A DNA stretch of 64,000 bases, from the NCBI RefSeq assembly GCF_000300855.1, contig NZ_ALJF01000019.1, forward strand, positions 1-64,000, in the 5' to 3' direction. The notes below the pieces were generated by a model that was not told where the DNA came from, searched no databases, and saw only the letters and a list, made by a program, of their open reading frames with translations. Positions 1 to 64,000 of this stretch are shown here, in pieces. Each line of letters begins with the position of its first letter. The first letter of the stretch is position 1. The position numbers and the translations under genes were made by a program. This DNA is from Agrobacterium albertimagni AOL15 (GTDB taxonomy: Bacteria; Pseudomonadota; Alphaproteobacteria; Rhizobiales; Rhizobiaceae).

Positions 1-53
1 ACAGTGATCTCGTGCGGCCAGCCCCGGCACATTGCAGATCTCGGGGCCACACC

Positions 54-1337
54 ATGCTGAACGATCCTCGCTCCCACGGACTTTGGGAAAAGACGGCCCC
101 TGCCGCGCCCCAGACGGCGCCCCTTCACGGCGCCGCAACTGCGGATGTCGTGATCGTCGGCGGCGGCTATACCGGGCTTTCCGCAGCCCTGCACCTCGTC
201 GAAGCCGGCACCAGCGTGATCCTCCTCGAAGCAAAAGAGATCGGCTTCGGAGGCGCGGGCCGCAATGTCGGCCTCATCAACGCCGGTATGTGGGTCATGC
301 CCGACGACCTGCCGGGCGAACTCGGCCCAGTCTATGGCGAACGGCTGCTGGATCTTCTCGGCAACGGGCCACGCACCGTGATGGAACTGATCGATCGCCA
401 CGGGATCGAATGTGAGTTGGAGCGCTCGGGCACACTGCACTGCGCCGTGGGCAGCGCCGGCCAGAAGGAAATCGAGGCACGCGCCGAGCAATGGCAACGC
501 CGCGGCGCGCCCGTCGACTTGCTGGACAAGGCCGAAACGGAATCCAAGATCAGCACCCGAGCCTACCGGGGGTCGCTGCTCGATCGCCGGGCCGGCACCT
601 TGCAACCGCTTGCTTACGCCCGGGGCCTCGCCCATGCGGCGATGAAAGCTGGAGCCATCCTGCATACCGCAAGCCCCGTGACATCCTATGAGAAGGCCTC
701 ATCGGGATGGCGCGTCTCGACGCCGGAAGGCACAGTCGATGCCCAATGGATCGTCGTCGCAACCGATGCGTATAGCCACGGCCCCTTCGCCGCCGTCCGC
801 GAGGAGCAGGTGCATCTGCCCTATTTCAACTTTGCTACCGTTCCGCTTAGCGACAACTTGCGTAAGTCGATACTGACGGAGCGTCAGGGCTGCTGGGACA
901 CCAAGGAAGTGCTCTCGTCCTTCCGCATGGACAAGGCGGGCCGCATGGTCTTCGGCAGCGTTGGCGCCCTGCGCGGCACGGGCCTTTCGATCCATCGCGC
1001 CTGGGCACGCCGCGCGCTGAAGGCCATCTTCCCCCAGATCGGCGACGTGGACTTCGAGAGCGAATGGTATGGCCAGATCGGCATGACCACGAACGCCCTG
1101 CCTCGCTTCCACAAGTTTGCGCCCGGCGTCATCGGCTTCTCCGGCTACAATGGCCGAGGCATCTCACCCGGCACCGTCTTCGGCAAGACCATTGCAAGTC
1201 GCATCCTCGGCCAGATCACCGAGGAAGAATTGCCCTTGCCGCTGACTGATCCACAAGCACCAGCCTTCCGCACACTTAAGGAAGCATGGTACGAGGCCGG
1301 CGCCCAGGTGGCGCATCTGGCCGGCGCACGATTTTGA
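54..1337 (+). CDS. amaA: FAD-dependent oxidoreductase, probable L-pipecolate oxidase
   Basis: A DAO-family flavoprotein of 427 residues. The dinucleotide-binding motif GGGYTG lies at residues 36-41, followed by an acidic strand end (LLEA), and the C-terminus has the family's GFSGYNGRGISPG stretch that closes the FAD site. An in-frame GTG at 12 would add 14 residues; the ATG at 54 gives a normal family N-terminus. The gene directly downstream encodes an ALDH7-type dehydrogenase. In Pseudomonas putida the same pair (AmaA, AmaB) oxidises L-pipecolate to piperideine-6-carboxylate and then to 2-aminoadipate in lysine catabolism. The substrate is inferred from that pairing; other amine or amino-acid substrates are possible because DAO-family sequences do not define the substrate. 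Confidence 0.72.
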   Translation: MLNDPRSHGLWEKTAPAAPQTAPLHGAATADVVIVGGGYTGLSAALHLVEAGTSVILLEAKEIGFGGAGRNVGLINAGMWVMPDDLPGELGPVYGERLLDLLGNGPRTVMELIDRHGIECELERSGTLHCAVGSAGQKEIEARAEQWQRRGAPVDLLDKAETESKISTRAYRGSLLDRRAGTLQPLAYARGLAHAAMKAGAILHTASPVTSYEKASSGWRVSTPEGTVDAQWIVVATDAYSHGPFAAVREEQVHLPYFNFATVPLSDNLRKSILTERQGCWDTKEVLSSFRMDKAGRMVFGSVGALRGTGLSIHRAWARRALKAIFPQIGDVDFESEWYGQIGMTTNALPRFHKFAPGVIGFSGYNGRGISPGTVFGKTIASRILGQITEEELPLPLTDPQAPAFRTLKEAWYEAGAQVAHLAGARF

Positions 1338-1375
1338 ACGAACAAGAACCAGGTAGACCTGACGGAAGGACCATC

Positions 1376-2917
1376 ATGACCCTCGCCACTCTCAAGTTTT
1401 CCGCCGAAACGGCATCGCTGATGGCAAGCTTCGGCGTCGACGCCAAGGCCCTGACCGGCGGCACGCTTTCGGTTCGCTCGCCGATCAACGGCGAGGCCAT
1501 CGCAGCCGTCGCCGAGATCTCTGCCGACGACACCCGCAAGGCGATCGACGCTGCCCACAAGGCCTTCCTCGAATGGCGCCTCGTGCCCGCACCGCAGCGC
1601 GGCGAACTGATCCGCCTGCTCGGCGAAGAGCTGCGCGCCGCCAAGACCGAACTCGGCCGCCTGGTCTCCATCGAAGTCGGCAAGATCACCTCCGAAGGCC
1701 TCGGCGAAGTCCAGGAAATGATCGACATCTGCGATTTCGCCGTCGGCCTGTCTCGCCAGCTCTACGGCCTGACGATCGCGACGGAACGCGCCGAACACCG
1801 CATGATGGAAACCTGGCACCCGCTCGGCGTCACCGGCATCATCTCGGCCTTCAACTTCCCCGTCGCCGTCTGGTCGTGGAATGCGGCACTTGCACTCGTC
1901 TGCGGCAACTCCACGATCTGGAAGCCGTCGGAAAAGACCCCGCTCACCGCCATCGCCACCCAGGCGATCTTCGAGAAGGCCGTGAAGCGTTACAACGCGC
2001 AAGGCGGCAAGGCCCCGGCCAATCTCTCAACACTGCTGATCGGTGGCCGTGACATCGGCGAGATACTGGTCGACCACCCGAAGGTCCCGCTGATCTCGGC
2101 GACCGGCTCCACCGCCATGGGCCGCGCAGTTGGCCCGCGTGTCGCCGCCCGCTTCGGCCGCTCGATCCTCGAACTCGGCGGCAACAACGCCGCCATCGTC
2201 GGACTGACTGCTGATCTCGATCTGACGCTCCGCGGCGTTGCCTTCTCGGCCATGGGCACCGCCGGCCAGCGCTGCACCACGCTGCGCCGCCTCTTCGTGC
2301 ATGAAAGCGTCTACGACACGCTCGTGCCGCGCCTGATCAAGGCCTATGGCTCCGTCACCATCGGCAACCCGCTGGAAGCCGGCAATCTGATCGGACCGCT
2401 GATCGACAAGGGCTCCTATGAGCGCATGCAGCACGCGCTCGAAGCGGCGAAGGCGAATGGCGGCAAGGTGCATGGCGGTGACCGCGTGCGCTCTGACGAA
2501 GCAGCTGAGGCCTTTTACGTGCGCCCGGCCCTCGTCGAGATGCCGGAGCAGTGCGGCCCGGTCGTCGAGGAAACCTTCGCGCCGATCCTCTATGTCATCA
2601 AGTATGCGAACTTCGACGACGCCCTCGCCCTCAACAACGATGTGCCGCAGGGCCTCTCCTCGTCGATCTTCACCAACGACATCCGCGAAGCCGAAGCCTT
2701 CGTCTCCGACCGTGGTTCGGACTGCGGCATCGCCAACGTCAACATCGGCCCCTCGGGCGCCGAAATCGGTGGCGCCTTCGGTGGTGAAAAGGAAACCGGC
2801 GGCGGACGCGAATCCGGCTCTGACAGCTGGAAGGCCTATATGCGCCGCCAGACCAACACGGTGAACTACGGCCGCACTCTGCCGCTCGCCCAGGGCGTCA
2901 AGTTCGACATCGAGTAA
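1376..2917 (+). CDS. amaB: Aldehyde dehydrogenase, probable L-piperidine-6-carboxylate (aminoadipate semialdehyde) dehydrogenase
   Basis: An ALDH7-like enzyme of 513 residues that would oxidise 2-aminoadipate 6-semialdehyde (in equilibrium with piperideine-6-carboxylate) with NAD(P)+. The catalytic cysteine is C300 in GQRCTTLRR and the general base is E266 in LELGGNN; the cofactor loop is seen as TGSTAMGR. The reading frame is open upstream to 1286, but that stretch overlaps the end of amaA; the ATG at 1376 lies 36 bases after the amaA stop and starts a protein of family length. The tight spacing suggests one operon with amaA. The lysine-pathway assignment rests on family resemblance plus that neighbour, so the aldehyde substrate is an inference. 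Confidence 0.78.
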   Translation: MTLATLKFSAETASLMASFGVDAKALTGGTLSVRSPINGEAIAAVAEISADDTRKAIDAAHKAFLEWRLVPAPQRGELIRLLGEELRAAKTELGRLVSIEVGKITSEGLGEVQEMIDICDFAVGLSRQLYGLTIATERAEHRMMETWHPLGVTGIISAFNFPVAVWSWNAALALVCGNSTIWKPSEKTPLTAIATQAIFEKAVKRYNAQGGKAPANLSTLLIGGRDIGEILVDHPKVPLISATGSTAMGRAVGPRVAARFGRSILELGGNNAAIVGLTADLDLTLRGVAFSAMGTAGQRCTTLRRLFVHESVYDTLVPRLIKAYGSVTIGNPLEAGNLIGPLIDKGSYERMQHALEAAKANGGKVHGGDRVRSDEAAEAFYVRPALVEMPEQCGPVVEETFAPILYVIKYANFDDALALNNDVPQGLSSSIFTNDIREAEAFVSDRGSDCGIANVNIGPSGAEIGGAFGGEKETGGGRESGSDSWKAYMRRQTNTVNYGRTLPLAQGVKFDIE

Positions 2918-3042
2918 AGCTATGAAAGGGTCGGCGGCCAACCGCCGGCTCTTCTTTCCTGCGACAAAGGTCCATGCGCCAGGCGCTGGCCTTTGACCAT
3001 CGGATGAGTGAGACTGAAGCAGCCGTCATATGTGAGGGATGC

Positions 3043-4584
3043 ATGCCAGTCGAGGACCAGTCCGCCGCCATCGCCTTTCTCCGCGATCCCTTGAGCCATG
3101 GCATCACCTCGCCTGTCGAGGTGATCGAAACCCACATCTCCCTGATCTTTCTGGCCGGCGACAAGGCCTACAAGCTGAAGCGCGCGGTGAAGCTGCCCTA
3201 TGCGGACTTCTCGACGCTCGATCTTCGAAAACACTATTGCCATGCAGAGGTGGATCTGAACTCGCGGACCGCGCCGGAAATCTATTCCGGCGTCAGGGCG
3301 ATCGGCCGGGACACGTCCGGCAAACTCGCATTCGACGCCGAAGCGTCACCCATTGACTACGTGGTCGAAATGCACCGCTTCTCCCAAGACAAGCTTTTCG
3401 ACAGGATGGCCGAAGCCGGCAGTCTGCCGAAGACCTTGATGGAAGAAACGGCCGAACGCATCGCGGACTTCCACAGCATAGCGGAGGTGCTGCACACCGG
3501 CAGCGGCCAGGCCAACCTCGCCGCCGTTCTCGATATCAACCATGCCGCTTTTTCCGCGGTGTCTCTGTTTTCGGCCGACGAGACAAATCTGGTGAACAGC
3601 CTCTTCCGTGAGGCCCTCGACCGCCACGCGAGCTTGCTCGACGAACGCGAACGCCAAGGCATGATCCGCCATTGCCACGGCGACCTTCATCTGCACAACA
3701 TCTTCCTCGGGCCCGAAGGTCCGCGCATGTTCGACTGCATCGACTTCAACGAAAGCCTTGCGACGACCGACATCCTGTATGACCTGGCTTTCCTGTTGAT
3801 GGACCTCTGGCATCGAAACCTGCCGGATTACGCCAGTGCCGTGGTCAATCGCTACCTCGACCGAACTGGCGACGACACCGGCTACGGGCTCATGCCTTTT
3901 CTCCTGGCGCTGAGGGCCGCGATCCGCGCTCATGTCGGCGCGACACTAGTCCGCGATCTCGGAGACCGCTCTGGCCACAACGCAGAGGAAGCGATTGCCT
4001 ATCGCAATCTGGCGCTCAAGCTGCTGCAGCGAAAGGAGCCGGTACTGGTCGCGATCGGGGGACTGAGCGGCTCGGGCAAATCCACCCTCGCCGAAGCGAT
4101 AGCACCTCGCCTGGGGCTTGCTCCGGGAGCACGCCTGCTCGAGAGCGACCGCCTGCGCCGCGCAATGCTCGGCCATCCTCGGGGACATCCCATGCCGCAG
4201 GAAGCCTACAAGCCGGAGATGTCAGCACGCGTCTATGCGACCCTCGCCGAAAAGGCGGACTTGGTTCTGAGATCGGGTGGCTGCGTTGTCGCCAATGCCG
4301 TCTTCGCCCATGCTGATGAAAGAACGGCGATCGAGGAAGTCGCGCGGGCAAAACGCGTGCCTTTCCTCGGACTGTGGCTGGAGGCGGACCCGGCTGTTCT
4401 CAGAGCTCGCGTCGAGGCCCGACCGGTTGCCGACTCGGACGCCACGGTGAGCGTGCTCGACAAACAGTTGCAGAGCGGAACCGGTCCGATAGGCTGGCAT
4501 CGCATCAATGCGGCAAGACCCCCGGCATCCGTTGCGCAGGAGGCGCTGGATCTGGTGGCTGCACGGAAGCTCAGCGAAGGTTGA
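3043..4584 (+). CDS. Fused aminoglycoside-phosphotransferase-like / P-loop kinase-like protein
   Basis: A two-domain protein of 513 residues. The N-terminal half resembles aminoglycoside/choline kinases: HGDLHLHN at residues 212-219 holds the catalytic Asp, and a following DCIDF supplies a likely metal ligand. The C-terminal part begins with a P-loop, GGLSGSGKST, near residue 339 and looks like a small nucleotide-dependent kinase (zeta-toxin/gluconokinase-like fold). This architecture is a recurring uncharacterised family (COG2187 plus COG0645). Upstream in-frame ATGs occur at 2974 and 3004, but 3043 has GAGGG five bases before it and gives the usual family start. The 3' end overlaps the convergent tonB stop by 14 bases. 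The substrate is unknown; real antibiotic resistance is unlikely from the sequence alone. Confidence 0.7.
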   Translation: MPVEDQSAAIAFLRDPLSHGITSPVEVIETHISLIFLAGDKAYKLKRAVKLPYADFSTLDLRKHYCHAEVDLNSRTAPEIYSGVRAIGRDTSGKLAFDAEASPIDYVVEMHRFSQDKLFDRMAEAGSLPKTLMEETAERIADFHSIAEVLHTGSGQANLAAVLDINHAAFSAVSLFSADETNLVNSLFREALDRHASLLDERERQGMIRHCHGDLHLHNIFLGPEGPRMFDCIDFNESLATTDILYDLAFLLMDLWHRNLPDYASAVVNRYLDRTGDDTGYGLMPFLLALRAAIRAHVGATLVRDLGDRSGHNAEEAIAYRNLALKLLQRKEPVLVAIGGLSGSGKSTLAEAIAPRLGLAPGARLLESDRLRRAMLGHPRGHPMPQEAYKPEMSARVYATLAEKADLVLRSGGCVVANAVFAHADERTAIEEVARAKRVPFLGLWLEADPAVLRARVEARPVADSDATVSVLDKQLQSGTGPIGWHRINAARPPASVAQEALDLVAARKLSEG

Positions 4585-5406
4585 AGCGGACGGGCGCCGT
4601 GATCGTCTTGTTGACCCCGACAGGGGGTGCTGGCACCGGCGACGCAGCCCGCACCATGTCGAGAACCGCGTTGTCGAGCGTCGGAAAGCCTGACGAGCGA
4701 GACAGCGACACGGACAGCACATTGCCGGAATCATCGATCCGGAACCGGACATAGACGGTGCCTTCTTCCCGGTTGCTGCGGGCAGCACTGGGGTAACGCT
4801 TTCGGCGCTCGAGATGCGACATCAGCCGCGACTGCCATCTCGCCGGCGAAACACCGGGACCGGCACCGCTGGCTGTGGCAGCGGCCGCATTGCGGGTCGA
4901 TTGGGCGACCTCCGCCTTGGCCGTGCGAGCCGCCTGCGAGGCGGGAGGCGTGGCCTGCTTCTTGACCACTTTTTTCGGCGCCGGTTCCTTCTTCTTCTCG
5001 ATCTCCGGCAGAGGTTCCGGTAGCGGCTCGGGCTCGATCAGCGGCGGGACTTCGGGTTGAAGCTCTGCGAACTCAGGCTCCGGTTCTGGCTCCGGAGGCG
5101 GCGGCTCAGGGAGGGGCTGCTCCACACGCTCCGGAATGGGTTCCGGCAGCGGCTCGCTGGTTGCGGTCTTTACCTCTTCCGCATCGACCTGTTCGGTCGA
5201 GATCTCGGTCTCGTCGGTGATGACAGCCTCGGGTTCCGGCGCAAGTTCGATCATGATCGCTGGCGGCGGTCCGCTATCGGCCATCACCATGTCCGGTTCG
5301 CGCAATAGGACAGCCACCGCACCCGCATGGGCCGTGGCGATCAGCACACCGGCCGTTGTCCACAACAGCCCTTCACCAAGGATCCGTTTCGTGGAGCGAG
5401 GCTCGA

Positions 5407-5410
<4 letters not shown>
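4571..5410 (-). CDS. tonB: TonB energy-transducing protein
   Basis: A 279-residue TonB-family protein. A single N-terminal membrane anchor lies at about residues 13-36, then an acidic, Pro/Glu-rich spacer (about 60-150) that would span the periplasm, and a C-terminal TonB domain containing the YP and GTVYVRFRID motifs. It would transmit proton-motive energy from ExbB-ExbD to outer-membrane receptors for iron chelates or other ligands. The start codon overlaps the exbD stop by four bases (ATGA), so translation is probably coupled, and exbB-exbD-tonB form one minus-strand operon. No TonB-dependent receptor or haem gene is beside it, so the ligand system it serves cannot be read from this window. 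Confidence 0.88.
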
Positions 5411-5889
<479 letters not shown>

Positions 5890-5893
5890 CGGT

Positions 5894-7021
5894 TTACTCC
5901 GCCGCCATCGCCATGGCCTTAGTCGCCTGGGCGATGCGGGCACTCTTGCGGAAGTCGAGATCACGGCTGACCAGCCGCTCGATGCCGGCACCGGCATCGG
6001 CGAGAAGCTGGCGATAGCCCGTCACGGATCGCGCAAAGACGTTGTAGATGATGACGGCCGGAATTGCCGCGACGAGACCAATGGCCGTGGCCAGCAGTGC
6101 CTCGGCGATACCCGGCGCGACGACGGCGAGATTGGTAGTCTGCGTCTCGGCAATGCCGATGAACGAATTCATGATACCCCAGACTGTACCGAAGAGACCG
6201 ACAAAGGGTGCAGTCGAGCCGATGCTGGCGAGAACGCCCGTGCCCTTCGACATGCGGCGTCCCGCACCGGCTTCGATCCGCGCCAGCGCCGAGCCAACGC
6301 GCTCCTTGACGCCTTCGCCACCAACCTGATCGATTGCCGCATCTGAAAGGCTGACCTCATGCTGGGCAGCGCGAACCATGGTCGCCACCACACCACCGCG
6401 ATTTTCAAGTACCTGAAGAGCGTCACGCAATTGGCGGGCATTCGCGACGGCCTTGAGGCCGCGCTTGGCGCGTGCCCGCGCACCGAAAAGCTGCAAAGAT
6501 TTCGCAAGCCACACCGTCCAGGTCAGAACCGAAGCCACGGCCAGCGAAATCATCACCGATTTCACGACCCAGTCTGCTGCCATGAACATGCCTTCCGGCG
6601 AGAGATCATGCGGCATGGCCTTCATCGGCGGCACATCCGTGCCCGTGTCGGCGGGGACAGCACCGACCTCGGAGGGAAGAGCATCCGTCGTAGATTGCGC
6701 GGCTTCGACGCCGGCGGCATCGGCCGGCTGCGCGTCAGACTGGGAATTGGCAGGATCGGACGCCGGGGCCTGCGCGACCGGAGCAGGTGCGCCCTGGGCA
6801 GCCGGGTGCGTGGAAGCGTCGGGCTGCGTCACGACGCGAGGCGAGGTTGCTGACCCTTCATTCACGGTCGGCGCAGTTGTCGCGCCAGTCTGAGGCGAGA
6901 CGACAGGTGTTTCCGTGGCCGCCGGAGCCGACTGCTGCGCCTGCACCAACGATGCAGAGAGAAGAAAAGCAAGAAGAAAGCCAAATCGCTTCAGCGAAGG
7001 TCCCGAATGGTTGAGCGGCAT
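5894..7021 (-). CDS. exbB: ExbB (MotA/TolQ/ExbB family proton channel), long N-terminal form
   Basis: A 375-residue ExbB. Residues 1-28 are a signal peptide (leader ending in AQA-like residues), followed by a low-complexity Thr/Pro/Ala-rich stretch up to about residue 130 that enteric ExbB lacks. The remaining part is the classic three-helix MotA/ExbB domain, including the [18 protein letters not shown] stretch and the C-terminal [13 protein letters not shown] helix. The extended periplasmic N-terminus is a known feature of rhizobial ExbB proteins. It is the first gene of the exbB-exbD-tonB operon, so any iron or nutrient control should act on the region just upstream. Confidence 0.88.
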
Positions 7022-7096
7022 TGGGAGCTCCTTATGAACTTGTGATAAAAATCAGGCGCTCATCGCCGCGCCGTCACGCTGCCTTCCCCATATAAA

Positions 7097-7117
7097 ACTT
7101 GATAATCGGTGACAAGT
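7097..7117. promoter_or_regulatory. Imperfect dyad upstream of exbB
   Basis: ACTTG (7097-7101) and CAAGT (7113-7117) form an inverted repeat with 11 bases between, about 75 bases before the exbB start in an AT-rich stretch. I could not match it to the RirA operator (TGA-N9-TCA) or the Irr ICE motif, so its role as an operator is a guess. Confidence 0.25.
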
Positions 7118-7169
7118 AATAAAACAACCAAAGCGCGGTTTTCCCGCCGTCGCAATCGCTCGGTGGCGA

Positions 7170-8102
7170 TCAGCTGCCTTTTTGCCGCTCGCGCTCGTAG
7201 AGATCGACGACATCCGTCTGGCGGCAGAGCTCTGTGCCCGGCGTCATGACCGCCGCAGCACCGGCCGCCTGGCCGAAACGGAAGGCGTCGCCGATGGCAT
7301 TGCCCTTGGCAAGTGACCACACCATGCCCGCGACGAAGCTATCGCCCGCCCCGGTCGCAGAATTGACCGGCACATTGATTGCCGGCAGGCGAATGATCTC
7401 ATCGGCAGAGGCAAGGATCGCACCGTCGCCCCCCAGGGTGACGGCAATATGTTCGGCAGCGCCCGTGCGAACATGCGCTTGTGCTGCAGGTCCCACCTCG
7501 TCATGCGCCAGCTTACGCCCCAGGAAGGCTTCGAACTCACCGAGGCTCGGCTTCACCAGGAACATGCGCGACCGCGACAACGCCTGCGAAAGCGGAGCCC
7601 CGGACGTATCGAGGACGAACCTGCCACCCCGCGCAGCGACAAGATCCGCAAGACGCACATAGGTGTCATCAGGCACGCCCCTCGGCAGGCTGCCACTTGC
7701 GACGACATAATCCGCATCGCTGGCGGCGACCGCATCGAATACAGGCTCGAGCTCTGCCTCGGTTACCAGCGGGCCTTCCGGCACGAAACGATATTCCAGA
7801 TTGGTCGAGGTCTCGTGCACGGCAAAAGCCACCCGAACGGGATCGTGAATGCGAAACGTCTGCTCCATGATCGGCAAAGGCTTCAACATCGCCTCGAGCA
7901 GTTCGCCGGTGGCGCCACCCGACAGGAACATCAATTCGCACGTCCCGCCAAGGGTGACGATGACCCGGGCGACATTGATCCCGCCGCCACCTGGAAACTG
8001 CTGCTGATTGTAGGTTCGGGTCTTGTGAGTATGACGCACCACCTCCGCTTCGCTGGAAATGTCGATCGCAGGATTGAGCGCGAGGCAAAGGATTTTGGTC
8101 AT
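7170..8102 (-). CDS. pfkB: PfkB-family hexose kinase (phosphofructokinase type)
   Basis: A ribokinase/PfkB-family sugar kinase of 310 residues. FPGGGGINVARVIVTLGG near residue 35 is the first PfkB signature, and GAGDSFVAGM near residue 250 is the second, with the catalytic Asp. The best fit is 1-phosphofructokinase / 6-phosphofructokinase 2 rather than ribokinase because of the N-terminal ILCLALNPAID. The ORF could start at 8117, but the ATG at 8102 begins with the family's typical MTKILCLALN. A possible stress-sigma promoter (GGAAC at 8235-8231, AGTT at 8214-8211 on the minus strand) lies upstream, with a poor -10. Alternative: tagatose-6-phosphate kinase. Confidence 0.75.
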   Translation of the reverse strand: MTKILCLALNPAIDISSEAEVVRHTHKTRTYNQQQFPGGGGINVARVIVTLGGTCELMFLSGGATGELLEAMLKPLPIMEQTFRIHDPVRVAFAVHETSTNLEYRFVPEGPLVTEAELEPVFDAVAASDADYVVASGSLPRGVPDDTYVRLADLVAARGGRFVLDTSGAPLSQALSRSRMFLVKPSLGEFEAFLGRKLAHDEVGPAAQAHVRTGAAEHIAVTLGGDGAILASADEIIRLPAINVPVNSATGAGDSFVAGMVWSLAKGNAIGDAFRFGQAAGAAAVMTPGTELCRQTDVVDLYERERQKGS

Positions 8103-8332
8103 CGAATGGGCCACCATGGAAAAGTCGGAGTGCCAGACTGCAACAAAGCTACGACAGATCTAGGACAGCCAGGGACCTGTCCGCAACCCGGTCGAAAGCC
8201 GCAGGTGCTCAACTGATGGGAGATCACCCCGTTCCCGATTGCCCAGATGGTGAACACTGAGGTATTGCCGCGGGGCATTGTCTTTGGCGCCTGAGACATT
8301 ACCTTTTCAACGCATTTACCGAGGAAAGCAGC

Positions 8333-8953
8333 ATGTATACCGGCATCGTCCAGACAGTCGCCCCGATCAAGTCCGTCATCCCACATGACGGCTACACGAC
8401 GTTTTACGTACAATTCCCAGAGCGGCTGATGGTGGATCTGCAACTGGGTGCTAGCGTCTCGGTCGAAGGCGTATGTCTCTCCGTAACCTCGATGGAGGGC
8501 ACTGTCGTCACTTTCGACGCCATGGACGCAACGCTCGAGCGCACCAATCTGCGCACGCTTAAAGCCGGGGACCGCGTCAACATCGAACGCTCTGCCAAGC
8601 CGACCGATGAAAATGGTGGTCACAACATTGCCGGACACATCGCGACAACCGCCGAACTCGTAGCGGCGAAGATGGAAATGCCCGGCGCTTTCATCCGTTT
8701 TCGCGTGCCCGAAGAGTGGGCGAAATACGTCTTCAAGCGGGGCTATCTTGCCGTGAACGGCGCAAGCCTGACGGTTGCGGAGGCCGAAGACGACACGTTC
8801 ACGATCAACCTGATCCCGGAAACGCTCCGCCAAACGACGTTTCCACGCTACAAGCCTGGTGATGCGTTGAACATTGAGGTCGATCACCAGACCATGGTGA
8901 TGGTCGATGTGGTGGAACGCACGCTTGAACGTCTGATGTCCAAGCGTGCATGA
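8333..8953 (+). CDS. ribE: Riboflavin synthase, alpha-subunit type (orphan copy)
   Basis: A 206-residue protein with the two tandem lumazine-binding barrels of riboflavin synthase: MYTGIV at the N-terminus, SVSVEGVCLSVT and GGHNIAGHI in the first barrel, and YLAVNGASLTV plus LIPETL in the second. It would dismutate two 6,7-dimethyl-8-ribityllumazine molecules to riboflavin. The catalytic-site Cys and His are present, but position 2 is Tyr where most family members have Phe. No other riboflavin gene adjoins it and I could find no FMN riboswitch in the 230 bases upstream. It may therefore be a second copy, as main rhizobial ribE genes normally sit with ribD. A lumazine-binding protein role cannot be excluded. 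Confidence 0.82.
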   Translation: MYTGIVQTVAPIKSVIPHDGYTTFYVQFPERLMVDLQLGASVSVEGVCLSVTSMEGTVVTFDAMDATLERTNLRTLKAGDRVNIERSAKPTDENGGHNIAGHIATTAELVAAKMEMPGAFIRFRVPEEWAKYVFKRGYLAVNGASLTVAEAEDDTFTINLIPETLRQTTFPRYKPGDALNIEVDHQTMVMVDVVERTLERLMSKRA

Positions 8954-8960
8954 ACTGAAC

Positions 8961-9353
8961 TCAGTGCTGACCGCCTGGAGGCGGTGCGTTGACGTCATTC
9001 ATGATGGAAACGAGCACCTTCCTGTAGTCGGCGGGCTTCGGTGCGCAAAGCTCCGGCGGTATGCCGTTCTCCTCAATCTCCCGGATGGCTGATCCCGAGA
9101 CGATGCGGAAGGGTATACCGCTGCGGCGCAGCCGCTGAACGATCGGCGTCACGGCGCCGTCGCGAACCTTGAAATCAAGGATCGCCCCTGACACATGCTC
9201 GCTTTCGAGGATTTCGAGCGCATCTCGGACCGTCTCGGTCGTGATGACGTTGACGCCGGCGCGCGCCACCGCATCGGCGGCATCCATGGAAATGAAGACA
9301 TCGTCTTCGACAATGAGGATCGTATCGATGGCAAGGGGCTGTCCTGGTCTCAT
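8961..9353 (-). CDS. Single-domain response regulator
   Basis: A 130-residue receiver domain with no output domain. The acidic pocket is VEDD near residues 15-18, the phospho-acceptor is D60 in AILDF, and the conserved lysine is K106 in CAPKP. Without an output domain it would act by phosphotransfer or protein contact. It is convergent with ribE (7 bases apart) and no kinase adjoins it. The CheY-type 'KP' pair is intact; the alpha4-beta5 region is short. Its partner kinase is unknown. Confidence 0.8.
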   Translation of the reverse strand: MRPGQPLAIDTILIVEDDVFISMDAADAVARAGVNVITTETVRDALEILESEHVSGAILDFKVRDGAVTPIVQRLRRSGIPFRIVSGSAIREIEENGIPPELCAPKPADYRKVLVSIMNDVNAPPPGGQH

Positions 9354-9495
9354 CTTAGTTCTCCTTTTGCCACCACAACGCCCACAACCCCTGTTTGTTC
9401 AGATTTTCATAAATTGCCAAACGATATGGTAAACATAGACTTAACAGCCCAAGCAAAGCATATGTTACTCGCATAAATGGAACCTGCGGCCCGAT

Positions 9496-9521
9496 GGAAC
9501 ATCCCTGCGAAGCCACGCGTT
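9496..9521 (+). promoter_or_regulatory. EcfG-type general stress promoter candidate
   Basis: GGAAC at 9496-9500 and CGTT at 9518-9521, 17 bases apart, match the alphaproteobacterial EcfG/RpoE2 consensus. The -10 element ends 30 bases before the start of the small gene at 9552. Confidence 0.6.
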
Positions 9522-9551
9522 TCCCATCCCGGAAACCACGGGAGATCATCC

Positions 9552-9938
9552 ATGCAGATCATCGGAACGGAAGTCATTGAAGGCCACGATGCAAAAGGTG
9601 GCTTTGTCGTCGAATTCCTCGGGGACGGTGGCGAGAAGGTATCGGTCCATATGGCACAGTCGGAAAACGGCGGCCTGAACCGAGACAACGCCCTGCAGAA
9701 GGCACAAGTTCTGCTCGTGCAGGCAAGCCGCTTCGGCGCAACCGCCGAAAGCGAAGGCGGTGACGGCGCCGATGAGCCGAGCGATGCGGTCGAAAGCCTG
9801 CGCCAGGAGCAGCACGAAAAGGCGGACAGCAAGAATAGCGACTCGGCCCTACAGGAGGGTCTGGAAGATACCTTCCCGGCCAGTGACCCGGTCTCTGCCT
9901 CCTACACATCGACCATCGCCAGCGACCGGAAGCATTAA
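9552..9938 (+). CDS. Small hypothetical protein with an LEDTFPASDPVS tail
   Basis: A 128-residue protein I cannot assign a function. The N-terminal 60 residues look like a small beta-rich domain (MQIIGTEVIEG, VVEFLGDGGEKVSVHM), the middle is acidic and low in complexity, and the C-terminus contains LEDTFPASDPVSAS, a motif that recurs at the ends of small stress-related rhizobial proteins. The frame is open from 9477; the ATG at 9552 was chosen because it follows the candidate stress promoter at 9496-9521 at a normal leader length. The following mgtC-like gene is 37 bases downstream. Likely a member of the general stress regulon; that part is inference. Confidence 0.65.
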   Translation: MQIIGTEVIEGHDAKGGFVVEFLGDGGEKVSVHMAQSENGGLNRDNALQKAQVLLVQASRFGATAESEGGDGADEPSDAVESLRQEQHEKADSKNSDSALQEGLEDTFPASDPVSASYTSTIASDRKH

Positions 9939-9975
9939 TCCCTGAAGAAAATCGGTATCGTCAGGGAATCCGGAA

Positions 9976-10464
9976 ATGCCCTCTGAACTGAACAGCTTCG
10001 GCACCGCGACCACTCTGGAACTGTCGGCCATCGTTATCAGGCTACTGATCGCGATGGTCTGCGGTGCCTGTATCGGCTTGGAGCGCGAATGGCGCAGCCA
10101 CGCTGCCGGCTTGCGTACGCATATTCTTGTCTGCCTCTCGGCGGCGATCGTGGCGATTTTGACAATCGAGATCGCCCATCACGGTGCATTCGATCGTGAC
10201 GAAATTCGATTGGATCCGATCCGCCTGGTCGAAGCCGTGACCGCAGGCGTTGCATTTCTTGCTGCAGGCATGATCGTCTTCAACAAGGGCGAGGTGAAGG
10301 GACTGACAACCGGTGCTGGCCTCTGGTTCGCAGGCTCTATCGGCCTCTCCTGCGGTCTCGGCTTCTGGCAGATCGGCTTGATCGCGAGCGGCTTTGCGCT
10401 GAGCGTCCTCTGGCTCTTGCGGCTGATCGAGAACCGGCTGCCCCTTCCTCCCGAGCGCGACTGA
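9976..10464 (+). CDS. MgtC/SapB-family membrane protein
   Basis: A 162-residue membrane protein with four to five hydrophobic helices and the MgtC N-domain motif CGACIGLEREWRSHAAGLRT near residues 34-53. MgtC proteins are tied to growth at low magnesium and to survival in acid or inside hosts; some inhibit the F-type ATPase. This one is the short, SapB-like form without the C-terminal ACT-like domain. It follows the small stress-type gene at 9552 on the same strand and may be cotranscribed with it. No magnesium riboswitch-like structure was seen in the 37-base gap. Confidence 0.8.
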   Translation: MPSELNSFGTATTLELSAIVIRLLIAMVCGACIGLEREWRSHAAGLRTHILVCLSAAIVAILTIEIAHHGAFDRDEIRLDPIRLVEAVTAGVAFLAAGMIVFNKGEVKGLTTGAGLWFAGSIGLSCGLGFWQIGLIASGFALSVLWLLRLIENRLPLPPERD

Positions 10465-10486
10465 AGCCGCGCTCGGCAAGGCGATC

Positions 10487-11275
10487 CTACCTCAACAGGC
10501 TCTGGCCACCATCGACCCAGATCGGCGTGCCGGTCACATGACGCGACGCGTCAGACGCGAGAAAGCCGATCACATCGGCCACCTCCTCAATCGTGCCCGA
10601 TTCCCCACCCGTCAGCGGAATATCGCCGTCGGGGAACTTCGCCGGGACCTCGGTCCGAGTTTGTTTACGGATATGCGTGTTGTCGTCGATGTCGGTCTCG
10701 ATTGCACCCGGGCAGATAGCATTGATCCGTATGCGATGGCGGCCCAGTTCGAGCGCCAGTTGCTGTACCATGGCGAGCTGGGCGGCCTTGGTCGCCGAAT
10801 AGGCTGTCGCACCTGGTGAGGTGAAAGTTCGGGTCCCGTTGATAGAGGAAATCACCACGATCGAGCCACCGTTCTTCTTCATATGCGGCACGGCGTGATG
10901 CAGGGTGAGATAGGTGCCGCGAAGGTTGATTGCGATCGTCTTGTCGAATTCCTCGGGCTTGAGGTCATCGATCGGCGCCCAGGTGCCGTTGATCCCGGCA
11001 TTTGCGACGACGATGTCCAGCCTCTTTCGTTCGTTGACCAGTCGCGCCAGCGCCTCTTCCATCTCGTTGTGATCACTTACATCGGCGACCAGCACCATTC
11101 CCTCGCCACCGGCCCCACGGATTTCGGCGAGCGTCTCGTCCAACTCCTCTCGGGTCCGCCCTAACAAGCCGACGAAAGCGCCACTCTTGGCCAGATTGAG
11201 AGATGCCCCTTTGCCGATCCCGGAGCCCGCTCCGGTCACCAGGGCGGTTCTCCCTTTAAGTTCGTCGCGGCTCAT
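10487..11275 (-). CDS. SDR-family NAD(P)-dependent oxidoreductase
   Basis: A 262-residue classical short-chain dehydrogenase. The cofactor motif TGAGSGIG lies at residues 15-22, NAG at about 93-95, the catalytic Ser is in ISSINGTR and the YSATKAA stretch gives the YxxxK pair. The C-terminus ends in the usual GTPIWVDGGQSL. The ATG overlaps the stop of the upstream DUF3008 gene (ATGA), so the two are translationally coupled. Because that upstream gene has a stress-type promoter, this SDR is probably a stress-regulon enzyme. The substrate cannot be deduced. Confidence 0.82.
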   Translation of the reverse strand: MSRDELKGRTALVTGAGSGIGKGASLNLAKSGAFVGLLGRTREELDETLAEIRGAGGEGMVLVADVSDHNEMEEALARLVNERKRLDIVVANAGINGTWAPIDDLKPEEFDKTIAINLRGTYLTLHHAVPHMKKNGGSIVVISSINGTRTFTSPGATAYSATKAAQLAMVQQLALELGRHRIRINAICPGAIETDIDDNTHIRKQTRTEVPAKFPDGDIPLTGGESGTIEEVADVIGFLASDASRHVTGTPIWVDGGQSLLR

Positions 11276-11463
11276 GACTTGCCCTCGACATGCTCGGGCT
11301 TGCCCTGACGCTTCGTCGAGGCGAGCTCTTCAAGCTCTTTCTTGCTCATGCTCTTTTCCATGCTGCGCGAGGCGCCCTTCAGATCGGACACCTTTGCCTC
11401 GCCCCGCTTGGCGGCCAGTGCTGCGCCAGCCGCCTTCTGCTGTGCCTTTGATTTCGCCGGCAT
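11272..11463 (-). CDS. DUF3008 family small protein
   Basis: A 63-residue, highly charged protein starting MPAKSKAQQKAAGAALAAKR and ending in STKRQGKPEHVEGK, which is the DUF3008 pattern. The function is unknown; the family is small, hydrophilic and often stress-associated in alpha- and betaproteobacteria. The ATG at 11463 is preceded by GGAGGG and was chosen over the longer open frame (to 11589), whose extra residues are not family-like. The stop overlaps the start of the SDR gene. A candidate EcfG-type promoter lies 38 bases upstream. Confidence 0.8.
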   Translation of the reverse strand: MPAKSKAQQKAAGAALAAKRGEAKVSDLKGASRSMEKSMSKKELEELASTKRQGKPEHVEGKS

Positions 11464-11500
11464 CTGTCGCCCTCCTGTTGGTGTGGTTTCGCTGCAGGGC

Positions 11501-11526
11501 AAACCGGGAAAGGCACTGAAAGTTCC
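11501..11526 (-). promoter_or_regulatory. EcfG-type stress promoter candidate for DUF3008-SDR
   Basis: On the minus strand GGAAC (11526-11522) is followed after 17 bases by GTTT (11504-11501). The -35 is exact; the -10 differs from CGTT at its first base and fits the looser RpoE2 form GGAAC-N18-TT. Confidence 0.45.
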
Positions 11527-11600
11527 TGCCGGAGAAGGGCTCGGAACAAAGCTTCGCGTTCGGGAATTAAGCTGCGCAACTCCAGACATCAGAGGATCAG

Positions 11601-13679
11601 ATGGACGCCAAGAGCACGCATTTTCATGTCACGCCGGGCGAATGGCACAGTCTCGGCGCGTGCTTCGATGGAGAGGGCACGAACTTTGCCCTCTTTTCCG
11701 CCCATGCGGAACGCGTTGAGCTCTGCCTGTTCGATGACAGCGGCAGCGTCGAGATCGCTCGCCTCGAGCTTCCCGAATACACAAACGAAGTCTGGCATGG
11801 CTATGTGCCGGGCGTGAGGCCCGGCCAGCTTTATGGCTACCGCGTTCACGGACCATACGAGCCGGAAAACGGTCATCGTTTCAATCCGAACAAGCTGCTC
11901 CTCGACCCCTATGCCCGGGAAATCGTCGGCGACTTTGCCTGGTCGAAGGCGCATTTCGGCTATGACTTCGACGCGGAAGAAAAGGATCTCTCCTTCAACG
12001 CACTCGACAGCGCTTCCTGCTCGCCGAAATGCCGGGTCATTGATCCGAACGAAAGCCGCATTTCAAACGGCTTCGCCCGTATCCCTTGGGCGGAAACGAT
12101 CGTTTACGAGACCCATGTCAAAGGCTTCACCAAACTGCATCCCGCGATCCCTGACAATCTCAGGGGCACGTTCGAGGGGCTCGGCCACAAGGCAGCGGTC
12201 GACTACGTAAAGAGCCTCGGCATCACTTCGATCGAGCTCCTTCCGGTGCATGCCTTCCCGGACGATAGCCACCTGATGGACAAGGGGCTTCATAACTTCT
12301 GGGGTTACAACACGATCGGTTTCTTCTCGCCCGCGAGCCGCTACTACGGTCCCAAAGGCCTGGCGGGCTTTCGCGACATGGTCCGCGCTTTCCACGATGC
12401 CGGGATCGAAGTCATTCTCGACGTCGTCTACAACCACACGGCTGAAGGCAATGAACTCGGCCCGACGCTCTCCTTCAAGGGCATCGACAATTTCTCCTAC
12501 TACCGGACGATGCCGGACAACCATCGTTACTACATCAACGACACCGGCACCGGTAACACGGTCAACACGTCCCATCCGCGTGTCCTGCAGATGGTGATGG
12601 ATAGCCTGCGTTACTGGGCGGAGGAAATGCATGTCGACGGCTTCCGCTTCGATCTCGGCACCATCCTTGGCCGAGAGCCGGAAGGTTTCGACCAGCGCGG
12701 TGGCTTCTTCGACGCCGTCACCCAGGACCCGATCCTGTCGAAGGTGAAGCTTATCGGCGAGCCCTGGGACATCGGCCCCGGCGGTTATCAGGTCGGTGGC
12801 TTCCCGCCTGGCTGGGCTGAATGGAACGACAAGTATCGCGATTCAACCCGCGAGTACTGGTTGAACGCCGACAACACCTCTCAAGACTTTGCCGCCCGTC
12901 TGCTCGGCTCGGGTGACATCTACGACCAGCGCGGCCGCCGTCCCTGGGCCAGCGTCAACTTCATCACCGCCCATGACGGCTTCACCCTCAACGACCTCGT
13001 GTCCTACGACCAGAAGCACAACGAAGCGAATGGCGAGGACAACAACGACGGCCACGACCATAATCGCAGCCACAATTACGGCCACGAAGGGCCGACGGAC
13101 GATGAGGATATCAATGCGATCCGCGACCGCCAGAAGCGTAACCTCCTGGCCACCCTGTTCTTCTCCCACGGCACGCCCATGCTGCTGGCAGGCGACGAAT
13201 TCGGCCGCTCGCAGATGGGTAACAACAACGGCTATTGTCAGGACAGCGAGATCAGCTGGCTGCACTGGGAAGACCTTCCGCAGACCTGTGAAGACCTTCG
13301 GGAATTCACACGCCGGCTGATTGCTCTTCGCAAGGAGCAGCCTCTGCTGCGCCGCTCGAACTGGCGCGATGGCATGATCATCGACTGGTACCATGTAGAA
13401 GGCGGCCATCAGGAAGCCGAGCACTGGTACGATGGCAACCCGCTGGCATTGAAGCTGCTGAGGCCGGACCTCGAGGGCGAAGAGGGTGTATGGCAGGAGG
13501 CGCTTCTGCTCTTCAATCCGGTTGCCGAGGACATTGATTTTGTCCTTCCTGAAACAGGCGGCGGAGATTGGCAACTCGAGCTGACGACCTTCGACGTGGA
13601 GAGACACGGCGATATCGCGGAAGAGGGCAAGGCCTTCAGGCTGGAGGCACGGTCGCTGGCGCTCCTCAGACGCGCCTGA
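11601..13679 (+). CDS. glgX: Glycogen debranching enzyme GlgX
   Basis: A 692-residue GH13 isoamylase-type enzyme that removes alpha-1,6 branches from phosphorylase-limited glycogen. An N-terminal CBM48 domain (about 15-110) precedes the catalytic barrel. Visible catalytic stretches are DVVYNHTAEG, the nucleophile region DGFRFDLGTILGRE, the acid/base region LIGEPWDIGPGGYQ and FITAHDGFTLNDL. The length equals that of typical rhizobial GlgX. It stands apart from any glgBAC-P cluster within the window. The nearest genes are the convergent PAS gene (13 bases from stop to stop) and the divergent DUF3008 gene. Confidence 0.92.
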   Translation: MDAKSTHFHVTPGEWHSLGACFDGEGTNFALFSAHAERVELCLFDDSGSVEIARLELPEYTNEVWHGYVPGVRPGQLYGYRVHGPYEPENGHRFNPNKLLLDPYAREIVGDFAWSKAHFGYDFDAEEKDLSFNALDSASCSPKCRVIDPNESRISNGFARIPWAETIVYETHVKGFTKLHPAIPDNLRGTFEGLGHKAAVDYVKSLGITSIELLPVHAFPDDSHLMDKGLHNFWGYNTIGFFSPASRYYGPKGLAGFRDMVRAFHDAGIEVILDVVYNHTAEGNELGPTLSFKGIDNFSYYRTMPDNHRYYINDTGTGNTVNTSHPRVLQMVMDSLRYWAEEMHVDGFRFDLGTILGREPEGFDQRGGFFDAVTQDPILSKVKLIGEPWDIGPGGYQVGGFPPGWAEWNDKYRDSTREYWLNADNTSQDFAARLLGSGDIYDQRGRRPWASVNFITAHDGFTLNDLVSYDQKHNEANGEDNNDGHDHNRSHNYGHEGPTDDEDINAIRDRQKRNLLATLFFSHGTPMLLAGDEFGRSQMGNNNGYCQDSEISWLHWEDLPQTCEDLREFTRRLIALRKEQPLLRRSNWRDGMIIDWYHVEGGHQEAEHWYDGNPLALKLLRPDLEGEEGVWQEALLLFNPVAEDIDFVLPETGGGDWQLELTTFDVERHGDIAEEGKAFRLEARSLALLRRA

Positions 13680-13692
13680 CCGGCACGTTCGT

Positions 13693-14700
13693 TCAGTCGT
13701 CCGAGGCGCGCTGAAGCACCTCGAAATCATAAAGCTGCCCGGCAACGGAAATGCGCCGGGCAGAAATCATCACGGGGACGACCTCTGCGGACGAATGGCG
13801 GATCTCACCACGCATGCCCGCATAGCCGCCATCGCGATCGAGCAGCATGAGACGCTCGGCACGAGCCTCGCTTCCCGAGACGACGCCGGACGCGACCATC
13901 TCGCTGCCGCGGATCTCGTCCCAAGTCTTGCCGACGAGATCGAGATAGGCCTGGTTCACTCTGACATAGCGGGAGCTTTTCTGGCCGATGCTGGAGATCG
14001 AAAAGGCAACGGGCGAGAGTTCGAAGAGGGCCTGGATGACGGGACCAGAGAGCGCATTGGTCTCGGCCATTTCGATCGTTTCGCGGGACGGCAATCTGTC
14101 CTCGCCGGTTGCCATCATCTCGTAGTCGGCCGGCATGGCCAACTCGTCACGCAGCACGGCAACCAGCCGCCACAGATCGACTTCCATGAAGAATGATTTA
14201 TGGGCTTCGTCGACCTGCTCCAGACGTGGGGGCAATGACGCAACCGCATCCGACAGTCGCTGCATCTCGCGCGGATTGCGGGCCGCGTCGCGCAGGGCTC
14301 GTAGCTTGTCCAAAGCGATGCCGTGAAGGGTCTCATAGGCTCCCTGCAACGCCGTTGCACGCTCGGCTTCGACATCGTCGAGCGGACGTGTTCCGTCCGC
14401 GACCGGAAGCGATTCAAGCAAGGCCCAGATCCCGCGCTCCTCGGGACATTCCTCCACCTCGGCAGTCCCCTGCGGAGCATAACGAATGAGACTGAGAACG
14501 GTGTCGATGCCGAACCGGTTCACGTCGGCAGGCAGGACCTTTCCATCGCTGCCCTCTTCGAGCGCGGTCAGCCGGGTCGGTCCCCCATTGTCGTCGAAGT
14601 AGATGCAGACCTCCGAGATCGCATCAGGGAAATCCAGCCAGGGGTGTTCGCTCCGGAACGCCGCGAGCGCAGAGTGGTCGAGCACTGTTAGAGCATACAT
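13693..14700 (-). CDS. PAS-domain protein of unknown function
   Basis: A 335-residue cytoplasmic protein. The C-terminal 110 residues are a PAS domain (VIQALFELSPVAFSISS, RYVRVNQAYLDLVGKTWDEI, VVPVMISARRISV). The N-terminal 100 residues (YALTVLDHSALAAFRSEHP..) and the helical middle match nothing I recognise. There is no kinase, cyclase, phosphodiesterase or DNA-binding part, so it may be a sensor adaptor. The frame extends to 14787; the ATG at 14700 was chosen because the extra 29 residues are Cys/Tyr-rich and unlike a normal N-terminus. Confidence 0.6.
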   Translation of the reverse strand: MYALTVLDHSALAAFRSEHPWLDFPDAISEVCIYFDDNGGPTRLTALEEGSDGKVLPADVNRFGIDTVLSLIRYAPQGTAEVEECPEERGIWALLESLPVADGTRPLDDVEAERATALQGAYETLHGIALDKLRALRDAARNPREMQRLSDAVASLPPRLEQVDEAHKSFFMEVDLWRLVAVLRDELAMPADYEMMATGEDRLPSRETIEMAETNALSGPVIQALFELSPVAFSISSIGQKSSRYVRVNQAYLDLVGKTWDEIRGSEMVASGVVSGSEARAERLMLLDRDGGYAGMRGEIRHSSAEVVPVMISARRISVAGQLYDFEVLQRASDD

Positions 14701-14881
14701 GACGCGTCCTCCACAACCGGCCGTAGCGTACAGCAAAAGGCATCCTGCCTCATAGGTCAGGAATCGCCAAACATAAGCATAATGCAAACATCGCGGCTTC
14801 TGAATGTGTTTCTAGCCACGGACAAGTATATGAATGTTTAAGCTGAAATCTTGGAGTTTCGGAGGTGGCGCAAGAATGCGA

Positions 14882-14925
14882 CAGTCCGGCGCCCAAACCC
14901 ATAAATAGTCAGGGACGCCGGACTG
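14882..14925 (-). terminator. Inverted repeat downstream of gcdH
   Basis: CAGTCCGGCG (14882-14891) and CGCCGGACTG (14916-14925) are perfect 10-base arms with a 24-base loop, 20 bases after the gcdH stop on the minus strand. There is no clear T-run, so termination is only plausible; the structure may instead protect the mRNA 3' end. Confidence 0.4.
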
Positions 14926-14944
14926 CTTGAGCTCGATCGAGCAA

Positions 14945-16129
14945 TCAGAAGAAAGCCTGGATACCGGTTTGCGCACGTCCAAGGATCAGCGCATGCACGT
15001 CATGCGTGCCTTCATAGGTGTTCACGGTCTCCAGGTTCTGCGCATGGCGCATCACGTGATATTCGATCTGGATGCCGTTGCCGCCGTGCATGTCGCGGGC
15101 CATGCGGGCGATATCGAGCGCCTTGCCGCAATTGTTGCGCTTGACGATCGAGATCATCTCCGGCGCAAACTGGTGTTCGTCCATCAGACGGCCGACGCGC
15201 AGTGACGCCAGCAGACCAAGCGAAATCTCGGTCTGCATGTCGGCCAGCTTCTTCTGGAAGAGCTGCGTACCGGCGAGCGGCTTGCCGAACTGCTTGCGAT
15301 CGAGCCCGTACTGACGGGCACGATGCCAGCAGTCTTCAGCCGCACCGAGAACGCCCCAGGAAATGCCATAACGGGCGCGGTTGAGGCAACCGAAGGGACC
15401 CTTGAGACCGGAAACATTGGGCATCAGCGCACCTTCGCCGACTTCGACGCCGTCCATGACGATCTCGCCGGTGACCGAAGCACGCAGCGAAAGCTTGCCG
15501 CCGATCTTCGGCGCCGAGAGACCCTTCATGCGCTTTTCGAGAATGAAGCCGCGGATCTCCCCGCCATGCGCTTCCGACTTCGCCCAGACGACGAAGACGT
15601 CGGCGATCGGCGCATTGGAGATCCACATCTTAGAGCCACGCAGACGATAACCGCCCTCGATCTTTTCGGCGCGCGTCTTCATGCCGCCGGGATCGGAGCC
15701 GGCATCCGGCTCGGTTAGGCCGAAGCAGCCGATGAGTTCACCGGAAACGAGACCCGGAAGATACTTGTCCTTCTGTTCCTCGGAACCATAGGCGTAGATC
15801 GGATAGATCACCAGCGACGACTGCACGCTCATCATCGAGCGATAGCCGGAGTCGATGCGCTCGATTTCGCGGGCGACGAGGCCATAGGAAACATAATTGG
15901 CGTCAGCTGCGCCGTACTTTTCGGGCAGGGTCACACCAAGCAGCCCAGCCTTCCCCATCAGCCGGAAGATCTCAGGCTCGACCGTTTCGCCGAGATAGGC
16001 GTCGGCGACCCGCGGCGCGAGTTCGGCTTCAGCAAAGGCCGCCGCCGCATCCTGGATCATCCGCTCGTCCTCGCTGAGGATCTCGGACATCAGGAAGGGA
16101 TCACTCCAGGAAAAGGGTCGCATCTCGCT
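14945..16129 (-). CDS. gcdH: Glutaryl-CoA dehydrogenase
   Basis: A 394-residue acyl-CoA dehydrogenase that would oxidatively decarboxylate glutaryl-CoA to crotonyl-CoA in lysine, tryptophan and glutarate breakdown. FAD/substrate motifs are [16 protein letters not shown] and [17 protein letters not shown]; the catalytic Glu is in [20 protein letters not shown], a tail typical of GcdH rather than of other acyl-CoA dehydrogenases. Start codons are available at 16141 and 16129; I prefer 16129 because a GGATGAG stretch lies just before it. It is divergent from a LysR regulator, as in Pseudomonas (gcdR). Together with amaA-amaB at 0-3 kb it suggests a lysine-to-glutaryl-CoA route. Confidence 0.88.
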
Positions 16130-16163
16130 CATCGGTCTCATCCAATTTGTTTCGCTATGCCAG

Positions 16164-16185
16164 ATTGCTCATGTCGGAGCGCAAT
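16164..16185. promoter_or_regulatory. Candidate LysR-regulator site between gcdH and its regulator
   Basis: ATTGC (16164-16168) and GCAAT (16181-16185) are inverted arms 12 bases apart in the 101-base divergent region. Spacing and AT-GC pattern fit the T-N11-A style of LysR recognition sites. No binding data can be read from the sequence. Confidence 0.35.
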
Positions 16186-16230
16186 TCAAGCCATGTTTAC
16201 TCATGTTGCTATTAGGTCTATTCATATCGC

Positions 16231-17151
16231 ATGCTCACACATCAACGCCGCTTCCTTCCATCCACAAGTGCGCTCGCCGCCTTCGATTCCGTCGCCAAGC
16301 TCGGCAGCTTTTCGGCCGCCGCCAACGAGCTGGCGCTGACACAAGGCGCGATCAGCCGCCAGATCGGCCTTCTCGAAGACCAGCTCGGCGTCAGGCTCTT
16401 CGAACGCACCAATCGCGGCGTCGAGTTGACGGCGATCGGCCGCACCTATGCCAAGGGCATCGGCGACGCGCTGGCCACGATCCGCACGCTGTCGTTGGAG
16501 GCCATGGCAACCCGCGACGACACCCATCTGCGCCTCGCCATCCTGCCGACCTTCGGCACCCGCTGGCTGATGCCGCGCATTCCGGACTTCCTCGCGAAGA
16601 ACCCAGCCATCATCATGGACTTCGCCACCCGCATAGGCCAGTTCGATTTCGAAGGCTCCGGTCTCGATGCCGCGATCCATATCGGTGAACCGAACTGGCC
16701 AGGCACCGATTGCCAGTTTCTGATGCACGAACTGGTGGTGCCGGTCTGCAGCCCGGCCTTTCTCGATGCCAACCCGGTGAACCGGCCGCAAGATCTGCTG
16801 TCCAAGCCGCTCTTCGACATGGCGTCCCGCCCACGGGCCTGGGAGCACTGGTTTTCAAGCCTCGGCATCAGCGAGGGTCGCGGCGGCGGCATGCGCTTCG
16901 AACAGTTCTCCAACGTCGTCCAGGCCTGCCACGCAGGCCTCGGGATCGCGCTCGTCCCGACATTCCTGATCGAGCCGGAACTTTCAAGCGGGCAGCTGGT
17001 CCGCGCCTGGGATCACGAGGTGAAAAGCGCAAGCGCTTACTACCTGGTCCGGCCACTCTCTAAGATGGCCTATGGGCCGGCCAGCACCTTCGCGGCGTGG
17101 ATCCTCGAACAGGCAAGAAGCTTCAGCGAGCGGCGCCCTGCGAGCGTTTGA
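16231..17151 (+). CDS. LysR-family regulator (GcvA-like), probable gcdH regulator
   Basis: A 306-residue LysR regulator. The winged helix-turn-helix fills residues 9-66 (ALAAFDSVAKLGSFSAAANE, ISRQIGLLEDQLGVRLFERT), followed by a type-2 periplasmic-binding-like effector domain. GcvA-type features are the GTRWLMPRIPDF stretch and the FEQFSNVVQACHAGLGIALVP loop. It is transcribed away from gcdH with 101 bases between, the usual arrangement of a LysR regulator and its target; GcdR of Pseudomonas is a LysR protein in the same position. Effector glutarate or glutaryl-CoA is inferred only. Confidence 0.82.
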   Translation: MLTHQRRFLPSTSALAAFDSVAKLGSFSAAANELALTQGAISRQIGLLEDQLGVRLFERTNRGVELTAIGRTYAKGIGDALATIRTLSLEAMATRDDTHLRLAILPTFGTRWLMPRIPDFLAKNPAIIMDFATRIGQFDFEGSGLDAAIHIGEPNWPGTDCQFLMHELVVPVCSPAFLDANPVNRPQDLLSKPLFDMASRPRAWEHWFSSLGISEGRGGGMRFEQFSNVVQACHAGLGIALVPTFLIEPELSSGQLVRAWDHEVKSASAYYLVRPLSKMAYGPASTFAAWILEQARSFSERRPASV

Positions 17152-17257
17152 GGACCACTCAGAAATGACTCAGCACCTGTGTCCTGTGCCGATTGACAAG
17201 CCCCCGTCATGAGCAAAGACTATCCTTCGAAGCCCATGATCAGGCTCGGAGGGGACC

Positions 17258-20200
17258 ATGTTCACACACCGTTTTTCGGCAATCCTCACGCTCGCGCTGG
17301 CTCTCGTCCCCCTATCTGTTCCCGCCGGTGCTCAGGACATCAGGACGGTCGAGCGGGTCGAGAATGCCGACTATTTCGGCTTCGATCTCAGGACGGAGAA
17401 GAACGTCTCCATCGACGAATGCGAGGCGAGCTGCATTGGCGACGCCACCTGCCGCGCCTTCACGTACAACCCGAAGGTCAACTGGTGCTTTCTCAAATCG
17501 GACTACGACCAGCTGAACAGCTTCCCGGGCGCGATCGCCGGTCGCATAGTCGTGCAGACGGCGGAAGAGGATATCGGCGCGCCACCAACGCTGACCTTCG
17601 TCTCGGACTATCTGAGATCGGAAGCCCGCAATCGCCGCGACACTCTATCGGTCGCGGCTGAACAAGAGGGTTTGGGACGTGATGCACTGATCGAGACTGG
17701 GCGCGCAGCCTTTGCCAGCGGCAACATCGACTATGCCATTCTCTCCCTGAAGGGTGCACTGGCGATCGACGCAGACGACTCGTCCCTCTGGCTCGAAATG
17801 GCCCGCATGGCCAATACCGTCGTCAACAATTACGGCATGGCCAATGAGGGTGCGACGGCAGCGATCAACGGCTATCTGCTGACCCGGGGCGCCTCGACCC
17901 GTGCCGAGGCGCTTGCCACGCTGGCGAAGTCTCTCGAGAACAGCGAGAACTGGCGCCCGGCCCTCAGCGCCTACAAGGCAAGCCTTGAACTCGCGTCGAA
18001 TGCCCAAGTGCGCGCGGCCTTCGAGGACCTGCGCTCCCGCCAGGGTTTCCGCGTCGTCAACAACACGGTCGATTCAGACAGCGCCTCGCCGCGCGCCTGC
18101 GTCGAGTTCTCCGAACCGCTGGTCAAGCGCGGCGTCGACTACTCGTCCTTCGTCACCCTCGACGGCAGAACACCGAAGGCGCTGGAAGCCAAGAACAACC
18201 AGATCTGTGTCGAGGGCCTGGAGCATGGCGGTCGCTATCGGCTTGCCGTTCGCGCCGGCCTCCCCTCCTCCGTCGACGAAAACCTGGAAGCCCCGGTCGA
18301 GCTCGAACTCTATGTTCGCGATCGCGCATCGACCGTGCGCTTTACCGGCGACAGTTTCGTTCTCCCTTCATCCGCCCGCCAGGGCATTCCGCTCGTCTCG
18401 ATCAACACGGACAGCGCCAATCTCGAACTCTACCGGATCGGCGACCGCAACATAGCGCCCCTGCTCGCGGCATCGCAGTTTCTCACGCAGATGGACGGCT
18501 ATACCGCCAGCCGCGTCAAGGACGAGATCGGCGAACTGGTCTGGCAGGGCTCGGTCGAGATTGCCAACGAGCAGAACAAGGAAGTCGTTACCAGCATTCC
18601 GCTTCAGGAAGCGCTGCCGACCCGCAGGCCCGGCATCTACGTCTTGACCGCGGTCCCCCCGACATCCGTCACGGAATACTGGGATAGCCGTGCGACGCAG
18701 TGGTTCGTCGTGTCCGACATCGGGCTTTCGACCTTTGCCGGCACCGACGGCCTGCATATCTTTGCCCGCTCGCTGGCAACGGCAAGCCCGCTTGCCAATA
18801 TCGAACTGCAACTGATCGCCAAGAACAACGAGATCCTGGCGACCGCCACAACCGACGCCGAAGGCCGAGCCCGTTTCGACGCTGGCCTCGTGCGCGGCGG
18901 CGCAGCCCTCGCTCCGGCCGTCATCGCAGCCCGCAGCGGCGCCGACGACAACGTCTTCCTCGACATGACCCGCGCCGGCTTCGACCTCTCCGACCGCGGC
19001 GTCACCGGTCGCCCCGCGCCCGGCCCGGTCGATATCCTCGCCTGGACCGAGCGTGGCATCTACCGCCCCGGCGAAACCGTGCATGCCGCAGCGTTGGCCC
19101 GCGACACCAATGCCGACGCCATCTCGGGCCTGCCGCTGACCTTTCTGTTTTCCCGGCCGGACGGGGTCGAGTTCCGCCGCATAGCGGTGACTAGCGAAAC
19201 GCTGGGCGGTTATGCAGTCGACTTGCCGATCCTTGCTAACGCCATGCGTGGCACCTGGACAGTCGCCATCCACACCGACCCGAAAAAGCCGGCAATCGCC
19301 CGCTCGACATTCCTGGTCGATGACTTCGTGCCTGACCGGTTGGACCTGAAGCTCTCCAGCGAAGCGAAGGCGATCTCGCCTGACGAGCCGATTGCGGTCT
19401 CCGCCGATGGCCGCTACCTCTACGGTGCGCCGGCCGCAGGCCTGACGCTCGAAGGCGAAGTGGTGATCCAGCCGACGACAAGCCATCCCGATTTCCCCCG
19501 TTACAGCTTCGGCCTTTCGGACGAAGAGGGCATCGAAGACATGCGTCTGCCACTCGAAGGGCTGGACGCGCTCGATGACGATGGCCTCGCCGAGATTGAT
19601 GTGGCGCTGACCGATCTACCCTCAACGACACGCCTCCTGAACGCCGATATTGTCCTGCGGCTGCGCGAAAGCGGGGGCCGCGCGGTCGAGCGCAAGCTGA
19701 CCCTTCCCGTCACGCCTGATGGGCCTGTCATCGGCATCAAGCCGGAATTCGAAGGCGAGGTCTCCGAAAACTCGAATGCCGCCTTCAACTTGATCGCGCT
19801 CGGCTCTGATGGCGAGCGCCAGGCCCTTGCCGGCGCAAGTTGGAAACTCATCAAGCTGGAGCGAAACTACCAGTGGTATCGCGATGGCTCCTCCTGGCGC
19901 TATGAGCCGATCATCACGACCAAGCTCGTGGCCGATGGTACCGTCGATATCGCAGCGGAAGGCACACCACTTTCAGCACCGGTGACCTGGGGCACCCATC
20001 GACTGGAGGTCGAGCAGGGCGGCGCCGTCACCAGCGCCGACTTCGATGCCGGCTGGTTTGTCACCGCAAGCTCGACCGAAACGCCGGACGCGCTGGAGAT
20101 CGGTCTCGACAAGCCGGCCTACAGTGTCGGGGACACCGCGAAGCTCAAGATCTCGCCGCGCTTCGCAGGCCAGGTTATCGTCACCTCGGGCACGGATGCC

Positions 20201-22702
20201 CTTATCTCGACGCAGGTTGCCGAGGTCCCGGCCACCGGCACGGAAATCGAAATTCCAGTCACTGCGGATTTCGGCGCCGGCGCCTATGTGACGGCCACCC
20301 TCTTCCGCCCTGGCGACGCCGAAGAAAGCCGGATGCCGGCGCGCGCGATCGGCATTGCCTGGCTCGCCGTCGATCCGGGTGCCGACAAGCTTGGCATCAA
20401 GCTTTCGCCGCCGGAAAAGACCCTGCCCCACCAGCCGCTGGAAATTCCGGTGGAAGTGACCGGCGCCGGCATCGGCGAGGAAGCCTATGTGATGGTCGCC
20501 GCCGTCGACGTCGGCATCCTCAACCTCACCCGCTACGAGACACCCGATCCGGAGACCTATTACTTCGGCCAGCGGCGCCTCGGCCTGGAACTGCGTGACC
20601 TCTATGGCCGCCTGATCGATAGCTCGCTGGGGGCAACCGGAAGGCTCCGCACCGGTGGTGACGGCGGACAGGTTGCCCTTCAGGGCAATCCACCGCGCGA
20701 AAAGCTCGTCGCCTTCTTCTCGGGTCCGGTAAAGCTCGATGCCGAAGGCAAGGGGATGGTCTCCTTCGATATCCCGCAATTCAACGGCACCGCCCGTGTG
20801 ATGGCCTGGGCCTGGTCGAAGACCGGGGTCGGCCACAGCGAGACGGACGTGATCATCCGAGATCCGATCGTGGTGACGGCGAGCTTGCCAAAATTCCTCG
20901 CGCCTGAGGACGAAAGCAGTCTTCGTCTGGACATCGCCGCGACGGACGCTCCATCCGGCACCTACACGCTCGCTGTGACCGGCAACGGTCCCGTCAGCAT
21001 TGGTGGGCTTCAAAGCCAGGACGTTGCACTGACGGCAGGCGAAACCACCACCGTTACACTGCCACTGACTGCCAACACACCCGGCGATGGCGCCATCGAC
21101 ATTGCTCTCTCCGGCGCCGACGGCATCGCCGTCAGTCAGTCTCTCGATCTTCCCGTCCGTCCGGCAACGCTGCCGATCACCGAACGCCAGGTCATTGCGC
21201 TCGCACCGGGCAAGAGCCTGACCGTCGACGGCGACCTGCTCGCCGACAGCCTGCTGCAGGGAGCCTCGGTCAGCCTCAATGTCGCGCGCGCCGACGGCCT
21301 CGACATTCCCGGCCTGTTGATGGCGCTCGACCGCTACCCTTACGGCTGCGCCGAACAGACAACCAGCCGCGCGCTGCCGCTTCTCTATTTCGATGAACTG
21401 GCCAAGCTCTCCGGCCTGCCGGAGGACGAGGCGATCAACAAGCGCGTTCAGGACGGCATCCTGCGCGTGCTCGCCTACCAGTCGTCGAGCGGCTCCTTTG
21501 GCCTCTGGGCACCGGGTTCCGAAAGCCTCTGGCTCGACGCCTATGTCACCGACTTCCTGACCCGCGCCCGCGAACAGAAGTTCGACGTGCCGGAAGAAGC
21601 CCTGGTCCAGGCACTGCAGAACCTGCAGAACCGCATCGCCTATGACAACGACATCCGCACACGAGGCAACGAGATCGCCTATGCGCTCTACGTGCTGTCC
21701 CGCAGCCGCAAAGCCTCGCTCAGCGATCTCCGTTATTACGCCGATACCATGCTGGGTGACTTCCCGACGCCGCTCTCGAAAGCGCATCTGGCAGCGGCAC
21801 TGTCGCTCTACGGTGATAGCGAGCGCGCCAACGCCGTCTTCCTCGATGCCGCCGGCATGAGCGAGCAGGCCCGCCTGACGCCGGTCAGCTTCTCCCGTTC
21901 CGACTATGGCTCGGCGCTGCGCGATGCAGCAGGCGTTCTGGCGCTTGCCGCCGAAAGCCGCCCGGTTCCGCCTGTCGTTCCGATCCTGGCAAAAGTCGTG
22001 GCCGACGAGTGGAAGGCGAAGCAGACGCTCAGCACCCAGGAACAGACCTGGATGCTGCTTGCCGCCCGCGCGCTCCAGCAGGATGACAAGGGGCTGAAGC
22101 TTGAGGTCAATGGTGCCGAAAAGACCGGCGCCTACGCCGCCACGATCCCGGGTGACGCGCTCCTCGAAGCGCCGCTGACGCTGACCAACACCGGGCTTGA
22201 TCCTGTCAGCGCCGCGATCACCACGGTCGCAGCCCCGGCACTGCCACCGGCAGCCGGCGGCGAAGGCTTCGAGATCAGCAAGACCTACTACAGCCTGACC
22301 GGCGAAGAGGCCAACATCACCGAGGTCATCCAGAACGAAAGCTATGTCGTGGTGCTGGAAGTGACGGAAGCGGATGACTGGCCGGCCCAGCTTCTCGTAA
22401 CCGATCTGCTGCCTGCAGGTTTCGAGATCGACAACCCGAGCCTCGTCGACAGCGCGGCGCTTGAGAACTTCGACTGGATCGGCCAGACGGAGACCGCGCA
22501 TCTCGAATTCCGCAGCGATCGTTTCGTCGCGGCGATCAACAGGAGCGAAGGCGAGAACGGCACGATCACGCTGGCTTACGTGGTGCGCGCCGTCACGCCC
22601 GGCACCTATGACCTGCCGGCGGCAAGCGTCGAAGACATGTATCGTCCGCAGCTGTCGGCGCGCACCGCAGCCGGTGCGATGACGGTCTCGACGGCGCCCT
22701 GA
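17258..22702 (+). CDS. Bacterial alpha-2-macroglobulin with N-terminal PAN domain
   Basis: A 1814-residue protease-trapping protein. Residues 1-26 are a signal peptide ending PAGAQ, with no lipobox cysteine. Residues about 28-95 form a PAN/Apple-like module with paired cysteines (DECEASCIGDATCRAF). Macroglobulin-type beta domains follow. YGCAEQ gives the thioester residues C1364 and Q1367, and a helical thioester domain and bait-like region are in the expected places. The thioester would trap attacking proteases in the periplasm. Start at 17258 has GGAGGGG just before it. The stop overlaps the pbpC start by one base, matching the conserved pairing of these two genes that couples protease defence to cell-wall repair. 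Confidence 0.9.
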   Translation: MFTHRFSAILTLALALVPLSVPAGAQDIRTVERVENADYFGFDLRTEKNVSIDECEASCIGDATCRAFTYNPKVNWCFLKSDYDQLNSFPGAIAGRIVVQTAEEDIGAPPTLTFVSDYLRSEARNRRDTLSVAAEQEGLGRDALIETGRAAFASGNIDYAILSLKGALAIDADDSSLWLEMARMANTVVNNYGMANEGATAAINGYLLTRGASTRAEALATLAKSLENSENWRPALSAYKASLELASNAQVRAAFEDLRSRQGFRVVNNTVDSDSASPRACVEFSEPLVKRGVDYSSFVTLDGRTPKALEAKNNQICVEGLEHGGRYRLAVRAGLPSSVDENLEAPVELELYVRDRASTVRFTGDSFVLPSSARQGIPLVSINTDSANLELYRIGDRNIAPLLAASQFLTQMDGYTASRVKDEIGELVWQGSVEIANEQNKEVVTSIPLQEALPTRRPGIYVLTAVPPTSVTEYWDSRATQWFVVSDIGLSTFAGTDGLHIFARSLATASPLANIELQLIAKNNEILATATTDAEGRARFDAGLVRGGAALAPAVIAARSGADDNVFLDMTRAGFDLSDRGVTGRPAPGPVDILAWTERGIYRPGETVHAAALARDTNADAISGLPLTFLFSRPDGVEFRRIAVTSETLGGYAVDLPILANAMRGTWTVAIHTDPKKPAIARSTFLVDDFVPDRLDLKLSSEAKAISPDEPIAVSADGRYLYGAPAAGLTLEGEVVIQPTTSHPDFPRYSFGLSDEEGIEDMRLPLEGLDALDDDGLAEIDVALTDLPSTTRLLNADIVLRLRESGGRAVERKLTLPVTPDGPVIGIKPEFEGEVSENSNAAFNLIALGSDGERQALAGASWKLIKLERNYQWYRDGSSWRYEPIITTKLVADGTVDIAAEGTPLSAPVTWGTHRLEVEQGGAVTSADFDAGWFVTASSTETPDALEIGLDKPAYSVGDTAKLKISPRFAGQVIVTSGTDALISTQVAEVPATGTEIEIPVTADFGAGAYVTATLFRPGDAEESRMPARAIGIAWLAVDPGADKLGIKLSPPEKTLPHQPLEIPVEVTGAGIGEEAYVMVAAVDVGILNLTRYETPDPETYYFGQRRLGLELRDLYGRLIDSSLGATGRLRTGGDGGQVALQGNPPREKLVAFFSGPVKLDAEGKGMVSFDIPQFNGTARVMAWAWSKTGVGHSETDVIIRDPIVVTASLPKFLAPEDESSLRLDIAATDAPSGTYTLAVTGNGPVSIGGLQSQDVALTAGETTTVTLPLTANTPGDGAIDIALSGADGIAVSQSLDLPVRPATLPITERQVIALAPGKSLTVDGDLLADSLLQGASVSLNVARADGLDIPGLLMALDRYPYGCAEQTTSRALPLLYFDELAKLSGLPEDEAINKRVQDGILRVLAYQSSSGSFGLWAPGSESLWLDAYVTDFLTRAREQKFDVPEEALVQALQNLQNRIAYDNDIRTRGNEIAYALYVLSRSRKASLSDLRYYADTMLGDFPTPLSKAHLAAALSLYGDSERANAVFLDAAGMSEQARLTPVSFSRSDYGSALRDAAGVLALAAESRPVPPVVPILAKVVADEWKAKQTLSTQEQTWMLLAARALQQDDKGLKLEVNGAEKTGAYAATIPGDALLEAPLTLTNTGLDPVSAAITTVAAPALPPAAGGEGFEISKTYYSLTGEEANITEVIQNESYVVVLEVTEADDWPAQLLVTDLLPAGFEIDNPSLVDSAALENFDWIGQTETAHLEFRSDRFVAAINRSEGENGTITLAYVVRAVTPGTYDLPAASVEDMYRPQLSARTAAGAMTVSTAP

Positions 22703-24789
22703 TGGGCCGCGCCCGGCGCATCGGTGCAAGCTTGGGGGTGGCTGCCATGGCGGCCACCGCCTCGATCTTTGCGCTGGATTGGGCAGATAGGAACTACCCT
22801 CCCCCGCTGGAGGAAGCGCGCGAAATCTCGACCGAAATTCTCGATCGCGACGGCCAACTCTTGCGCGCCTTTGCCACGAAAGAAGGCCTTTGGCGCCTGG
22901 AAACAACCGTCGATGACGTCGACCCTGCTCTGCTGAAAATGCTCGTCGCCTATGAGGACCGCCGCTATGAGAGCCATTCCGGCGTCGATCTCATGGCGCT
23001 CGGTCGCGCCGCCTGGCAATTGGCCGCCAACGGCCGCATCGTCTCCGGCGCCTCGACGCTTTCGATGCAGGTCGCCCGCCTGATCGAGCCCCGCAGGGAG
23101 CGATCGCTGACAGCGAAGCTCATCCAGATCGCCCGCGCGATCCAGCTCGAGCGGCGTCTGTCGAAGACGGAAATCCTCAATCTCTATCTCACGCACGCCC
23201 CCTATGGCGGAAACCTGGAAGGCGTTCGTGCCGCAAGCCTTGCCTGGTTCGGAAAGGAACCAAAACGGTTGTCGACTGCGGAGGCCGCTCTCTTGGTCGC
23301 CCTGCCGCAATTGCCCGAGAAACGCCGCCCGGACCGCTACCGCGACAATGCGCTCGAAGCCCGCAAGCGGGTTCTGGAGCGCGCACGCGAGGCCGACGTC
23401 GTCGACGACACGGAGGTCGAGTTCGCGCTCAACGCATCCCTCCCGACTGTGCGCAGGCAGTTGCCGGCTCTGGCCCCCCATCTCGCCGAAGCCGCTCGGC
23501 GCAAGGCACCCGAGGCCAGCACTCACCAGACAACCATCCTGCGACCGGTCCAGGAGACCCTGGAAAAGGTCGCCCTCGAAGCGGGCCGCAAGCTCGATCC
23601 GAAGGTCTCCCTCGCTTTGCTGATGGCCGATGCCACCACTGGCGAGATCATCGCCGAAGTCGGGGCCGCGGACTATTTCGATGCGTCCCGCTCCGGTTGG
23701 ATCGACATGACGCGGGCAGAGCGCTCGCCGGGCTCGGCGCTGAAACCCTTCATCTACGGCCTCGCTTTCGAACAGGGGCTGGTGGCGCAGGAAACCATCG
23801 TCGAGGATCGTCCGGCCGACTTCTTCGGTTACCGCCCGAAGAATTTCGACATGCAGTATCAAGGCGATGTCAGCATCCGTCAGGCTCTGCAATTGTCGCT
23901 GAACGTGCCCGCCGTCCGTCTTCTCGATGCCGTCGGCCCCTCCCGCCTGATGGTGCGCCTACGCCGCGCCGGAGTGACACTGAAGCTGCCGCCGAACGAA
24001 GCGCCGGGATTGGGGATCGCGCTTGGCGGTGCCGGGATTACGCTGAAGGATCTCGTGCAGCTTTACGCCGGTCTCGCAAACCGCGAACAGCCGGTCCGGC
24101 TGGGGGACGGAATCCGCGATTTGGCCGAACGGATCGACGAAGAGCCGCTTTTCGAACCCTCTGCCGCCTGGACCGTCGCAGACGTGCTTGGCGACGTTCT
24201 CCCGCCGGCCGGAAGCCCGCCCGCCGGCATCGCCTACAAGACAGGCACTAGCTACGGCTATCGTGACGCCTGGTCGGTCGGCTATGACGGGCGCTATGTG
24301 CTCGGGGTCTGGATCGGCCGTCCGGACAATGCCGCCGTCCCCGGCATCTCGGGTTATCAGACGGCAGCCCCCATCCTCTTCGAAGCCTTTGCCAAATCCG
24401 GCCTTGCCGGAACGCCCCTGCCCCGCGCCCCGACAGGTGCGAACCGCCTCGCGGCATCAGACCTGCCGCAATCGCTTCGCCGCTTCTCGGTCAACGCCAA
24501 CGGCCTGATCGCCGTCTCCGCGCGCGAGCGGCCACCGGAGATCGTCTACCCCCTGGAAGGTTCGGTTCTCGAGCGCGGCAAGGGCCCAGACGGCGAGGCT
24601 TTGCCAGTCGTCATGAAGATGCAAGCCGGACGCGCGCCCTTTCGGTGGCTTGTCGATGGCAAACCGATGCGTGAATCCACGCGCCGCAGGACCGGCGAAT
24701 GGCATCCCGAAGGTATCGGGCAATCGACCCTCACCGTGATCGATGCGGAAGGGCGAGCCGCCTCGGTCAATGTCTTCGTCCGGAATTGA
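22702..24789 (+). CDS. pbpC: Penicillin-binding protein 1C
   Basis: A 695-residue class A penicillin-binding protein. After an N-terminal anchor helix, the GT51 glycosyltransferase domain carries the catalytic E85 in EDRRYESHSGVD. The transpeptidase domain has S345-A-L-K348 (SPGSALKPF), S399-L-N401 and K513-T-G-T-S. A C-terminal BiPBP_C-type domain (about 610-695) is specific to PBP1C. It polymerises and possibly cross-links peptidoglycan. The start shares one base with the end of the macroglobulin gene (TGATG), so the two proteins are made together. Upstream ORF sequence rules out an earlier start. Confidence 0.92.
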   Translation: MGRARRIGASLGVAAMAATASIFALDWADRNYPPPLEEAREISTEILDRDGQLLRAFATKEGLWRLETTVDDVDPALLKMLVAYEDRRYESHSGVDLMALGRAAWQLAANGRIVSGASTLSMQVARLIEPRRERSLTAKLIQIARAIQLERRLSKTEILNLYLTHAPYGGNLEGVRAASLAWFGKEPKRLSTAEAALLVALPQLPEKRRPDRYRDNALEARKRVLERAREADVVDDTEVEFALNASLPTVRRQLPALAPHLAEAARRKAPEASTHQTTILRPVQETLEKVALEAGRKLDPKVSLALLMADATTGEIIAEVGAADYFDASRSGWIDMTRAERSPGSALKPFIYGLAFEQGLVAQETIVEDRPADFFGYRPKNFDMQYQGDVSIRQALQLSLNVPAVRLLDAVGPSRLMVRLRRAGVTLKLPPNEAPGLGIALGGAGITLKDLVQLYAGLANREQPVRLGDGIRDLAERIDEEPLFEPSAAWTVADVLGDVLPPAGSPPAGIAYKTGTSYGYRDAWSVGYDGRYVLGVWIGRPDNAAVPGISGYQTAAPILFEAFAKSGLAGTPLPRAPTGANRLAASDLPQSLRRFSVNANGLIAVSARERPPEIVYPLEGSVLERGKGPDGEALPVVMKMQAGRAPFRWLVDGKPMRESTRRRTGEWHPEGIGQSTLTVIDAEGRAASVNVFVRN

Positions 24790-24875
24790 CGCGTCTGTCA
24801 CAGCGACGCGTGATCCGCCGCAGGACGGCTCGCGTAAAGGATCCCGTTAACCCATTTGAACGGGAGATCTTCGTT

Positions 24876-25277
24876 ATGACCAGCAGCATGCGTGCCGGAC
24901 TGATCACGCTCCTGACGATCGCGTTCATCGCCCCGGCAGCGATGGCCAATGAACGCTTCACAGCCTCCGCCATTCAGGATGAAATCATCGGCAAGAGGAT
25001 CTACCTTGCCGTACCCTTCGGCGGTGAATTCCCGCTGAACTATCGTCCCAACGGCCAGGTGGACGGTTCGGGCGAAGCCCTCGGCCTCGGCCGCTTCGCC
25101 AAGCCCAATGACAAGGGACGCTGGTGGATCAATGGCGATCGTCTCTGCCAGCAGTTCACCAGCTGGTACAAGGGAGCACCGATGTGCTTCGAGCTGATCC
25201 GCACCGGCGACAAGCGCCTGAAGTGGATCCGCGACAACGGCCAGACCGGCACGGCGCGCATCGGCAACAGCATCTGA
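24876..25277 (+). CDS. Secreted small hypothetical protein
   Basis: A 133-residue protein with a clear signal peptide (residues 1-24, cut near AMA-NE). The mature part is short and rich in Gly and aromatic residues, with two cysteines (LCQQF and MCFEL) that could form a disulfide in the periplasm. I do not recognise the family; similar short exported proteins with the ...KGRWWINGDRLCQQFTSW pattern occur in Rhizobiaceae. The frame is open from 24699 but overlaps pbpC; the ATG at 24876 follows GGGAG at nine bases. An inverted repeat CCCGTT/AACGGG (24843-24848, 24859-24864) covers part of that ribosome site. Confidence 0.65.
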   Translation: MTSSMRAGLITLLTIAFIAPAAMANERFTASAIQDEIIGKRIYLAVPFGGEFPLNYRPNGQVDGSGEALGLGRFAKPNDKGRWWINGDRLCQQFTSWYKGAPMCFELIRTGDKRLKWIRDNGQTGTARIGNSI

Positions 25278-25339
25278 CGCAGCTTGTCGCACCATCCCCC
25301 GGTCCCTATTTTGAACCTTGGAACATAATGGGGACTGGA

Positions 25340-25756
25340 ATGGCAGATCTGCGGAGCCGTTCGATCGGCGCGACAGCGACACTGGGGCGAAGGGGTTATC
25401 CGGTCATCAGTTCCGCGACCGGTGGTGAGCTCGAAATCGTCACCGGACCGACCGAGGCCGGCTTCAATCCCCTCGACCTGCTCTTGGCCTCGCTTGCCGC
25501 CTGCATGAGCATGAGCGCAAGGATCGCGGCCCGGGAACTGGGCTTAACAGGTGATTTCGAGAGCCTGCAGGTCGCAGTAACAGGAGAGAAGGCGCCAGAC
25601 GAACCCTCGCGCTTCGCTTCCATCACCGTCTCGCTGACGTTCCAGGGTGCTCTTGATCCCCGTGACCAGTCGAGGATTGCGCACCGCGCCGAAGAAATCT
25701 GCACTGTCAGCAACAGCCTCGCAGTTCGCCCCCAATTACGGATCGGCTCCGGCTAG
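25340..25756 (+). CDS. OsmC/Ohr family protein
   Basis: A 138-residue OsmC-fold protein. The family's central helix is seen as NPLDLLLASLAACMSMSARIAARELG (shown here in part), with the redox cysteine in LAACMSM; a second conserved cysteine is in EEICTVSNSLA. OsmC/Ohr proteins reduce organic hydroperoxides using paired cysteines. The start is either 25328 or 25340; GGGG nine bases before 25340 favours the latter. The stop overlaps that of the convergent DUF1810 gene by four bases. Whether it is a real Ohr peroxidase or a generic OsmC-like protein is not decided by sequence. Confidence 0.8.
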   Translation: MADLRSRSIGATATLGRRGYPVISSATGGELEIVTGPTEAGFNPLDLLLASLAACMSMSARIAARELGLTGDFESLQVAVTGEKAPDEPSRFASITVSLTFQGALDPRDQSRIAHRAEEICTVSNSLAVRPQLRIGSG

Positions 25757-26193
25757 CGCGCGAGACGCTGTAACGTGATGGGATCAGGCTCTCCGCCACA
25801 GAACACATCGAGAGCCTCGCGGAAGATGGCAGCGCCTTCGGGATCGGCAGCCGCCGCAAACAGCGTCATGGACGATCGAAACTTCATGTCGTCGGGTTGC
25901 CCGAAAATCTCCATAAGGCTTCGGTCCCGATGCGCCAGAACGGCCCGGGTGGCGTCTCGTAGACGCTCTCCGAGGATGGGATGCACCAGATAGGCACGCG
26001 CCTCATGGAGCGACCTCAAGGCAAAATGCTGCGCAGTGGGCGATCGGCCCAAGCCCTCCAGCTGGGGGAAGATGAACCACATCCAGTGACTGCGCTTGCG
26101 GCCACCCTGCAATTCCCGTAGCGCCTGCGCGTAGGTGTCCCGCTGCGCGTCCATGAAGCGCGGCAAGTCGACGGGAGAACGATCTTCAAACAT
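25753..26193 (-). CDS. DUF1810 family protein
   Basis: A 146-residue cytoplasmic protein with the DUF1810 signature HWMWFIFPQLEGLGRSP and the HPILGERL stretch. The family is widespread, small and of unknown function; structures show a helical bundle. It is convergent with the OsmC gene and divergent from the TerC-like gene, separated from the latter by a 333-base leader/intergenic region. No operon partner is evident. Confidence 0.82.
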   Translation of the reverse strand: MFEDRSPVDLPRFMDAQRDTYAQALRELQGGRKRSHWMWFIFPQLEGLGRSPTAQHFALRSLHEARAYLVHPILGERLRDATRAVLAHRDRSLMEIFGQPDDMKFRSSMTLFAAAADPEGAAIFREALDVFCGGEPDPITLQRLAR

Positions 26194-26343
26194 ATAAGCC
26201 TTCCTCCTCCTTCAGCGGTGACCGCGGAGGCCATCGCCCATGCCTGATGCGATCAACTGTTCAGCCCTACCCGCCTTAAATCTTGACGTCGGACCAATGT
26301 TCGTTAACAAGAATGTGAGGCGCCGTGATTTCAGCATCACCGC

Positions 26344-26520
26344 GCCCGAACCTGGTGCCGGGCCCCTCTGGCGAGAGTTTACGGCGCTCTCGTGATGTCG
26401 GTACCGCCAGCAATTTGAGCCGGCGGATTCTAGAACAATGAACACTTGGATCATGCTTCATGCGAAGGCGTGCAGGACGCTTCGCATCTCCCGTAATTTC
26501 GTCTCCTCCAGCCTGGAGGA
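26344..26520 (+). ncRNA. Candidate structured mRNA leader of the TerC-like gene
   Basis: The 333-base gap before the TerC-like gene holds four successive inverted repeats. They are GCCCG/CGGGC (26344-26348, 26359-26363), CGAGAG/CTCTCG (26372-26377, 26387-26392), ATGCGAAG/CTTCGCAT (26460-26467, 26480-26487, extendable to 11 pairs with one bulged G), and TCCTCCAG/CTGGAGGA (26504-26511, 26513-26520). CTGG/CCAG (26368-26371, 26407-26410) could enclose the second. The last hairpin contains the ribosome-binding GGAGGA, six bases from the ATG. A CTTGAC-type -35 is at 26282-26287. TerC-family genes elsewhere are often under Mn2+ riboswitches, but the yybP-ykoY consensus is not recognisable. The rest of the gap shows nothing. 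Confidence 0.5.
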
Positions 26521-26526
26521 CCGCAC

Positions 26527-27630
26527 ATGAGCACCGCAGCAGCAACGGGTGGCAATTCCACCCTTGGTTACTTCCGCTGGGCCTTTATCGTCACGGTGAT
26601 CGGCCTGCTTCTCGGCGCCGCTCTCGGATGGCAGATGAGCGGTACCTTCGCCGGCATGGCGACCATCTTCTTCATCTGCTCGGTCCTGGCCGTGCTTGAA
26701 ATCTCGCTCTCCTTCGACAATGCGATCGTCAACGCGAACAAGCTCAAGGACATGACGCCCGTCTGGCAACGGCGCTTCCTGACCTGGGGCATCCTCATCG
26801 CCGTCTTCGGCATGCGCATCATCTTCCCGCTGCTGATTGTGGTGATCGCGGCGCAGATCGGCCCCATTGAAGCCGTGATCCTCGCTGCCCGCGAGCCTGC
26901 GGAATATGCTCGCATCATGAACGATGCGCATCTGCCGATCGCGGCCTTCGGTGGTACCTTCCTGATGATGGTCGGCCTCACCTACTTCTTCAACCAGGAG
27001 AAGGACATCCACTGGATCGATTGGCTCGAAAGCCATATGGCGCGCTCCGCCTCCATCAAGGGCATCGAGATCGCACTCGTGCTGCTGCTGATCCTGCTGT
27101 TCTCGAACCTTCTTGAAGGAGAGGATGCGACGACCTTCGTCTATTCGGCGATCTATGGTCTGGTGACCTTCCTCGCCGTCGAAGTTCTTGGCGGTCTGCT
27201 CGACGCCTCGCAGCGCGCCATGAGCGAAGCCGCCAAGGGTGGCCTCGGCGCCTTCATCTATCTCGAAGTGCTGGATGCGAGCTTCTCCTTCGACGGCGTC
27301 ATCGGCGCCTTCGCTCTGACGCAGAACCTCTTCATCATCGCGATCGGCCTCGGCATCGGTGCCATGTATGTGCGTTCGATGACCATCATGCTCGTCGAAA
27401 AGGGCACGCTCGCCGAGTATCGTTACCTAGAACACGGTGCGTTCTACGCGATCCTCATCCTGTCTGTGATCATGTATGTGCAGACGCTGGTTCACATCCC
27501 GGAAGTCATCACCGGTCTCGGTGGCGCCGCTCTCATCGGCATCTCGCTCTGGTCCTCGATCAAGTACAATCGCCATGAGCGCGAGGAAGAGCAGCGTCTC
27601 GCCAGCGAGGCCGTGGCGGAGCACATCTGA
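26527..27630 (+). CDS. TerC-like integral membrane protein (DUF475)
   Basis: A 367-residue membrane protein with about nine helices. Two half-repeats carry the TerC-type acidic motifs LEISLSFDNAIVNA (near residue 58) and LDASFSFDGVIGAF (near 250), which line a proposed metal path. The DUF475 subgroup is distinguished by this length and by the GGLLDASQRAMSEAAKGG loop. The family is linked to metal-ion handling, including Mn2+ export in some members, and to tellurite resistance in name only. The ATG at 26527 follows GGAGGA, which is inside a hairpin. A strong terminator follows. Regulation through the leader is likely. Confidence 0.85.
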   Translation: MSTAAATGGNSTLGYFRWAFIVTVIGLLLGAALGWQMSGTFAGMATIFFICSVLAVLEISLSFDNAIVNANKLKDMTPVWQRRFLTWGILIAVFGMRIIFPLLIVVIAAQIGPIEAVILAAREPAEYARIMNDAHLPIAAFGGTFLMMVGLTYFFNQEKDIHWIDWLESHMARSASIKGIEIALVLLLILLFSNLLEGEDATTFVYSAIYGLVTFLAVEVLGGLLDASQRAMSEAAKGGLGAFIYLEVLDASFSFDGVIGAFALTQNLFIIAIGLGIGAMYVRSMTIMLVEKGTLAEYRYLEHGAFYAILILSVIMYVQTLVHIPEVITGLGGAALIGISLWSSIKYNRHEREEEQRLASEAVAEHI

Positions 27631-27654
27631 CCGAGAACGGTTGAGAAAAGTAAG

Positions 27655-27682
27655 AAAGGCCGGCCTTTGCGCCGGCCTTTTT
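27655..27682 (+). terminator. Bidirectional terminator after the TerC-like gene
   Basis: AAAGGCCGGC (27655-27664) and GCCGGCCTTT (27671-27680) are perfect 10-base arms around a six-base loop, then TT. It sits between the TerC-like gene and a convergent small gene and has A and T runs on both sides, so it can serve both strands. Confidence 0.85.
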
Positions 27683-27702
27683 CGTTTCGGATGGGCGGAG
27701 TG

Positions 27703-27882
27703 TCACTCCGGGCCGGCATCCGTCTTTTGCGATCCGATCTCCGGCAGCGATCCCGTGCCCGGCGTCTTCATCGGATCCTGCAACTCCTTCTTGTCGTGCG
27801 GACCCGCCGCGGGCATGTCTTCTGCGTGAGACTTTTCTCCTTCGACTGGCCGCTTGCGCGAATGTTCGATGTCTTCCGTCAT
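27703..27882 (-). CDS. Small hydrophilic protein (59 aa)
   Basis: A 59-residue protein, very rich in charged residues and Pro/Gly (MTEDIEHSRKRPVEGEKSHA start, SLPEIGSQKTDAGPE end), with no hydrophobic core; it is likely disordered. The ATG at 27882 has GGAGAC at four bases spacing. Upstream on the same strand lies a candidate stress promoter, head to head with one for the divergent 55-residue gene. Function unknown. Such small hydrophilic stress proteins are common in Rhizobiaceae. Confidence 0.65.
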   Translation of the reverse strand: MTEDIEHSRKRPVEGEKSHAEDMPAAGPHDKKELQDPMKTPGTGSLPEIGSQKTDAGPE

Positions 27883-27908
27883 GGATGTCTCCTTTGCTGG
27901 GACACGGG

Positions 27909-27935
27909 AAACCTGCAGGCAAGCGCAGAGGTTCC
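27909..27935 (-). promoter_or_regulatory. EcfG-type stress promoter candidate (59-aa gene)
   Basis: On the minus strand GGAAC (27935-27931) is followed after 17-18 bases by GGTTT (27913-27909). The -35 is exact and the -10 is the relaxed form, about 27 bases from the start codon. Confidence 0.45.
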
Positions 27936-27957
27936 ACCCATTCCGCACCATGTCTCC

Positions 27958-27982
27958 GGAACCGACTGTGGACGACGACGTT
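27958..27982 (+). promoter_or_regulatory. EcfG-type stress promoter candidate (55-aa gene)
   Basis: GGAAC (27958-27962) and CGTT (27979-27982) with 16 bases between fit the EcfG consensus exactly, and the -10 ends 31 bases before the ATG at 28014. Confidence 0.65.
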
Positions 27983-28013
27983 CGATAGAGATGTGAAGAG
28001 GAGGAGAACCGGC

Positions 28014-28181
28014 ATGACCAGCGCAAAGACCGCCGAACCGCACGACGTTCAAAGGCCCCACCGGGACAGCGACACCCGGGGCGCTCGCCTCGAACGGTCA
28101 GAACGAGACGACGCTGACGACGTTGAAGAGGGACCGACCGAACAGGGCGTTGATCTCGATCCCAAGCGCCGGATAGATTGA
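28014..28181 (+). CDS. Small acidic protein (55 aa)
   Basis: A 55-residue, highly charged protein (MTSAKTAEPHDVQRPHRDSD start, VDLDPKRRID end) without hydrophobic segments, probably disordered. The ATG has GAGGAGG eight bases upstream, a strong site, and a near-perfect EcfG-type promoter before that. Function unknown; expression in the general stress response is the most useful inference. A further small gene follows with an 11-base gap. Confidence 0.65.
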   Translation: MTSAKTAEPHDVQRPHRDSDTRGARLERSERDDADDVEEGPTEQGVDLDPKRRID

Positions 28182-28192
28182 AGATCATCGCC

Positions 28193-28462
28193 ATGAACAC
28201 AGCCAATCCGCAGCTGGAAGGCCTTTATCTCGCGATCTCTGCTCTTGTCCGCCGCATGATCGACAAGGGCCTGCTCGACGCGGAAGACCTCCATCAGGCA
28301 ATGGCCGCGGCCCGACAGGCGGCAGAGCAGGATCTGCAGACGTCCTCGCTCTCCGACGCGAACCGCAAGGCGGTCCTTTTCCCGATCGATCTCTTGGACC
28401 AGGCCGACGGCGACGTCGAAAGCTTCCGCGCTCTGGTCCGGCTAATCGCGGCCCGCCAGTAA
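28193..28462 (+). CDS. Small helical hypothetical protein (89 aa)
   Basis: An 89-residue protein, predicted mostly alpha-helical (LEGLYLAISALVRRMIDKGLLD, HQAMAAARQAAEQD) with no membrane segment or known motif. A TTG at 28178 also opens the frame, overlapping the preceding stop, but the ATG at 28193 is the more conventional start. It follows the 55-residue gene closely and is probably on the same stress-type transcript. Function unknown. Confidence 0.6.
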   Translation: MNTANPQLEGLYLAISALVRRMIDKGLLDAEDLHQAMAAARQAAEQDLQTSSLSDANRKAVLFPIDLLDQADGDVESFRALVRLIAARQ

Positions 28463-28541
28463 TCGACGAAACCCGCACGGGCAATCTTGGCGCCGGGGCC
28501 AAGCCCTCCTACATCTTCGCGATGACAGAAGAGCCAATCCG

Positions 28542-29180
28542 ATGACCAGCGCCGCGTCGCAAGACAGCATCCCAGCTGAAGCCGGTGTGGCGTCCACACG
28601 CCTTGCCCGATTGAGGGCTCATGCAGCAGAGAAGGGAGCGGTCAGCCTGGATGAACTGATGTCGGCCATGGGCCGAAGCAGTATCGCCTTTGCAATCCTG
28701 ATCCTTTCGCTCCCGGCGCTGACACCCATCCCCGGACCTTTCGGGCTGGTGTTCGGCAGCTGCCTCGCCATCGTGTCGCTCCAGATCATCGCCGGCTACC
28801 GGCGTATCTGGTTGCCGCGATTTCTGGGGCGGCGACAGGTGTCCGGAGCAACCATCGATCTCATGGTTCGCTATACGGCGCCATTGGTGTTGCGCGTGGA
28901 ATCCCTCCTGCAGAAGAACCGCATGCGGCGCTTCGCGGGACCGCGTGCTCAGGCGTTTCTTGGGATCCCCGTCCTTCTGCTTGCCATTGCGGTGGCGCTA
29001 CCCATCCCTTTCGGCAACATGCTGCCCGTGGCGGCCCTTGTGATGATCGCGCTTGGCCTCATGGAGCGCGACGGTCTGGTGACACTTTTGGGATTGGGAA
29101 TGGGCGTGATTGCACTCGGGGCGACCGGCGGTCTCGTCTATGCGGCAGCCTGGGGACTGGGCTCGATCGTCGGCCCATGA
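28542..29180 (+). CDS. exoD: ExoD-family exopolysaccharide synthesis protein
   Basis: A 212-residue membrane protein of the ExoD family with four to five helices in the central and C-terminal parts (SIAFAILILSLPALTPIPGP, AFLGIPVLLLAIAVALPIPFG). The two PxPxP-like membrane turns (ALTPIPGPFG, ALPIPFGNML) are the family hallmark. In Sinorhizobium meliloti ExoD affects exopolysaccharide output, nodule invasion and alkaline tolerance. It follows three small genes, and the ECF sigma gene starts 54 bases later. Many genomes carry several exoD-like genes, so the symbol marks the family rather than the exact orthologue. Confidence 0.8.
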   Translation: MTSAASQDSIPAEAGVASTRLARLRAHAAEKGAVSLDELMSAMGRSSIAFAILILSLPALTPIPGPFGLVFGSCLAIVSLQIIAGYRRIWLPRFLGRRQVSGATIDLMVRYTAPLVLRVESLLQKNRMRRFAGPRAQAFLGIPVLLLAIAVALPIPFGNMLPVAALVMIALGLMERDGLVTLLGLGMGVIALGATGGLVYAAAWGLGSIVGP

Positions 29181-29199
29181 AAAAAATCTTTTGGGCGAT

Positions 29200-29225
29200 G
29201 GAATAGGATCGCCATTGGCTCCGTA
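29200..29225 (+). promoter_or_regulatory. Possible ECF-sigma promoter upstream of the sigma factor gene
   Basis: GGAAT (29200-29204) and CGTA (29222-29225) are 17 bases apart, close to a generic ECF promoter (GGAAC/T, CGT), and end 9 bases before the start codon, which is rather close. Autoregulation is only a suggestion. Confidence 0.25.
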
Positions 29226-29234
29226 TACTGGGGC

Positions 29235-29780
29235 ATGACGACGAACACGAACCCGTTCAATGTGATTGGTCAGCTCGCAGCTCTGCGACGCTACGCCCGT
29301 TCGCTCGTCAGAAACCCGGACGAGGCGGAAGATCTCGTTCACGATGCCCTTATCCGGGCCTTGGAGCGCCGATCGACCTTCAAGAGCAGTGGCAGCATCC
29401 GCAACTGGCTGATGTCGATCCTGCATAACACCCATATCGACCGGCTTCGCCGGGACCGTGCTGCCAATCGCCGACAGGATGCGGCCGTGGAGCTGGCCGA
29501 CATCGTGGCGCCTGCGGGTCAGGAGCATTCGGTACGGCTGGCACAGGTGCGCGACGCCTTCCTGTCTCTTCCGGAAGACCAGCGCGAAGCGCTCCATCTC
29601 GTGGCCATCGAGGAGCTTTCCTATCAGGAAGCGGCCGATGTGCTGAATATCCCCGTGGGCACGCTGATGTCCCGCGTTTCCCGCGCCCGCGCCCGGCTAA
29701 GGGCGATGGAAAGCGGCGAGGACGCGAACCTCGTGCCCCACCTCAGAATCGTTGGAGGAAACCCCGATGACCAGCAATGA
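29235..29780 (+). CDS. ECF-type RNA polymerase sigma factor
   Basis: A 181-residue ECF sigma factor. Region 2 covers residues 15-85 (ARSLVRNPDEAEDLVHDALI and IRNWLMSILHNTHIDRLRR), and region 4 covers about 115-165 (LPEDQREALHLVAIEELSYQ and IPVGTLMSRVSRARARLR). It directs RNA polymerase to stress promoters once released from its anti-sigma factor. That factor is probably the next gene, whose ATG lies 14 bases inside this one's 3' end. It is not the PhyR-NepR type EcfG system: no phyR or nepR is adjacent. Confidence 0.88.
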   Translation: MTTNTNPFNVIGQLAALRRYARSLVRNPDEAEDLVHDALIRALERRSTFKSSGSIRNWLMSILHNTHIDRLRRDRAANRRQDAAVELADIVAPAGQEHSVRLAQVRDAFLSLPEDQREALHLVAIEELSYQEAADVLNIPVGTLMSRVSRARARLRAMESGEDANLVPHLRIVGGNPDDQQ

Positions 29781-30540
29781 TCCTGTAATCGAGGCCGACC
29801 TGCACGCCTATGTCGACGACCAGCTGGATGTTGGCCGCCGTATCGAGGTCGAGGCCTATCTGTCGGAAAATCCGGCGATCGCCGCCAAGGTCATGGCCGA
29901 TCTGCGAGTGCGCGACGAATTGCGGCTGGCGCTTGCGGGCATGCCAGCAGTCGTACGTCAGGAAACACGCGATGCAGCCCGAGTGCTGGAAAGCGCCTTC
30001 AACCGTCCGCGCACGATCGACGTCATGCGGCGTGCGGCAGCCGTTGTGCTGCTCGTGGGCGCCGGCTGGATCGCCCATGGTTGGATCGCTCCCGGCAGCA
30101 TCGGCGAAGTCGTGGCCTCCGTGCCGCCGCCACAGTTCGTCGAGGAGGCCGTTCGCGCGCATCAGACGGCGGAGCTGCGCGAAAAGATGAGCTCGCAGTC
30201 CGAAACGAGCCGCTTCGATCCGGCCGAGATCCGTTCCGCCACGGCCATCGTTCTGCCGGCCATGCCGGATGACTGGACCGTGCGGGACGCCCAGATTTTC
30301 CCCTCGACCTACGGACCGAGCGTCGAGCTCGAGGTCGAGCCACAATTCGGCGAGAGGTTGTCCCTCTTCGCCGTCAGGCCTGGCAATTTTGCCGTTCAGC
30401 AGGTGCTGCTGAAGCAGGAGGGTCAGACCAACGCAGCCTATTGGCAGATCGGCGAGGTTGCTTACGCGCTGATCTCCGAAACCGAAAACGCGGAAAGGCT
30501 GGCCGAACAGGCCCGCAAGCTTGCCCGCACGCTTTACTGA
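29767..30540 (+). CDS. Membrane anti-sigma factor
   Basis: A 257-residue protein beginning with a short anti-sigma-like helical domain (IEADLHAYVDDQLDVGRRIE, residues 8-27), then one membrane helix near residue 85-105 (AAAVVLLVGAGWIAHGWI), and a periplasmic domain of about 150 residues. No zinc-binding HxxxCxxC (ZAS) motif is visible, so it is a non-ZAS type. The ATG at 29767 has TTGGAGGA upstream and overlaps the sigma gene by 14 bases, the usual coupling of a sigma/anti-sigma pair. The signal that releases the sigma factor is unknown. Confidence 0.8.
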   Translation: MTSNDPVIEADLHAYVDDQLDVGRRIEVEAYLSENPAIAAKVMADLRVRDELRLALAGMPAVVRQETRDAARVLESAFNRPRTIDVMRRAAAVVLLVGAGWIAHGWIAPGSIGEVVASVPPPQFVEEAVRAHQTAELREKMSSQSETSRFDPAEIRSATAIVLPAMPDDWTVRDAQIFPSTYGPSVELEVEPQFGERLSLFAVRPGNFAVQQVLLKQEGQTNAAYWQIGEVAYALISETENAERLAEQARKLARTLY

Positions 30541-30563
30541 TCCATCCAAGGAGGTAACTGACT

Positions 30564-31283
30564 ATGGATCCCATCCAGAACCGCTTCGGCTACGGCGCTC
30601 AGGCCCAGTCCGCGGCACTCTTCGACGAAGGTCTGCGCAAGCACATGCTGCGCGTCTACAACTACATGGGCCTCGGGCTGGTCATCACCGGCATTGTCGC
30701 CTTTGTTGTCAGCCAGACCCCGGCGCTCTACGTGCCGATCTTCTCGACCCCGCTGAAATGGGTCGTGATGCTGGCGCCGCTCGCCTTCGTCTTCTTCTTC
30801 TCGTTCCGCATCCACGCGATGTCGGCCGCAACCGCGCAGCTGACCTTCTGGGCCTTCGCTGCCGTGATGGGTCTGTCGCTGTCGTCGGTCTTCCTGGTCT
30901 TCACCGGGACCTCGATCGCCCGCACCTTCTTCATCACTGCGACGATGTTCGGTGCGATGAGCCTCTACGGCTACACGACCAAGCGTGATCTCGCGCAGTT
31001 CGGATCATTCCTGGTGATGGGCCTGATCGGCGTGATCATCGCCTCGATCGTCAACATCTTCTTAGGGTCCAGCGCCCTGCAGTTCGCGATCTCGGTCATC
31101 GGTGTCTTCGTCTTCGTCGGCCTGACCGCCTGGGACACGCAGAACATCAAGCAGCAGTATGCCGAGAACTTCGACCAGGAGAGCCAGCAGAAGCTCGCCG
31201 TCTTTGGCGCCCTGTCGCTCTACCTCAACTTCGTCAACCTGTTCCAGCTGCTGCTGAGCCTGACCGGCCAGCGCGAAGAATAA
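30564..31283 (+). CDS. Bax inhibitor-1 / YccA family membrane protein
   Basis: A 239-residue protein with seven hydrophobic helices and the BI-1 motif TAWDTQNIKQQY near residue 188 with its conserved acidic residue; other YccA features are SLSSVFLVFTGTSIARTFF. Bacterial members are membrane proteins related to calcium-leak channels; YccA of E. coli is an FtsH substrate. It has an excellent ribosome site (AAGGAGGT). A strong terminator with a TTCG loop separates it from the convergent rhaI. Confidence 0.88.
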   Translation: MDPIQNRFGYGAQAQSAALFDEGLRKHMLRVYNYMGLGLVITGIVAFVVSQTPALYVPIFSTPLKWVVMLAPLAFVFFFSFRIHAMSAATAQLTFWAFAAVMGLSLSSVFLVFTGTSIARTFFITATMFGAMSLYGYTTKRDLAQFGSFLVMGLIGVIIASIVNIFLGSSALQFAISVIGVFVFVGLTAWDTQNIKQQYAENFDQESQQKLAVFGALSLYLNFVNLFQLLLSLTGQREE

Positions 31284-31315
31284 GATAAAAACGCGTCGGT
31301 AGAACGCTTTGACAT

Positions 31316-31347
31316 GAAAACGCCCGGGTTTCGACCCGGGCGTTTTC
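31316..31347. terminator. Perfect bidirectional terminator
   Basis: GAAAACGCCCGGGT (31316-31329) and ACCCGGGCGTTTTC (31334-31347) form a 14-pair stem closed by TTCG. It lies between the BI-1 gene and rhaI, which converge on it, and has A/T runs on both flanks. Confidence 0.9.
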
Positions 31348-31370
31348 ACGAGATGACAAGAAAGCCTGGC

Positions 31371-32663
31371 TCAGACAATGCCGCCTGAGCCGCCCTTCAC
31401 TGCCGGGCGTTCCGCCGCAACGCGAGCGCGGTAACCGCTGGCACGATAGGCTGCCACCGGATCGATGGCACCGCCTGCCCGCAGACGGGCCTCTGCGAGG
31501 ATCGGTTCGACATCCGTCCGATAGGCCCGCTTCAACGTCTCGGATGCCATCAGCGCATCATTGTCGTTTTGGTAGCCCTCCAGCTGCGCCCGATCGATGA
31601 GCAGCGCCTGCGCATAGGCGCGCCGGATTTCATTCGCACTGGAGATCAGGCTCTCGATAGGATCCGTCACATTATGGCTCTGGTCGATCATGTGGGCGGG
31701 ATAGAAATCCTTCACGCCACGGTGCTCGGCATCCACCAGCTCGTTGAACACGAGGAACAGGCGATAGGGTTCGACCGATCCAGCGTCGAGGTCGTCGTCG
31801 CCATACTTCGAGTCGTTGAAGTGGAAGCCGCCGAGCTTGCCGAACTGGATCAGCCGCGCGACGATCATTTCGATATTGGTGTTCGGGGCATGATGGCCAA
31901 GGTCGACGAGGCAATGGGCCTTTTCACCCAGCGTTTGGGCGATGAGATAGTTCGTGCCCCAGTCCTGGACGACAGTCGAGTAGAAGGCCGGCTCGTACAT
32001 CTTGTGTTCGGAAAACAGCCGCCAGTCCTCCGGCAGCGCCTTGTAGATGTCGCGCATCGCATCGAGATACCGTTCGAACTGCCGGGTAAAATTGCTCTGC
32101 CCAGGGAAGTTGGAGCCATCGCCGATCCAGACGGTCAGCGCCTTGGAGCCGAGTGCGGCACCGAGTTCGATGCATTCGATGTTGTGCTCGATGGCCTGCC
32201 GGCGGGTCGCGGCGTCCACATGGCTGAGGGAGCCGTATTTGTAGGAATGCGGCTGGTCAGGGCTATCAGAGAAGGTGTTCGAGTTCATCGCATCGAAGCC
32301 CAGACCCAAAGCATCCGCTTTGGCCTTCAGCTCCTTCGGATCCGCCTTGTCCCAGGGGATATGCAGTGACACTGTCGGTGTCGCCCGCGTCAGCTGCTGG
32401 ATGACGCCGCAATCGTCGAGCTTGTCGAAGATGTGGCGCGGCTCGCCTTGCCCCGGAAAGCGCGCAAAACGCGTGCCGCCCGTCCCGACACCCCAAGAGG
32501 GCACGGCGACGAAGAAGTCCGCGACCTTGGCCGTGACTTTCTCGATGTCGATTGAGCTCCGTGCGAGCTTCTCGCCCAGCGCCTGAAAGTCGCTGCGATG
32601 GGCGCCTTCCCGCTTCTCGTTCTCAGCGGCAACGATGTCAGCGGCTATTCGGATCTCGCTCAT
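31371..32663 (-). CDS. rhaI: L-rhamnose isomerase
   Basis: A 430-residue rhizobial-type L-rhamnose isomerase that converts L-rhamnose to L-rhamnulose, a TIM-barrel enzyme needing Mn2+. Recognisable barrel stretches include LHIPWDKADP, GFDAMNSNTFSDS, VWIGDGSNFPGQ, FSEHKMYEPAFYST, and the metal-binding LVDLGHHAPNTNIE and FHFNDSKYGDDDLD. An in-frame ATG at 32675 is less likely than 32663, which has GGAGGAAAG upstream. In R. leguminosarum rhaI follows rhaD directly; here a plus-strand Pmp3-type gene (32740-32898) lies between the two genes, so rhaI may need its own promoter or read-through. Confidence 0.9.
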   Translation of the reverse strand: MSEIRIAADIVAAENEKREGAHRSDFQALGEKLARSSIDIEKVTAKVADFFVAVPSWGVGTGGTRFARFPGQGEPRHIFDKLDDCGVIQQLTRATPTVSLHIPWDKADPKELKAKADALGLGFDAMNSNTFSDSPDQPHSYKYGSLSHVDAATRRQAIEHNIECIELGAALGSKALTVWIGDGSNFPGQSNFTRQFERYLDAMRDIYKALPEDWRLFSEHKMYEPAFYSTVVQDWGTNYLIAQTLGEKAHCLVDLGHHAPNTNIEMIVARLIQFGKLGGFHFNDSKYGDDDLDAGSVEPYRLFLVFNELVDAEHRGVKDFYPAHMIDQSHNVTDPIESLISSANEIRRAYAQALLIDRAQLEGYQNDNDALMASETLKRAYRTDVEPILAEARLRAGGAIDPVAAYRASGYRARVAAERPAVKGGSGGIV

Positions 32664-32681
32664 TCTTTCCTCCACTTCGCG

Positions 32682-32706
32682 CGAACGATTGTCACCGAAG
32701 CGCGTT
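32682..32706 (+). promoter_or_regulatory. EcfG-like promoter of the Pmp3-type gene
   Basis: CGAAC (32682-32686) and CGTT (32703-32706) are 16 bases apart. The -10 is exact and the -35 has one change from GGAAC. The -10 ends 33 bases before the ATG at 32740. Confidence 0.4.
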
Positions 32707-32739
32707 TATCTGCAGTCACACACTAAAATCGGAGCCAAC

Positions 32740-32898
32740 ATGGACGTTCTTCGCATTCTGCTTGCCATCCTCCTGCCGCCCCTCGGCGTTTTCCTCCAGG
32801 TCGGCATTGGCCTGCATTTCTGGCTGAACATCCTGCTGACGCTCTTCGGCTATATCCCAGGCATCATCCATGCCATCTGGGTCATCATCCGCAAGTAG
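32740..32898 (+). CDS. YqaE/Pmp3-family small membrane protein
   Basis: A 52-residue protein consisting of two membrane helices (residues 3-24 and 27-49) joined by a short turn with the family's PPLGVFLQVGIG and GYIPGIIHAIW stretches. Pmp3/YqaE proteins are stress-induced membrane proteolipids in plants, fungi and bacteria and affect ion homeostasis and membrane potential. The ATG is preceded by GGAGCC at three bases. It lies on the opposite strand between rhaD and rhaI. The EcfG-like promoter upstream fits stress control. Membrane topology is seen; the stress role is from the family. Confidence 0.85.
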   Translation: MDVLRILLAILLPPLGVFLQVGIGLHFWLNILLTLFGYIPGIIHAIWVIIRK

Positions 32899-32936
32899 GC
32901 CCCCTCGCGACGCAAGCGCCGCGAGGGCTCGGGAGA

Positions 32937-35033
32937 TCAGCGCGGGAAGCTCTGCGCGTTGCCGGCATCGACATTGATGATGTTGCCTGTGGATTTCGCC
33001 GAGAGATCGGAGGCGAGGAAGTAGATCGCCTCTGCAATGTCTTCAGGGAAGACATTCAGTTTCAGCATCGAGCGATTGCGGTAATGCTCCTCGAGATCGG
33101 TGACTTCGATCTTCGAGGAGGCCGCGCGCTGCTCGCGCCACTCGCCATTCCAGATCTTAGAACCGCGCAGAACCGCATCCGGATTGACCGTGTTCACCCG
33201 GATACCGGCGTCTGCGCCTTCGAGCGCCAGGCAACGGGCGAGATGGATCTCGGCCGCCTTGGCCGTGCAATAGGCGGAGGCGTTTGGCGAAGAGGCAAGG
33301 CCATTCTTCGAGGCAACGAAGACGACGTTGCCGCCGAGCTTCTGACGCCGGAAGAGCCGGAAGGCTTCGCGCGAGACGAGGAAATAGCCGGTGGCCAGGA
33401 TGCTGATATTCTTGTCCCACATGGCCAGCGTCGTATCTTCGACCGGCGCAGACGAAGCGATCCCGGCGTTCGAAACGAGAATGTCGACACCGCCGAACTC
33501 CACGCAAGCTTCGGCAAATGAGCGGATAACCGCATTCTCGCGCGTCACGTCGAGCTGAAGCGAGCGGACCACATCCGCGCCATGTCTCTTCGAGAAGTCC
33601 GCGACGGTCTGCTCAAGTGCCGCAGCGTCGATATCGGCCAGCACCACGCAAGCGCCTTCCGCCATCAGCCGGTCCGCCGTCGCCCGGCCAATGCCGCCAG
33701 CACCACCGGTAACAAAGGCGACCCGGCCGGCCAGGCTTTTCGGCTTCGGCATGCGCTGCAGCTTTGCCTCTTCCAGCAGCCAGTATTCGATATCGAAGGC
33801 TTCCTGCTCCGGCAGTCCCTGATATTCGGAAACCGTCGAGGCGCCGCGCATCACATTGATGGCGTTGACGTAGAACTCACCGGCAATGCGGGCCGTCGCC
33901 TTGTCCTTGGCAAAGGACAGCATGCCGACACCCGGAACCAGGAAGATGACCGGGTTCGGATCGCGGATGGCGGGCGAATTGTCGTGTTTGCAGGTCTCGT
34001 AGTAGCGCGTGTAGTCAGCGCGATACGCTTCGAGCGCCTTGTCGAGGCCGGCAAGAACCGCATCGACATCCGGCTTTGCCGGATCGAAATCGACGATCAG
34101 CGGCCGGATCTTGGTGCGCAGGAAATGGTCGGGGCAAGAGGTACCAAGACTGCCCAGCGGCTGCAGGTTCTTCGAATTGACGAATTCGAGCACCGCATCC
34201 TGGTCGTCAAAATGGCCGAGCTTACGCTCTGCCTTGCCGATGCGGCCGCGGATTTCGGGCATCAGGCGCGCAGCAATCGCACGGCGCTCGTCTGCCGGCA
34301 GGCTCTTTGCGACGGCACCGCCGAAGATCGTCTTGCCCTCGGTCTCCTTGGCAAACCACGCGATCGCCTTGTTGATGATCTCAAGCGTCAGCAGGTAGCA
34401 ATCCTTGGCATCATCGGCCCACGTGAACAGGCCGTGGCTTTCGAGAACCACACCCTTGGCGGTCGGATTGGCCTTCACGAAGGCTTCGAGGTCGAGGCCC
34501 AGCTGGAAGCCGGGACGGCGCCAGGGCAGCCAGCCGATCTCCGAGCCGAAGATCTTCTCAGTCAATTCCTTCGAATTCTTCGAGGCCGCAATCGCGATGA
34601 TCGCGTCCGGATGCATGTGATCGACATGCGTGAAAGGCACGAAACCATGCAGCGGCGTATCGATCGAGGCCGCGCGCGGATTGAGGTTGAAGGTGCAATG
34701 CGGCAGGAAGCCGACCATGCGGTCTTCGTCGTGCACACCCTTGTAGATGCCCTTCAGCGCTTCAAGCTTCTCCTGATAGAGCGTCGCAAAGCCATCGAGC
34801 TTGATCGTTCCGACGTCACCGCCCGAGCCCTTGACCCAGAGCACCTTGACCGTTTCACCAGTCAGCGGATCGATCTCCATCACCTTCGCAGAGGTGTTGC
34901 CGCCCCCGTAATTGGTGATGCGCTTGTCGGCACCCAGCAGGTTGGAGCGATAGAGAAGCTTGCCGGGCTCATCGAGCGTGGCGGCATAAGCATCATCCCA
35001 GCGGCTTTCGAGAAGGCGGGTTTGGCCCGTCAT
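32937..35033 (-). CDS. rhaD: Bifunctional rhamnulose-1-phosphate aldolase / alcohol dehydrogenase
   Basis: A 698-residue rhizobial fusion. Residues 1-430 form a class II aldolase/adducin domain; Zn ligands are probable in THVDHMHPDA and ESHGLFTW. Residues about 435-698 form an SDR domain with GGAGGIGRAT as the cofactor motif and SAYCTAKAAE as the YxxxK region. It would cleave L-rhamnulose-1-phosphate to dihydroxyacetone phosphate and L-lactaldehyde, and the SDR part would handle lactaldehyde. The ATG at 35033 lies 200 bases from divergent rhaR. Confidence 0.9.
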   Translation of the reverse strand: MTGQTRLLESRWDDAYAATLDEPGKLLYRSNLLGADKRITNYGGGNTSAKVMEIDPLTGETVKVLWVKGSGGDVGTIKLDGFATLYQEKLEALKGIYKGVHDEDRMVGFLPHCTFNLNPRAASIDTPLHGFVPFTHVDHMHPDAIIAIAASKNSKELTEKIFGSEIGWLPWRRPGFQLGLDLEAFVKANPTAKGVVLESHGLFTWADDAKDCYLLTLEIINKAIAWFAKETEGKTIFGGAVAKSLPADERRAIAARLMPEIRGRIGKAERKLGHFDDQDAVLEFVNSKNLQPLGSLGTSCPDHFLRTKIRPLIVDFDPAKPDVDAVLAGLDKALEAYRADYTRYYETCKHDNSPAIRDPNPVIFLVPGVGMLSFAKDKATARIAGEFYVNAINVMRGASTVSEYQGLPEQEAFDIEYWLLEEAKLQRMPKPKSLAGRVAFVTGGAGGIGRATADRLMAEGACVVLADIDAAALEQTVADFSKRHGADVVRSLQLDVTRENAVIRSFAEACVEFGGVDILVSNAGIASSAPVEDTTLAMWDKNISILATGYFLVSREAFRLFRRQKLGGNVVFVASKNGLASSPNASAYCTAKAAEIHLARCLALEGADAGIRVNTVNPDAVLRGSKIWNGEWREQRAASSKIEVTDLEEHYRNRSMLKLNVFPEDIAEAIYFLASDLSAKSTGNIINVDAGNAQSFPR

Positions 35034-35124
35034 GACATCCTCCCTGCAATTATTTCATGAGCGGTCGATGACAGCCCATCTCCTTCTTGTTCGCAGATAT
35101 CGCGCAGCCGCCGTCCAGTTGTCA

Positions 35125-35186
35125 ATCATTTTCGATCATTTATTCTCATTGTGCGTTGCAATATTATTATTTTTGATCGTTTCTGA
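35125..35186. promoter_or_regulatory. Phased repeats in the rhaD-rhaR divergent region
   Basis: CATT occurs at 35125, 35135 and 35145, exactly one helical turn apart, and TGAT at 35172 and 35182. The 200-base intergenic region is the only strongly AT-rich stretch nearby. Ten-base phasing of short repeats is typical of DeoR-family operators, so RhaR probably binds here; the exact footprint is inferred. Confidence 0.5.
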
Positions 35187-35233
35187 TTGACAGCGTAAAA
35201 ACATTGCGAATAAATCACGGTCAGGAGGACCCC

Positions 35234-36046
35234 ATGCACGAACGCGAACGCCATCGCATTATTCTGAGCGCGATCCAGGAAAAACCTGTGATCACCGTGC
35301 AGGACATTGCCGAGCTGACCGAGGCTTCAGAAGCCACGATCCGCCGCGATATCGCGTCTCTCCATGTGCAAGGAAAGCTGAGACGCGTCCGCGGTGGCGC
35401 CGAAGCCGTGCACCCGCCGCAGCTTGGAAACCTCGCAGCACGCCCCTTCCGCGTATCGGAATCGGTCAACATCGACAAGAAACGCGCAATTGCGCGCGCC
35501 GCCGTCGATCTCTGCGAAGAAGGCGATTCGATCATCATCAACGGCGGCACCACCACCTTCCAGATGGTGCATTTCATGTCGGCCCGCCGCCTGCAGGTCA
35601 TGACCAACTCTTTCGCGATCGCCGAACATCTGGTGAAGCATTCGAAATGTACGGTCTCGGTTCCCGGCGGCGCGATCTATCGCGACCAGAGCCTGATCCT
35701 CTCGCCTTTCGAGAATGATGCGATCCGCAATTTCTATGCCCGTCGCATCTTCATTGGCGCGCAGGGCATCAATGCACTCGGCGTGATGGAATCGGATGCG
35801 CTGGTCATCCAGAGCGAACAGAAGCTGGTGCGCCAGGCTGAAGAGCTGATCGTCATGGTCGACTCCAGCAAATTCGCCAAGCGGTCGAGCCTGATCCTGT
35901 GTTCGCTCGACAAGGTCTCGACGATCATCACAGACGACGCAATTTCTGACGAGGCGGCCGCCATGGTCACCGACGCCGGCGTGAAGCTCATAACCGTGAA
36001 GCCGATGGCTTCAGCGGCAAGGGAGGATACCTCGTCGGTCGCTTAA
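35234..36046 (+). CDS. rhaR: DeoR-family regulator of rhamnose genes
   Basis: A 270-residue DeoR-type regulator. Residues 1-60 are the helix-turn-helix (VITVQDIAELTEASEATIRR), and the remainder is the sugar-phosphate-sensing domain with IINGGTTTFQ and the conserved IFIGAQGI. The frame opens at 35204, but AGGAGG just before 35234 fixes the start. It heads the rhaRSTPQUK operon and is divergent from rhaD, the same arrangement as in Rhizobium leguminosarum. It is expected to repress the locus and be relieved by a rhamnose-derived phosphate; the exact inducer cannot be read. Confidence 0.88.
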   Translation: MHERERHRIILSAIQEKPVITVQDIAELTEASEATIRRDIASLHVQGKLRRVRGGAEAVHPPQLGNLAARPFRVSESVNIDKKRAIARAAVDLCEEGDSIIINGGTTTFQMVHFMSARRLQVMTNSFAIAEHLVKHSKCTVSVPGGAIYRDQSLILSPFENDAIRNFYARRIFIGAQGINALGVMESDALVIQSEQKLVRQAEELIVMVDSSKFAKRSSLILCSLDKVSTIITDDAISDEAAAMVTDAGVKLITVKPMASAAREDTSSVA

Positions 36047-36099
36047 GAGGAGGCGGCCGGGAGGAAGGGAAAAGCAGTTCATCAACCTGGGAGGAAAAC

Positions 36100-37095
36100 A
36101 TGAAACTGACAAAGATTCTGCTGGCCAGTGCCGCCATGGCACTCGCCACCATGGGCTCCGCGGCACAGGCCGCTGACATGAAGATCGCGCTTGTGGTGAA
36201 GTCACTTGGCATCGGCTTCTTCGAGGCCGCCAACAAGGGCGCACAGGAAGCCGCCGCGGAACTCGGCGGCGTCGAAGTGATCTATACCGGCCCGACCTCG
36301 ACCACGGCCGAAGGCCAGATCGAAGTCATCAACTCGCTGATCGCCCAGGGCGTGGACGCCATCGCGATCTCGGCAAACGACCCGGACGCAGTCGTCCCCG
36401 CGCTCAAGAAGGCGATGGACCGCGGCATCAAGGTCATCTCGTGGGATTCGGGCGTAGCGCCTGAAGGCCGCATCATGCACCTGAACCCCTCTTCCAACGC
36501 GCTGATCGGCAAGATGTGCCTGCAGCTCGCCGCCAATCACCTGCCGGATGGCAAGGGTGACTTCGCGATCCTGTCCGCCACCACCACCTCGACCAACCAG
36601 AACATCTGGATCGAGGAAATGAAGGCACAGCTCAAGGATTTCCCCGGCCTGAACCTTGTCACGACCGTCTATGGTGACGACCTGGCCGACAAGAGCTACC
36701 GCGAAGCCAACGGCCTCCTGACCTCGCAGCCGAACGTCAAGGTCATCGTCGCCCCGACGACGGTTGGCGTTCTCGCCGCCTCGCAGGCCGTCAAGGATGC
36801 CGGCAAGATCGGCGACGTCTATGTCACCGGCCTCGGCCTGCCGTCCGAAATGGCAGGCGCCATCCAGTCCGGCGCGACGAAGGAATTCGCCATCTGGAAC
36901 CCGATCGACCTCGGCTATTCCGCGACCCAGATCGCCTATCGTCTCGCCAAGGGCGAAACCGATGCTGCTCCTGGCTCGGAAATCGAAGCCGGCCGCATGG
37001 GCAAGATCAAGGTTGGTGACGGCGGCGAAGCCGCCATGGCCGATCCCTTCGTCTACGACGCCTCGAATATCGAGGAATTCTCCAAGATCTTCTGA
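36100..37095 (+). CDS. rhaS: Rhamnose ABC transporter, substrate-binding protein
   Basis: A 331-residue periplasmic protein of the ribose/xylose-binding type. A signal peptide covers residues 1-24 (AAQA cut). Sugar-contact stretches are VIYTGPTSTTAEGQIE, AISANDPDAV and WDSGVAPEGR. It captures rhamnose for the RhaT-RhaP-RhaQ importer. GGGAGGAAA precedes the ATG. A stem-loop follows before rhaT, which would allow more RhaS than membrane components, a common design in ABC operons. The symbol follows the rhizobial naming and is not the E. coli AraC-type RhaS. Confidence 0.9.
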   Translation: MKLTKILLASAAMALATMGSAAQAADMKIALVVKSLGIGFFEAANKGAQEAAAELGGVEVIYTGPTSTTAEGQIEVINSLIAQGVDAIAISANDPDAVVPALKKAMDRGIKVISWDSGVAPEGRIMHLNPSSNALIGKMCLQLAANHLPDGKGDFAILSATTTSTNQNIWIEEMKAQLKDFPGLNLVTTVYGDDLADKSYREANGLLTSQPNVKVIVAPTTVGVLAASQAVKDAGKIGDVYVTGLGLPSEMAGAIQSGATKEFAIWNPIDLGYSATQIAYRLAKGETDAAPGSEIEAGRMGKIKVGDGGEAAMADPFVYDASNIEEFSKIF

Positions 37096-37110
37096 TCTCG
37101 GCGAACAAGA

Positions 37111-37132
37111 CCCGGCGGCTCAAGCCGCCGGG
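37111..37132 (+). terminator. Intra-operon stem-loop between rhaS and rhaT
   Basis: CCCGGCGGCT (37111-37120) and AGCCGCCGGG (37123-37132) form a 10-base inverted repeat with only CA between. There is no T-run beyond ATTTC, so it is more likely a partial terminator or an mRNA stabiliser than a full stop. Confidence 0.55.
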
Positions 37133-37154
37133 ATTTCACTCATTCGGTAAGCAC

Positions 37155-38690
37155 ATGATGACCGTTCAATCTGCCAAGCTCGCGGCGGGCGCGATCCCGG
37201 CTGGCGAGCCCATTCTCGAAATGCGGGGCATTTCCCAAATCTTCCCGGGCGTAAAGGCTCTGGATCGGGTCGACATCGCCCTCTATCCGGGCAAGGTCAC
37301 AGCGCTGATCGGCGAGAACGGCGCCGGCAAGTCGACACTCGTCAAGATCCTGACCGGCATATATCGCCCGAACGAAGGCGAGATCCTGATCGACGGCAAG
37401 CCCAGGAGCTTCGCCAATGCCCAGGACGCGATCGACGCAGGCGTCACCGCCATCCACCAGGAAACGGTGCTCTTCGACGAGCTGACCGTCGGCGAAAACA
37501 TCTTTCTAGGCCACGCGCCGCGAACCCGCTTCGGCCTGATCGACTGGCGCACCATCAATGAGCGGTCCCGGGACCTGATGAAGGCGCTGGAAAGCGACAT
37601 CGATCCGACCACCAAGCTCAAGGACTTCTCGATCGCCCAGCGCCACCTCGTGGCCATCGCGCGGGCGCTATCGGTCGACGCACGCATCGTCATCATGGAC
37701 GAACCGACGGCTGCCCTCTCGCGCAAGGAGATCGACGATCTCTTCCGTATCGTCGAGGGCCTGAAGCGTCAGGGCAAGGCCATCCTCTTCATCAGCCACA
37801 AGTTCGACGAGCTCTATGAGGTCGCCGACAACTACGCCGTATTCCGCGACGGCCGCATGGTCGGCTCTGGGGTACTCAGGGATACGCCTCAGGACGAGAT
37901 CGTACGGCAGATGGTCGGCCGGGACGTGCATGATGTTTTCCCAAAAGTCGAAGCGGTCATCGGTGCGCCGGTCCTGTGTGTCCGCGGCTACAGCCACGAA
38001 ACCGAATTCCGCGACATCAGTTTCGACTTGCGCAAAGGCGAGATCCTCGGCGTCTACGGCCTGATCGGCGCCGGCCGCTCCGAACTCTGCCAGTCGATCT
38101 TCGGCATCACCCGACCGAAATCCGGCACGATAGAACTCGAGGGGCGCGAGATCACCATCCGCGACACAGCGGAAGCGATCACCGCTGGCATCGTCTACGT
38201 GCCCGAAGAACGCGGCCGCCATGGTCTGGCGCTCGAACTGCCGATCTACCAGAACATGTCCCTGCCCTCCTTGATCCGAACCTCCGTCTCGGGCTTCCTG
38301 AAGGCGGCCAACGAGTTGAAGCTCGCGCGACGCTTTGCGGAGCGGCTGGATCTGCGTGCGGCGGCTCTCTCGGTTCCGGTCGGCACGCTCTCGGGCGGCA
38401 ATCAGCAGAAGGTCGTCATCGGCAAGTGGCTCGCCACCTCGCCCAAGGTCATTATTCTCGATGAGCCGACCAAGGGCATCGACATCGGCTCCAAGGCCGC
38501 CGTCCACGGTTTCATCTCCGAGCTCGCCTCCGAAGGCCTTTCGATCATCATGATCTCGTCGGAACTGCCCGAAATCCTCGGCATGTCGGACCGTGTGATG
38601 GTCATGCGCGAAGGCCTGCAGGCCGGCATCTTCGAGCGCGAGGGCCTCAACGCCGAGACGCTCGTGCGCGCCGCAACTGGCAATGCGTGA
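37155..38690 (+). CDS. rhaT: Rhamnose ABC transporter ATP-binding protein
   Basis: A 511-residue double ATPase of the sugar-import type (RbsA/XylG-like). The first half has Walker A GENGAGKST near residue 51 and Walker B VIMDEPTAAL; its signature (FSIAQRHL) is degenerate. The second half has a weakened Walker A (GLIGAGRSE) and the canonical LSGGNQQK signature with VIILDEPTKG. This asymmetry is normal for the family. A start at 37155 or 37158 cannot be separated. Gene order rhaS-T-P-Q matches the rhizobial locus. Confidence 0.9.
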   Translation: MMTVQSAKLAAGAIPAGEPILEMRGISQIFPGVKALDRVDIALYPGKVTALIGENGAGKSTLVKILTGIYRPNEGEILIDGKPRSFANAQDAIDAGVTAIHQETVLFDELTVGENIFLGHAPRTRFGLIDWRTINERSRDLMKALESDIDPTTKLKDFSIAQRHLVAIARALSVDARIVIMDEPTAALSRKEIDDLFRIVEGLKRQGKAILFISHKFDELYEVADNYAVFRDGRMVGSGVLRDTPQDEIVRQMVGRDVHDVFPKVEAVIGAPVLCVRGYSHETEFRDISFDLRKGEILGVYGLIGAGRSELCQSIFGITRPKSGTIELEGREITIRDTAEAITAGIVYVPEERGRHGLALELPIYQNMSLPSLIRTSVSGFLKAANELKLARRFAERLDLRAAALSVPVGTLSGGNQQKVVIGKWLATSPKVIILDEPTKGIDIGSKAAVHGFISELASEGLSIIMISSELPEILGMSDRVMVMREGLQAGIFEREGLNAETLVRAATGNA

Positions 38691-38699
38691 GGAATGACC

Positions 38700-39692
38700 A
38701 TGCAGAAACTGCTCAAAAATCGTGAAATGCTGCTGGCCCTGATCATCATAGGCATGATCCTGAGCTTCACCACGCGCGCACCCAATTTCGCGTCTCCTGC
38801 TAACCTTGCGAACATCTTCAACGACACCTCGATCCTGATCATTCTGGCACTTGGCCAGATGGTCGTTATCCTGACCAAGTCGATCGATCTCTCGGTTGCC
38901 GCCAATCTCGCCTTTACCGGCATGGCGGTCGCCATGCTCGACAGCGCCTATCCGGGCCTGCCGCTCGCACTCCTCGTGCTCATTGCAATCGGCATCGGCG
39001 CAGCGCTGGGCGCGATCAATGGCTTCCTCGTCTGGGCCCTGCAGATCCCGCCGATCGTTGTCACGCTCGGCACGCTCACCATCTATCGCGGCATGAGTTT
39101 TGTGCTCTCGGGTGGCGCATGGGTGAATGCACACCAGATGCAGCCAGACTTTCTGGGCGTGCCGCGTCTGCCGGTGCTGGGCTTGCCGATCCTCTCCTGG
39201 GTCGCGATCGCAGTCATCCTGCTGGTCGGCTTCATCCTCGCCCGCACCCCCTTCGGCCGCTCGACCTATGCAGCAGGCGGCAATCCGGTCGCTGCCATCT
39301 ATGCCGGCATTGATGTCGGTCGCGCCCGCTTCCTCGCCTTCGTCCTCTCGGGCGCGCTCGCCGGCCTCTCCGGTTACCTCTGGGTGTCGCGTTATGCCGT
39401 CGCCTATGTCGATATCGCCGCCGGCTTCGAACTCGACAGCGTCGCCGCCTGCGTCATCGGCGGCATCTCGATTGCGGGTGGCATCGGCACCGTGATTGGC
39501 ACGGTCTTGGGCGCCCTCTTCCTCGGGGTCATCAAGAATGCGCTCCCCGTCATCGGCATTTCGCCCTTCGCCCAAATGGCGATCTCGGGCATCGTCATCG
39601 TGCTCGCCGTCGTCTTCAACGCCCGCGCCGAGCGCAAGAAGGGCCGTATCATCCTGCGCGACCGAGCAGCCGGAAAGGAGGCGACGGCATGA
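38700..39692 (+). CDS. rhaP: Rhamnose ABC transporter permease
   Basis: A 330-residue inner-membrane permease (RbsC-like) with eight to ten helices. VILTKSIDLSVAANLAFTGM is the conserved N-terminal signature and YAAGGNPVAAIYAGIDVGR is the cytoplasmic loop contacting the ATPase. The ORF also has an ATG at 38694, but GAGGA lies immediately before it, so 38700 fits the ribosome site better. The stop overlaps the rhaQ start (ATGA). Confidence 0.87.
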   Translation: MQKLLKNREMLLALIIIGMILSFTTRAPNFASPANLANIFNDTSILIILALGQMVVILTKSIDLSVAANLAFTGMAVAMLDSAYPGLPLALLVLIAIGIGAALGAINGFLVWALQIPPIVVTLGTLTIYRGMSFVLSGGAWVNAHQMQPDFLGVPRLPVLGLPILSWVAIAVILLVGFILARTPFGRSTYAAGGNPVAAIYAGIDVGRARFLAFVLSGALAGLSGYLWVSRYAVAYVDIAAGFELDSVAACVIGGISIAGGIGTVIGTVLGALFLGVIKNALPVIGISPFAQMAISGIVIVLAVVFNARAERKKGRIILRDRAAGKEATA

Positions 39693-40699
39693 GCACTGCA
39701 ACCGAACAGACCAAGCGCGTCATTCCCGACCGTCTCGAAACACCCTTCCGGCGTCTCCTCGGCAGCTGGGAAGTTCTGCTCTTCTGCGTGGCGGTGTTGA
39801 TCTTCATCGCGAACTCGATGGCCTCGCCCTACTTTTTGAATGCCTGGAACCTGTCGGACGCCACTTTCAACTTCACGGAAAAGGCGCTGATTGCCTTTGC
39901 CATGGCGCTTCTGATCATCGCCGGCGAGATCGACCTTTCGGTTGCCGCGATCATCGCGCTTGCCTCGACTGCCATGGGTTATGCTGCCCAACTCGGCGTC
40001 GGGGCACCCGGTCTGGTCGCGATCGGGATCACCACCGGCCTTGCCTGCGGCGCCTTCAACGGCCTGCTCGTTGCTGGCCTGAAGCTCCCCTCGATCGTCG
40101 TCACCATCGGCACGATGAGCCTCTTTCGCGGCATTTCCTATCTGGTCCTGGGCGACCAGGCCTTCGGCAAATACCCTGCGGACTTCGCCTTCTTCGGCCA
40201 GGGCTATGTCTTCTGGGTCATATCCTTCGAGTTCGTCCTCTTTCTGGTGGTGGCACTGCTCTTCGCCATCCTCCTGCACCGGACGAATTTCGGCCGCCAT
40301 GTCTATGTGATCGGCATGAACCCGCTGGCGGCCCGCTTCTCCGGCATTCCGGTCGAACGCGTGAAGTTTATCCTCTTCCTGCTGACCGGGCTGATGAGCG
40401 GCATCGCTGCCGTTTGCCTCACCTCCCGTCTCGGCTCCACCCGCCCCTCGATTGCCCAGGGCTGGGAGCTTGAAGTCGTCACCATGGTCGTGCTCGGCGG
40501 CGTCTCCATCCTCGGTGGATCCGGCACCATCGTCGGCGTCGTCATCGCCGCCTTTGTCATGGGCCTCGTCACCTTCGGCCTCGGACTTCTCAACGTGCCC
40601 GGCATCGTCATGTCGATCTTCATAGGCCTGCTCTTGATCATCACGATTGCCCTGCCGATCGTGGCCCGGCGGATCAAGCATGCGAGGAACGCACAATGA
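39689..40699 (+). CDS. rhaQ: Rhamnose ABC transporter permease
   Basis: The second RbsC-type permease of the system, 336 residues. [21 protein letters not shown] is the family signature and [20 protein letters not shown] the ATPase-contact loop. It pairs with RhaP to form the channel. AAGGAGG lies inside the rhaP 3' end, so both are cotranslated. The TGA at the end overlaps the rhaU ATG by four bases. Confidence 0.9.
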
Positions 40700-41019
40700 G
40701 CGAGACCGAACGCCACGTCTTCAAGATGAAACTCAATCCGGGCATGGAAGCGGAATACCGCAAGCGCCATGATGAGATTTGGCCCGATCTCGTCGACCTG
40801 CTGCATGACGCCGGCATCAGCGACTACACGATCTATCTCGATCCGGAGACCAGCCTTCTGATCGGCGTTCTCACGCGCACATTGACGCACAAGATGGCCG
40901 ACCTACCCTCTCACCCCGTGATGAAGCGCTGGTGGGCGCATATGGCCGACATCATGGCAACGAACGCGGACAGTTCACCCTGGGCCGTCGACCTGAAACC
41001 AGTCTTCCATATGCCATGA
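40696..41019 (+). CDS. rhaU: L-rhamnose mutarotase
   Basis: A 107-residue small enzyme that interconverts alpha- and beta-L-rhamnose. Typical RhaM/RhaU stretches are [32 protein letters not shown] and [15 protein letters not shown], which supply the active-site His and Tyr. The start overlaps the rhaQ stop (ATGA) and its own stop overlaps the rhaK start (ATGA), so the RhaQ, RhaU and RhaK proteins are tightly coupled. The family is unambiguous. Confidence 0.92.
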
Positions 41020-42392
41020 ACCAATCCTTCGAACGCATAGCCGTCATCGACGTCGGAAAGACGAATGCCAAAGTGGTCCTCGTCGATGGAAGGACCGGCA
41101 CCGAACTGGCCGTGCGAAAAACGGCAAACCGGGTCATCCCCGGCCCGCCCTATCCGCATTTCGACATAGAGGCCCTCTGGGCGTTCATGCTGAGGTCTCT
41201 GAAGGAATTCGCTGCCGGCCCCGGCTTCGACGCCCTGTCGATCACCACGCATGGCGCATCGGCAGCCCTGCTGAACAACGAGGGCGGCCTTGCCCTTCCG
41301 GTATTGGACTACGAACATCTCTACCCGGACGCCATAACCGAAACCTATGGAAAGCTTCGGCCGGATTTTTCGGAGACTTTCTCGCCAGCTCTCACCGGGG
41401 GCCTCAATGTCGGCGCGCAGCTGCACTATCAGAGGACAACGTTCCCGGACCAGTTCGACAAGGTCGCAACGATCCTCACCTATCCGCAGTACTGGGCATA
41501 TCGCCTGACGGGTGTTCCCGCCAACGAGCGGACCTCGCTTGGTTGCCACACCGATCTCTGGCATCCGTTTGAGGGTGGATATTCGGATCTGGTCGACACA
41601 CTTCATATCCGCGAGCGGATGGCACCCCTGCGCTCCGCTTTCGATGCCCTCGGGCTCATCAGACGGGAAGTGGCCGACGCCATCGGGTTAAACGTCCCGG
41701 TGCCCGTCTATTGCGGCCTCCACGATTCCAACGCGTCGCTATTGCCGCATCTCGTCGGCTTCGGCAGCCCATGCACTGTCGTCTCGACGGGAACTTGGGT
41801 GATCTGCTTCGGCGTCGGCGCCAAGCCGCAAAGACTGGATCCTTCGCGCGATACGCTGGTCAATGTCGACGCCAACGGTCATGCCGTTCCCTCGTCCCGC
41901 TTCATGGGTGGCCGCGAATGGGACCTTCTCACCCGTGACTTGGCGCCCGTCGCGATGGAAGAGGAATTGGTCACCGCCGCTGCAACGGTGATCGAAGCAG
42001 GTTCGATGCTCCTTCCAAGCGTGGTGACGGGGACCGGCCCTTTCCCGAATTCGCATGTCCGTTGGCTCAACGAGCCGCAGACTGCAGCCGAACGACTGGC
42101 TGCGGCCAGCCTCTACGAAGCCCTGATGACCCAGACCTGCCTCGACCTCATCGAGGCAGAGGGGCCGATCATCGTCGAGGGTCCATTTGCCGCCAATCAA
42201 CTCTATCTTCGAGCGCTCCACACGCTGACGAAGCGCCCGGTGCACGTATCGGAGTCGAGCACCGGCACGGCGATCGGCGCGGCCCTTCTGACCGGGATCA
42301 CGCTTGACGTCAAAATGCGGAGCATCAACAACGTGCTCGACGGGCTGGAGGATTATGCTCGGGAGTGGCGATCAAGGGCCGGCGAGCACTAG
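41016..42392 (+). CDS. rhaK: Rhizobial rhamnulose kinase (FGGY-type)
   Basis: A 458-residue FGGY sugar kinase that in rhizobia is needed both for rhamnose phosphorylation and for activity of the rhamnose transporter. Motifs are the N-terminal [16 protein letters not shown] phosphate loop, [11 protein letters not shown], a STGTW loop near 265, and a second phosphate loop. The frame is open back to 40932; the ATG at 41016 overlaps the rhaU TGA and gives the expected length. It is the last gene of the operon; I saw no terminator after it. Confidence 0.88.
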
Positions 42393-42457
42393 TCCGTCAC
42401 GCAGACGATCAACCGCAGAAAATCAACGTCTCTTCGCTGATTGGATCTTATGGGAGC

Positions 42458-42592
42458 CTACAAGGTGACGATGAGCACCGCTATGAAGGCGATGGAAACA
42501 GTCGCGGCGGCCATTGCCACCCGCTGCCGGCAAGCCTCGACAGAACGCCGGGATTTGGGTTCACCGAACAACTTCGCGATGGCATGTGACAT
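42458..42592 (-). CDS. Small single-pass membrane protein (44 aa)
   Basis: A 44-residue protein starting MSHAIAKLFGEPKSRRS and ending in a hydrophobic helix (residues 26-44, MAAATVSIAFIAVLIVTL). Positive residues in the first part suggest an inside N-terminus with the C-terminus in the membrane. The ATG at 42592 has AAGGAG (42604-42599 on the minus strand) six bases upstream. Such a good ribosome site in an otherwise geneless 500-base gap argues for a real gene. I do not recognise the family. A stem-loop precedes the ribosome site. The other 300 bases to the DMT gene contain only its promoter region and the operator at 42846. Confidence 0.5.
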   Translation of the reverse strand: MSHAIAKLFGEPKSRRSVEACRQRVAMAAATVSIAFIAVLIVTL

Positions 42593-42609
42593 GGCCGTCT
42601 CCTTCGAAC

Positions 42610-42628
42610 GGAGCCACTCATTGGCTCC
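42610..42628 (-). repeat. Stem-loop upstream of the 44-aa gene
   Basis: GGAGCCA (42610-42616) and TGGCTCC (42622-42628) form a perfect 7-pair stem with a five-base loop, six bases upstream of the ribosome-binding AAGGAG. It may be part of the mRNA leader of the 44-residue gene. Confidence 0.45.
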
Positions 42629-42845
42629 GGCTGATATTGACACATTTTCGTCATAATCAACGCCGCGTCAACAATCACGACTAGATTGGTATTCTAAAGA
42701 TGGGCGGGTTCGGAAAATTCCTCTCTAGGGCGAGCCGGCTTGTCAGCGGATCTCGCCCAGCCAGGGCCATCAGCCAAGTCTTGAGCGAAACGGGATGCCT
42801 GTGGACTTGTCAATCGACGGCCCATCAGCCAATACAACTGTTGAA

Positions 42846-42856
42846 TTGTCAGACAA
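42846..42856. promoter_or_regulatory. Candidate GntR/FadR-type operator
   Basis: TTGTCAGACAA is a perfect 5+1+5 palindrome containing the FadR-subfamily core GT-N3-AC, 38 bases before the DMT transporter start. Near-identical sites lie before the xylX-like and denD-like genes. A possible -35 TTGTCA (42807-42812) places it close to the transcription start. Confidence 0.5.
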
Positions 42857-42894
42857 CATGACAGACGACAGTCGTACGCTTGTAAGGAGGAGCC

Positions 42895-43824
42895 ATGACA
42901 ACGCACACGACAGATGAGGCTTCTCGAAGGGGACTGGGACTCGCCGGGATGGCAGGCCCCGCGGTCATGCTGCTCGGCATGCTGCTCTTTGCGATGAACG
43001 ATGCCATGGGCAAATGGCTGGTGGCAAGTTACGGCCTGGGTCAGGTCATCCTGATCCGTAGCATTGCCGCACTTCTGATCCTCGCCCCCTTTCTCTGGAT
43101 GGCCGGCCGGAAACCGATCCTGGAGGCGGAGCGACCCTGGCTGCAGTTCATGCGCGTCGTTTTCTCGACACTGGAACTCTTCTGTTTCTACTATGCGGTC
43201 ATGTATCTGCCGCTGGCCGATGTCATGACCTACTGGCTCGCAGCGCCAATCTATGTGGCAGCGGCGGCGCCCTTCCTGCTTGGAGAAAAGGTCGGCTGGC
43301 GGCGCTGGACGGCGATTGCCCTCGGCTTCATCGGGGTCGTGATCACGCTCGAGCCATCAAGCGCCATGTTCACCGCGCCCGCGCTGATCTCGATCATCGG
43401 CACCGCGGCCTTTGCCTTCATGATGCTCTCCGGCCGCAGCCTGCGCGGCACGCCGGATAAGACGCTGGTACTCTTCCAGACGGGTGGCGCCGCGGTGATC
43501 GGCCTCGTTGCCGCCCCCTTCGGCTGGACACCGATCACGTCGGCAAATGAAATCCTGTTGCTGGGACTTCTCGGCATCGTCGCCATGAGCGCCCATATGC
43601 TGGTCAACCGCGCCTTGAAGATCTCGGACGCCGCGACCGTCGCGCCGCTCCAGTACACCCTGCTGCTATGGGCTGTTGTCTTCGGCTATTTCTTCTTCGG
43701 CGAAGTGCCTCGATTGACCATGATCGTCGGTGCAACGCTCATCGTCGGTTCGGGCCTGTTCATCTTCTTCCGTGAGCAGCAATTGAAGAAGCGGGACAAG
43801 GTCCTGCCCTCCGTCCCAGAATGA
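42895..43824 (+). CDS. EamA-type (DMT family) transporter
   Basis: A 309-residue membrane protein with ten predicted helices in two EamA halves (the second begins near residue 160, APALISIIGTAAFAFMML). DMT exporters and importers move amino acids, sugars or their derivatives. The ATG follows AAGGAGGAG. It is not in a run with other transport genes, but its promoter carries the same palindrome as the sugar-acid cluster, which suggests it is a member of that regulon. A strong terminator follows and separates it from the convergent TRAP operon. Substrate unknown. Confidence 0.82.
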   Translation: MTTHTTDEASRRGLGLAGMAGPAVMLLGMLLFAMNDAMGKWLVASYGLGQVILIRSIAALLILAPFLWMAGRKPILEAERPWLQFMRVVFSTLELFCFYYAVMYLPLADVMTYWLAAPIYVAAAAPFLLGEKVGWRRWTAIALGFIGVVITLEPSSAMFTAPALISIIGTAAFAFMMLSGRSLRGTPDKTLVLFQTGGAAVIGLVAAPFGWTPITSANEILLLGLLGIVAMSAHMLVNRALKISDAATVAPLQYTLLLWAVVFGYFFFGEVPRLTMIVGATLIVGSGLFIFFREQQLKKRDKVLPSVPE

Positions 43825-43833
43825 TCAACTAAA

Positions 43834-43865
43834 AAGCCCGCAGCGGTCTCCCGCTGCGGGCTTCT
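43834..43865. terminator. Bidirectional terminator between the DMT and TRAP genes
   Basis: AAGCCCGCAGCGG (43834-43846) and CCGCTGCGGGCTT (43851-43863) form a 13-pair stem with loop TCTC, flanked by an A-run on the left and CTTCTTCT on the right. Confidence 0.88.
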
Positions 43866-43902
43866 TCTGGTGCGGCGCCCAAGGGCGCCACGACCAGGGA
43901 GG

Positions 43903-44907
43903 TCACTTACGGACTTCGGCGAGCTTGGCGAGAATATCGTCAACCACTTCAGCGCCGATCGTGTCCTTGTGCTTTTCATAGACGACCATGGACTTTTCGC
44001 GGATGCGCTGCTGCTCTTCCGGCGAAAGCGTGTTCACCTCGAGGCCAGCTGCCTTGATCTTCTCCAGCGACTGCTTGTTGAGGTCGGCGATAACCGAACG
44101 CTCGACGTCGCGACCAACCGTTGCGCATTCACGCAATGCTGCCTGCTCTTCCGGCGTATAGGTGTCGAAGATCGCCTTGGAGAAGAGGAAAAGGAACGGC
44201 GTGTAGGCGTGGTTCGTCTCGGTGACGTATTTCTGCACCTCGAAGAACTTCGAGGTATCGATCGTCACATAGGGGTTTTCCTGGGCATCGATGGTCTTGG
44301 TTTCAAGCGCCGAGAAGACTTCGCCAAATGCCATCGGGGTGGCGTTTGCGCCGAGGTTCTGGAAGGTATCGAGGAAGATGTTGTTCTGCATGACGCGAAC
44401 CTTCATCCCTTCGAAATCTTCCCACTTCGTCACCGGACGCACCGAGTTCGACAGGTTGCGGAAACCGTTCTCCCAGTAACCGAGATTCACGAGGCCAACG
44501 GCTTCGAGCTTCTGGTTCATCATCTCGCCGAATTCGCCGTCGAGCACCTGATAGGCCTCATCAGCGGAGCCGAACAGGAACGGCAGGTCGAAGACGCCGA
44601 GCGCCGGCTCGATGCCGACGAGCGGCGAGGACGACGTGACGACGGCTTCCTGCACGCCGGACCGCAGAGCCTGCGTCGCCTGAAGGTCGCCACCGAGGGC
44701 ACCGCCCCAGAATGCCTGCAGCTTCAGCTTGCCACCGGACTTCTCGTCCAGGCACGACTGCATGGCTTCGATGCCGTTACCAACCGGGTGATCGGCATTG
44801 ATGCCGTTCGATACGCGGATGGTGCGATCGTTGAACTCGGCGAATGCCGGAACGGCTCCGGAAACGGCGAATGCCAGTGCTGTTGTTGCGAGTAGTGTCT
44901 TCCTCAT
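43903..44907 (-). CDS. TRAP transporter substrate-binding protein (DctP type)
   Basis: A 334-residue periplasmic binding protein with a signal peptide (1-23, cut after AFA). DctP landmarks are RVSNGINADHPVGNG and the WEDFEGMKVRVMQNN stretch carrying the conserved Arg that grips the substrate carboxylate. Carboxylate (aldonate or uronate) is the expected ligand. The frame is open to 45045; the ATG at 44907 gives the normal N-terminus. It is the last gene of the minus-strand xylX-like - dctQ - dctM - dctP run. Confidence 0.88.
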   Translation of the reverse strand: MRKTLLATTALAFAVSGAVPAFAEFNDRTIRVSNGINADHPVGNGIEAMQSCLDEKSGGKLKLQAFWGGALGGDLQATQALRSGVQEAVVTSSSPLVGIEPALGVFDLPFLFGSADEAYQVLDGEFGEMMNQKLEAVGLVNLGYWENGFRNLSNSVRPVTKWEDFEGMKVRVMQNNIFLDTFQNLGANATPMAFGEVFSALETKTIDAQENPYVTIDTSKFFEVQKYVTETNHAYTPFLFLFSKAIFDTYTPEEQAALRECATVGRDVERSVIADLNKQSLEKIKAAGLEVNTLSPEEQQRIREKSMVVYEKHKDTIGAEVVDDILAKLAEVRK

Positions 44908-44953
44908 GGTGTATCCTCCCTTGGATTTTAATGAGTGGGTTGAACTTCGTTCA

Positions 44954-46231
44954 TCACCGTAGCCATTGCGCCGGCACGATGACGATGTCGGGAAATATGA
45001 CGAGCAGCACGAGAACCAGCACCTGCGCGAGCAGGAATGGAACAATGCCCGTCACGACTTTGCCAAGCGGGACGCGCCCGACCCCGCTGACCACGTTGAG
45101 CACCACGCCGACGGGCGGGGTGATCAAGCCAATGCAGCAGTTCATGATGAACATGACACCGAAATAGACCGGGTCGATGCCCGCCTGCTTGATGATCGGC
45201 ATCAGCACAGGCGTCAGGATCAGGATGGTCGGCGTCAGGTCCAATGCGGTTCCGACGACGAGAACCAGCGCCATGATGACGAACATCAGCAGCATCGGCC
45301 GATCGATCAGGGGTTCGATATAGCGCGTGATCTCGCCGGGAATGTTGGCTGCAGTGATCAACCAGGCGGAGACCAGGGCCGCGCACACCAGGAACATGAT
45401 GATCGAGGTGGTCTTGGCCGCCTGCAGGATGACACGCGGAAGATCCTTTGGCTTAAGCTCGCGATAGATCACCATGCCGACGAACATGGCATAGGCAGCC
45501 GCAATGACAGCCGCTTCCGTTGGCGTGACCACCCCGGCCTTGATCCCGCCAAGGATGATCACCGGCATGCCGAGCGCCCAGGCGGCACGCCCGGTGACGC
45601 GCAGCCGCTCTTTCGCTGGCGCCTTCGGCAAGGGCAGCACGTTGTCCTTGCGAACAACGATTTGCCAGGCAATGACCAGCGCGATCCCCATCAACATGCC
45701 GGGCACGATCCCCGCCATGAAGAGCTGTGTGATCGAGACATTCGCAGCAACACCGAAGACGATAAACGCCATCGACGGCGGGATGACGGGTGCGATGATG
45801 CCCCCGGATGCAATCAGGCCGGCAGAGCGCGGCACGTTGTATCCCGCCTTGGCCATCATCGGGATCAGGATCGCGGCCAAAGCTGCGGTATCGGCAGCGG
45901 CCGAACCGGAAATGCTGGCCATGATCACGGCAGCCATGATGGCGACGATGCCGAGGCCGCCGCGAATATGCCCCACGCAGGCAATCGCGAACTCGATGAT
46001 GCGCCGCGACAGGCCGCCAGAATTCATCAGCTCTCCGGCCAACACGAAGAACGGGATGGCGAGCAGCGTGAACGTATCGGCGCCCGCGATCATGTTCTGC
46101 GCTATGATCTGGCTGTTGAACATGCCCATGTACCACATGAGCGTGACGCCGCAGAACATCAGCGCGAAGGCGACGGGGACGCCAATGGCCATGGCGCCGA
46201 GCAGCGAGGTGATGAAGACGACAAGGGTCAT
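44954..46231 (-). CDS. TRAP transporter large permease (DctM type)
   Basis: A 425-residue protein with about twelve hydrophobic helices, typical of DctM/SiaM large subunits, with conserved GLSRRIIEFA and PPSMAFIVFG stretches. It forms the secondary-transport channel that uses a Na+ or H+ gradient. Its start overlaps the dctQ stop by one base. Neighbours indicate import of a sugar acid. Confidence 0.9.
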   Translation of the reverse strand: MTLVVFITSLLGAMAIGVPVAFALMFCGVTLMWYMGMFNSQIIAQNMIAGADTFTLLAIPFFVLAGELMNSGGLSRRIIEFAIACVGHIRGGLGIVAIMAAVIMASISGSAAADTAALAAILIPMMAKAGYNVPRSAGLIASGGIIAPVIPPSMAFIVFGVAANVSITQLFMAGIVPGMLMGIALVIAWQIVVRKDNVLPLPKAPAKERLRVTGRAAWALGMPVIILGGIKAGVVTPTEAAVIAAAYAMFVGMVIYRELKPKDLPRVILQAAKTTSIIMFLVCAALVSAWLITAANIPGEITRYIEPLIDRPMLLMFVIMALVLVVGTALDLTPTILILTPVLMPIIKQAGIDPVYFGVMFIMNCCIGLITPPVGVVLNVVSGVGRVPLGKVVTGIVPFLLAQVLVLVLLVIFPDIVIVPAQWLR

Positions 46232-46764
46232 CAGGCGCGCTCCACCAGCTTCTCGATGCCGTGGTGTTCGCCTGCAAAGGCTGCGATTTCACTCTCGGTG
46301 ACACGCCCGGTGACCAGACGGAAGAGGCGTTCGAGCGCAATCAGGCTGCAGCCGGCACCCGTGAAGAAGCCGATGCCGTAGACCCAGCCCATGGAGAGCC
46401 CGGTCACTGGTGCACTCATGCTGGCATTGATCGGCAACTGCTTCCAGGTTCCCCAGAAGAAGATGGCAGAAACGCCGAGGATCAGGAGATTGGAAAGGAT
46501 CATGCAGAGGACCCGGCCCCGCCGACCGAACAGGGCCACCAGGCTTTCAACGCCCATATGGCCATATTCGCGAAAGCCGACGACCGCGCCAATGAAGGTC
46601 AACCAAACGAAGAAATAGCGGGCCATTTCATCCGAGACCGTGAGGCCGGAGTTGAAGCCGTAGCGCAAGACGACGTTGACGAACACCATGACCGCCATGC
46701 CCGACAAGAGCAGGATCAGCAGCAGTTCAAGCAGCTTGTAGAAGAGATCGACAACTCTGGTCAT
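46231..46764 (-). CDS. TRAP transporter small permease (DctQ type)
   Basis: A 177-residue protein with four helices. The NVVLRYGFNSGLTVSDEMARYF stretch (given in part: NVVLRYGFNSG) and WLTFIGAVVGFREYGHMGV are DctQ hallmarks. It is the scaffold partner of the large permease. It begins six bases after the xylX-like stop, so it is cotranscribed with that catabolic gene. Confidence 0.88.
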   Translation of the reverse strand: MTRVVDLFYKLLELLLILLLSGMAVMVFVNVVLRYGFNSGLTVSDEMARYFFVWLTFIGAVVGFREYGHMGVESLVALFGRRGRVLCMILSNLLILGVSAIFFWGTWKQLPINASMSAPVTGLSMGWVYGIGFFTGAGCSLIALERLFRLVTGRVTESEIAAFAGEHHGIEKLVERA

Positions 46765-46770
46765 ACGCCC

Positions 46771-47940
46771 TCACGCCTTGTCGAGCAGGCCGCGCTGGGC
46801 CAGGTTGCGGAAAAGAGCACGTGTTCCGAAGGTCCATTCCGGGCAGGCGTCCGTGCGATCGACCCAGTTCACCAGGCGACCAAGCGTCGGTGTCGCGATC
46901 TCGACGCGATCGCCAACCTCATGCGTGAAGCCAAGGCCAGCACCACGGCGATCCTTGACCGGCGCGAACATGGTGCCGAGGAACAGAACCGCGCCATCGG
47001 GATATTGGTGATTGCGGTTACGCAACTGCGCAACAAGGTTTTCCGGCGCACGGCTGATCGCTTCCATCGGACTTTCCCCCGTCATTTCAAAGCCGTCCTC
47101 GCCGCGTACGAGCAGCGAAACGCGAACCTTGCGCAGCACGTCCATCGTGAAGCTGCCATGGAAAAGCCGGACGAAGGGCCCTATCGAGCACGATGCATTG
47201 TTGTCCTTCGCCTTCCCCAGGAGCAGCGCCGACCGCCCCTCGACATCCCTCAGATTGACGTCGTTGCCGAGTGTCGCGCCGATGATCTTGCCGTCGGAAC
47301 GAACGGCAAGAACGATTTCAGGCTCAGGATTGTTCCATTGGGAAATGGGGTGAATGCCGACTGAATCGCCACAGGTCACCGACGACATGGGCTGGGCCTT
47401 GGTGAAGATCTCCGCATCCGGGCCGATACCGACCTCCAGGTACTGAGACCAGAGACCCATATCCTGCAGCAGCGCTTTAACCTTCGCTGCCTGCTCGGAG
47501 CCGGCGACGAGCCCACGCAGGCTGTCGCCCAGCACGGGTGCCAGCTTCTCGCGGATCGCCTGGGCACGGCCGGCATCGCCCTTCGCCTGCTCCTCGATCA
47601 CCCGCTCCAGCATGCTGTCGGCGAATGTCACACCGGCAGCCTTGACCGCTTGCAGATCGATGGGAGCAAGCAGATGACCGGCCTCGCCGGACAGGAACTG
47701 GTCGAGCGCGCCAAGAGACGGCAGGCTCTCGTCAGCCACCAAGCGCTCGGCGAGATCGTCCAACTCGAATAGGCCGGAAGCTGTAGGAGAAATGCTTGTC
47801 AGGTCGCAGAGGGTGCCATGGCGCACGATCACCGGGCAGGGACCGCCGGCCGCCTTCGACCACACTCTGCCCACCAGCACAGCCTGGGAGGAATCTTCCG
47901 GCAGAATATAGACGGATTCGAGACTTTGACGGCGCTGCAA
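46771..47940 (-). CDS. FAH-family 2-keto-3-deoxy-aldonate dehydratase (XylX-like)
   Basis: A 389-residue fumarylacetoacetase-family protein. Its length and the stretches SQYLEVGIGPDAEIFTK, NNPEPEIVLA, GNDVNLRDVEGRSALLLGKA and HQYPDGAVLFLGTMFAP resemble Caulobacter XylX as I recall it, which dehydrates 2-keto-3-deoxy-D-xylonate to 2-oxoglutarate semialdehyde. Conserved acidic metal ligands are in NNPEPE and GNDVNLRD. The IlvD/Edd dehydratase at 52357, whose homologues make such keto-deoxy acids, is in the same cluster. The exact pentonate or hexonate is unproven. A candidate operator lies 60 bases upstream. Confidence 0.75.
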   Translation of the reverse strand: MQRRQSLESVYILPEDSSQAVLVGRVWSKAAGGPCPVIVRHGTLCDLTSISPTASGLFELDDLAERLVADESLPSLGALDQFLSGEAGHLLAPIDLQAVKAAGVTFADSMLERVIEEQAKGDAGRAQAIREKLAPVLGDSLRGLVAGSEQAAKVKALLQDMGLWSQYLEVGIGPDAEIFTKAQPMSSVTCGDSVGIHPISQWNNPEPEIVLAVRSDGKIIGATLGNDVNLRDVEGRSALLLGKAKDNNASCSIGPFVRLFHGSFTMDVLRKVRVSLLVRGEDGFEMTGESPMEAISRAPENLVAQLRNRNHQYPDGAVLFLGTMFAPVKDRRGAGLGFTHEVGDRVEIATPTLGRLVNWVDRTDACPEWTFGTRALFRNLAQRGLLDKA

Positions 47941-47999
47941 GATGGACCTCCTCCTTGTCCTCCGGCATGAACGACCCTGTCGCCTGCCATATTGTCAGG

Positions 48000-48010
48000 A
48001 TGTCTGACAA
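48000..48010. promoter_or_regulatory. Candidate GntR operator before the xylX-like gene
   Basis: The minus strand reads TTGTCAGACAT, one base off the palindrome TTGTCAGACAA. A further half site, TTGTCAG, is at 47992-47998 on the plus strand, so the region forms a wider inverted repeat TTGTCAG / CTGACAA. Confidence 0.5.
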
Positions 48011-48097
48011 CTCTTAATCCGAATTAATAGGGTCAGATTTGATGCCTGTCTACCCCGGACGACGGACTTGTGGACAAAGCTGCCGCACGAGACCGTC

Positions 48098-48826
48098 TCA
48101 GAACTGCTCGAGGCTGAGATCGATGCGGCTTGCCGCACCGTGCAGATGCGCGCGCATGGCCTCGCGTGCGCCAGCACCGTCCCGCTTGGCGATCGCGTCT
48201 CTCAGCCGGACGTGTTCGGCAATGGTCACTTCGACGATTTCTTCGAGCACGGCGCGGGAGCGTGCCGCATCAATCGCCAGGCTGATGCGCTCGGCGATGA
48301 AGCCGATAAACAGGGCGAAATACTCGTTGTGCGTCGCCTCGGCGACCGCGCGGTGGAAGGCGAGATCGGCGACGATCCCCTGCTCCGTCCACTTTTCGGC
48401 CCCCGTCATGCGCGACAGCGCCTCGTCTATCTTTGCGAGATCCTCTGAGGTGTGATGCACGGCGGCAAGACCCGCGGCTTCGATTTCAAGCGGCACGCGC
48501 AGCTGAAAGAGCGCGCGAAAACTTTGCGGCTCGGAGAGCTCGCCATCCTTGATGCGGATCGGTCTGGCCGAAGGTTCGCTGACGAAAGCCCCCACGCCTT
48601 GCCTCGTCTCCACCATGCCTTCGTTCCGCAACTGGGCAATGGCCTCGCGCACGACAGAGCGGCTGACGCCGAGTGTCTTGGCCAGAACATGCTCGGTCGG
48701 CAATCGCTCGCCGGGCTTCAAGCGCCCCTGGCTGATCTCGTCGGCCAATTGCGCGGCAATTCGGGCGGGCAGGTGCTCACTGCGCCTGATCTGTCCGAAA
48801 TTCAATTGCCCGAGGTCGATCGACAT
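48098..48826 (-). CDS. FadR-subfamily GntR regulator
   Basis: A 242-residue regulator. The N-terminal winged helix covers about residues 15-80 (RIAAQLADEISQGRLKPGER and VLAKTLGVSRSVVREAIAQL). The C-terminal FCD domain has metal-binding candidates in ADLAFHRAVA and EHVRLRDAI plus RAHLHG. FCD regulators usually sense carboxylic or sugar acids. The ATG at 48826 has AAGGAGA ten bases upstream and is preferred over 48874. It lies between the FAD dehydrogenase and the xylX-like gene, and the palindromes TTGTCAGACAA around the cluster are its likely targets. Confidence 0.87.
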   Translation of the reverse strand: MSIDLGQLNFGQIRRSEHLPARIAAQLADEISQGRLKPGERLPTEHVLAKTLGVSRSVVREAIAQLRNEGMVETRQGVGAFVSEPSARPIRIKDGELSEPQSFRALFQLRVPLEIEAAGLAAVHHTSEDLAKIDEALSRMTGAEKWTEQGIVADLAFHRAVAEATHNEYFALFIGFIAERISLAIDAARSRAVLEEIVEVTIAEHVRLRDAIAKRDGAGAREAMRAHLHGAASRIDLSLEQF

Positions 48827-48860
48827 GCCCGCTGGTCTCCTTGCCACCTGCTCCGGTATT

Positions 48861-50327
48861 TCACGAATCCGCACTCGAATTCAATTGGCAACCCGGGTTC
48901 ATGATCCCCGAGGGATCGATGGCCCGCTTGATCGCAGTCAGGAGATGTAGCTGCGTGGCCGGCACACGCGAGAGAAAATCCGGCTTCTTCAAGCGACCGA
49001 TACCATGCTCGGCGCTCATCGAACCCTGGAAACTATCCAGAACATCATTCACGACGTGCTTGGCCGTGTAGATACGCTCGGCCACCTCGTCCCTGGAAAG
49101 GCCAGAAGGCGGCAGCACGTTGAGATGCACGTTCCCGTCGCCGACATGACCATAGGAAACGCAGGTGCAATCCGGCAAGCGCGCTGCGATGGCTGCTTCC
49201 GCCTGTTCGACGAACTCCGGAAGACGCGACAAAGGCACAGACACATCCGTTCGAAGGTGTGGCCCCCGTTTGGCCTGCCCTTCATTCATGCCCTCGCGGA
49301 AGAGCCAGAGAGAACGGGCCTGGCTCCGCGACGTCGCAACGACGCCGTCCAGCACCAGGCCGTCCTCCAGCACGCCCTCAAGAAAGCGGTGCATCAGGTC
49401 TTCGATATCCACGAGGCCGGAACCCGAGATCTCGAGCAGTACATAGGCCGGATAATCGGCACTCATCGGCATGGCGAGATCGGGTATCGCTTCCTGCGCG
49501 AGGGTGAAAGCGATCGGCGGCATGAATTCGAAGGCCGACATGAGGTCACAGCAGTCGCGCCGTGCACGCCGATAGAGCGTGATCGCATCCGACAAAGCTC
49601 CGAGCCCCAGCAAAGCCGTCGCAACCTTCTCTGCCGGCGGAGCAAGCTTGAAGGCAGCGGCGGTGACGATGCCGAGCGTGCCCTCGGCCCCGATGAACAA
49701 CTGTTTCAGATCGATCCCGCGATTGTCCTTGCGCAGCGTCGACAGACCATCGAGGATCGACCCGTCGGGGAGAACGACCTCTAGGCCAAGCACGAGCTCA
49801 CGCGTCATGCCATAGCGCAACACGTTGATTCCGCCTGCATTGGTCGAGACATTGCCGCCGATCCGGCAGGAGCCCTGCGCACCGAGCGCAAGCGGAAAGT
49901 AGAGCCCTGCATCCTCGACCTTGTCCTTGAAGTCCTGCAGGATGGCGCCCGCCTCGACGACGGCCGAGAAATCATCTGCATCGATGCGGCGGATCGCCGT
50001 CATACGCTCGAGACTGACAACAACCTGGCTCGCCGGTGCGTCGGGAGTGCCTCCGAGAACCAGCCCCGTATTGCCGCCTTGCGGCACGATAGTCAGCCCC
50101 AGCGAGCGGATGGCCCGAACGGCAAGGGAGACCTCCTCGGTCGTTCGCGGACGGACAACCGCGACAGCACCGGTCGTGACATCCCCATGCCAATCCCGGC
50201 AGTAGCGCTCGACCTCCGCACCGACGACAACCATGTCAGGTCCGAGCGCCTCGATGAGACCAGGAACCGGGTTGCCCGCCCCGCTCCACAAATCCTTGCT
50301 CCCGATCGCGCTTTCCACGGCCATCAT
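48861..50327 (-). CDS. FAD-linked D-2-hydroxyacid dehydrogenase (GlcD/D2HGDH type)
   Basis: A 488-residue FAD-binding PCMH/oxidase-C family enzyme. FAD stretches are VPQGGNTGLVLGGTPDA and GRIGGNVSTNAGGINVLRYG; the C-terminal metal and substrate region has SYGHVGDGNVHLNV and EHGIGRLKKPDF. It would oxidise a D-2-hydroxy acid (glycolate, D-lactate, D-2-hydroxyglutarate or a sugar acid) and pass electrons to an acceptor. It starts 60 bases left of a palindromic operator shared with the divergent denD-like gene. The stop is 34 bases before the GntR gene, so they may share a transcript. Substrate not decided. Confidence 0.82.
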   Translation of the reverse strand: MMAVESAIGSKDLWSGAGNPVPGLIEALGPDMVVVGAEVERYCRDWHGDVTTGAVAVVRPRTTEEVSLAVRAIRSLGLTIVPQGGNTGLVLGGTPDAPASQVVVSLERMTAIRRIDADDFSAVVEAGAILQDFKDKVEDAGLYFPLALGAQGSCRIGGNVSTNAGGINVLRYGMTRELVLGLEVVLPDGSILDGLSTLRKDNRGIDLKQLFIGAEGTLGIVTAAAFKLAPPAEKVATALLGLGALSDAITLYRRARRDCCDLMSAFEFMPPIAFTLAQEAIPDLAMPMSADYPAYVLLEISGSGLVDIEDLMHRFLEGVLEDGLVLDGVVATSRSQARSLWLFREGMNEGQAKRGPHLRTDVSVPLSRLPEFVEQAEAAIAARLPDCTCVSYGHVGDGNVHLNVLPPSGLSRDEVAERIYTAKHVVNDVLDSFQGSMSAEHGIGRLKKPDFLSRVPATQLHLLTAIKRAIDPSGIMNPGCQLNSSADS

Positions 50328-50387
50328 CAGTCTCCCCGTCGGCCCATCTGGAGATGGACAAAGAATTCGGTTTCCACGAGAATGATA

Positions 50388-50408
50388 TAAGGTTATCAGA
50401 CAACCTTA
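50388..50408. promoter_or_regulatory. Candidate GntR operator in the divergent control region
   Basis: TAAGGTT (50388-50394) and AACCTTA (50402-50408) are perfect arms around ATCAGAC; inside lies TTATCAGACAA (50393-50403), one base from the palindrome at 42846. It serves the divergent FAD-dehydrogenase and denD-like promoters. Confidence 0.55.
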
Positions 50409-50481
50409 CAAATGGTTTTTGAAGAAGGCCCTTGTGCAGAGGCGCGCGGGGTCGAAGAATGACATGGGAGGAGACTGTCAC

Positions 50482-51465
50482 ATGCATATTCTGGTGATTG
50501 GCGCGGCCGGCATGGTCGGACGCAAGCTGGCGCAACGACTCACCCGCGATGGAGAACTGCAGGGACGGCAGATCACGGCGATGACGCTCGCCGATGTCGT
50601 GGCGGCCGACGCCCCCGCCGGCTTCGACGGCAAGGTGACGATCGAAGCCATCGATCTATCTGAGCCCGCATCCGCCGAGCGCCTGATCGCATCGCGCCCC
50701 GATGTCATCTTCCATCTCGCTGCGATCGTCTCTGGTGAAGCGGAACTCGACTTCGAAAAGGGTTACAAGATCAACCTCGACGGCACCCGCTATCTGTTCG
50801 AGGCAATCCGCCTCGCCCATATGGTGGACGGCTATTGCCCGCGTGTGGTCTTCACCTCGTCGATCGCGGTCGTCGGTGCACCACTGCCCTATCCGATCCC
50901 GGACGAGTTCCACACCACGCCGCTGACCAGCTACGGCACGCAGAAGGCGATTTGCGAACTGCTGCTCTCCGACTATTCCAGGAAGGGGTATTTCGACGGT
51001 ATCGGCATCCGCCTCCCGACGATCTGCATTCGCCCCGGCAAGCCGAACAAGGCAGCCTCGGGCTTCTTCTCCAACATCCTGCGCGAGCCGCTGGTCGGCC
51101 AGGAGGCAGTCTTGCCGGTCGGCGAGGATGTCCGCCACTGGCATGCCTCGCCCCGATCTGCGGTCGGCTTCCTCATCCACGGCGCAAACATCGACCTGGA
51201 AACGGTGGGCCCACGCCGCAACCTGTCGATGCCAGGCCTCAGCGCCACCGTTGGCGAGCAAATCGAAGCCCTGCGCCGCGTGGCAGGCGAGAAGGCGGTC
51301 AAACTCATCCGCCATGAGCCCGACGAGATGATCATGCGCATCTGCGCAGGCTGGGCTCCTGGCTTCGAAGCAACCCGCGCCCGCGCACTCGGCTTCACCG
51401 CCGAAAACTCTTTCGATGAAATCATTCGGGTGCATATCGACGATGAGCTGGGAGGCAAGCTTTGA
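50482..51465 (+). CDS. NAD-dependent epimerase/dehydrogenase, D-erythronate dehydrogenase (DenD)-like
   Basis: A 327-residue extended SDR protein. The cofactor motif is GAAGMVGRKL near residues 7-16, the catalytic Ser is in FTSSIAVVG, and YGTQKA gives the YxxxK pair. The IRLPTICIRPGKPNKAASGF stretch is typical of DenD-type proteins, which oxidise D-erythronate at C2 and allied 4-carbon sugar acids. The frame extends upstream to 50419, but GGGAGGAG precedes 50482 by normal spacing. It is the first gene of a three-gene plus-strand operon. The otnC/I/K partners of the known erythronate pathway are absent here, so another sugar acid is possible. Confidence 0.7.
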   Translation: MHILVIGAAGMVGRKLAQRLTRDGELQGRQITAMTLADVVAADAPAGFDGKVTIEAIDLSEPASAERLIASRPDVIFHLAAIVSGEAELDFEKGYKINLDGTRYLFEAIRLAHMVDGYCPRVVFTSSIAVVGAPLPYPIPDEFHTTPLTSYGTQKAICELLLSDYSRKGYFDGIGIRLPTICIRPGKPNKAASGFFSNILREPLVGQEAVLPVGEDVRHWHASPRSAVGFLIHGANIDLETVGPRRNLSMPGLSATVGEQIEALRRVAGEKAVKLIRHEPDEMIMRICAGWAPGFEATRARALGFTAENSFDEIIRVHIDDELGGKL

Positions 51466-52370
51466 CGGGAACGGAAAACAGGCAGATCGCCTTTCTCGGG
51501 ACGGGACTGATGGGCGCGCCCATGGCGAGGCGCCTGCTCGCGGCTGGTTTCCAAGTCACGGTGTGGAACCGCGATAGGGCCAAGGCAGAGCCTCTGGCGG
51601 CGGCCGGCGCCAGGCTTGCAGAGAGCCCGACAGACGCCGTCTCCGGCGCGAGCGTGATCTTCACCATGCTATCGGATGGCGCCGCGGTGGAAGACGTGCT
51701 TTTCACCAAGGGCGCGGCTGAAGCGCTGGCAAAGGGCACGGTCGTCATCGACACATCTTCGATCGCACCGCCAATCGCAAAAGATCACGCGAGCCGGCTC
51801 GCCGATCGCGACATCGCTCACGTCGATGCACCCGTGTCGGGTGGCGTCGTCGGGGCGGAAGCCGGCACGCTGGCAATCATGGCGGGCGGCGATGCCGATG
51901 TCATCGAGAGCTTGGCCGATGTCTTCGCACCGCTCGGCCGCGTCACCCATGTCGGCCCCTCGGGCGCTGGCCAGATCTGCAAGCTCGCCAACCAGCAAAT
52001 CGTCGCGATCACCATCGGCGCCGTTGCAGAGGCGATGATGCTCGTTGAAGCCGGCGGCGCATCGCGGGAGAAGTTTCGCGAAGCCATCCGCGGCGGCTTT
52101 GCCGAAAGCCGCATCCTGGAACTGCACGGACAACGGATGGTCGAGCGGCGCTTCGAGCCGGGCGGCCCCTCGCGCCTGCAGTTGAAGGACCTGAATGCCG
52201 TCGCCGCCATGGCCGAGACCTTTGGCCTTGAGCTTCCGTTGACCTCGGATGTTCGCCAGGCCTTTGAGGCCTTTGTTGCAGAAGGTCACGGCGAACTCGA
52301 CCACAGTGGCCTTCTGCTTCAACTGGAAAAAATCAACCACCGCAAAGGTGCCGCCGATGACCGAGTCTGA
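51462..52370 (+). CDS. NAD-dependent dehydrogenase, 3-hydroxyisobutyrate dehydrogenase family (TTG start)
   Basis: A 302-residue beta-hydroxyacid dehydrogenase. The Rossmann motif is FLGTGLMGAPMARRLL near residues 9-24, the substrate motif DAPVSGGVVGAEAGTL is near 121, and the catalytic Lys is in GQICKLANQQIV. The family includes L-threonate dehydrogenase (LtnD) and tartronate semialdehyde reductase. Translation appears to start at TTG (51462-51464), with GGAGG six bases upstream, overlapping the stop of the denD-like gene. It oxidises or reduces a hydroxy acid in the cluster's pathway; the substrate is not deducible. Confidence 0.8.
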   Translation: MTGTENRQIAFLGTGLMGAPMARRLLAAGFQVTVWNRDRAKAEPLAAAGARLAESPTDAVSGASVIFTMLSDGAAVEDVLFTKGAAEALAKGTVVIDTSSIAPPIAKDHASRLADRDIAHVDAPVSGGVVGAEAGTLAIMAGGDADVIESLADVFAPLGRVTHVGPSGAGQICKLANQQIVAITIGAVAEAMMLVEAGGASREKFREAIRGGFAESRILELHGQRMVERRFEPGGPSRLQLKDLNAVAAMAETFGLELPLTSDVRQAFEAFVAEGHGELDHSGLLLQLEKINHRKGAADDRV

Positions 52371-54141
52371 GAAACCGAAACGCCGCCTCCGCTCACAGGA
52401 CTGGTTCGACAATCCCGATCACCTCGACATGACCGCGCTCTACCTAGAGCGCTTCATGAACTACGGCACGACGCCGGAGGAACTGCGCTCCGGCAAGCCG
52501 ATCATCGGGATCGCCCAATCGGGCTCCGATATCAATCCCTGCAACCGACACCATCTGGAACTTGCCAAACGCGTGCGCGATGGTATCCGCGACGCCGGCG
52601 GCATTCCGATCGAGTTCCCGTCGCATCCGCTGTTCGAGAACTGCAAGCGACCGACGGCAGCCCTCGACCGCAACCTTGCCTATCTCGGCCTGGTCGAGTT
52701 GCTCTACGGCTATCCCTTCGACGGTGTCGTGCTGACGACCGGCTGCGACAAGACCACGCCCTCTGCCCTGATGGCGGCGTCGACGGTCGACCTCCCGGCC
52801 ATCGTGCTCTCCGGCGGGCCCATGCTTGACGGCTGGCATGATGGCGAACTGGTGGGTTCCGGCACGGTGATCTGGCGCTCTCGCCGCAAATATGCGGCCG
52901 GCGAGATCAGCCGCGAGGAATTCCTAGAGCGCGCCCTCGATTCGGCCCCCTCTCCCGGCCATTGCAATACCATGGGCACCGCGTCGACAATGAACGCTAT
53001 TGCCGAGGCACTCGGCATGTCGCTCACCGGCTGCGCTGCCATTCCGGCCGCCTATCGTGAACGCGGCCAGATGGCCTATCGCACGGGCAAGCGGGCGGTC
53101 GAACTCGTGCTTGAAGACATCCGCCCCTCGGACATTCTCACCCGCGACGCATTTCTCAATGCCATCAGGGTCAACTCAGCGATCGGCGGATCGACCAACG
53201 CCCAGCCGCATCTGATGGCCATGGCCAAGCATGCCGGCGTGGAACTCTTGCCCGAGGACTGGCAGGTTCACGGCTACGACATTCCGTTGCTCGCCAACGT
53301 CCAGCCGGCCGGCGCCTATCTCGGCGAGCGGTTCCACCGTGCCGGAGGTGTACCGGCAATCATGTGGGAGCTGATGCAGGCTGAAAAGCTCGACGCAAAC
53401 TGTCGCACGGTGACTGGCCGCACCATGGCTGAGAACCTGGAGGGAAGAGAGGCGACGGATCGGGAGGTGATCAAGCCCTACCACGAGCCGATGCGAGAAC
53501 GCGCGGGCTTCGTTGTGCTGAAGGGCAACCTCTTCGATTTTGCCATCATGAAGACGAGTGTCATTTCCGAGGGTTTCCGCCTGCGTTACCTACAGGAAAA
53601 GGGCCGCGAAGGCATCTTTGAGGGCCGCGCGATCGTCTTCGACGGCTCGGAGGATTACCACAAGCGCATCAACGATCCCGCCCTCGAGATCGACGAGGAC
53701 TGCGTTCTTGTCATCCGCGGCGCCGGCCCGCTTGGCTGGCCGGGCTCGGCCGAAGTGGTCAACATGCAGCCGCCGGATCACCTCATTAAGCGGGGCATCC
53801 TCAGCCTGCCGACGATTGGCGACGGCCGCCAGTCCGGCACGGCCGACAGCCCGTCGATCCTCAACGCATCGCCTGAAAGCGCGGCGGGCGGCGGTCTGGC
53901 CTGGGTGAGGACCGGAGACGTCATTCGCATCGACCTGAACCAGGGGCGTTGTGACATGCTGGTCGGCGACGAGGAAATCGCAAGGCGCAAGGCCGAGGGC
54001 ATTCCGCCCGTGCCGAAAGACGCAACACCATGGCAGCGGCTCTATCGCCAGACGGTCACCCAGCTAGCCGATGGTGCGACGATCAAAAACGCCGAGGATT
54101 TCCGTCAGATCTCCAAGACGCCGCCGCGCCACAACCACTGA
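52357..54141 (+). CDS. IlvD/Edd-family sugar-acid dehydratase (xylonate/arabinonate type)
   Basis: A 594-residue [Fe-S] dehydratase. Cluster ligand cysteines are in NPCNRHH, TTGCDKTTP and GHCNTMGTAS, the three-cysteine pattern of the group that dehydrates aldonates to 2-keto-3-deoxy acids. The N-terminal RRRLRSQDWFDNPDHLDMT and SGSDINPCNRHHLELAKRV resemble rhizobial and Caulobacter XylD/AraC. The frame is open from 52249; the ATG at 52357 fits the family and overlaps the upstream gene by 14 bases. Together with the XylX-like protein it would give a Weimberg-type route to 2-oxoglutarate semialdehyde. Substrate chain length is inferred. Confidence 0.82.
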   Translation: MTESEKPKRRLRSQDWFDNPDHLDMTALYLERFMNYGTTPEELRSGKPIIGIAQSGSDINPCNRHHLELAKRVRDGIRDAGGIPIEFPSHPLFENCKRPTAALDRNLAYLGLVELLYGYPFDGVVLTTGCDKTTPSALMAASTVDLPAIVLSGGPMLDGWHDGELVGSGTVIWRSRRKYAAGEISREEFLERALDSAPSPGHCNTMGTASTMNAIAEALGMSLTGCAAIPAAYRERGQMAYRTGKRAVELVLEDIRPSDILTRDAFLNAIRVNSAIGGSTNAQPHLMAMAKHAGVELLPEDWQVHGYDIPLLANVQPAGAYLGERFHRAGGVPAIMWELMQAEKLDANCRTVTGRTMAENLEGREATDREVIKPYHEPMRERAGFVVLKGNLFDFAIMKTSVISEGFRLRYLQEKGREGIFEGRAIVFDGSEDYHKRINDPALEIDEDCVLVIRGAGPLGWPGSAEVVNMQPPDHLIKRGILSLPTIGDGRQSGTADSPSILNASPESAAGGGLAWVRTGDVIRIDLNQGRCDMLVGDEEIARRKAEGIPPVPKDATPWQRLYRQTVTQLADGATIKNAEDFRQISKTPPRHNH

Positions 54142-54211
54142 CAAGCAACTCGGCCGTTTGCTGCCTATTGGAGAAACAGTCGAAAAATCAAGGGCAAGAC
54201 AAGTTTCATCG

Positions 54212-54236
54212 GGAACCGTCCGAAGGGAATTTCATT
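54212..54236 (+). promoter_or_regulatory. EcfG-like promoter candidate before the BA14K gene
   Basis: GGAAC (54212-54216) and CATT (54233-54236) are 16 bases apart. The -35 is exact and the -10 differs from CGTT by one base. The gap to the start codon is 31 bases. Confidence 0.35.
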
Positions 54237-54267
54237 CTCCTGTCACAGACGATGGATGGAGATCCCG

Positions 54268-54942
54268 ATGAAACCCGTTATAAAACTGCTCTCAGCGTCA
54301 GCGCTCGCCGCCGGGATGGTGATTGGTGGCGTCGTCCTCGCGTCAGCCGCGCTCGCCCCGGAAGAAGACCCCCACCGATTCACCGGCCTCGACATCAAGG
54401 ACCTCTGGACGATGGAGCCTGTCCGGATCGACAGGACCGCACAGAATCTGGAGCGCTTGCCACCCCGCTATGCAAGCCATGTCGTGATGGTCGAACCGGA
54501 CGCACAGGCGACGGATCGGAGTGTGCAAACCGCAGCATCCGAGCGGGGTTCCGAGGTTGCCGACATCGACATCCTTGTCACCGCCGCGATCGATGAACCG
54601 ACCTCAGGCTTCGGCGCCGATACGCTGCCTCCGGAGCATTTTTCCTGGTGCGAAGCGCGCTATCGTTCCTACGATCCCGTCCGCAACACCTATCGCAGCT
54701 TCAGCGGCGAGACCCGCCCTTGTGACTCACCCTATCAGGTCGAGGTCATGGCCGAGCTTGACGAAGGTGATGCGCAGGTCATGACCGTCAGTGCTGGCGG
54801 GAACAATCCTGGTGCTGGCATGGAAAACGAAGGCCACGTCATGGCCTGCATGGAGCGCTATCGCTCCTATCGTCCGAGCGACAACACCTATCAGCCTTAT
54901 GGCGGCGGCCCGCGGCAGCCCTGTCAGTTGGCGTCGTTCTGA
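54268..54942 (+). CDS. Exported protein with two BA14K-type repeats
   Basis: A 224-residue protein with an N-terminal signal or anchor helix (residues 8-30). Two copies of the BA14K motif are at about 127-152 (WCEARYRSYDPVRNTYRSF and a closing TRPC) and 193-219 (ACMERYRSYRPSDNTYQPY and RQPC), each flanked by cysteines. BA14K proteins of Brucella bind carbohydrate and provoke immune responses; relatives in rhizobia are envelope proteins. A start at 54256 is possible, but GGAG four to eight bases before 54268 favours the latter. The tandem duplication is unusual for a family that mostly has one copy. Confidence 0.75.
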   Translation: MKPVIKLLSASALAAGMVIGGVVLASAALAPEEDPHRFTGLDIKDLWTMEPVRIDRTAQNLERLPPRYASHVVMVEPDAQATDRSVQTAASERGSEVADIDILVTAAIDEPTSGFGADTLPPEHFSWCEARYRSYDPVRNTYRSFSGETRPCDSPYQVEVMAELDEGDAQVMTVSAGGNNPGAGMENEGHVMACMERYRSYRPSDNTYQPYGGGPRQPCQLASF

Positions 54943-54944
54943 CG

Positions 54945-55349
54945 CTAACAGGCCTTGGCCAGAATGAGGCCCGGCGGCGGGCTAACCGTCTGACCGCCGG
55001 CCACTTTTTCACTGATATAGCTCAGGGCATTTTGAAGGCCGTTCATCGTATAGGGCTTCTCGATTGCCCCGATGGCGCCGACGAAATCTTCTGGTATCCG
55101 TTTGATGTTCCCGGTCACGAACACGAAGGGAACCTCGCGTTCCGCAAGGCGACGACCGATCTCGATTCCTGAGGGACCATCGCTGAGGTGGACATCGACG
55201 AAGGCGAATTCCGGCGTGCTGGATTCGATAATGTCGAAGGCGGCCTTGCGCGACGCGGCCGTTCCCACGACGACATGGCCGGCGGCCTCCACTTCAAGCT
55301 CCAGCTCGAGGGCAAGAAGCGCCTCATCCTCGACGATCATGATCCTCAA
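54945..55349 (-). CDS. Single-domain response regulator, partner of the LOV kinase
   Basis: A 134-residue receiver domain. The acidic pair is in IVEDEALL (residues 5-12), D52 in FVDVHLSDG is the phospho-acceptor, and K98 in IEKPY is conserved. No output domain is present. The first codon overlaps the stop of the LOV kinase gene by four bases, so the two proteins are produced as a pair, and this domain is the probable phosphate acceptor. In related rhizobia and Brucella such receivers link light sensing to the general stress pathway. Confidence 0.85.
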   Translation of the reverse strand: MRIMIVEDEALLALELELEVEAAGHVVVGTAASRKAAFDIIESSTPEFAFVDVHLSDGPSGIEIGRRLAEREVPFVFVTGNIKRIPEDFVGAIGAIEKPYTMNGLQNALSYISEKVAGGQTVSPPPGLILAKAC

Positions 55350-56473
55350 GCTTCTGTTTCCTTTGCTTCTTCGACCAGCATTGTGACCTGAACATCGGTC
55401 CGGTAGCCCTCGACCTCTCGCACGATCTTCGCGCCCAACTGCTTGGCACAGGTCTCCAGCATCAGCTTGCCGAAAGCTTCTTCCTCCGGGTTGACGGAGA
55501 CCGGCTTCGTTGTGTCCGTAACCCGGATCAAGAAATGCCCGTTGGTTCGCCGCACCTCTAGATGGATATCTCCACCCCCATCGCTCAGTCCCCGCCGCAC
55601 GGCATCCAGAACCAGCTCATTGATGATGAGGGCAAGCGGCGAAGCCTTGACCGCAGGTACGAACACGGGCGAAAGATCGGTCGTTACCCGGATGTCGTCG
55701 CGCTTCAAGGCACCCACCAGATCCTCGATCAGATCCTTTGCAAAATCCGACACGTCGAAACGCCCAAGGTCAGCGCTTGTGAACAGCTTTCGCTGTACCG
55801 TGCTGAGCGCCTCGACACGATTGAGCACCGAAAACAGGGTTCGTTTCACCAGATCGTTTTCGGACATCCGCGCCTGCAGCTTGACGATCGAGGCGATGGT
55901 CAGGAGGTTGTTCTTCACACGGTGGTCGACCTCATGCACCAGAAGCGTCTGGGCCTTCAGCGCTTCCGACAGATCATGCGTTCGCCGTGCGACCTCACGC
56001 TCGGCCGAATGCCGCGCTTCGGCCAGATCGAGCTCCTTGCTCTTGATCGTGGTGAAATCGAGCTGCGATGCAAAGAAGTAGACCACTTCGCCGTCGGCAT
56101 CCCTGACGGGGCTGACGAAAAGCGCATTCCAGAACTGGCTACCGTCCTTGCGGTAGTTGAGGATGTCGATCGCAAGGTCCTGCTCTGCCGCAATCGCCTC
56201 GCGCAGACGTGCGACCGCATTGCTGTCCGTTTCCGGTCCCTGCAGCAGACGGCAATTGCGCCCGATAAGTTCATCGATGCTGTAACCAGTGAGGTTCGAA
56301 AACGCCTGATTGCAGAAAATGATCGGATTGTCGGGCTGGCGCGGATCCGTGATCAGCATCGGCATGCGGGTAGCCTTGAAGGCTGCCGCGAACGGATCCT
56401 CGGAGGGATGGGAGGCGAGAAGACGGTCGCCGGCGTCTCGTGCGTCGCGCCGCGAGGAGTTTTGATCAGACAT
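55346..56473 (-). CDS. Blue-light LOV-domain histidine kinase
   Basis: A 375-residue soluble sensor kinase. Residues about 30-145 are a LOV domain: GRNCRLLQGPETD holds the adduct-forming C74, with N73, R75 and Q78; N106 and N116 (ILNYRKDGSQFWNALF) and Q137 (FFASQLDF) are the other flavin-contacting residues. The kinase part is HisKA_2/HWE-like, with H184 in EVDHRVKNNL and an ATPase domain (LIINELVLDAVRRGL). Blue light should drive FMN-cysteinyl adduct formation and alter autophosphorylation. It is cotranslated with a receiver-only protein. A candidate stress-type promoter lies upstream. The LOV motif has Leu where Phe is usual (RLLQ). Confidence 0.9.
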   Translation of the reverse strand: MSDQNSSRRDARDAGDRLLASHPSEDPFAAAFKATRMPMLITDPRQPDNPIIFCNQAFSNLTGYSIDELIGRNCRLLQGPETDSNAVARLREAIAAEQDLAIDILNYRKDGSQFWNALFVSPVRDADGEVVYFFASQLDFTTIKSKELDLAEARHSAEREVARRTHDLSEALKAQTLLVHEVDHRVKNNLLTIASIVKLQARMSENDLVKRTLFSVLNRVEALSTVQRKLFTSADLGRFDVSDFAKDLIEDLVGALKRDDIRVTTDLSPVFVPAVKASPLALIINELVLDAVRRGLSDGGGDIHLEVRRTNGHFLIRVTDTTKPVSVNPEEEAFGKLMLETCAKQLGAKIVREVEGYRTDVQVTMLVEEAKETEA

Positions 56474-56506
56474 TCATACCTAGTCCTGGAACAGGCCACC
56501 CTCGAC

Positions 56507-56531
56507 AACAGCGCCCCAACGAAAAAGTTCC
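56507..56531 (-). promoter_or_regulatory. EcfG-like promoter candidate of the LOV kinase operon
   Basis: On the minus strand GGAAC (56531-56527) is followed after 16 bases by TGTT (56510-56507), one base from CGTT, 33 bases before the kinase start. Confidence 0.4.
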
Positions 56532-56680
56532 GCGGCCATTTAAAAAAATTTTGACGAATGGCAATTTTGAAATGCGAAGACCGCCAGAGACCAGCCATAT
56601 CAGGCAATAGACACGCAAACGTGTTTGTCTTATCTGACAAGACTTGAAGCCGTAACGCGAAGCTCAAGGCACCCGGATAT

Positions 56681-58555
56681 ATGTCCAACGACGAGCAACC
56701 TAACGTCATACCCGGCTTTCTCAGGAATGGTGGCCAGATGGCCGAGCTCATCCTGAAACGCGATTGGTCGGACAGTCTCGGCTCCATCGAGGAGTGGCCA
56801 GCCGCCCTGCGCTCGGCCCTCTCGATCTGTCTCAACTCCAGCTTTCCGACCGCCATCTACTGGGGGCCGGAAATGCGGCTGCTCTACAACGACAGCTGGG
56901 CACCCATTCCGGCAGAACGCCATCCCTGGGCTCTGGGCAAACCGGCGGCCGAAGTCTGGTCGGACATCTGGGACGTCGTCGGGCCACAATTCCGCCAGGT
57001 GATGACCACCGGCGAAGGCGTGACAACCTATGACCAGTTGCTGATCATGGACCGCAACGGCGTTCCGACGGAAGGCTACTGGAACTATAGCCTGTCCAGC
57101 ATTCGCGACGAACACGGCAACATCGTCGGCATATTCAACCAGGGCAACGAAACCACGGCTGCCGTCCTCGCGAGGCGCCAGACCCAGGAAGAGATCGCCC
57201 GGCTGGGGCGGCTTTTTGCGCAGGCACCGGCCGCGATCGCCATTCTGGAGGGCCCGTCGCATACGTTCAAGCTGGTCAACCCGGCCTATGAAGACCTCGT
57301 GCAGCGAAGCAACTTGCTGGGACGATCGGTTGAAGAGGCCCTGCCGGAGGTCAAGGATCAGGGCTTTATCCACCTGCTCGATACCGTCTATGCAAGCAAC
57401 GAACCCTATCAGGGTAAGGCGGTGCCTGTGGAATTCATGCGCGCCGATGGGGAGCGCCAGGGACGGTATGTGGATTTCGTCTTCCAGCCGATCACCGACA
57501 CGGCGGGCCAGCCCTCCGGCATCTTCATCCAGGCTTCCGACGTCACCGAGGCGACAACGGCCATGGCGGCTCTGCGGGAAAGTGAGCAGCGCTTCGAAGC
57601 CATCGTGAACTCGATCGACCAGATGATCTGGTCGACCCGGCCGGATGGCTATCACGACTACTTCAATCAGCGTTGGTACGAATATACCGGCGTGAGCAAG
57701 GGCTTTACCGACGGCTCGGAATGGGAAAATGTCTTTCATCCCGATGATCGGGCGGAAACCCGGGCAAAGTGGCAGCACAGCCTGGAGACCGGCGAACCGT
57801 ATCACGTGGAATACCGTCTTCGACATCGCAGCGGTGTCTATCGCTGGGTCATCGGACGCGCCCAGTGCGTGCGTGACGAGAACGGCGAAATCACCCGCTG
57901 GTATGGGACCTGCACAGATATTCACGATCTCAAGGTGGCCGAAGAAGCACGTCAGCTTCTGCTGCGGGAGCTCAACCACCGCGTCAAGAACCTCTTTGCG
58001 ATCACCGCCGGCATGATCAACATGACTGCACGGTCCTCGCCGTCGGTGAGCGTGATGGCACAATCCCTGCACGGTCGCCTGCAGGCCCTGGCGAAGGCCC
58101 ATCACCTGATCCAGCCGGCAATCAGCGCCGGATCCTCAGCTGCAGAAACCGTTGCCTTCCACGCACTTCTGGAAGAGATCCTCTCCCCCCATCTGGCGGA
58201 TCGTGACAGGCAAGTCACCCTAAAAGGCCCGGAAATCCGTCTCGGCCCGCATGCATCGACGAGCTTTGCCCTGATCTTTCATGAACTTGCGACCAATGCG
58301 GCAAAGTATGGCCCCTTCCGCGACGCGGATGGGAGGCTCGATGTGCGCTGGCGGATGGACCAGGATGCGCTGCATCTGGAATGGCAAGAAAATGTCACCA
58401 AGCCCGAGATCAAGGCTCCAAGCCAGGAGGGCTTCGGCAGCAAGCTCGCGCGCACCAGCGCAATTCATCACCTCGGCGGAAGCATCGATTTTGAGTGGCT
58501 GCCGGGCGGTGTCAGCATTGCCCTCAAAGCAGCCGAAGATCGGCTTGCCAAGTGA
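56681..58555 (+). CDS. Multi-PAS HWE-family histidine kinase
   Basis: A 624-residue soluble kinase. An N-terminal GAF/PAS-like sensor (about 30-165, with IYWGPEMRLLYNDSW), a second PAS (about 180-300) and a third PAS/PAC (about 300-420, SIDQMIWSTRPDG and WYGTCTDIHDLK) precede the HWE kinase core. H433 lies in RELNHRVKNLFAI, and the HWE ATPase residues follow (FHELATNAAKYG). It is divergent from the LOV kinase, 207 bases apart. Phosphate target unknown; a shared receiver with the LOV kinase is possible. The second PAS has no obvious cofactor motif. Confidence 0.88.
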   Translation: MSNDEQPNVIPGFLRNGGQMAELILKRDWSDSLGSIEEWPAALRSALSICLNSSFPTAIYWGPEMRLLYNDSWAPIPAERHPWALGKPAAEVWSDIWDVVGPQFRQVMTTGEGVTTYDQLLIMDRNGVPTEGYWNYSLSSIRDEHGNIVGIFNQGNETTAAVLARRQTQEEIARLGRLFAQAPAAIAILEGPSHTFKLVNPAYEDLVQRSNLLGRSVEEALPEVKDQGFIHLLDTVYASNEPYQGKAVPVEFMRADGERQGRYVDFVFQPITDTAGQPSGIFIQASDVTEATTAMAALRESEQRFEAIVNSIDQMIWSTRPDGYHDYFNQRWYEYTGVSKGFTDGSEWENVFHPDDRAETRAKWQHSLETGEPYHVEYRLRHRSGVYRWVIGRAQCVRDENGEITRWYGTCTDIHDLKVAEEARQLLLRELNHRVKNLFAITAGMINMTARSSPSVSVMAQSLHGRLQALAKAHHLIQPAISAGSSAAETVAFHALLEEILSPHLADRDRQVTLKGPEIRLGPHASTSFALIFHELATNAAKYGPFRDADGRLDVRWRMDQDALHLEWQENVTKPEIKAPSQEGFGSKLARTSAIHHLGGSIDFEWLPGGVSIALKAAEDRLAK

Positions 58556-58600
58556 GCGCAGCTTGAAGCACGCGTGTTTTTTGTGGCGCCAAAATGCAAA

Positions 58601-58621
58601 GAGCGCCCGGATAGGGCGCTC
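58601..58621 (-). terminator. Stem-loop terminator for the minus-strand small gene
   Basis: GAGCGCCC (58601-58608) and GGGCGCTC (58614-58621) form an eight-pair stem with a five-base loop; on the minus strand it is followed by TTTGCATTTT. It also lies 45 bases after the HWE kinase stop. Confidence 0.6.
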
Positions 58622-58693
58622 GCAGGATCAGCTGGGGACGTTGGCGCTCGATGCGCCAGGCGGCGACAATAGCGCCCATCCCTGTATGTCGAA

Positions 58694-58858
58694 TCAGTAG
58701 CGCGGGAAATCCGCGGGGTTGATTCCGAGCGTCTTCAGGTGGTGATCCTTCGGACGACGATGCCCTTCGACAGCGGCAGCGGCAGAGCTTGCAGCGCCGA
58801 ATACGGCGATGGCACGACCGAGGAAACCCTGCTGGATGGACTTGCGGAGGCTAGACAT
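58694..58858 (-). CDS. Small conserved protein (54 aa), LGINPADFPRY tail
   Basis: A 54-residue basic protein (MSSLRKSIQQGFLGRAIAVF) with one helix of small residues (FGAASSAAAAVEG) and a C-terminal KTLGINPADFPRY. The tail resembles conserved ends seen in many small rhizobial proteins of unknown function. The frame is open to 58945, but the ATG at 58858 gives the compact form. A weak ribosome site (AAAGAA) precedes it. A terminator follows. Function unknown. Confidence 0.6.
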   Translation of the reverse strand: MSSLRKSIQQGFLGRAIAVFGAASSAAAAVEGHRRPKDHHLKTLGINPADFPRY

Positions 58859-58998
58859 TTCTTTGCTCGCTTTCTTGTTTGCAAGCAGAAGATGATACTC
58901 CAACGACCGAAATACAATGGACGGAAAGTCACGACAGCCATGCAACCGATGCAGGCCGGGTTAATCGGACACTGCATCGGGACATGGCAATTGAGGCA

Positions 58999-60516
58999 TC
59001 AGTCCTCGCTGCCGGCGACCTGAGCCAGAACCTGGCCCTTGCCCCGCGCCCGAAGGATCATCGGCACGATCAGGGCAATGGCGGCCAGCGCCAACAGGAT
59101 TGCTGCAATTGGCGACGTCACCAGAACTGTCGGGTCGCCCTGGCTGATTGACAAGGCACGGCGCAGCTGCTGCTCGGCCATCGGCCCGAGGATCAGGCCG
59201 ACGATCACAGGGGCGATCGGATAGCCGAAGACGCGCATGACATAGCCGAGCACACCGAAGGTCAGGAGCAGTCCGAGTTCGAACACCGACGGATTGGCGC
59301 CAATCGTGCCGAGCGTCGCAAACACCAGAATGCCGGCATAGAGCCACGGCTTGGGAATGGTCAGGAGCCGAACCCAGAGACCGATCAGCGGCAGGTTGAG
59401 GACGAGCAGCATGAAGTTGGCGATCAGCAGCGAGGCAATCAGACCCCAGACGAGCTGCGGATTGGTCGCAAACAACAGTGGGCCTGGCTGCAGGCCAAAC
59501 TGCTGGAAACCCGCAAGCATGATCGCAGCGGTCGCCGTGGTCGGCAGGCCGAGCGTCAGCAGCGGAACCAGCGTTCCGGCAGCAGAGGCATTGTTGGCCG
59601 CCTCTGGCCCGGCGACACCCTCGATCGCACCTTTCCCGAACTCTTCCGGATGCTTCGAGAACTGCTTCTCCGCTGAATAGGACAGAAAGCTCGACACGTC
59701 GGCACCACCGGCAGGCATGGCGCCGATCGGGAAACCGATCGCCGTACCACGAAGCCAGGGCTTCCAGGAGCGGCTCCAATCGGACTTGTTCATCCAGAGC
59801 GAACCACGCACGGCTTCGACCTTTTCCGGAGCCCGGGCTCCTTGGGCCGCGACATAGAGCGTCTCGCCGATGGCGAACATCGCAACCGCAAGCGTGGTGA
59901 CTTCGAGGCCATCGAGCAGATCCGGCACGCCGAAACTCAGTCGTGTCTGGCCGGTCAGCTGATCGATGCCGACGATCGAGAAGGCGAGGCCGACAAAGAG
60001 TGCTGTCAGGCCGCGCAGGGTCGAGTCGCCGAAGGCTGCGGAGACGGTAACGAAGGCGAGCATCATCAGCGCGAAGTATTCGCGCGGACCGAAGGACAGG
60101 GCGAATTTCACGACATAGGGCGCAATGAAAGCAAGCGCGATGGTTGCCAGAAGGCCGGCAACGAAGGAGCCGATCGCGGCCGTGGCGAGCGCCGGCCCGC
60201 CACGCCCGGCGCGGGCCATCTTGTTGCCTTCGAGCGCGGTCACGATCGACGCGCTCTCGCCTGGCGTGTTGAGCAGGATCGACGTCGTCGAGCCGCCATA
60301 CATCCCGCCATAGTAAATGCCGGCAAACATGATCAGCGAACCGGCGGGATCGAGCTGGTAGGTCACCGGCAGCAGGAGTGCGACGGTCAGCGCAGGACCG
60401 ATGCCCGGTAGGACGCCGACGAGCGTGCCGAGCGTAACGCCGATCAGCGCGTAGAATAGGTTGATCGGCTGAGCGGCGATCGCCAGCCCCTGGAGAAGGA
60501 AATCAAACGTATTCAC
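58999..60516 (-). CDS. tctA: Tripartite tricarboxylate transporter, large permease TctA
   Basis: A 505-residue membrane protein with about twelve helices. TctA marks are [41 protein letters not shown] and [20 protein letters not shown]. It imports citrate-like or other organic acids by a Na+- or H+-coupled route with TctB and TctC. It starts 10 bases after tctB. No regulator (TctDE) is adjacent, so control is unknown. Confidence 0.9.
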
Positions 60517-60526
60517 GGGGTTCCCC

Positions 60527-61024
60527 TCAGAAGAACAGCCGTTCGAGTGGACCCGCCGGCAATGACAGTTGCAGGAAACGCGCGAAGAGGATCCACACGA
60601 CGAACGAGAGAGCTATGCCTGCGGGCAGCGAGATCCAGAACTTCCTTTTCCCGAAGCCGGCCGCGGTCATGGCGAACAGAACACCTGTTGCAAGCGAGAA
60701 GCCCAGCGTTTTCAGGAGCAGCATCTGCGCTGCGAGCCCGGCCACGATGAAAAGCACAGGCGGTAGCTCCTGATGCTCGCGCTCCGGAAGATCTCGGCGC
60801 ATCGCAGCGAACACCGTCCAGATGCCAAGGCCGATCAGACCGATGGCAATGCCCTTCGGCACCGTCGCAGGACCGATCCCGGAATAGCTGTTACCGCCTT
60901 GCAGACGGGCGACGACATCGTAAAAGATCAGGCCCGCCACGGCGACCAGCACCGCGGCGATGACCAGCGCCGCCCAATCTGGGCGACGCGTACGATGTCC
61001 GGAAGAATGACCTTCCGTGCTCAT
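60527..61024 (-). CDS. tctB: Tripartite tricarboxylate transporter small subunit TctB
   Basis: A 165-residue protein with four helices ([20 protein letters not shown] near the start and [20 protein letters not shown] near the end), matching TctB in size and layout. It completes the membrane part with TctA. It overlaps the tctC stop by four bases. Confidence 0.83.
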
Positions 61025-61965
61025 TTCACCAGACCGATGTCTTTGAGAATGGCCTCGGTGGCAGCGATGTCCTTGGCGAGCTGCTCTTCAAAGGCAGCGC
61101 CGGCAAGGTAGGTGTCCTGCCAGTTCTTGGTCTTCAACGTTTCCTGCCAGCCAGCCGACTTCGCGAGCTTTTCGATATCAGCCGTGACGGCGGCCTTCTG
61201 TTCGTCGGTCAGGCCTGGAGCGGCCGCAACCATACGCCAGTTCTGCAGCACGACATCGAGACCGCTTTCCTTGAGCGTCGGAGCATCGGCACCTTCGATA
61301 CGCTCGGCGCTGGAAACAGCGAGCAGACGAAGCGTACCCGCCTCAACCTGCGCCTGGAATTCGCCATAGCTGGAGATGCCGACGGTCACCTGACTGCCGA
61401 GGATGGCAGCAAGCGCTTCACCGCCGCCAGAATAGGCGATGTAGTTGATCTTGGTCGGGTCGACGCCAGCAGCCTTGGCGATCAGGCCAGCACCGATGTG
61501 GTCGGTACCACCAGCCGAGCCGCCAGCCCAGGACACGGAACCCGGATCGGCCTTCAGCTTTTCAACGAGCTGGCCGATGTTCTCGATATCGGAATTGGCG
61601 GGGACGACGATCGCTTCATATTCACCCGTCAGGCGGGCGATCGGCGTAACATCCGCCAGCGTCACCGGCGACTGGTTGGTCAGGATCGCACCGACCATGA
61701 CATAGCCACCGACGATCAGGGCGTTCGGGTTGCCCTTCTGCTGGCTGGCGAACTGGGCAAGTCCGATGGTGCCGCCAGCGCCCGGCACGTTCACAACCTG
61801 AACATTGCCGGAAATGCCTTCAGCCTGCATCACCTGCTGCAGAGAGCGAGCCGTCTGGTCCCAGCCGCCGCCAGGCGCAGCCGGAGCGATGATCGTGTAG
61901 TCGGCAGCCGCAGCCGGAAGAGCGAGAGCGCCTGCAAGGAACGAAGCCAGGAAAAAGTGTTTCAA
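61021..61965 (-). CDS. tctC: Tripartite tricarboxylate transporter binding protein TctC
   Basis: A 314-residue periplasmic Bug-type receptor with a signal peptide (1-20, AAA-like cut). Bug signatures are PAAPGGGWDQTARSLQQVM and VQVVNVPGAGGTIGLAQFA. It binds an organic acid (citrate, other di- or tricarboxylate, or an aromatic acid) for TctA/B. It is the first gene of the tctCBA operon. The 255 bases upstream to the exonuclease gene hold its promoter but no palindrome that I can name. Confidence 0.88.
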   Translation of the reverse strand: MKHFFLASFLAGALALPAAAADYTIIAPAAPGGGWDQTARSLQQVMQAEGISGNVQVVNVPGAGGTIGLAQFASQQKGNPNALIVGGYVMVGAILTNQSPVTLADVTPIARLTGEYEAIVVPANSDIENIGQLVEKLKADPGSVSWAGGSAGGTDHIGAGLIAKAAGVDPTKINYIAYSGGGEALAAILGSQVTVGISSYGEFQAQVEAGTLRLLAVSSAERIEGADAPTLKESGLDVVLQNWRMVAAAPGLTDEQKAAVTADIEKLAKSAGWQETLKTKNWQDTYLAGAAFEEQLAKDIAATEAILKDIGLVK

Positions 61966-62220
61966 GATAGTCCTCCACCATCAATGCGGTCATTGCCGCT
62001 TGCGAATGATCTGTGGGGAGAGCGCGGTTGTGCATCATGCGGACGACGCCGCTTCAGGCCGTGACCTGCTCCTCCCAGTCCCATCTGGTCCCGCCTCCAC
62101 GGGAAGATGTGACAATAGACCTAGCAGCGAAACCTGTCACGCACCTGTCATCGCGCTGGACCTTGACTGAGGGCATTGAAGTGGTTGTCGGCGGAGAAAT
62201 GCGTCAGGACTGACTTACAC

Positions 62221-64000
62221 TCAGGACACGCGGGCCTGATCGTTGAGATCGCGAACGAGCCGCTGATGACCGCGCAATTCGGTCAGCACTTCACCGAACC
62301 GTACCAGGCCGCGCCCCGCCAGCATGTCCTTCAGCTTGATGAAGACGTCGGCGGTCGCAATCGCATCGCCGAGTGCCGTGTGGCGATCTTTCTCGTCGAT
62401 ATGCACACCGAGCCTGTCGGCGAGCGCATCGAGCGTATGTGTTTCGGCGCGGCCGAAGGCGGCGGCTGACACCAGCACCGTATCCAGGATCGGGTTCATG
62501 AAGCGCAGCCCGACTTCCTTCTCCCGTCGCGTGAGAAACTCCATGTCGAACGGCGCATTGTGTGCCACGAGCACAGCCCCTTCCGCAAAGCGGTGAAACT
62601 GCCGCACGGCCTCCTGAACGCTCACCGCATCTGCGACCATCGCGTCCGTCACGCCATGGATTGCGGATGAGGACGGAGGTATCGGCCGCCCCGGATTGAC
62701 GAGCAAGTCGAACACCTCGTTCTTGACGCGCTTTCCATTGACGATGCGGACAGCAGCGATCTGGACGATTTCGTCGCCCTGTTCCGGCAGCAAGCCCGTC
62801 GTTTCCGTGTCGAAGACCACATAGGTCAGCCCATCGAGCCTAGCGTCGGAGATCTTCTCGTAATGCAGCCGCGACAGCAGATCGAAGTCGTAGACGACAT
62901 GCCGCGACATGTCCGCTCCAGTCGGTCGCAGCCGCTCGATTGGCCGCAGCCGGGTCGAAATCGACGGAGCGTCCTCATCCCCCCCGACGACAAGGACGAT
63001 GCCATGGGTCTTGAGGATCGTCTCGCAGGTCACACCGCCGTCAAAGACCGGCTCTTCCAGCCAGTGATCCACGCTTTCGGGCGACATAGCGCCGCCCTTC
63101 CAGGACAAGGTCAGGTCGGCAGCACCCTGGACCTCGCTGATCGTGAGATGAAAATGGGCAGCAGCAGTCGCCGTGCTGACACGGGAAACGAGGTGTCCGA
63201 GGAGACTGACGATATCGAAGGCATTGCAGCGGACTGCAATTTCTGCGACCTCGACGTCGAGCGTGAGCTTCTGGCCCTCGAGGTCGCGGCGGAGTTGGCC
63301 GGCAAGCTCCCGCACATCCGTCGGCGCCATTGGCCAACCATCGGACCGACAGCTTTCAAAGCGGGCCTCGAGATCCGCGAGCGTCGCATCCAGCGCCTGC
63401 AGCTGCGCCGAAACAGGGGCATCGGCTCCCGTACCGGGGCCATGCGAGACAAGTGCATGGCGCAGATCCGAGACGATGGGCCGGACCTGCAGGAACACGT
63501 CACCGAGAAGAGCGTCACGCCGGGCATAGGCCGCAACTTCGGTCGTCACATCGCGCAGGGTCATGACATAGGCCGCCGGATCGCCGCCATTGTCGCTGGC
63601 GAGCCTCATGCGCCCGGCGAGCCTGCGCCGACCGCAGGTGCTGAGACAGATGAATTCAACCACCGCGTCCGGATCCGAGCTTTCAAGAAGCCGGTGATGC
63701 GCGTCGCGGATCGGCCCTTCACTCAGATAGTCGAAGATGTTGCGATCAAGGCAAACGGGGCGCTGTAAGCCCGCAAGCATCTGCTGTGCCACACCGTTGT
63801 AGAAGACGAGATGATGTCTGCCTGTGCAGAGAAGAACGGCGGGTGGCACGTCGGCGAGCAGCTGTTCGAGTTTGTTCTTGTCGGACGACAGGCGCGTAGT
63901 CTCCCGCTGCACCTGTTCCGCGAGCGCGCCTCGCGTTTGTGCAAGGGTCGCCGCGGTTGCGGATGCGGCATCGGCAAGATCCCCGAGATAGCGTGCCTCT
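62221..64000 (-). CDS. PAS / ATPase-like / DnaQ-type exonuclease fusion (partial at right edge)
   Basis: The window shows about 592 residues of a protein whose N-terminus lies beyond base 64000; a GTG at 63912 opens the reported frame, but coding continues in frame to the edge with a coiled-coil-like stretch (LADAASATAATLAQTRGALA). A PAS domain (LADVPPAVLLCTGRHHLVFY), a degenerate histidine-kinase ATPase-like section (FDIVSLLGHLV, WKGGAMSPE, ILKTHG) and a C-terminal DEDDh exonuclease (FDTETTGLLPE, HNAPFDMEF, HTALGDAIATADVF) follow. It is described as a 3'-5' exonuclease/DNA polymerase III epsilon-like protein in related genomes. How a sensor module relates to the nuclease is not known. Confidence 0.8.
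   Translation of the reverse strand, partial: EARYLGDLADAASATAATLAQTRGALAEQVQRETTRLSSDKNKLEQLLADVPPAVLLCTGRHHLVFYNGVAQQMLAGLQRPVCLDRNIFDYLSEGPIRDAHHRLLESSDPDAVVEFICLSTCGRRRLAGRMRLASDNGGDPAAYVMTLRDVTTEVAAYARRDALLGDVFLQVRPIVSDLRHALVSHGPGTGADAPVSAQLQALDATLADLEARFESCRSDGWPMAPTDVRELAGQLRRDLEGQKLTLDVEVAEIAVRCNAFDIVSLLGHLVSRVSTATAAAHFHLTISEVQGAADLTLSWKGGAMSPESVDHWLEEPVFDGGVTCETILKTHGIVLVVGGDEDAPSISTRLRPIERLRPTGADMSRHVVYDFDLLSRLHYEKISDARLDGLTYVVFDTETTGLLPEQGDEIVQIAAVRIVNGKRVKNEVFDLLVNPGRPIPPSSSAIHGVTDAMVADAVSVQEAVRQFHRFAEGAVLVAHNAPFDMEFLTRREKEVGLRFMNPILDTVLVSAAAFGRAETHTLDALADRLGVHIDEKDRHTALGDAIATADVFIKLKDMLAGRGLVRFGEVLTELRGHQRLVRDLNDQARVS

Follow-up and report, generated by a model that had tools for sequence, protein, structure and literature searches.

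Does an 11-bp palindrome that recurs before a sugar-acid gene cluster and a neighboring transporter gene mark a true regulon in Agrobacterium albertimagni AOL15? In the window (the whole stretch of 64,000 nucleotides analyzed here), the exact palindrome TTGTCAGACAA was found again at 42846-42856, and the one-mismatch copies of the original prediction were recovered at 48000-48010 (minus strand) and 50393-50403 (plus strand). Two copies had been overlooked, one with a single mismatch at 56630-56640 and, with the center base left free, another at 63878. Five free-center palindromes with 0-1 mismatch were seen in the 64 kb versus 1.30 expected, and five were reached in 2 of 100 shuffles. The whole genome (5.085 Mb) holds 111 palindromes with 0-1 mismatch versus 129 for the reversed pattern, so the 11-mer is not enriched genome-wide; the count, equivalent to ∼1.4 per 64 kb, agrees with the earlier chance estimate of about two. 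These genomic totals are what would be expected if the sites were chance matches to a palindrome that should occur once or twice in 64 kb, but conservation (below) already refutes chance for both cluster sites, leaving this explanation a negligible probability. Because of its lack of enrichment the bare 11-mer is weak evidence, and we dropped it as the unit of evidence; moreover, two exact copies (C1:101465 and 106792) border another gene cluster, in which one ORF looks GntR-like by eye. The evidential weight comes from a 19-bp extension and its conservation, not from the 11-mer. On that basis a DhdR-like GntR repressor, encoded beside a D-2-hydroxyglutarate-dehydrogenase-type enzyme, likely controls an aldonate regulon through three 19-bp sites, and gene control of this kind is ordinary and well supported. 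The features concerned are as follows.

42846-42864, plus strand: candidate DMT operator TTGTCAGACAACATGACAG, 31-49 bp 5' of the DMT start codon, with the exact 11-mer; weight-matrix score 23.0
42895-43824, plus strand: DMT/EamA transporter (Pfam EamA)
43903-44913, minus strand: DctP, TRAP solute-binding protein; closest solved chain 7bbr
44954-46231, minus strand: DctM, TRAP large permease (model matches)
46231-46764, minus strand: DctQ, TRAP small permease (model matches)
46771-47940, minus strand: FAH-family protein, probably a 2-keto-3-deoxyaldonate dehydratase (XylX-like); Pfam FAA_hydrolase, just over the cut-off
47992-48010, minus strand: candidate FAH-TRAP operator TTGTCAGACATCCTGACAA, between gntR and FAH, 52-70 bp 5' of the FAH ORF
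48098-48874, minus strand: FadR-type GntR regulator, the proposed repressor; GntR and FCD domains, predicted structure, DhdR nearest in the PDB
48861-50327, minus strand: FAD dehydrogenase, D-2-hydroxyglutarate dehydrogenase type, overlapping gntR; matches 3pm9 and 6lpn
50393-50411, plus strand: candidate denD/FAD-dehydrogenase operator TTATCAGACAACCTTACAA, where the FADdh-gntR and denD transcripts diverge
50482-51465, plus strand: DenD-like NAD dehydrogenase; D-erythronate dehydrogenase model NF043036, 379 bits versus a cut-off of 325
51462-52370, plus strand: beta-hydroxyacid dehydrogenase (HIBADH), tartronate semialdehyde reductase/LtnD-like, under the cut-offs of those models
52357-54141, plus strand: IlvD/Edd sugar-acid dehydratase, passing two broad subfamily models

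Apart from DenD, the enzymes were assigned through broad models. The FAH-family protein matches 9kkt (FAH family protein) and 2q18 (2-keto-3-deoxy-D-arabinonate dehydratase), and the FAD enzyme scores 299 bits against 6lpn, a D-2-hydroxyglutarate dehydrogenase. The best chain for the IlvD/Edd dehydratase is 5oyn (1044 bits), whose record reads simply "Dehydratase, IlvD/Edd family" and which is presumably the Caulobacter xylonate dehydratase; the protein misses the D-xylonate (YjhG/YagF) and L-arabinonate equivalog cut-offs. Among the cluster genes there is no alpha-ketoglutarate semialdehyde dehydrogenase, and an aldehyde dehydrogenase encoded elsewhere in the genome (C2:107099) is 76% identical to one that follows ilvD in three related loci (L048, L049, and L051). 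A one-mismatch 11-mer upstream of that gene (C2:106538) was rejected as a site; it lies inside an ORF that is Gfo/Idh/MocA-like by eye. In the available part of one account, an IlvD/Edd pentonate dehydratase and a FAH-superfamily 2-keto-3-deoxypentonate dehydratase together yield alpha-ketoglutarate semialdehyde (PMC6336799). With members of both dehydratase families, the cluster resembles such non-phosphorylative, Weimberg-type pathways but adds the FAD-, DenD-, and beta-hydroxyacid dehydrogenases, and it has no aldose dehydrogenase or lactonase among the ten genes examined.

Alignment of related loci revealed a 19-bp operator, TTRTCAGACAWCCTKACAA, of which the GT-N3-AC palindrome, a TTGTCAGACAA-type sequence conserved near gntR, would form the core. 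The operator comprises an inverted pair of half-sites plus a third half-site (KACAA) centered 11 nt from the core center, inside the 7-12 nt range of extra GntR half-sites. Thus, the palindrome of the original prediction stands while its length does not, and the bases counted as mismatches in the one-mismatch copies are fixed bases of the conserved operator. Across the aligned named loci, positions 15-18 of the FAH site are unchanged in 73/73 and position 19 in 72; at the denD site, positions 15-17 are unchanged in 80/80 and positions 18 and 19 in 79/80 each. The 19 bp are nearly invariant at the cluster sites, whereas the flanks of the FAH-TRAP site are approximately random, strong conservation stopping one base beyond the 19 bp. 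It is possible, though less likely than not, that the operator is an obligate three-half-site element in which two GntR dimers, or a dimer and a second protomer, must fill the pair and the third half-site; if occupancy of all three were obligatory, bare 11-bp palindromes elsewhere in the genome would be insufficient.

A weight matrix for the 19-bp operator, trained without the 64-kb window, gave the three sites scores of 35.4, 33.5, and 23.0, the highest score among 40 simulated 64-kb sequences being 18.2. The copy at 56630 scored 6.6 and was rejected as an operator, being probably a chance match. Genome-wide, four matches to the 19-mer were found at ≤2 mismatches, namely the three proposed sites and one (C6:148544, 2 mismatches) that we rejected because it lies inside a 2013-base open frame, chemoreceptor-like by eye.

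Conservation of the palindrome upstream of orthologues was evaluated by scoring the cluster sites in 80 named loci, with the FAH-TRAP site assessable in 73 and a threshold score of 25, and both cluster sites proved nearly invariant. The denD/FAD-dehydrogenase site reaches at least 25 in 79/80 loci and the FAH-TRAP site in 72/73 (67/68 and 61/62, respectively, without the 12 loci shared with the training set), although these counts do not represent independent events because the genomes are related. None of the control upstream regions (57 for HIBADH, 50 for IlvD, and 63 for DctP) reaches a score of 16.5. The sites also travel with their genes upon rearrangement (L062, L063, L066, and G295): in L066 and L063 the FAH-TRAP genes have moved behind denD with the site retained, the L063 copy having two mismatches to the 11-mer, and in G295 they occupy a separate contig (C20), again with the site. 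The 19-mer is present in 21 of 22 family genomes possessing the orthologous GntR versus 3 of 275 other genomes, and the reversed-pattern control is found in 0/297. What the data show directly is where the sites lie, how well they are conserved, that they co-occur with gntR, and which families the proteins belong to.

The conserved blocks could instead be core promoter elements. Near denD, conservation does run into promoter-like sequence (GTTTTCAA, TATAAGG), and a promoter-like TTGTAA-18-TATCAT (minus strand, 50411 to 50382) spans the site. At the FAH site, however, the same 19-bp motif has approximately random flanks, and in many of the aligned relatives it sits, by eye, immediately 3' of promoter-like elements; the motif is also found in front of genes of differing orientation and matches a GntR operator known from footprinting. 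We therefore consider promoter elements a highly improbable explanation and retain the operator assignment.

The assignment of the regulator encoded at 48098 to the FadR type was borne out by its GntR winged-helix domain (PF00392, 75.2 bits, residues 37-98) and FCD domain (PF07729, 84.5 bits). The structural model (mean pLDDT 79.3, pTM 0.58) has six C-terminal helices of at least 12 residues, in keeping with the six or seven of the FadR subfamily, and Asp147, His151, His198, and His220 (numbering of the first alignment row) are invariant in 10/10 aligned orthologues, a pattern known from metal-binding FCD domains. The nearest solved relative by both fold and sequence is DhdR (33-38% identity per aligned chain), the Achromobacter denitrificans GntR repressor responsive to D-2-hydroxyglutarate. 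The footprinted DhdR operator is GTTATCAGATAAC, and DhdR has a d2hgdh partner and a site that overlaps the promoter (PMC8651671, available part). Positions 50392-50404 of the window, GTTATCAGACAAC, most of which is contained in the 50393-50411 operator, match it at 12/13 bases on the plus strand; the DMT and FAH-TRAP sites match at 10/13 each, and only 50392-50404 fits at ≥11/13 within the 64-kb window. The two systems resemble each other in having a regulator gene that adjoins a gene of the D-2-hydroxyglutarate dehydrogenase type, a footprinted operator and a candidate operator (the denD site) one base apart, and a site overlapping a promoter or promoter-like sequence. They differ in that the regulators share only about one third identity, the operator here has a conserved third half-site, and the genes under the sites include those for a TRAP importer, a FAH-family enzyme, DenD, a beta-hydroxyacid dehydrogenase, and IlvD. 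Similarly, LhgR, a GntR protein of Pseudomonas putida W619, protects TTGTCTGACAA, the same 11-mer on the opposite strand, but that site precedes an L-2-hydroxyglutarate oxidase gene, with no TRAP or aldonate genes there in the available part of the source (PMC8206213).

Sister-clade GntR proteins (44-54% identity) have SRN in place of SRS in the recognition helix, and several of these loci have TTGTCCTACAA-type sites; a simple site pattern found no site in 8/16 sister-clade loci. An operator shift in the same direction as that of the SRN clade is reported, in the part of the survey available, for Asn at helix-turn-helix position 39 (PMC4494728), a position that we assigned by mapping. The same part describes FadR-subfamily sites in which a GT-N3-AC palindrome is accompanied by a neighboring half-site at 7-12 nt from the center, and single divergon sites governing both operons, as here; the extra box is weaker there, whereas here it is approximately as invariant as the core (Suvorova et al. 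2015, PMC4494728). That part of the survey contains no description of the present regulon, and literature searches yielded no paper on it recognizable by title. It is conceivable that the three sites are all bound by some other transcription factor, with gntR just happening to lie nearby, the genome having many loose GntR candidates (62 on first look). Yet the site and gntR co-occur across genomes, the operator of the nearest solved relative is one base from the denD site, and the recognition helix and site change together between two clades; we judge such a factor very unlikely and continue to favor the GntR protein encoded in the cluster.

The DMT site required separate consideration. The transporter had been regarded as an outlier, but in relatives its gene is a frequent convergent neighbor of the TRAP operon (dctP). 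In a first sample, 0/11 DMT orthologues had the site within 220 bp, including the same-genus genome G237, and our initial verdict of no conservation was overturned by close relatives: TTGTCNGACAACATGACAR occurs at ≤1 mismatch in 9/11 of the closest assessable ones. The proposed DMT operator thus holds for close relatives but not family-wide, being confined to some lineages (17/61 assessable loci within 4 kb upstream at ≤2 mismatches). The DMT-site pattern and GntR co-occur in 4/4 exact holders, a result that is largely circular because the pattern was drawn up after three of the four were known. Genomes lacking this GntR contain three one-mismatch matches to the pattern, each located in or at a long coding frame and away from these genes.

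In some other lineages the site precedes a longer DMT operon; an enolase-superfamily dehydratase (MR) belongs to it in some relatives, and SDR and hydrolase genes are present in a few. No close MR relative exists in the window genome (best 32%), and BLAST of 42391-42950 for MR, SDR, or hydrolase remnants gave none at E 1 or better. An 80% relative of the hydrolase is found on another contig (C3:10361), where no 19-mer occurs at ≤3 mismatches. From the gene order of relatives and the absence of MR from the genome, we infer that MR was lost, and the operator probably came directly before DMT through this loss, since MR has no close relative while that of the hydrolase survives elsewhere. Alternatively, this GntR acts on the two cluster sites only, and the DMT site serves another regulator or is left over from an earlier state, which would place the transporter outside the regulon in this strain. 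The departure of the site from consensus at positions 13 and 19, its restriction to certain lineages, and the presence in this genome of bare TTGTCTGACAA sites around a second cluster that has a GntR-like ORF fit this view. On the other side, the DMT site alone among the 10 exact 11-mers of the genome fits the 19-mer at ≤3 mismatches, and it is kept at -49 to -55 with ≤1 mismatch in 8/11 of the closest assessable relatives even though in most of these relatives the surroundings have diverged. We consider this alternative unlikely. A switch conserved nearly base for base in many rhizobia-like bacteria stands before the two cluster halves and, in this strain and its close relatives, before the transporter gene, so one repressor very probably controls all three.

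The following scheme, from binding and repression through inducer and substrate to the order of reactions and the transcript boundaries, is inferred. GntR would bind the 19-bp operator at three places and keep transcription off until released by an acidic metabolite of the pathway. The site at 50393-50411 would govern both divergent transcripts, FADdh-gntR and denD-HIBADH-ilvD, and gntR would be autoregulated because the site lies between them; the site at 47992-48010 would control FAH-dctQMP, and that at 42846-42864 the DMT transporter. The regulon would serve aldonate import and degradation. The TRAP system most likely takes up a C5-C6 aldonate, which the dehydrogenases may oxidize or epimerize at C2 through a keto acid. 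IlvD would then yield a 2-keto-3-deoxyaldonate, FAH would dehydrate it to alpha-ketoglutarate semialdehyde, and the dehydrogenase encoded at C2:107099 would form alpha-ketoglutarate.

An 11-letter coincidence thereby becomes a defined candidate regulon that comprises a regulator, an operator, and three transcription units and is present in many Rhizobiaceae and their relatives, and a route is opened to an aldonate pathway by way of the ligands of the repressor and the binding protein. The DMT operator, limited as it is to certain lineages, offers a possible explanation of how a gene stays in a regulon while its operon is trimmed. The nearly invariant third half-site makes the role of extra GntR boxes, a question from the 2015 survey (PMC4494728, available part), directly testable; if its occupancy is obligatory, the "additional box" at GntR sites would serve specificity, keeping apart paralogous GntR regulons with a common core.

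The original prediction placed copies of an 11-bp palindrome before a DMT transporter gene, before the FAH-family gene and between the FAD dehydrogenase (FADdh) gene and denD, and all three were located as claimed. A one-mismatch copy that it had not mentioned (56630-56640) scored low on the 19-bp motif described below and is probably a chance occurrence; by eye, it lies between two divergent PAS-type histidine-kinase-like genes. The window, with the centre base left free, holds five palindromes versus 1.30 expected, and the genome shows no excess of the 11-mer (111 versus 129 with the reversed pattern), so the 11-mer alone is weak evidence. The three sites, in their 19-bp form, are as follows.

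42846-42864, forward strand: DMT site, 31-49 bp upstream of the DMT open reading frame
47992-48010, reverse strand: FAH site, 52-70 bp upstream of the FAH open reading frame
50393-50411, forward strand: denD site, between the FADdh gene and denD

Orthologous clusters were located through the GntR gene in 297 genomes of the family, of which 38 gave a match with an E-value of 1e-50 or below; in 22 of these, the window's included, the match reached at least 61% identity. Stretches of 10.7-19.9 kb were fetched for 37 of the 38, the window's own being left out. Within the orthologous group (21 loci, L046-L066), TTATCAGACAA was present upstream of denD in 20/20, and the palindrome accompanied the FAH genes with at most one mismatch in 18/20 and with two mismatches in 2/20. 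Alignment defined the conserved block as 19 bp (TTATCAGACAACCTTACAA at denD, TTGTCAGACATCCTGACAA at FAH). A weight matrix trained on 37 sites (17 FAH and 20 denD, window excluded) gave scores of 35.4, 33.5, and 23.0 for the window's three sites, compared to a maximum of 18.2 in 40 simulated 64-kb sequences. Across the whole genome, TTRTCAGACAWCCTKACAA occurred at up to two mismatches in four places, namely the three sites and position 148544 of contig C6, which was rejected as a further operator because it lies inside an open coding frame. Three mismatches added three more places, and none for the reversed control.

The palindrome was also sought upstream of orthologues in named genomes, as had been proposed for Rhizobiaceae. 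Among the best 80 of 189 relatives (Rhizobium, Peteryoungia, Allorhizobium, Neorhizobium, Sinorhizobium/Ensifer, Ciceribacter, Brucella, Ochrobactrum, Pannonibacter, and others), the 19-bp site was kept with a score of at least 25 at denD in 79/80 loci and at FAH in 72/73 assessable loci, the exceptions being L131 (denD, 18.7) and L151 (FAH, 21.6). Twelve of the 80 loci were sequences also used in matrix training; with these removed, the counts were 67/68 and 61/62. None of the control regions upstream of HIBADH (68), IlvD (60), and DctP (74) reached 16.5; the bare 11-mer, with up to one mismatch allowed, occurred there 0, 0, and 1 times, respectively. The 19 bp were near-invariant per position, with variation at position 14 of the denD site, and the FAH flanks were close to random past one extra base.

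The site also travels with the regulator. At up to one mismatch the 19-mer was found in 24/297 genomes, comprising 21 of the 22 with an orthologous GntR versus 3 of 275 others (G044, G205, and G275, a single match each); the genome that it missed, G294, carries a more divergent copy. Where FAH-TRAP has been relocated, behind denD in L063 and L066 or to another contig in G295 (C20), it has its own operator copy each time. The regulator predicted at 48098 to be of the FadR type indeed contains GntR and FCD domains. Its structure model (ten input sequences; mean pLDDT 79.3, pTM 0.58) and its sequence (33-38% identity) both identified DhdR as the nearest solved structure, with TM-scores of 0.52-0.64 for whole-chain matches. 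DhdR is a D-2-hydroxyglutarate-responsive repressor of dhdR-d2hgdh, and its protected region includes GTTATCAGATAAC (PMC8651671), which is identical at 12 of 13 positions to GTTATCAGACAAC at 50392-50404; nowhere else in the window reached 11/13. The gene that overlaps gntR encodes a D-2-hydroxyglutarate dehydrogenase-type enzyme. Another GntR regulator, LhgR, is described as protecting TTGTCTGACAA (PMC8206213), which equals the window 11-mer on the opposite strand.

GntR relatives at 44-54% identity carry the recognition helix SRN, not SRS, and loci of this clade (L068, L069, L071, L072, and L078) have TTGTCCTACAA or TTATCCTACAA cores. This pairing agrees in direction with the reported tendency of an Asn at HTH position 39 to favour A/T in the inner operator positions (PMC4494728), the mapping of our residue to position 39 being our own. 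A simple site pattern had no match in 8 of 16 sister loci (L067, L070, L073, L076, L077, L079, L080, and L081); inspection by eye shows TTGTAGGATGA ahead of FADdh in L067, L073, L075, L076, L077, and L081. Elsewhere in the window genome, two pairs of 11-bp-type palindromes, with members 121-122 bp apart, flank one cluster on contig C1 (101465-101596 and 106792-106924; L125 3466-3597 and 8793-8925) that by eye encodes a periplasmic binding protein, an ABC ATPase, and a GntR-like ORF (L125 8031-8897). This could be another, separate GntR regulon, one whose operators come in pairs and perhaps loop.

The site proposed to tie the DMT gene to the cluster was kept in most of the closest relatives and missing from the first sample. 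In many clusters DMT and dctP are convergent neighbours. The upstream site was absent within 220 bp from 11/11 orthologues of the first sample, and same-genus genome G237 lacks it. Of the 11 named loci whose GntR is closest (at least 86%) and whose DMT is assessable, nine had TTGTCNGACAACATGACAR at up to one mismatch, located at -49 to -55 in eight and at -249 in L139, while the other two had it with three mismatches. These loci include close genome pairs, and across the group other intergenic sequence has mostly diverged. The next relatives (L141, L143, L145, and L150) had no TTGTCNGACAACATGACAR at two mismatches. The motif also precedes a mandelate racemase-type dehydratase (MR) gene and DMT in L142, L188, L189, L190, and L198, and SDR-hydrolase, with or without MR, then DMT in L149, L173, and L201. 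Within 4 kb upstream, 17/61 assessable loci had it at up to two mismatches; the reversed pattern gave 0 at four mismatches, and on the opposite strand the count was 0 at three mismatches and rose to 3 at four. Exact matches occurred in 4/297 genomes, all with the GntR, although the pattern was derived from three of those four and the count is not independent; one-mismatch matches in three genomes without the GntR lay within or at long coding frames. The window genome lacks a close MR relative (best 32%) and retains a hydrolase relative (80%) on another contig; a BLAST search of 42391-42950 for remnants of MR, SDR, or the hydrolase gave none at E 1 or better. Gene order suggests that the operator may have been retained when MR was lost. 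Adjoining DMT, 38694-42392 encodes by eye two sugar ABC permeases, a rhamnose-mutarotase-like protein, and an FGGY-type kinase.

A coherent aldonate route had been proposed. Such a route is likely given the DenD, IlvD, FAH, and DctP matches, with the models for most enzymes being broad and the substrate-level reading the weakest claim. The DenD score lay above a specific curated cut-off. IlvD and the TRAP subunits passed at the level of broad subfamily models, neither the FAD nor the beta-hydroxyacid dehydrogenase reached the cut-off of any listed model, and the FAH protein had no NCBIfam match. The nearest chain to IlvD was 5oyn (1044 bits), the nearest structure to DctP was a sugar-acid binder, and the FAH protein matched 2-keto-3-deoxy-D-arabinonate dehydratase; FAH-superfamily enzymes yielding alpha-ketoglutarate semialdehyde have been published (PMC6336799). 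Five loci (L063, L066, L193, L206, and L207) have an enolase-superfamily (mandelate racemase type) dehydratase at the usual ilvD place in the denD operon, an apparent non-orthologous replacement, and next after gntR they carry genes for a gluconate-5-dehydrogenase-like SDR and a gluconokinase-like protein. The genus of L048, L049, and L051 (same genomes as L149, L148, and L173, respectively) has a larger island, in which an aldehyde dehydrogenase gene follows ilvD and which further encodes an aldolase, a second enolase-superfamily enzyme, a Gfo/Idh/MocA-like dehydrogenase, and a lactonase-like protein; its aldolase and second dehydratase genes have palindromes as well. The window genome has a second IlvD-type dehydratase (L210, contig C2, 103500-111500), and its neighbours, named by eye, are a Gfo/Idh/MocA dehydrogenase, the aldehyde dehydrogenase, a sugar-acid kinase, and an aldolase. 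Together these probably form a cluster for aldose oxidation, which could be the source of the window pathway's last step.

Extra half-sites at GntR sites are recorded in a survey whose passage on them leaves their role open (PMC4494728); the third half-site here is of the same kind, with conservation about equal to that of the core. Comparative evidence makes the shared operator motif a well-supported finding at sequence level, real and of a known kind. A promoter-like pair for FADdh-gntR, TTGTAA-18-TATCAT, encloses the denD site (consensus matches only, 4 found versus 1.8 expected), so a GntR bound here would be predicted to repress its own gene and probably denD as well. Regulators of the FadR type usually repress until an acidic metabolite lifts the repression, and by that usual mode GntR would control this cluster in the same way.
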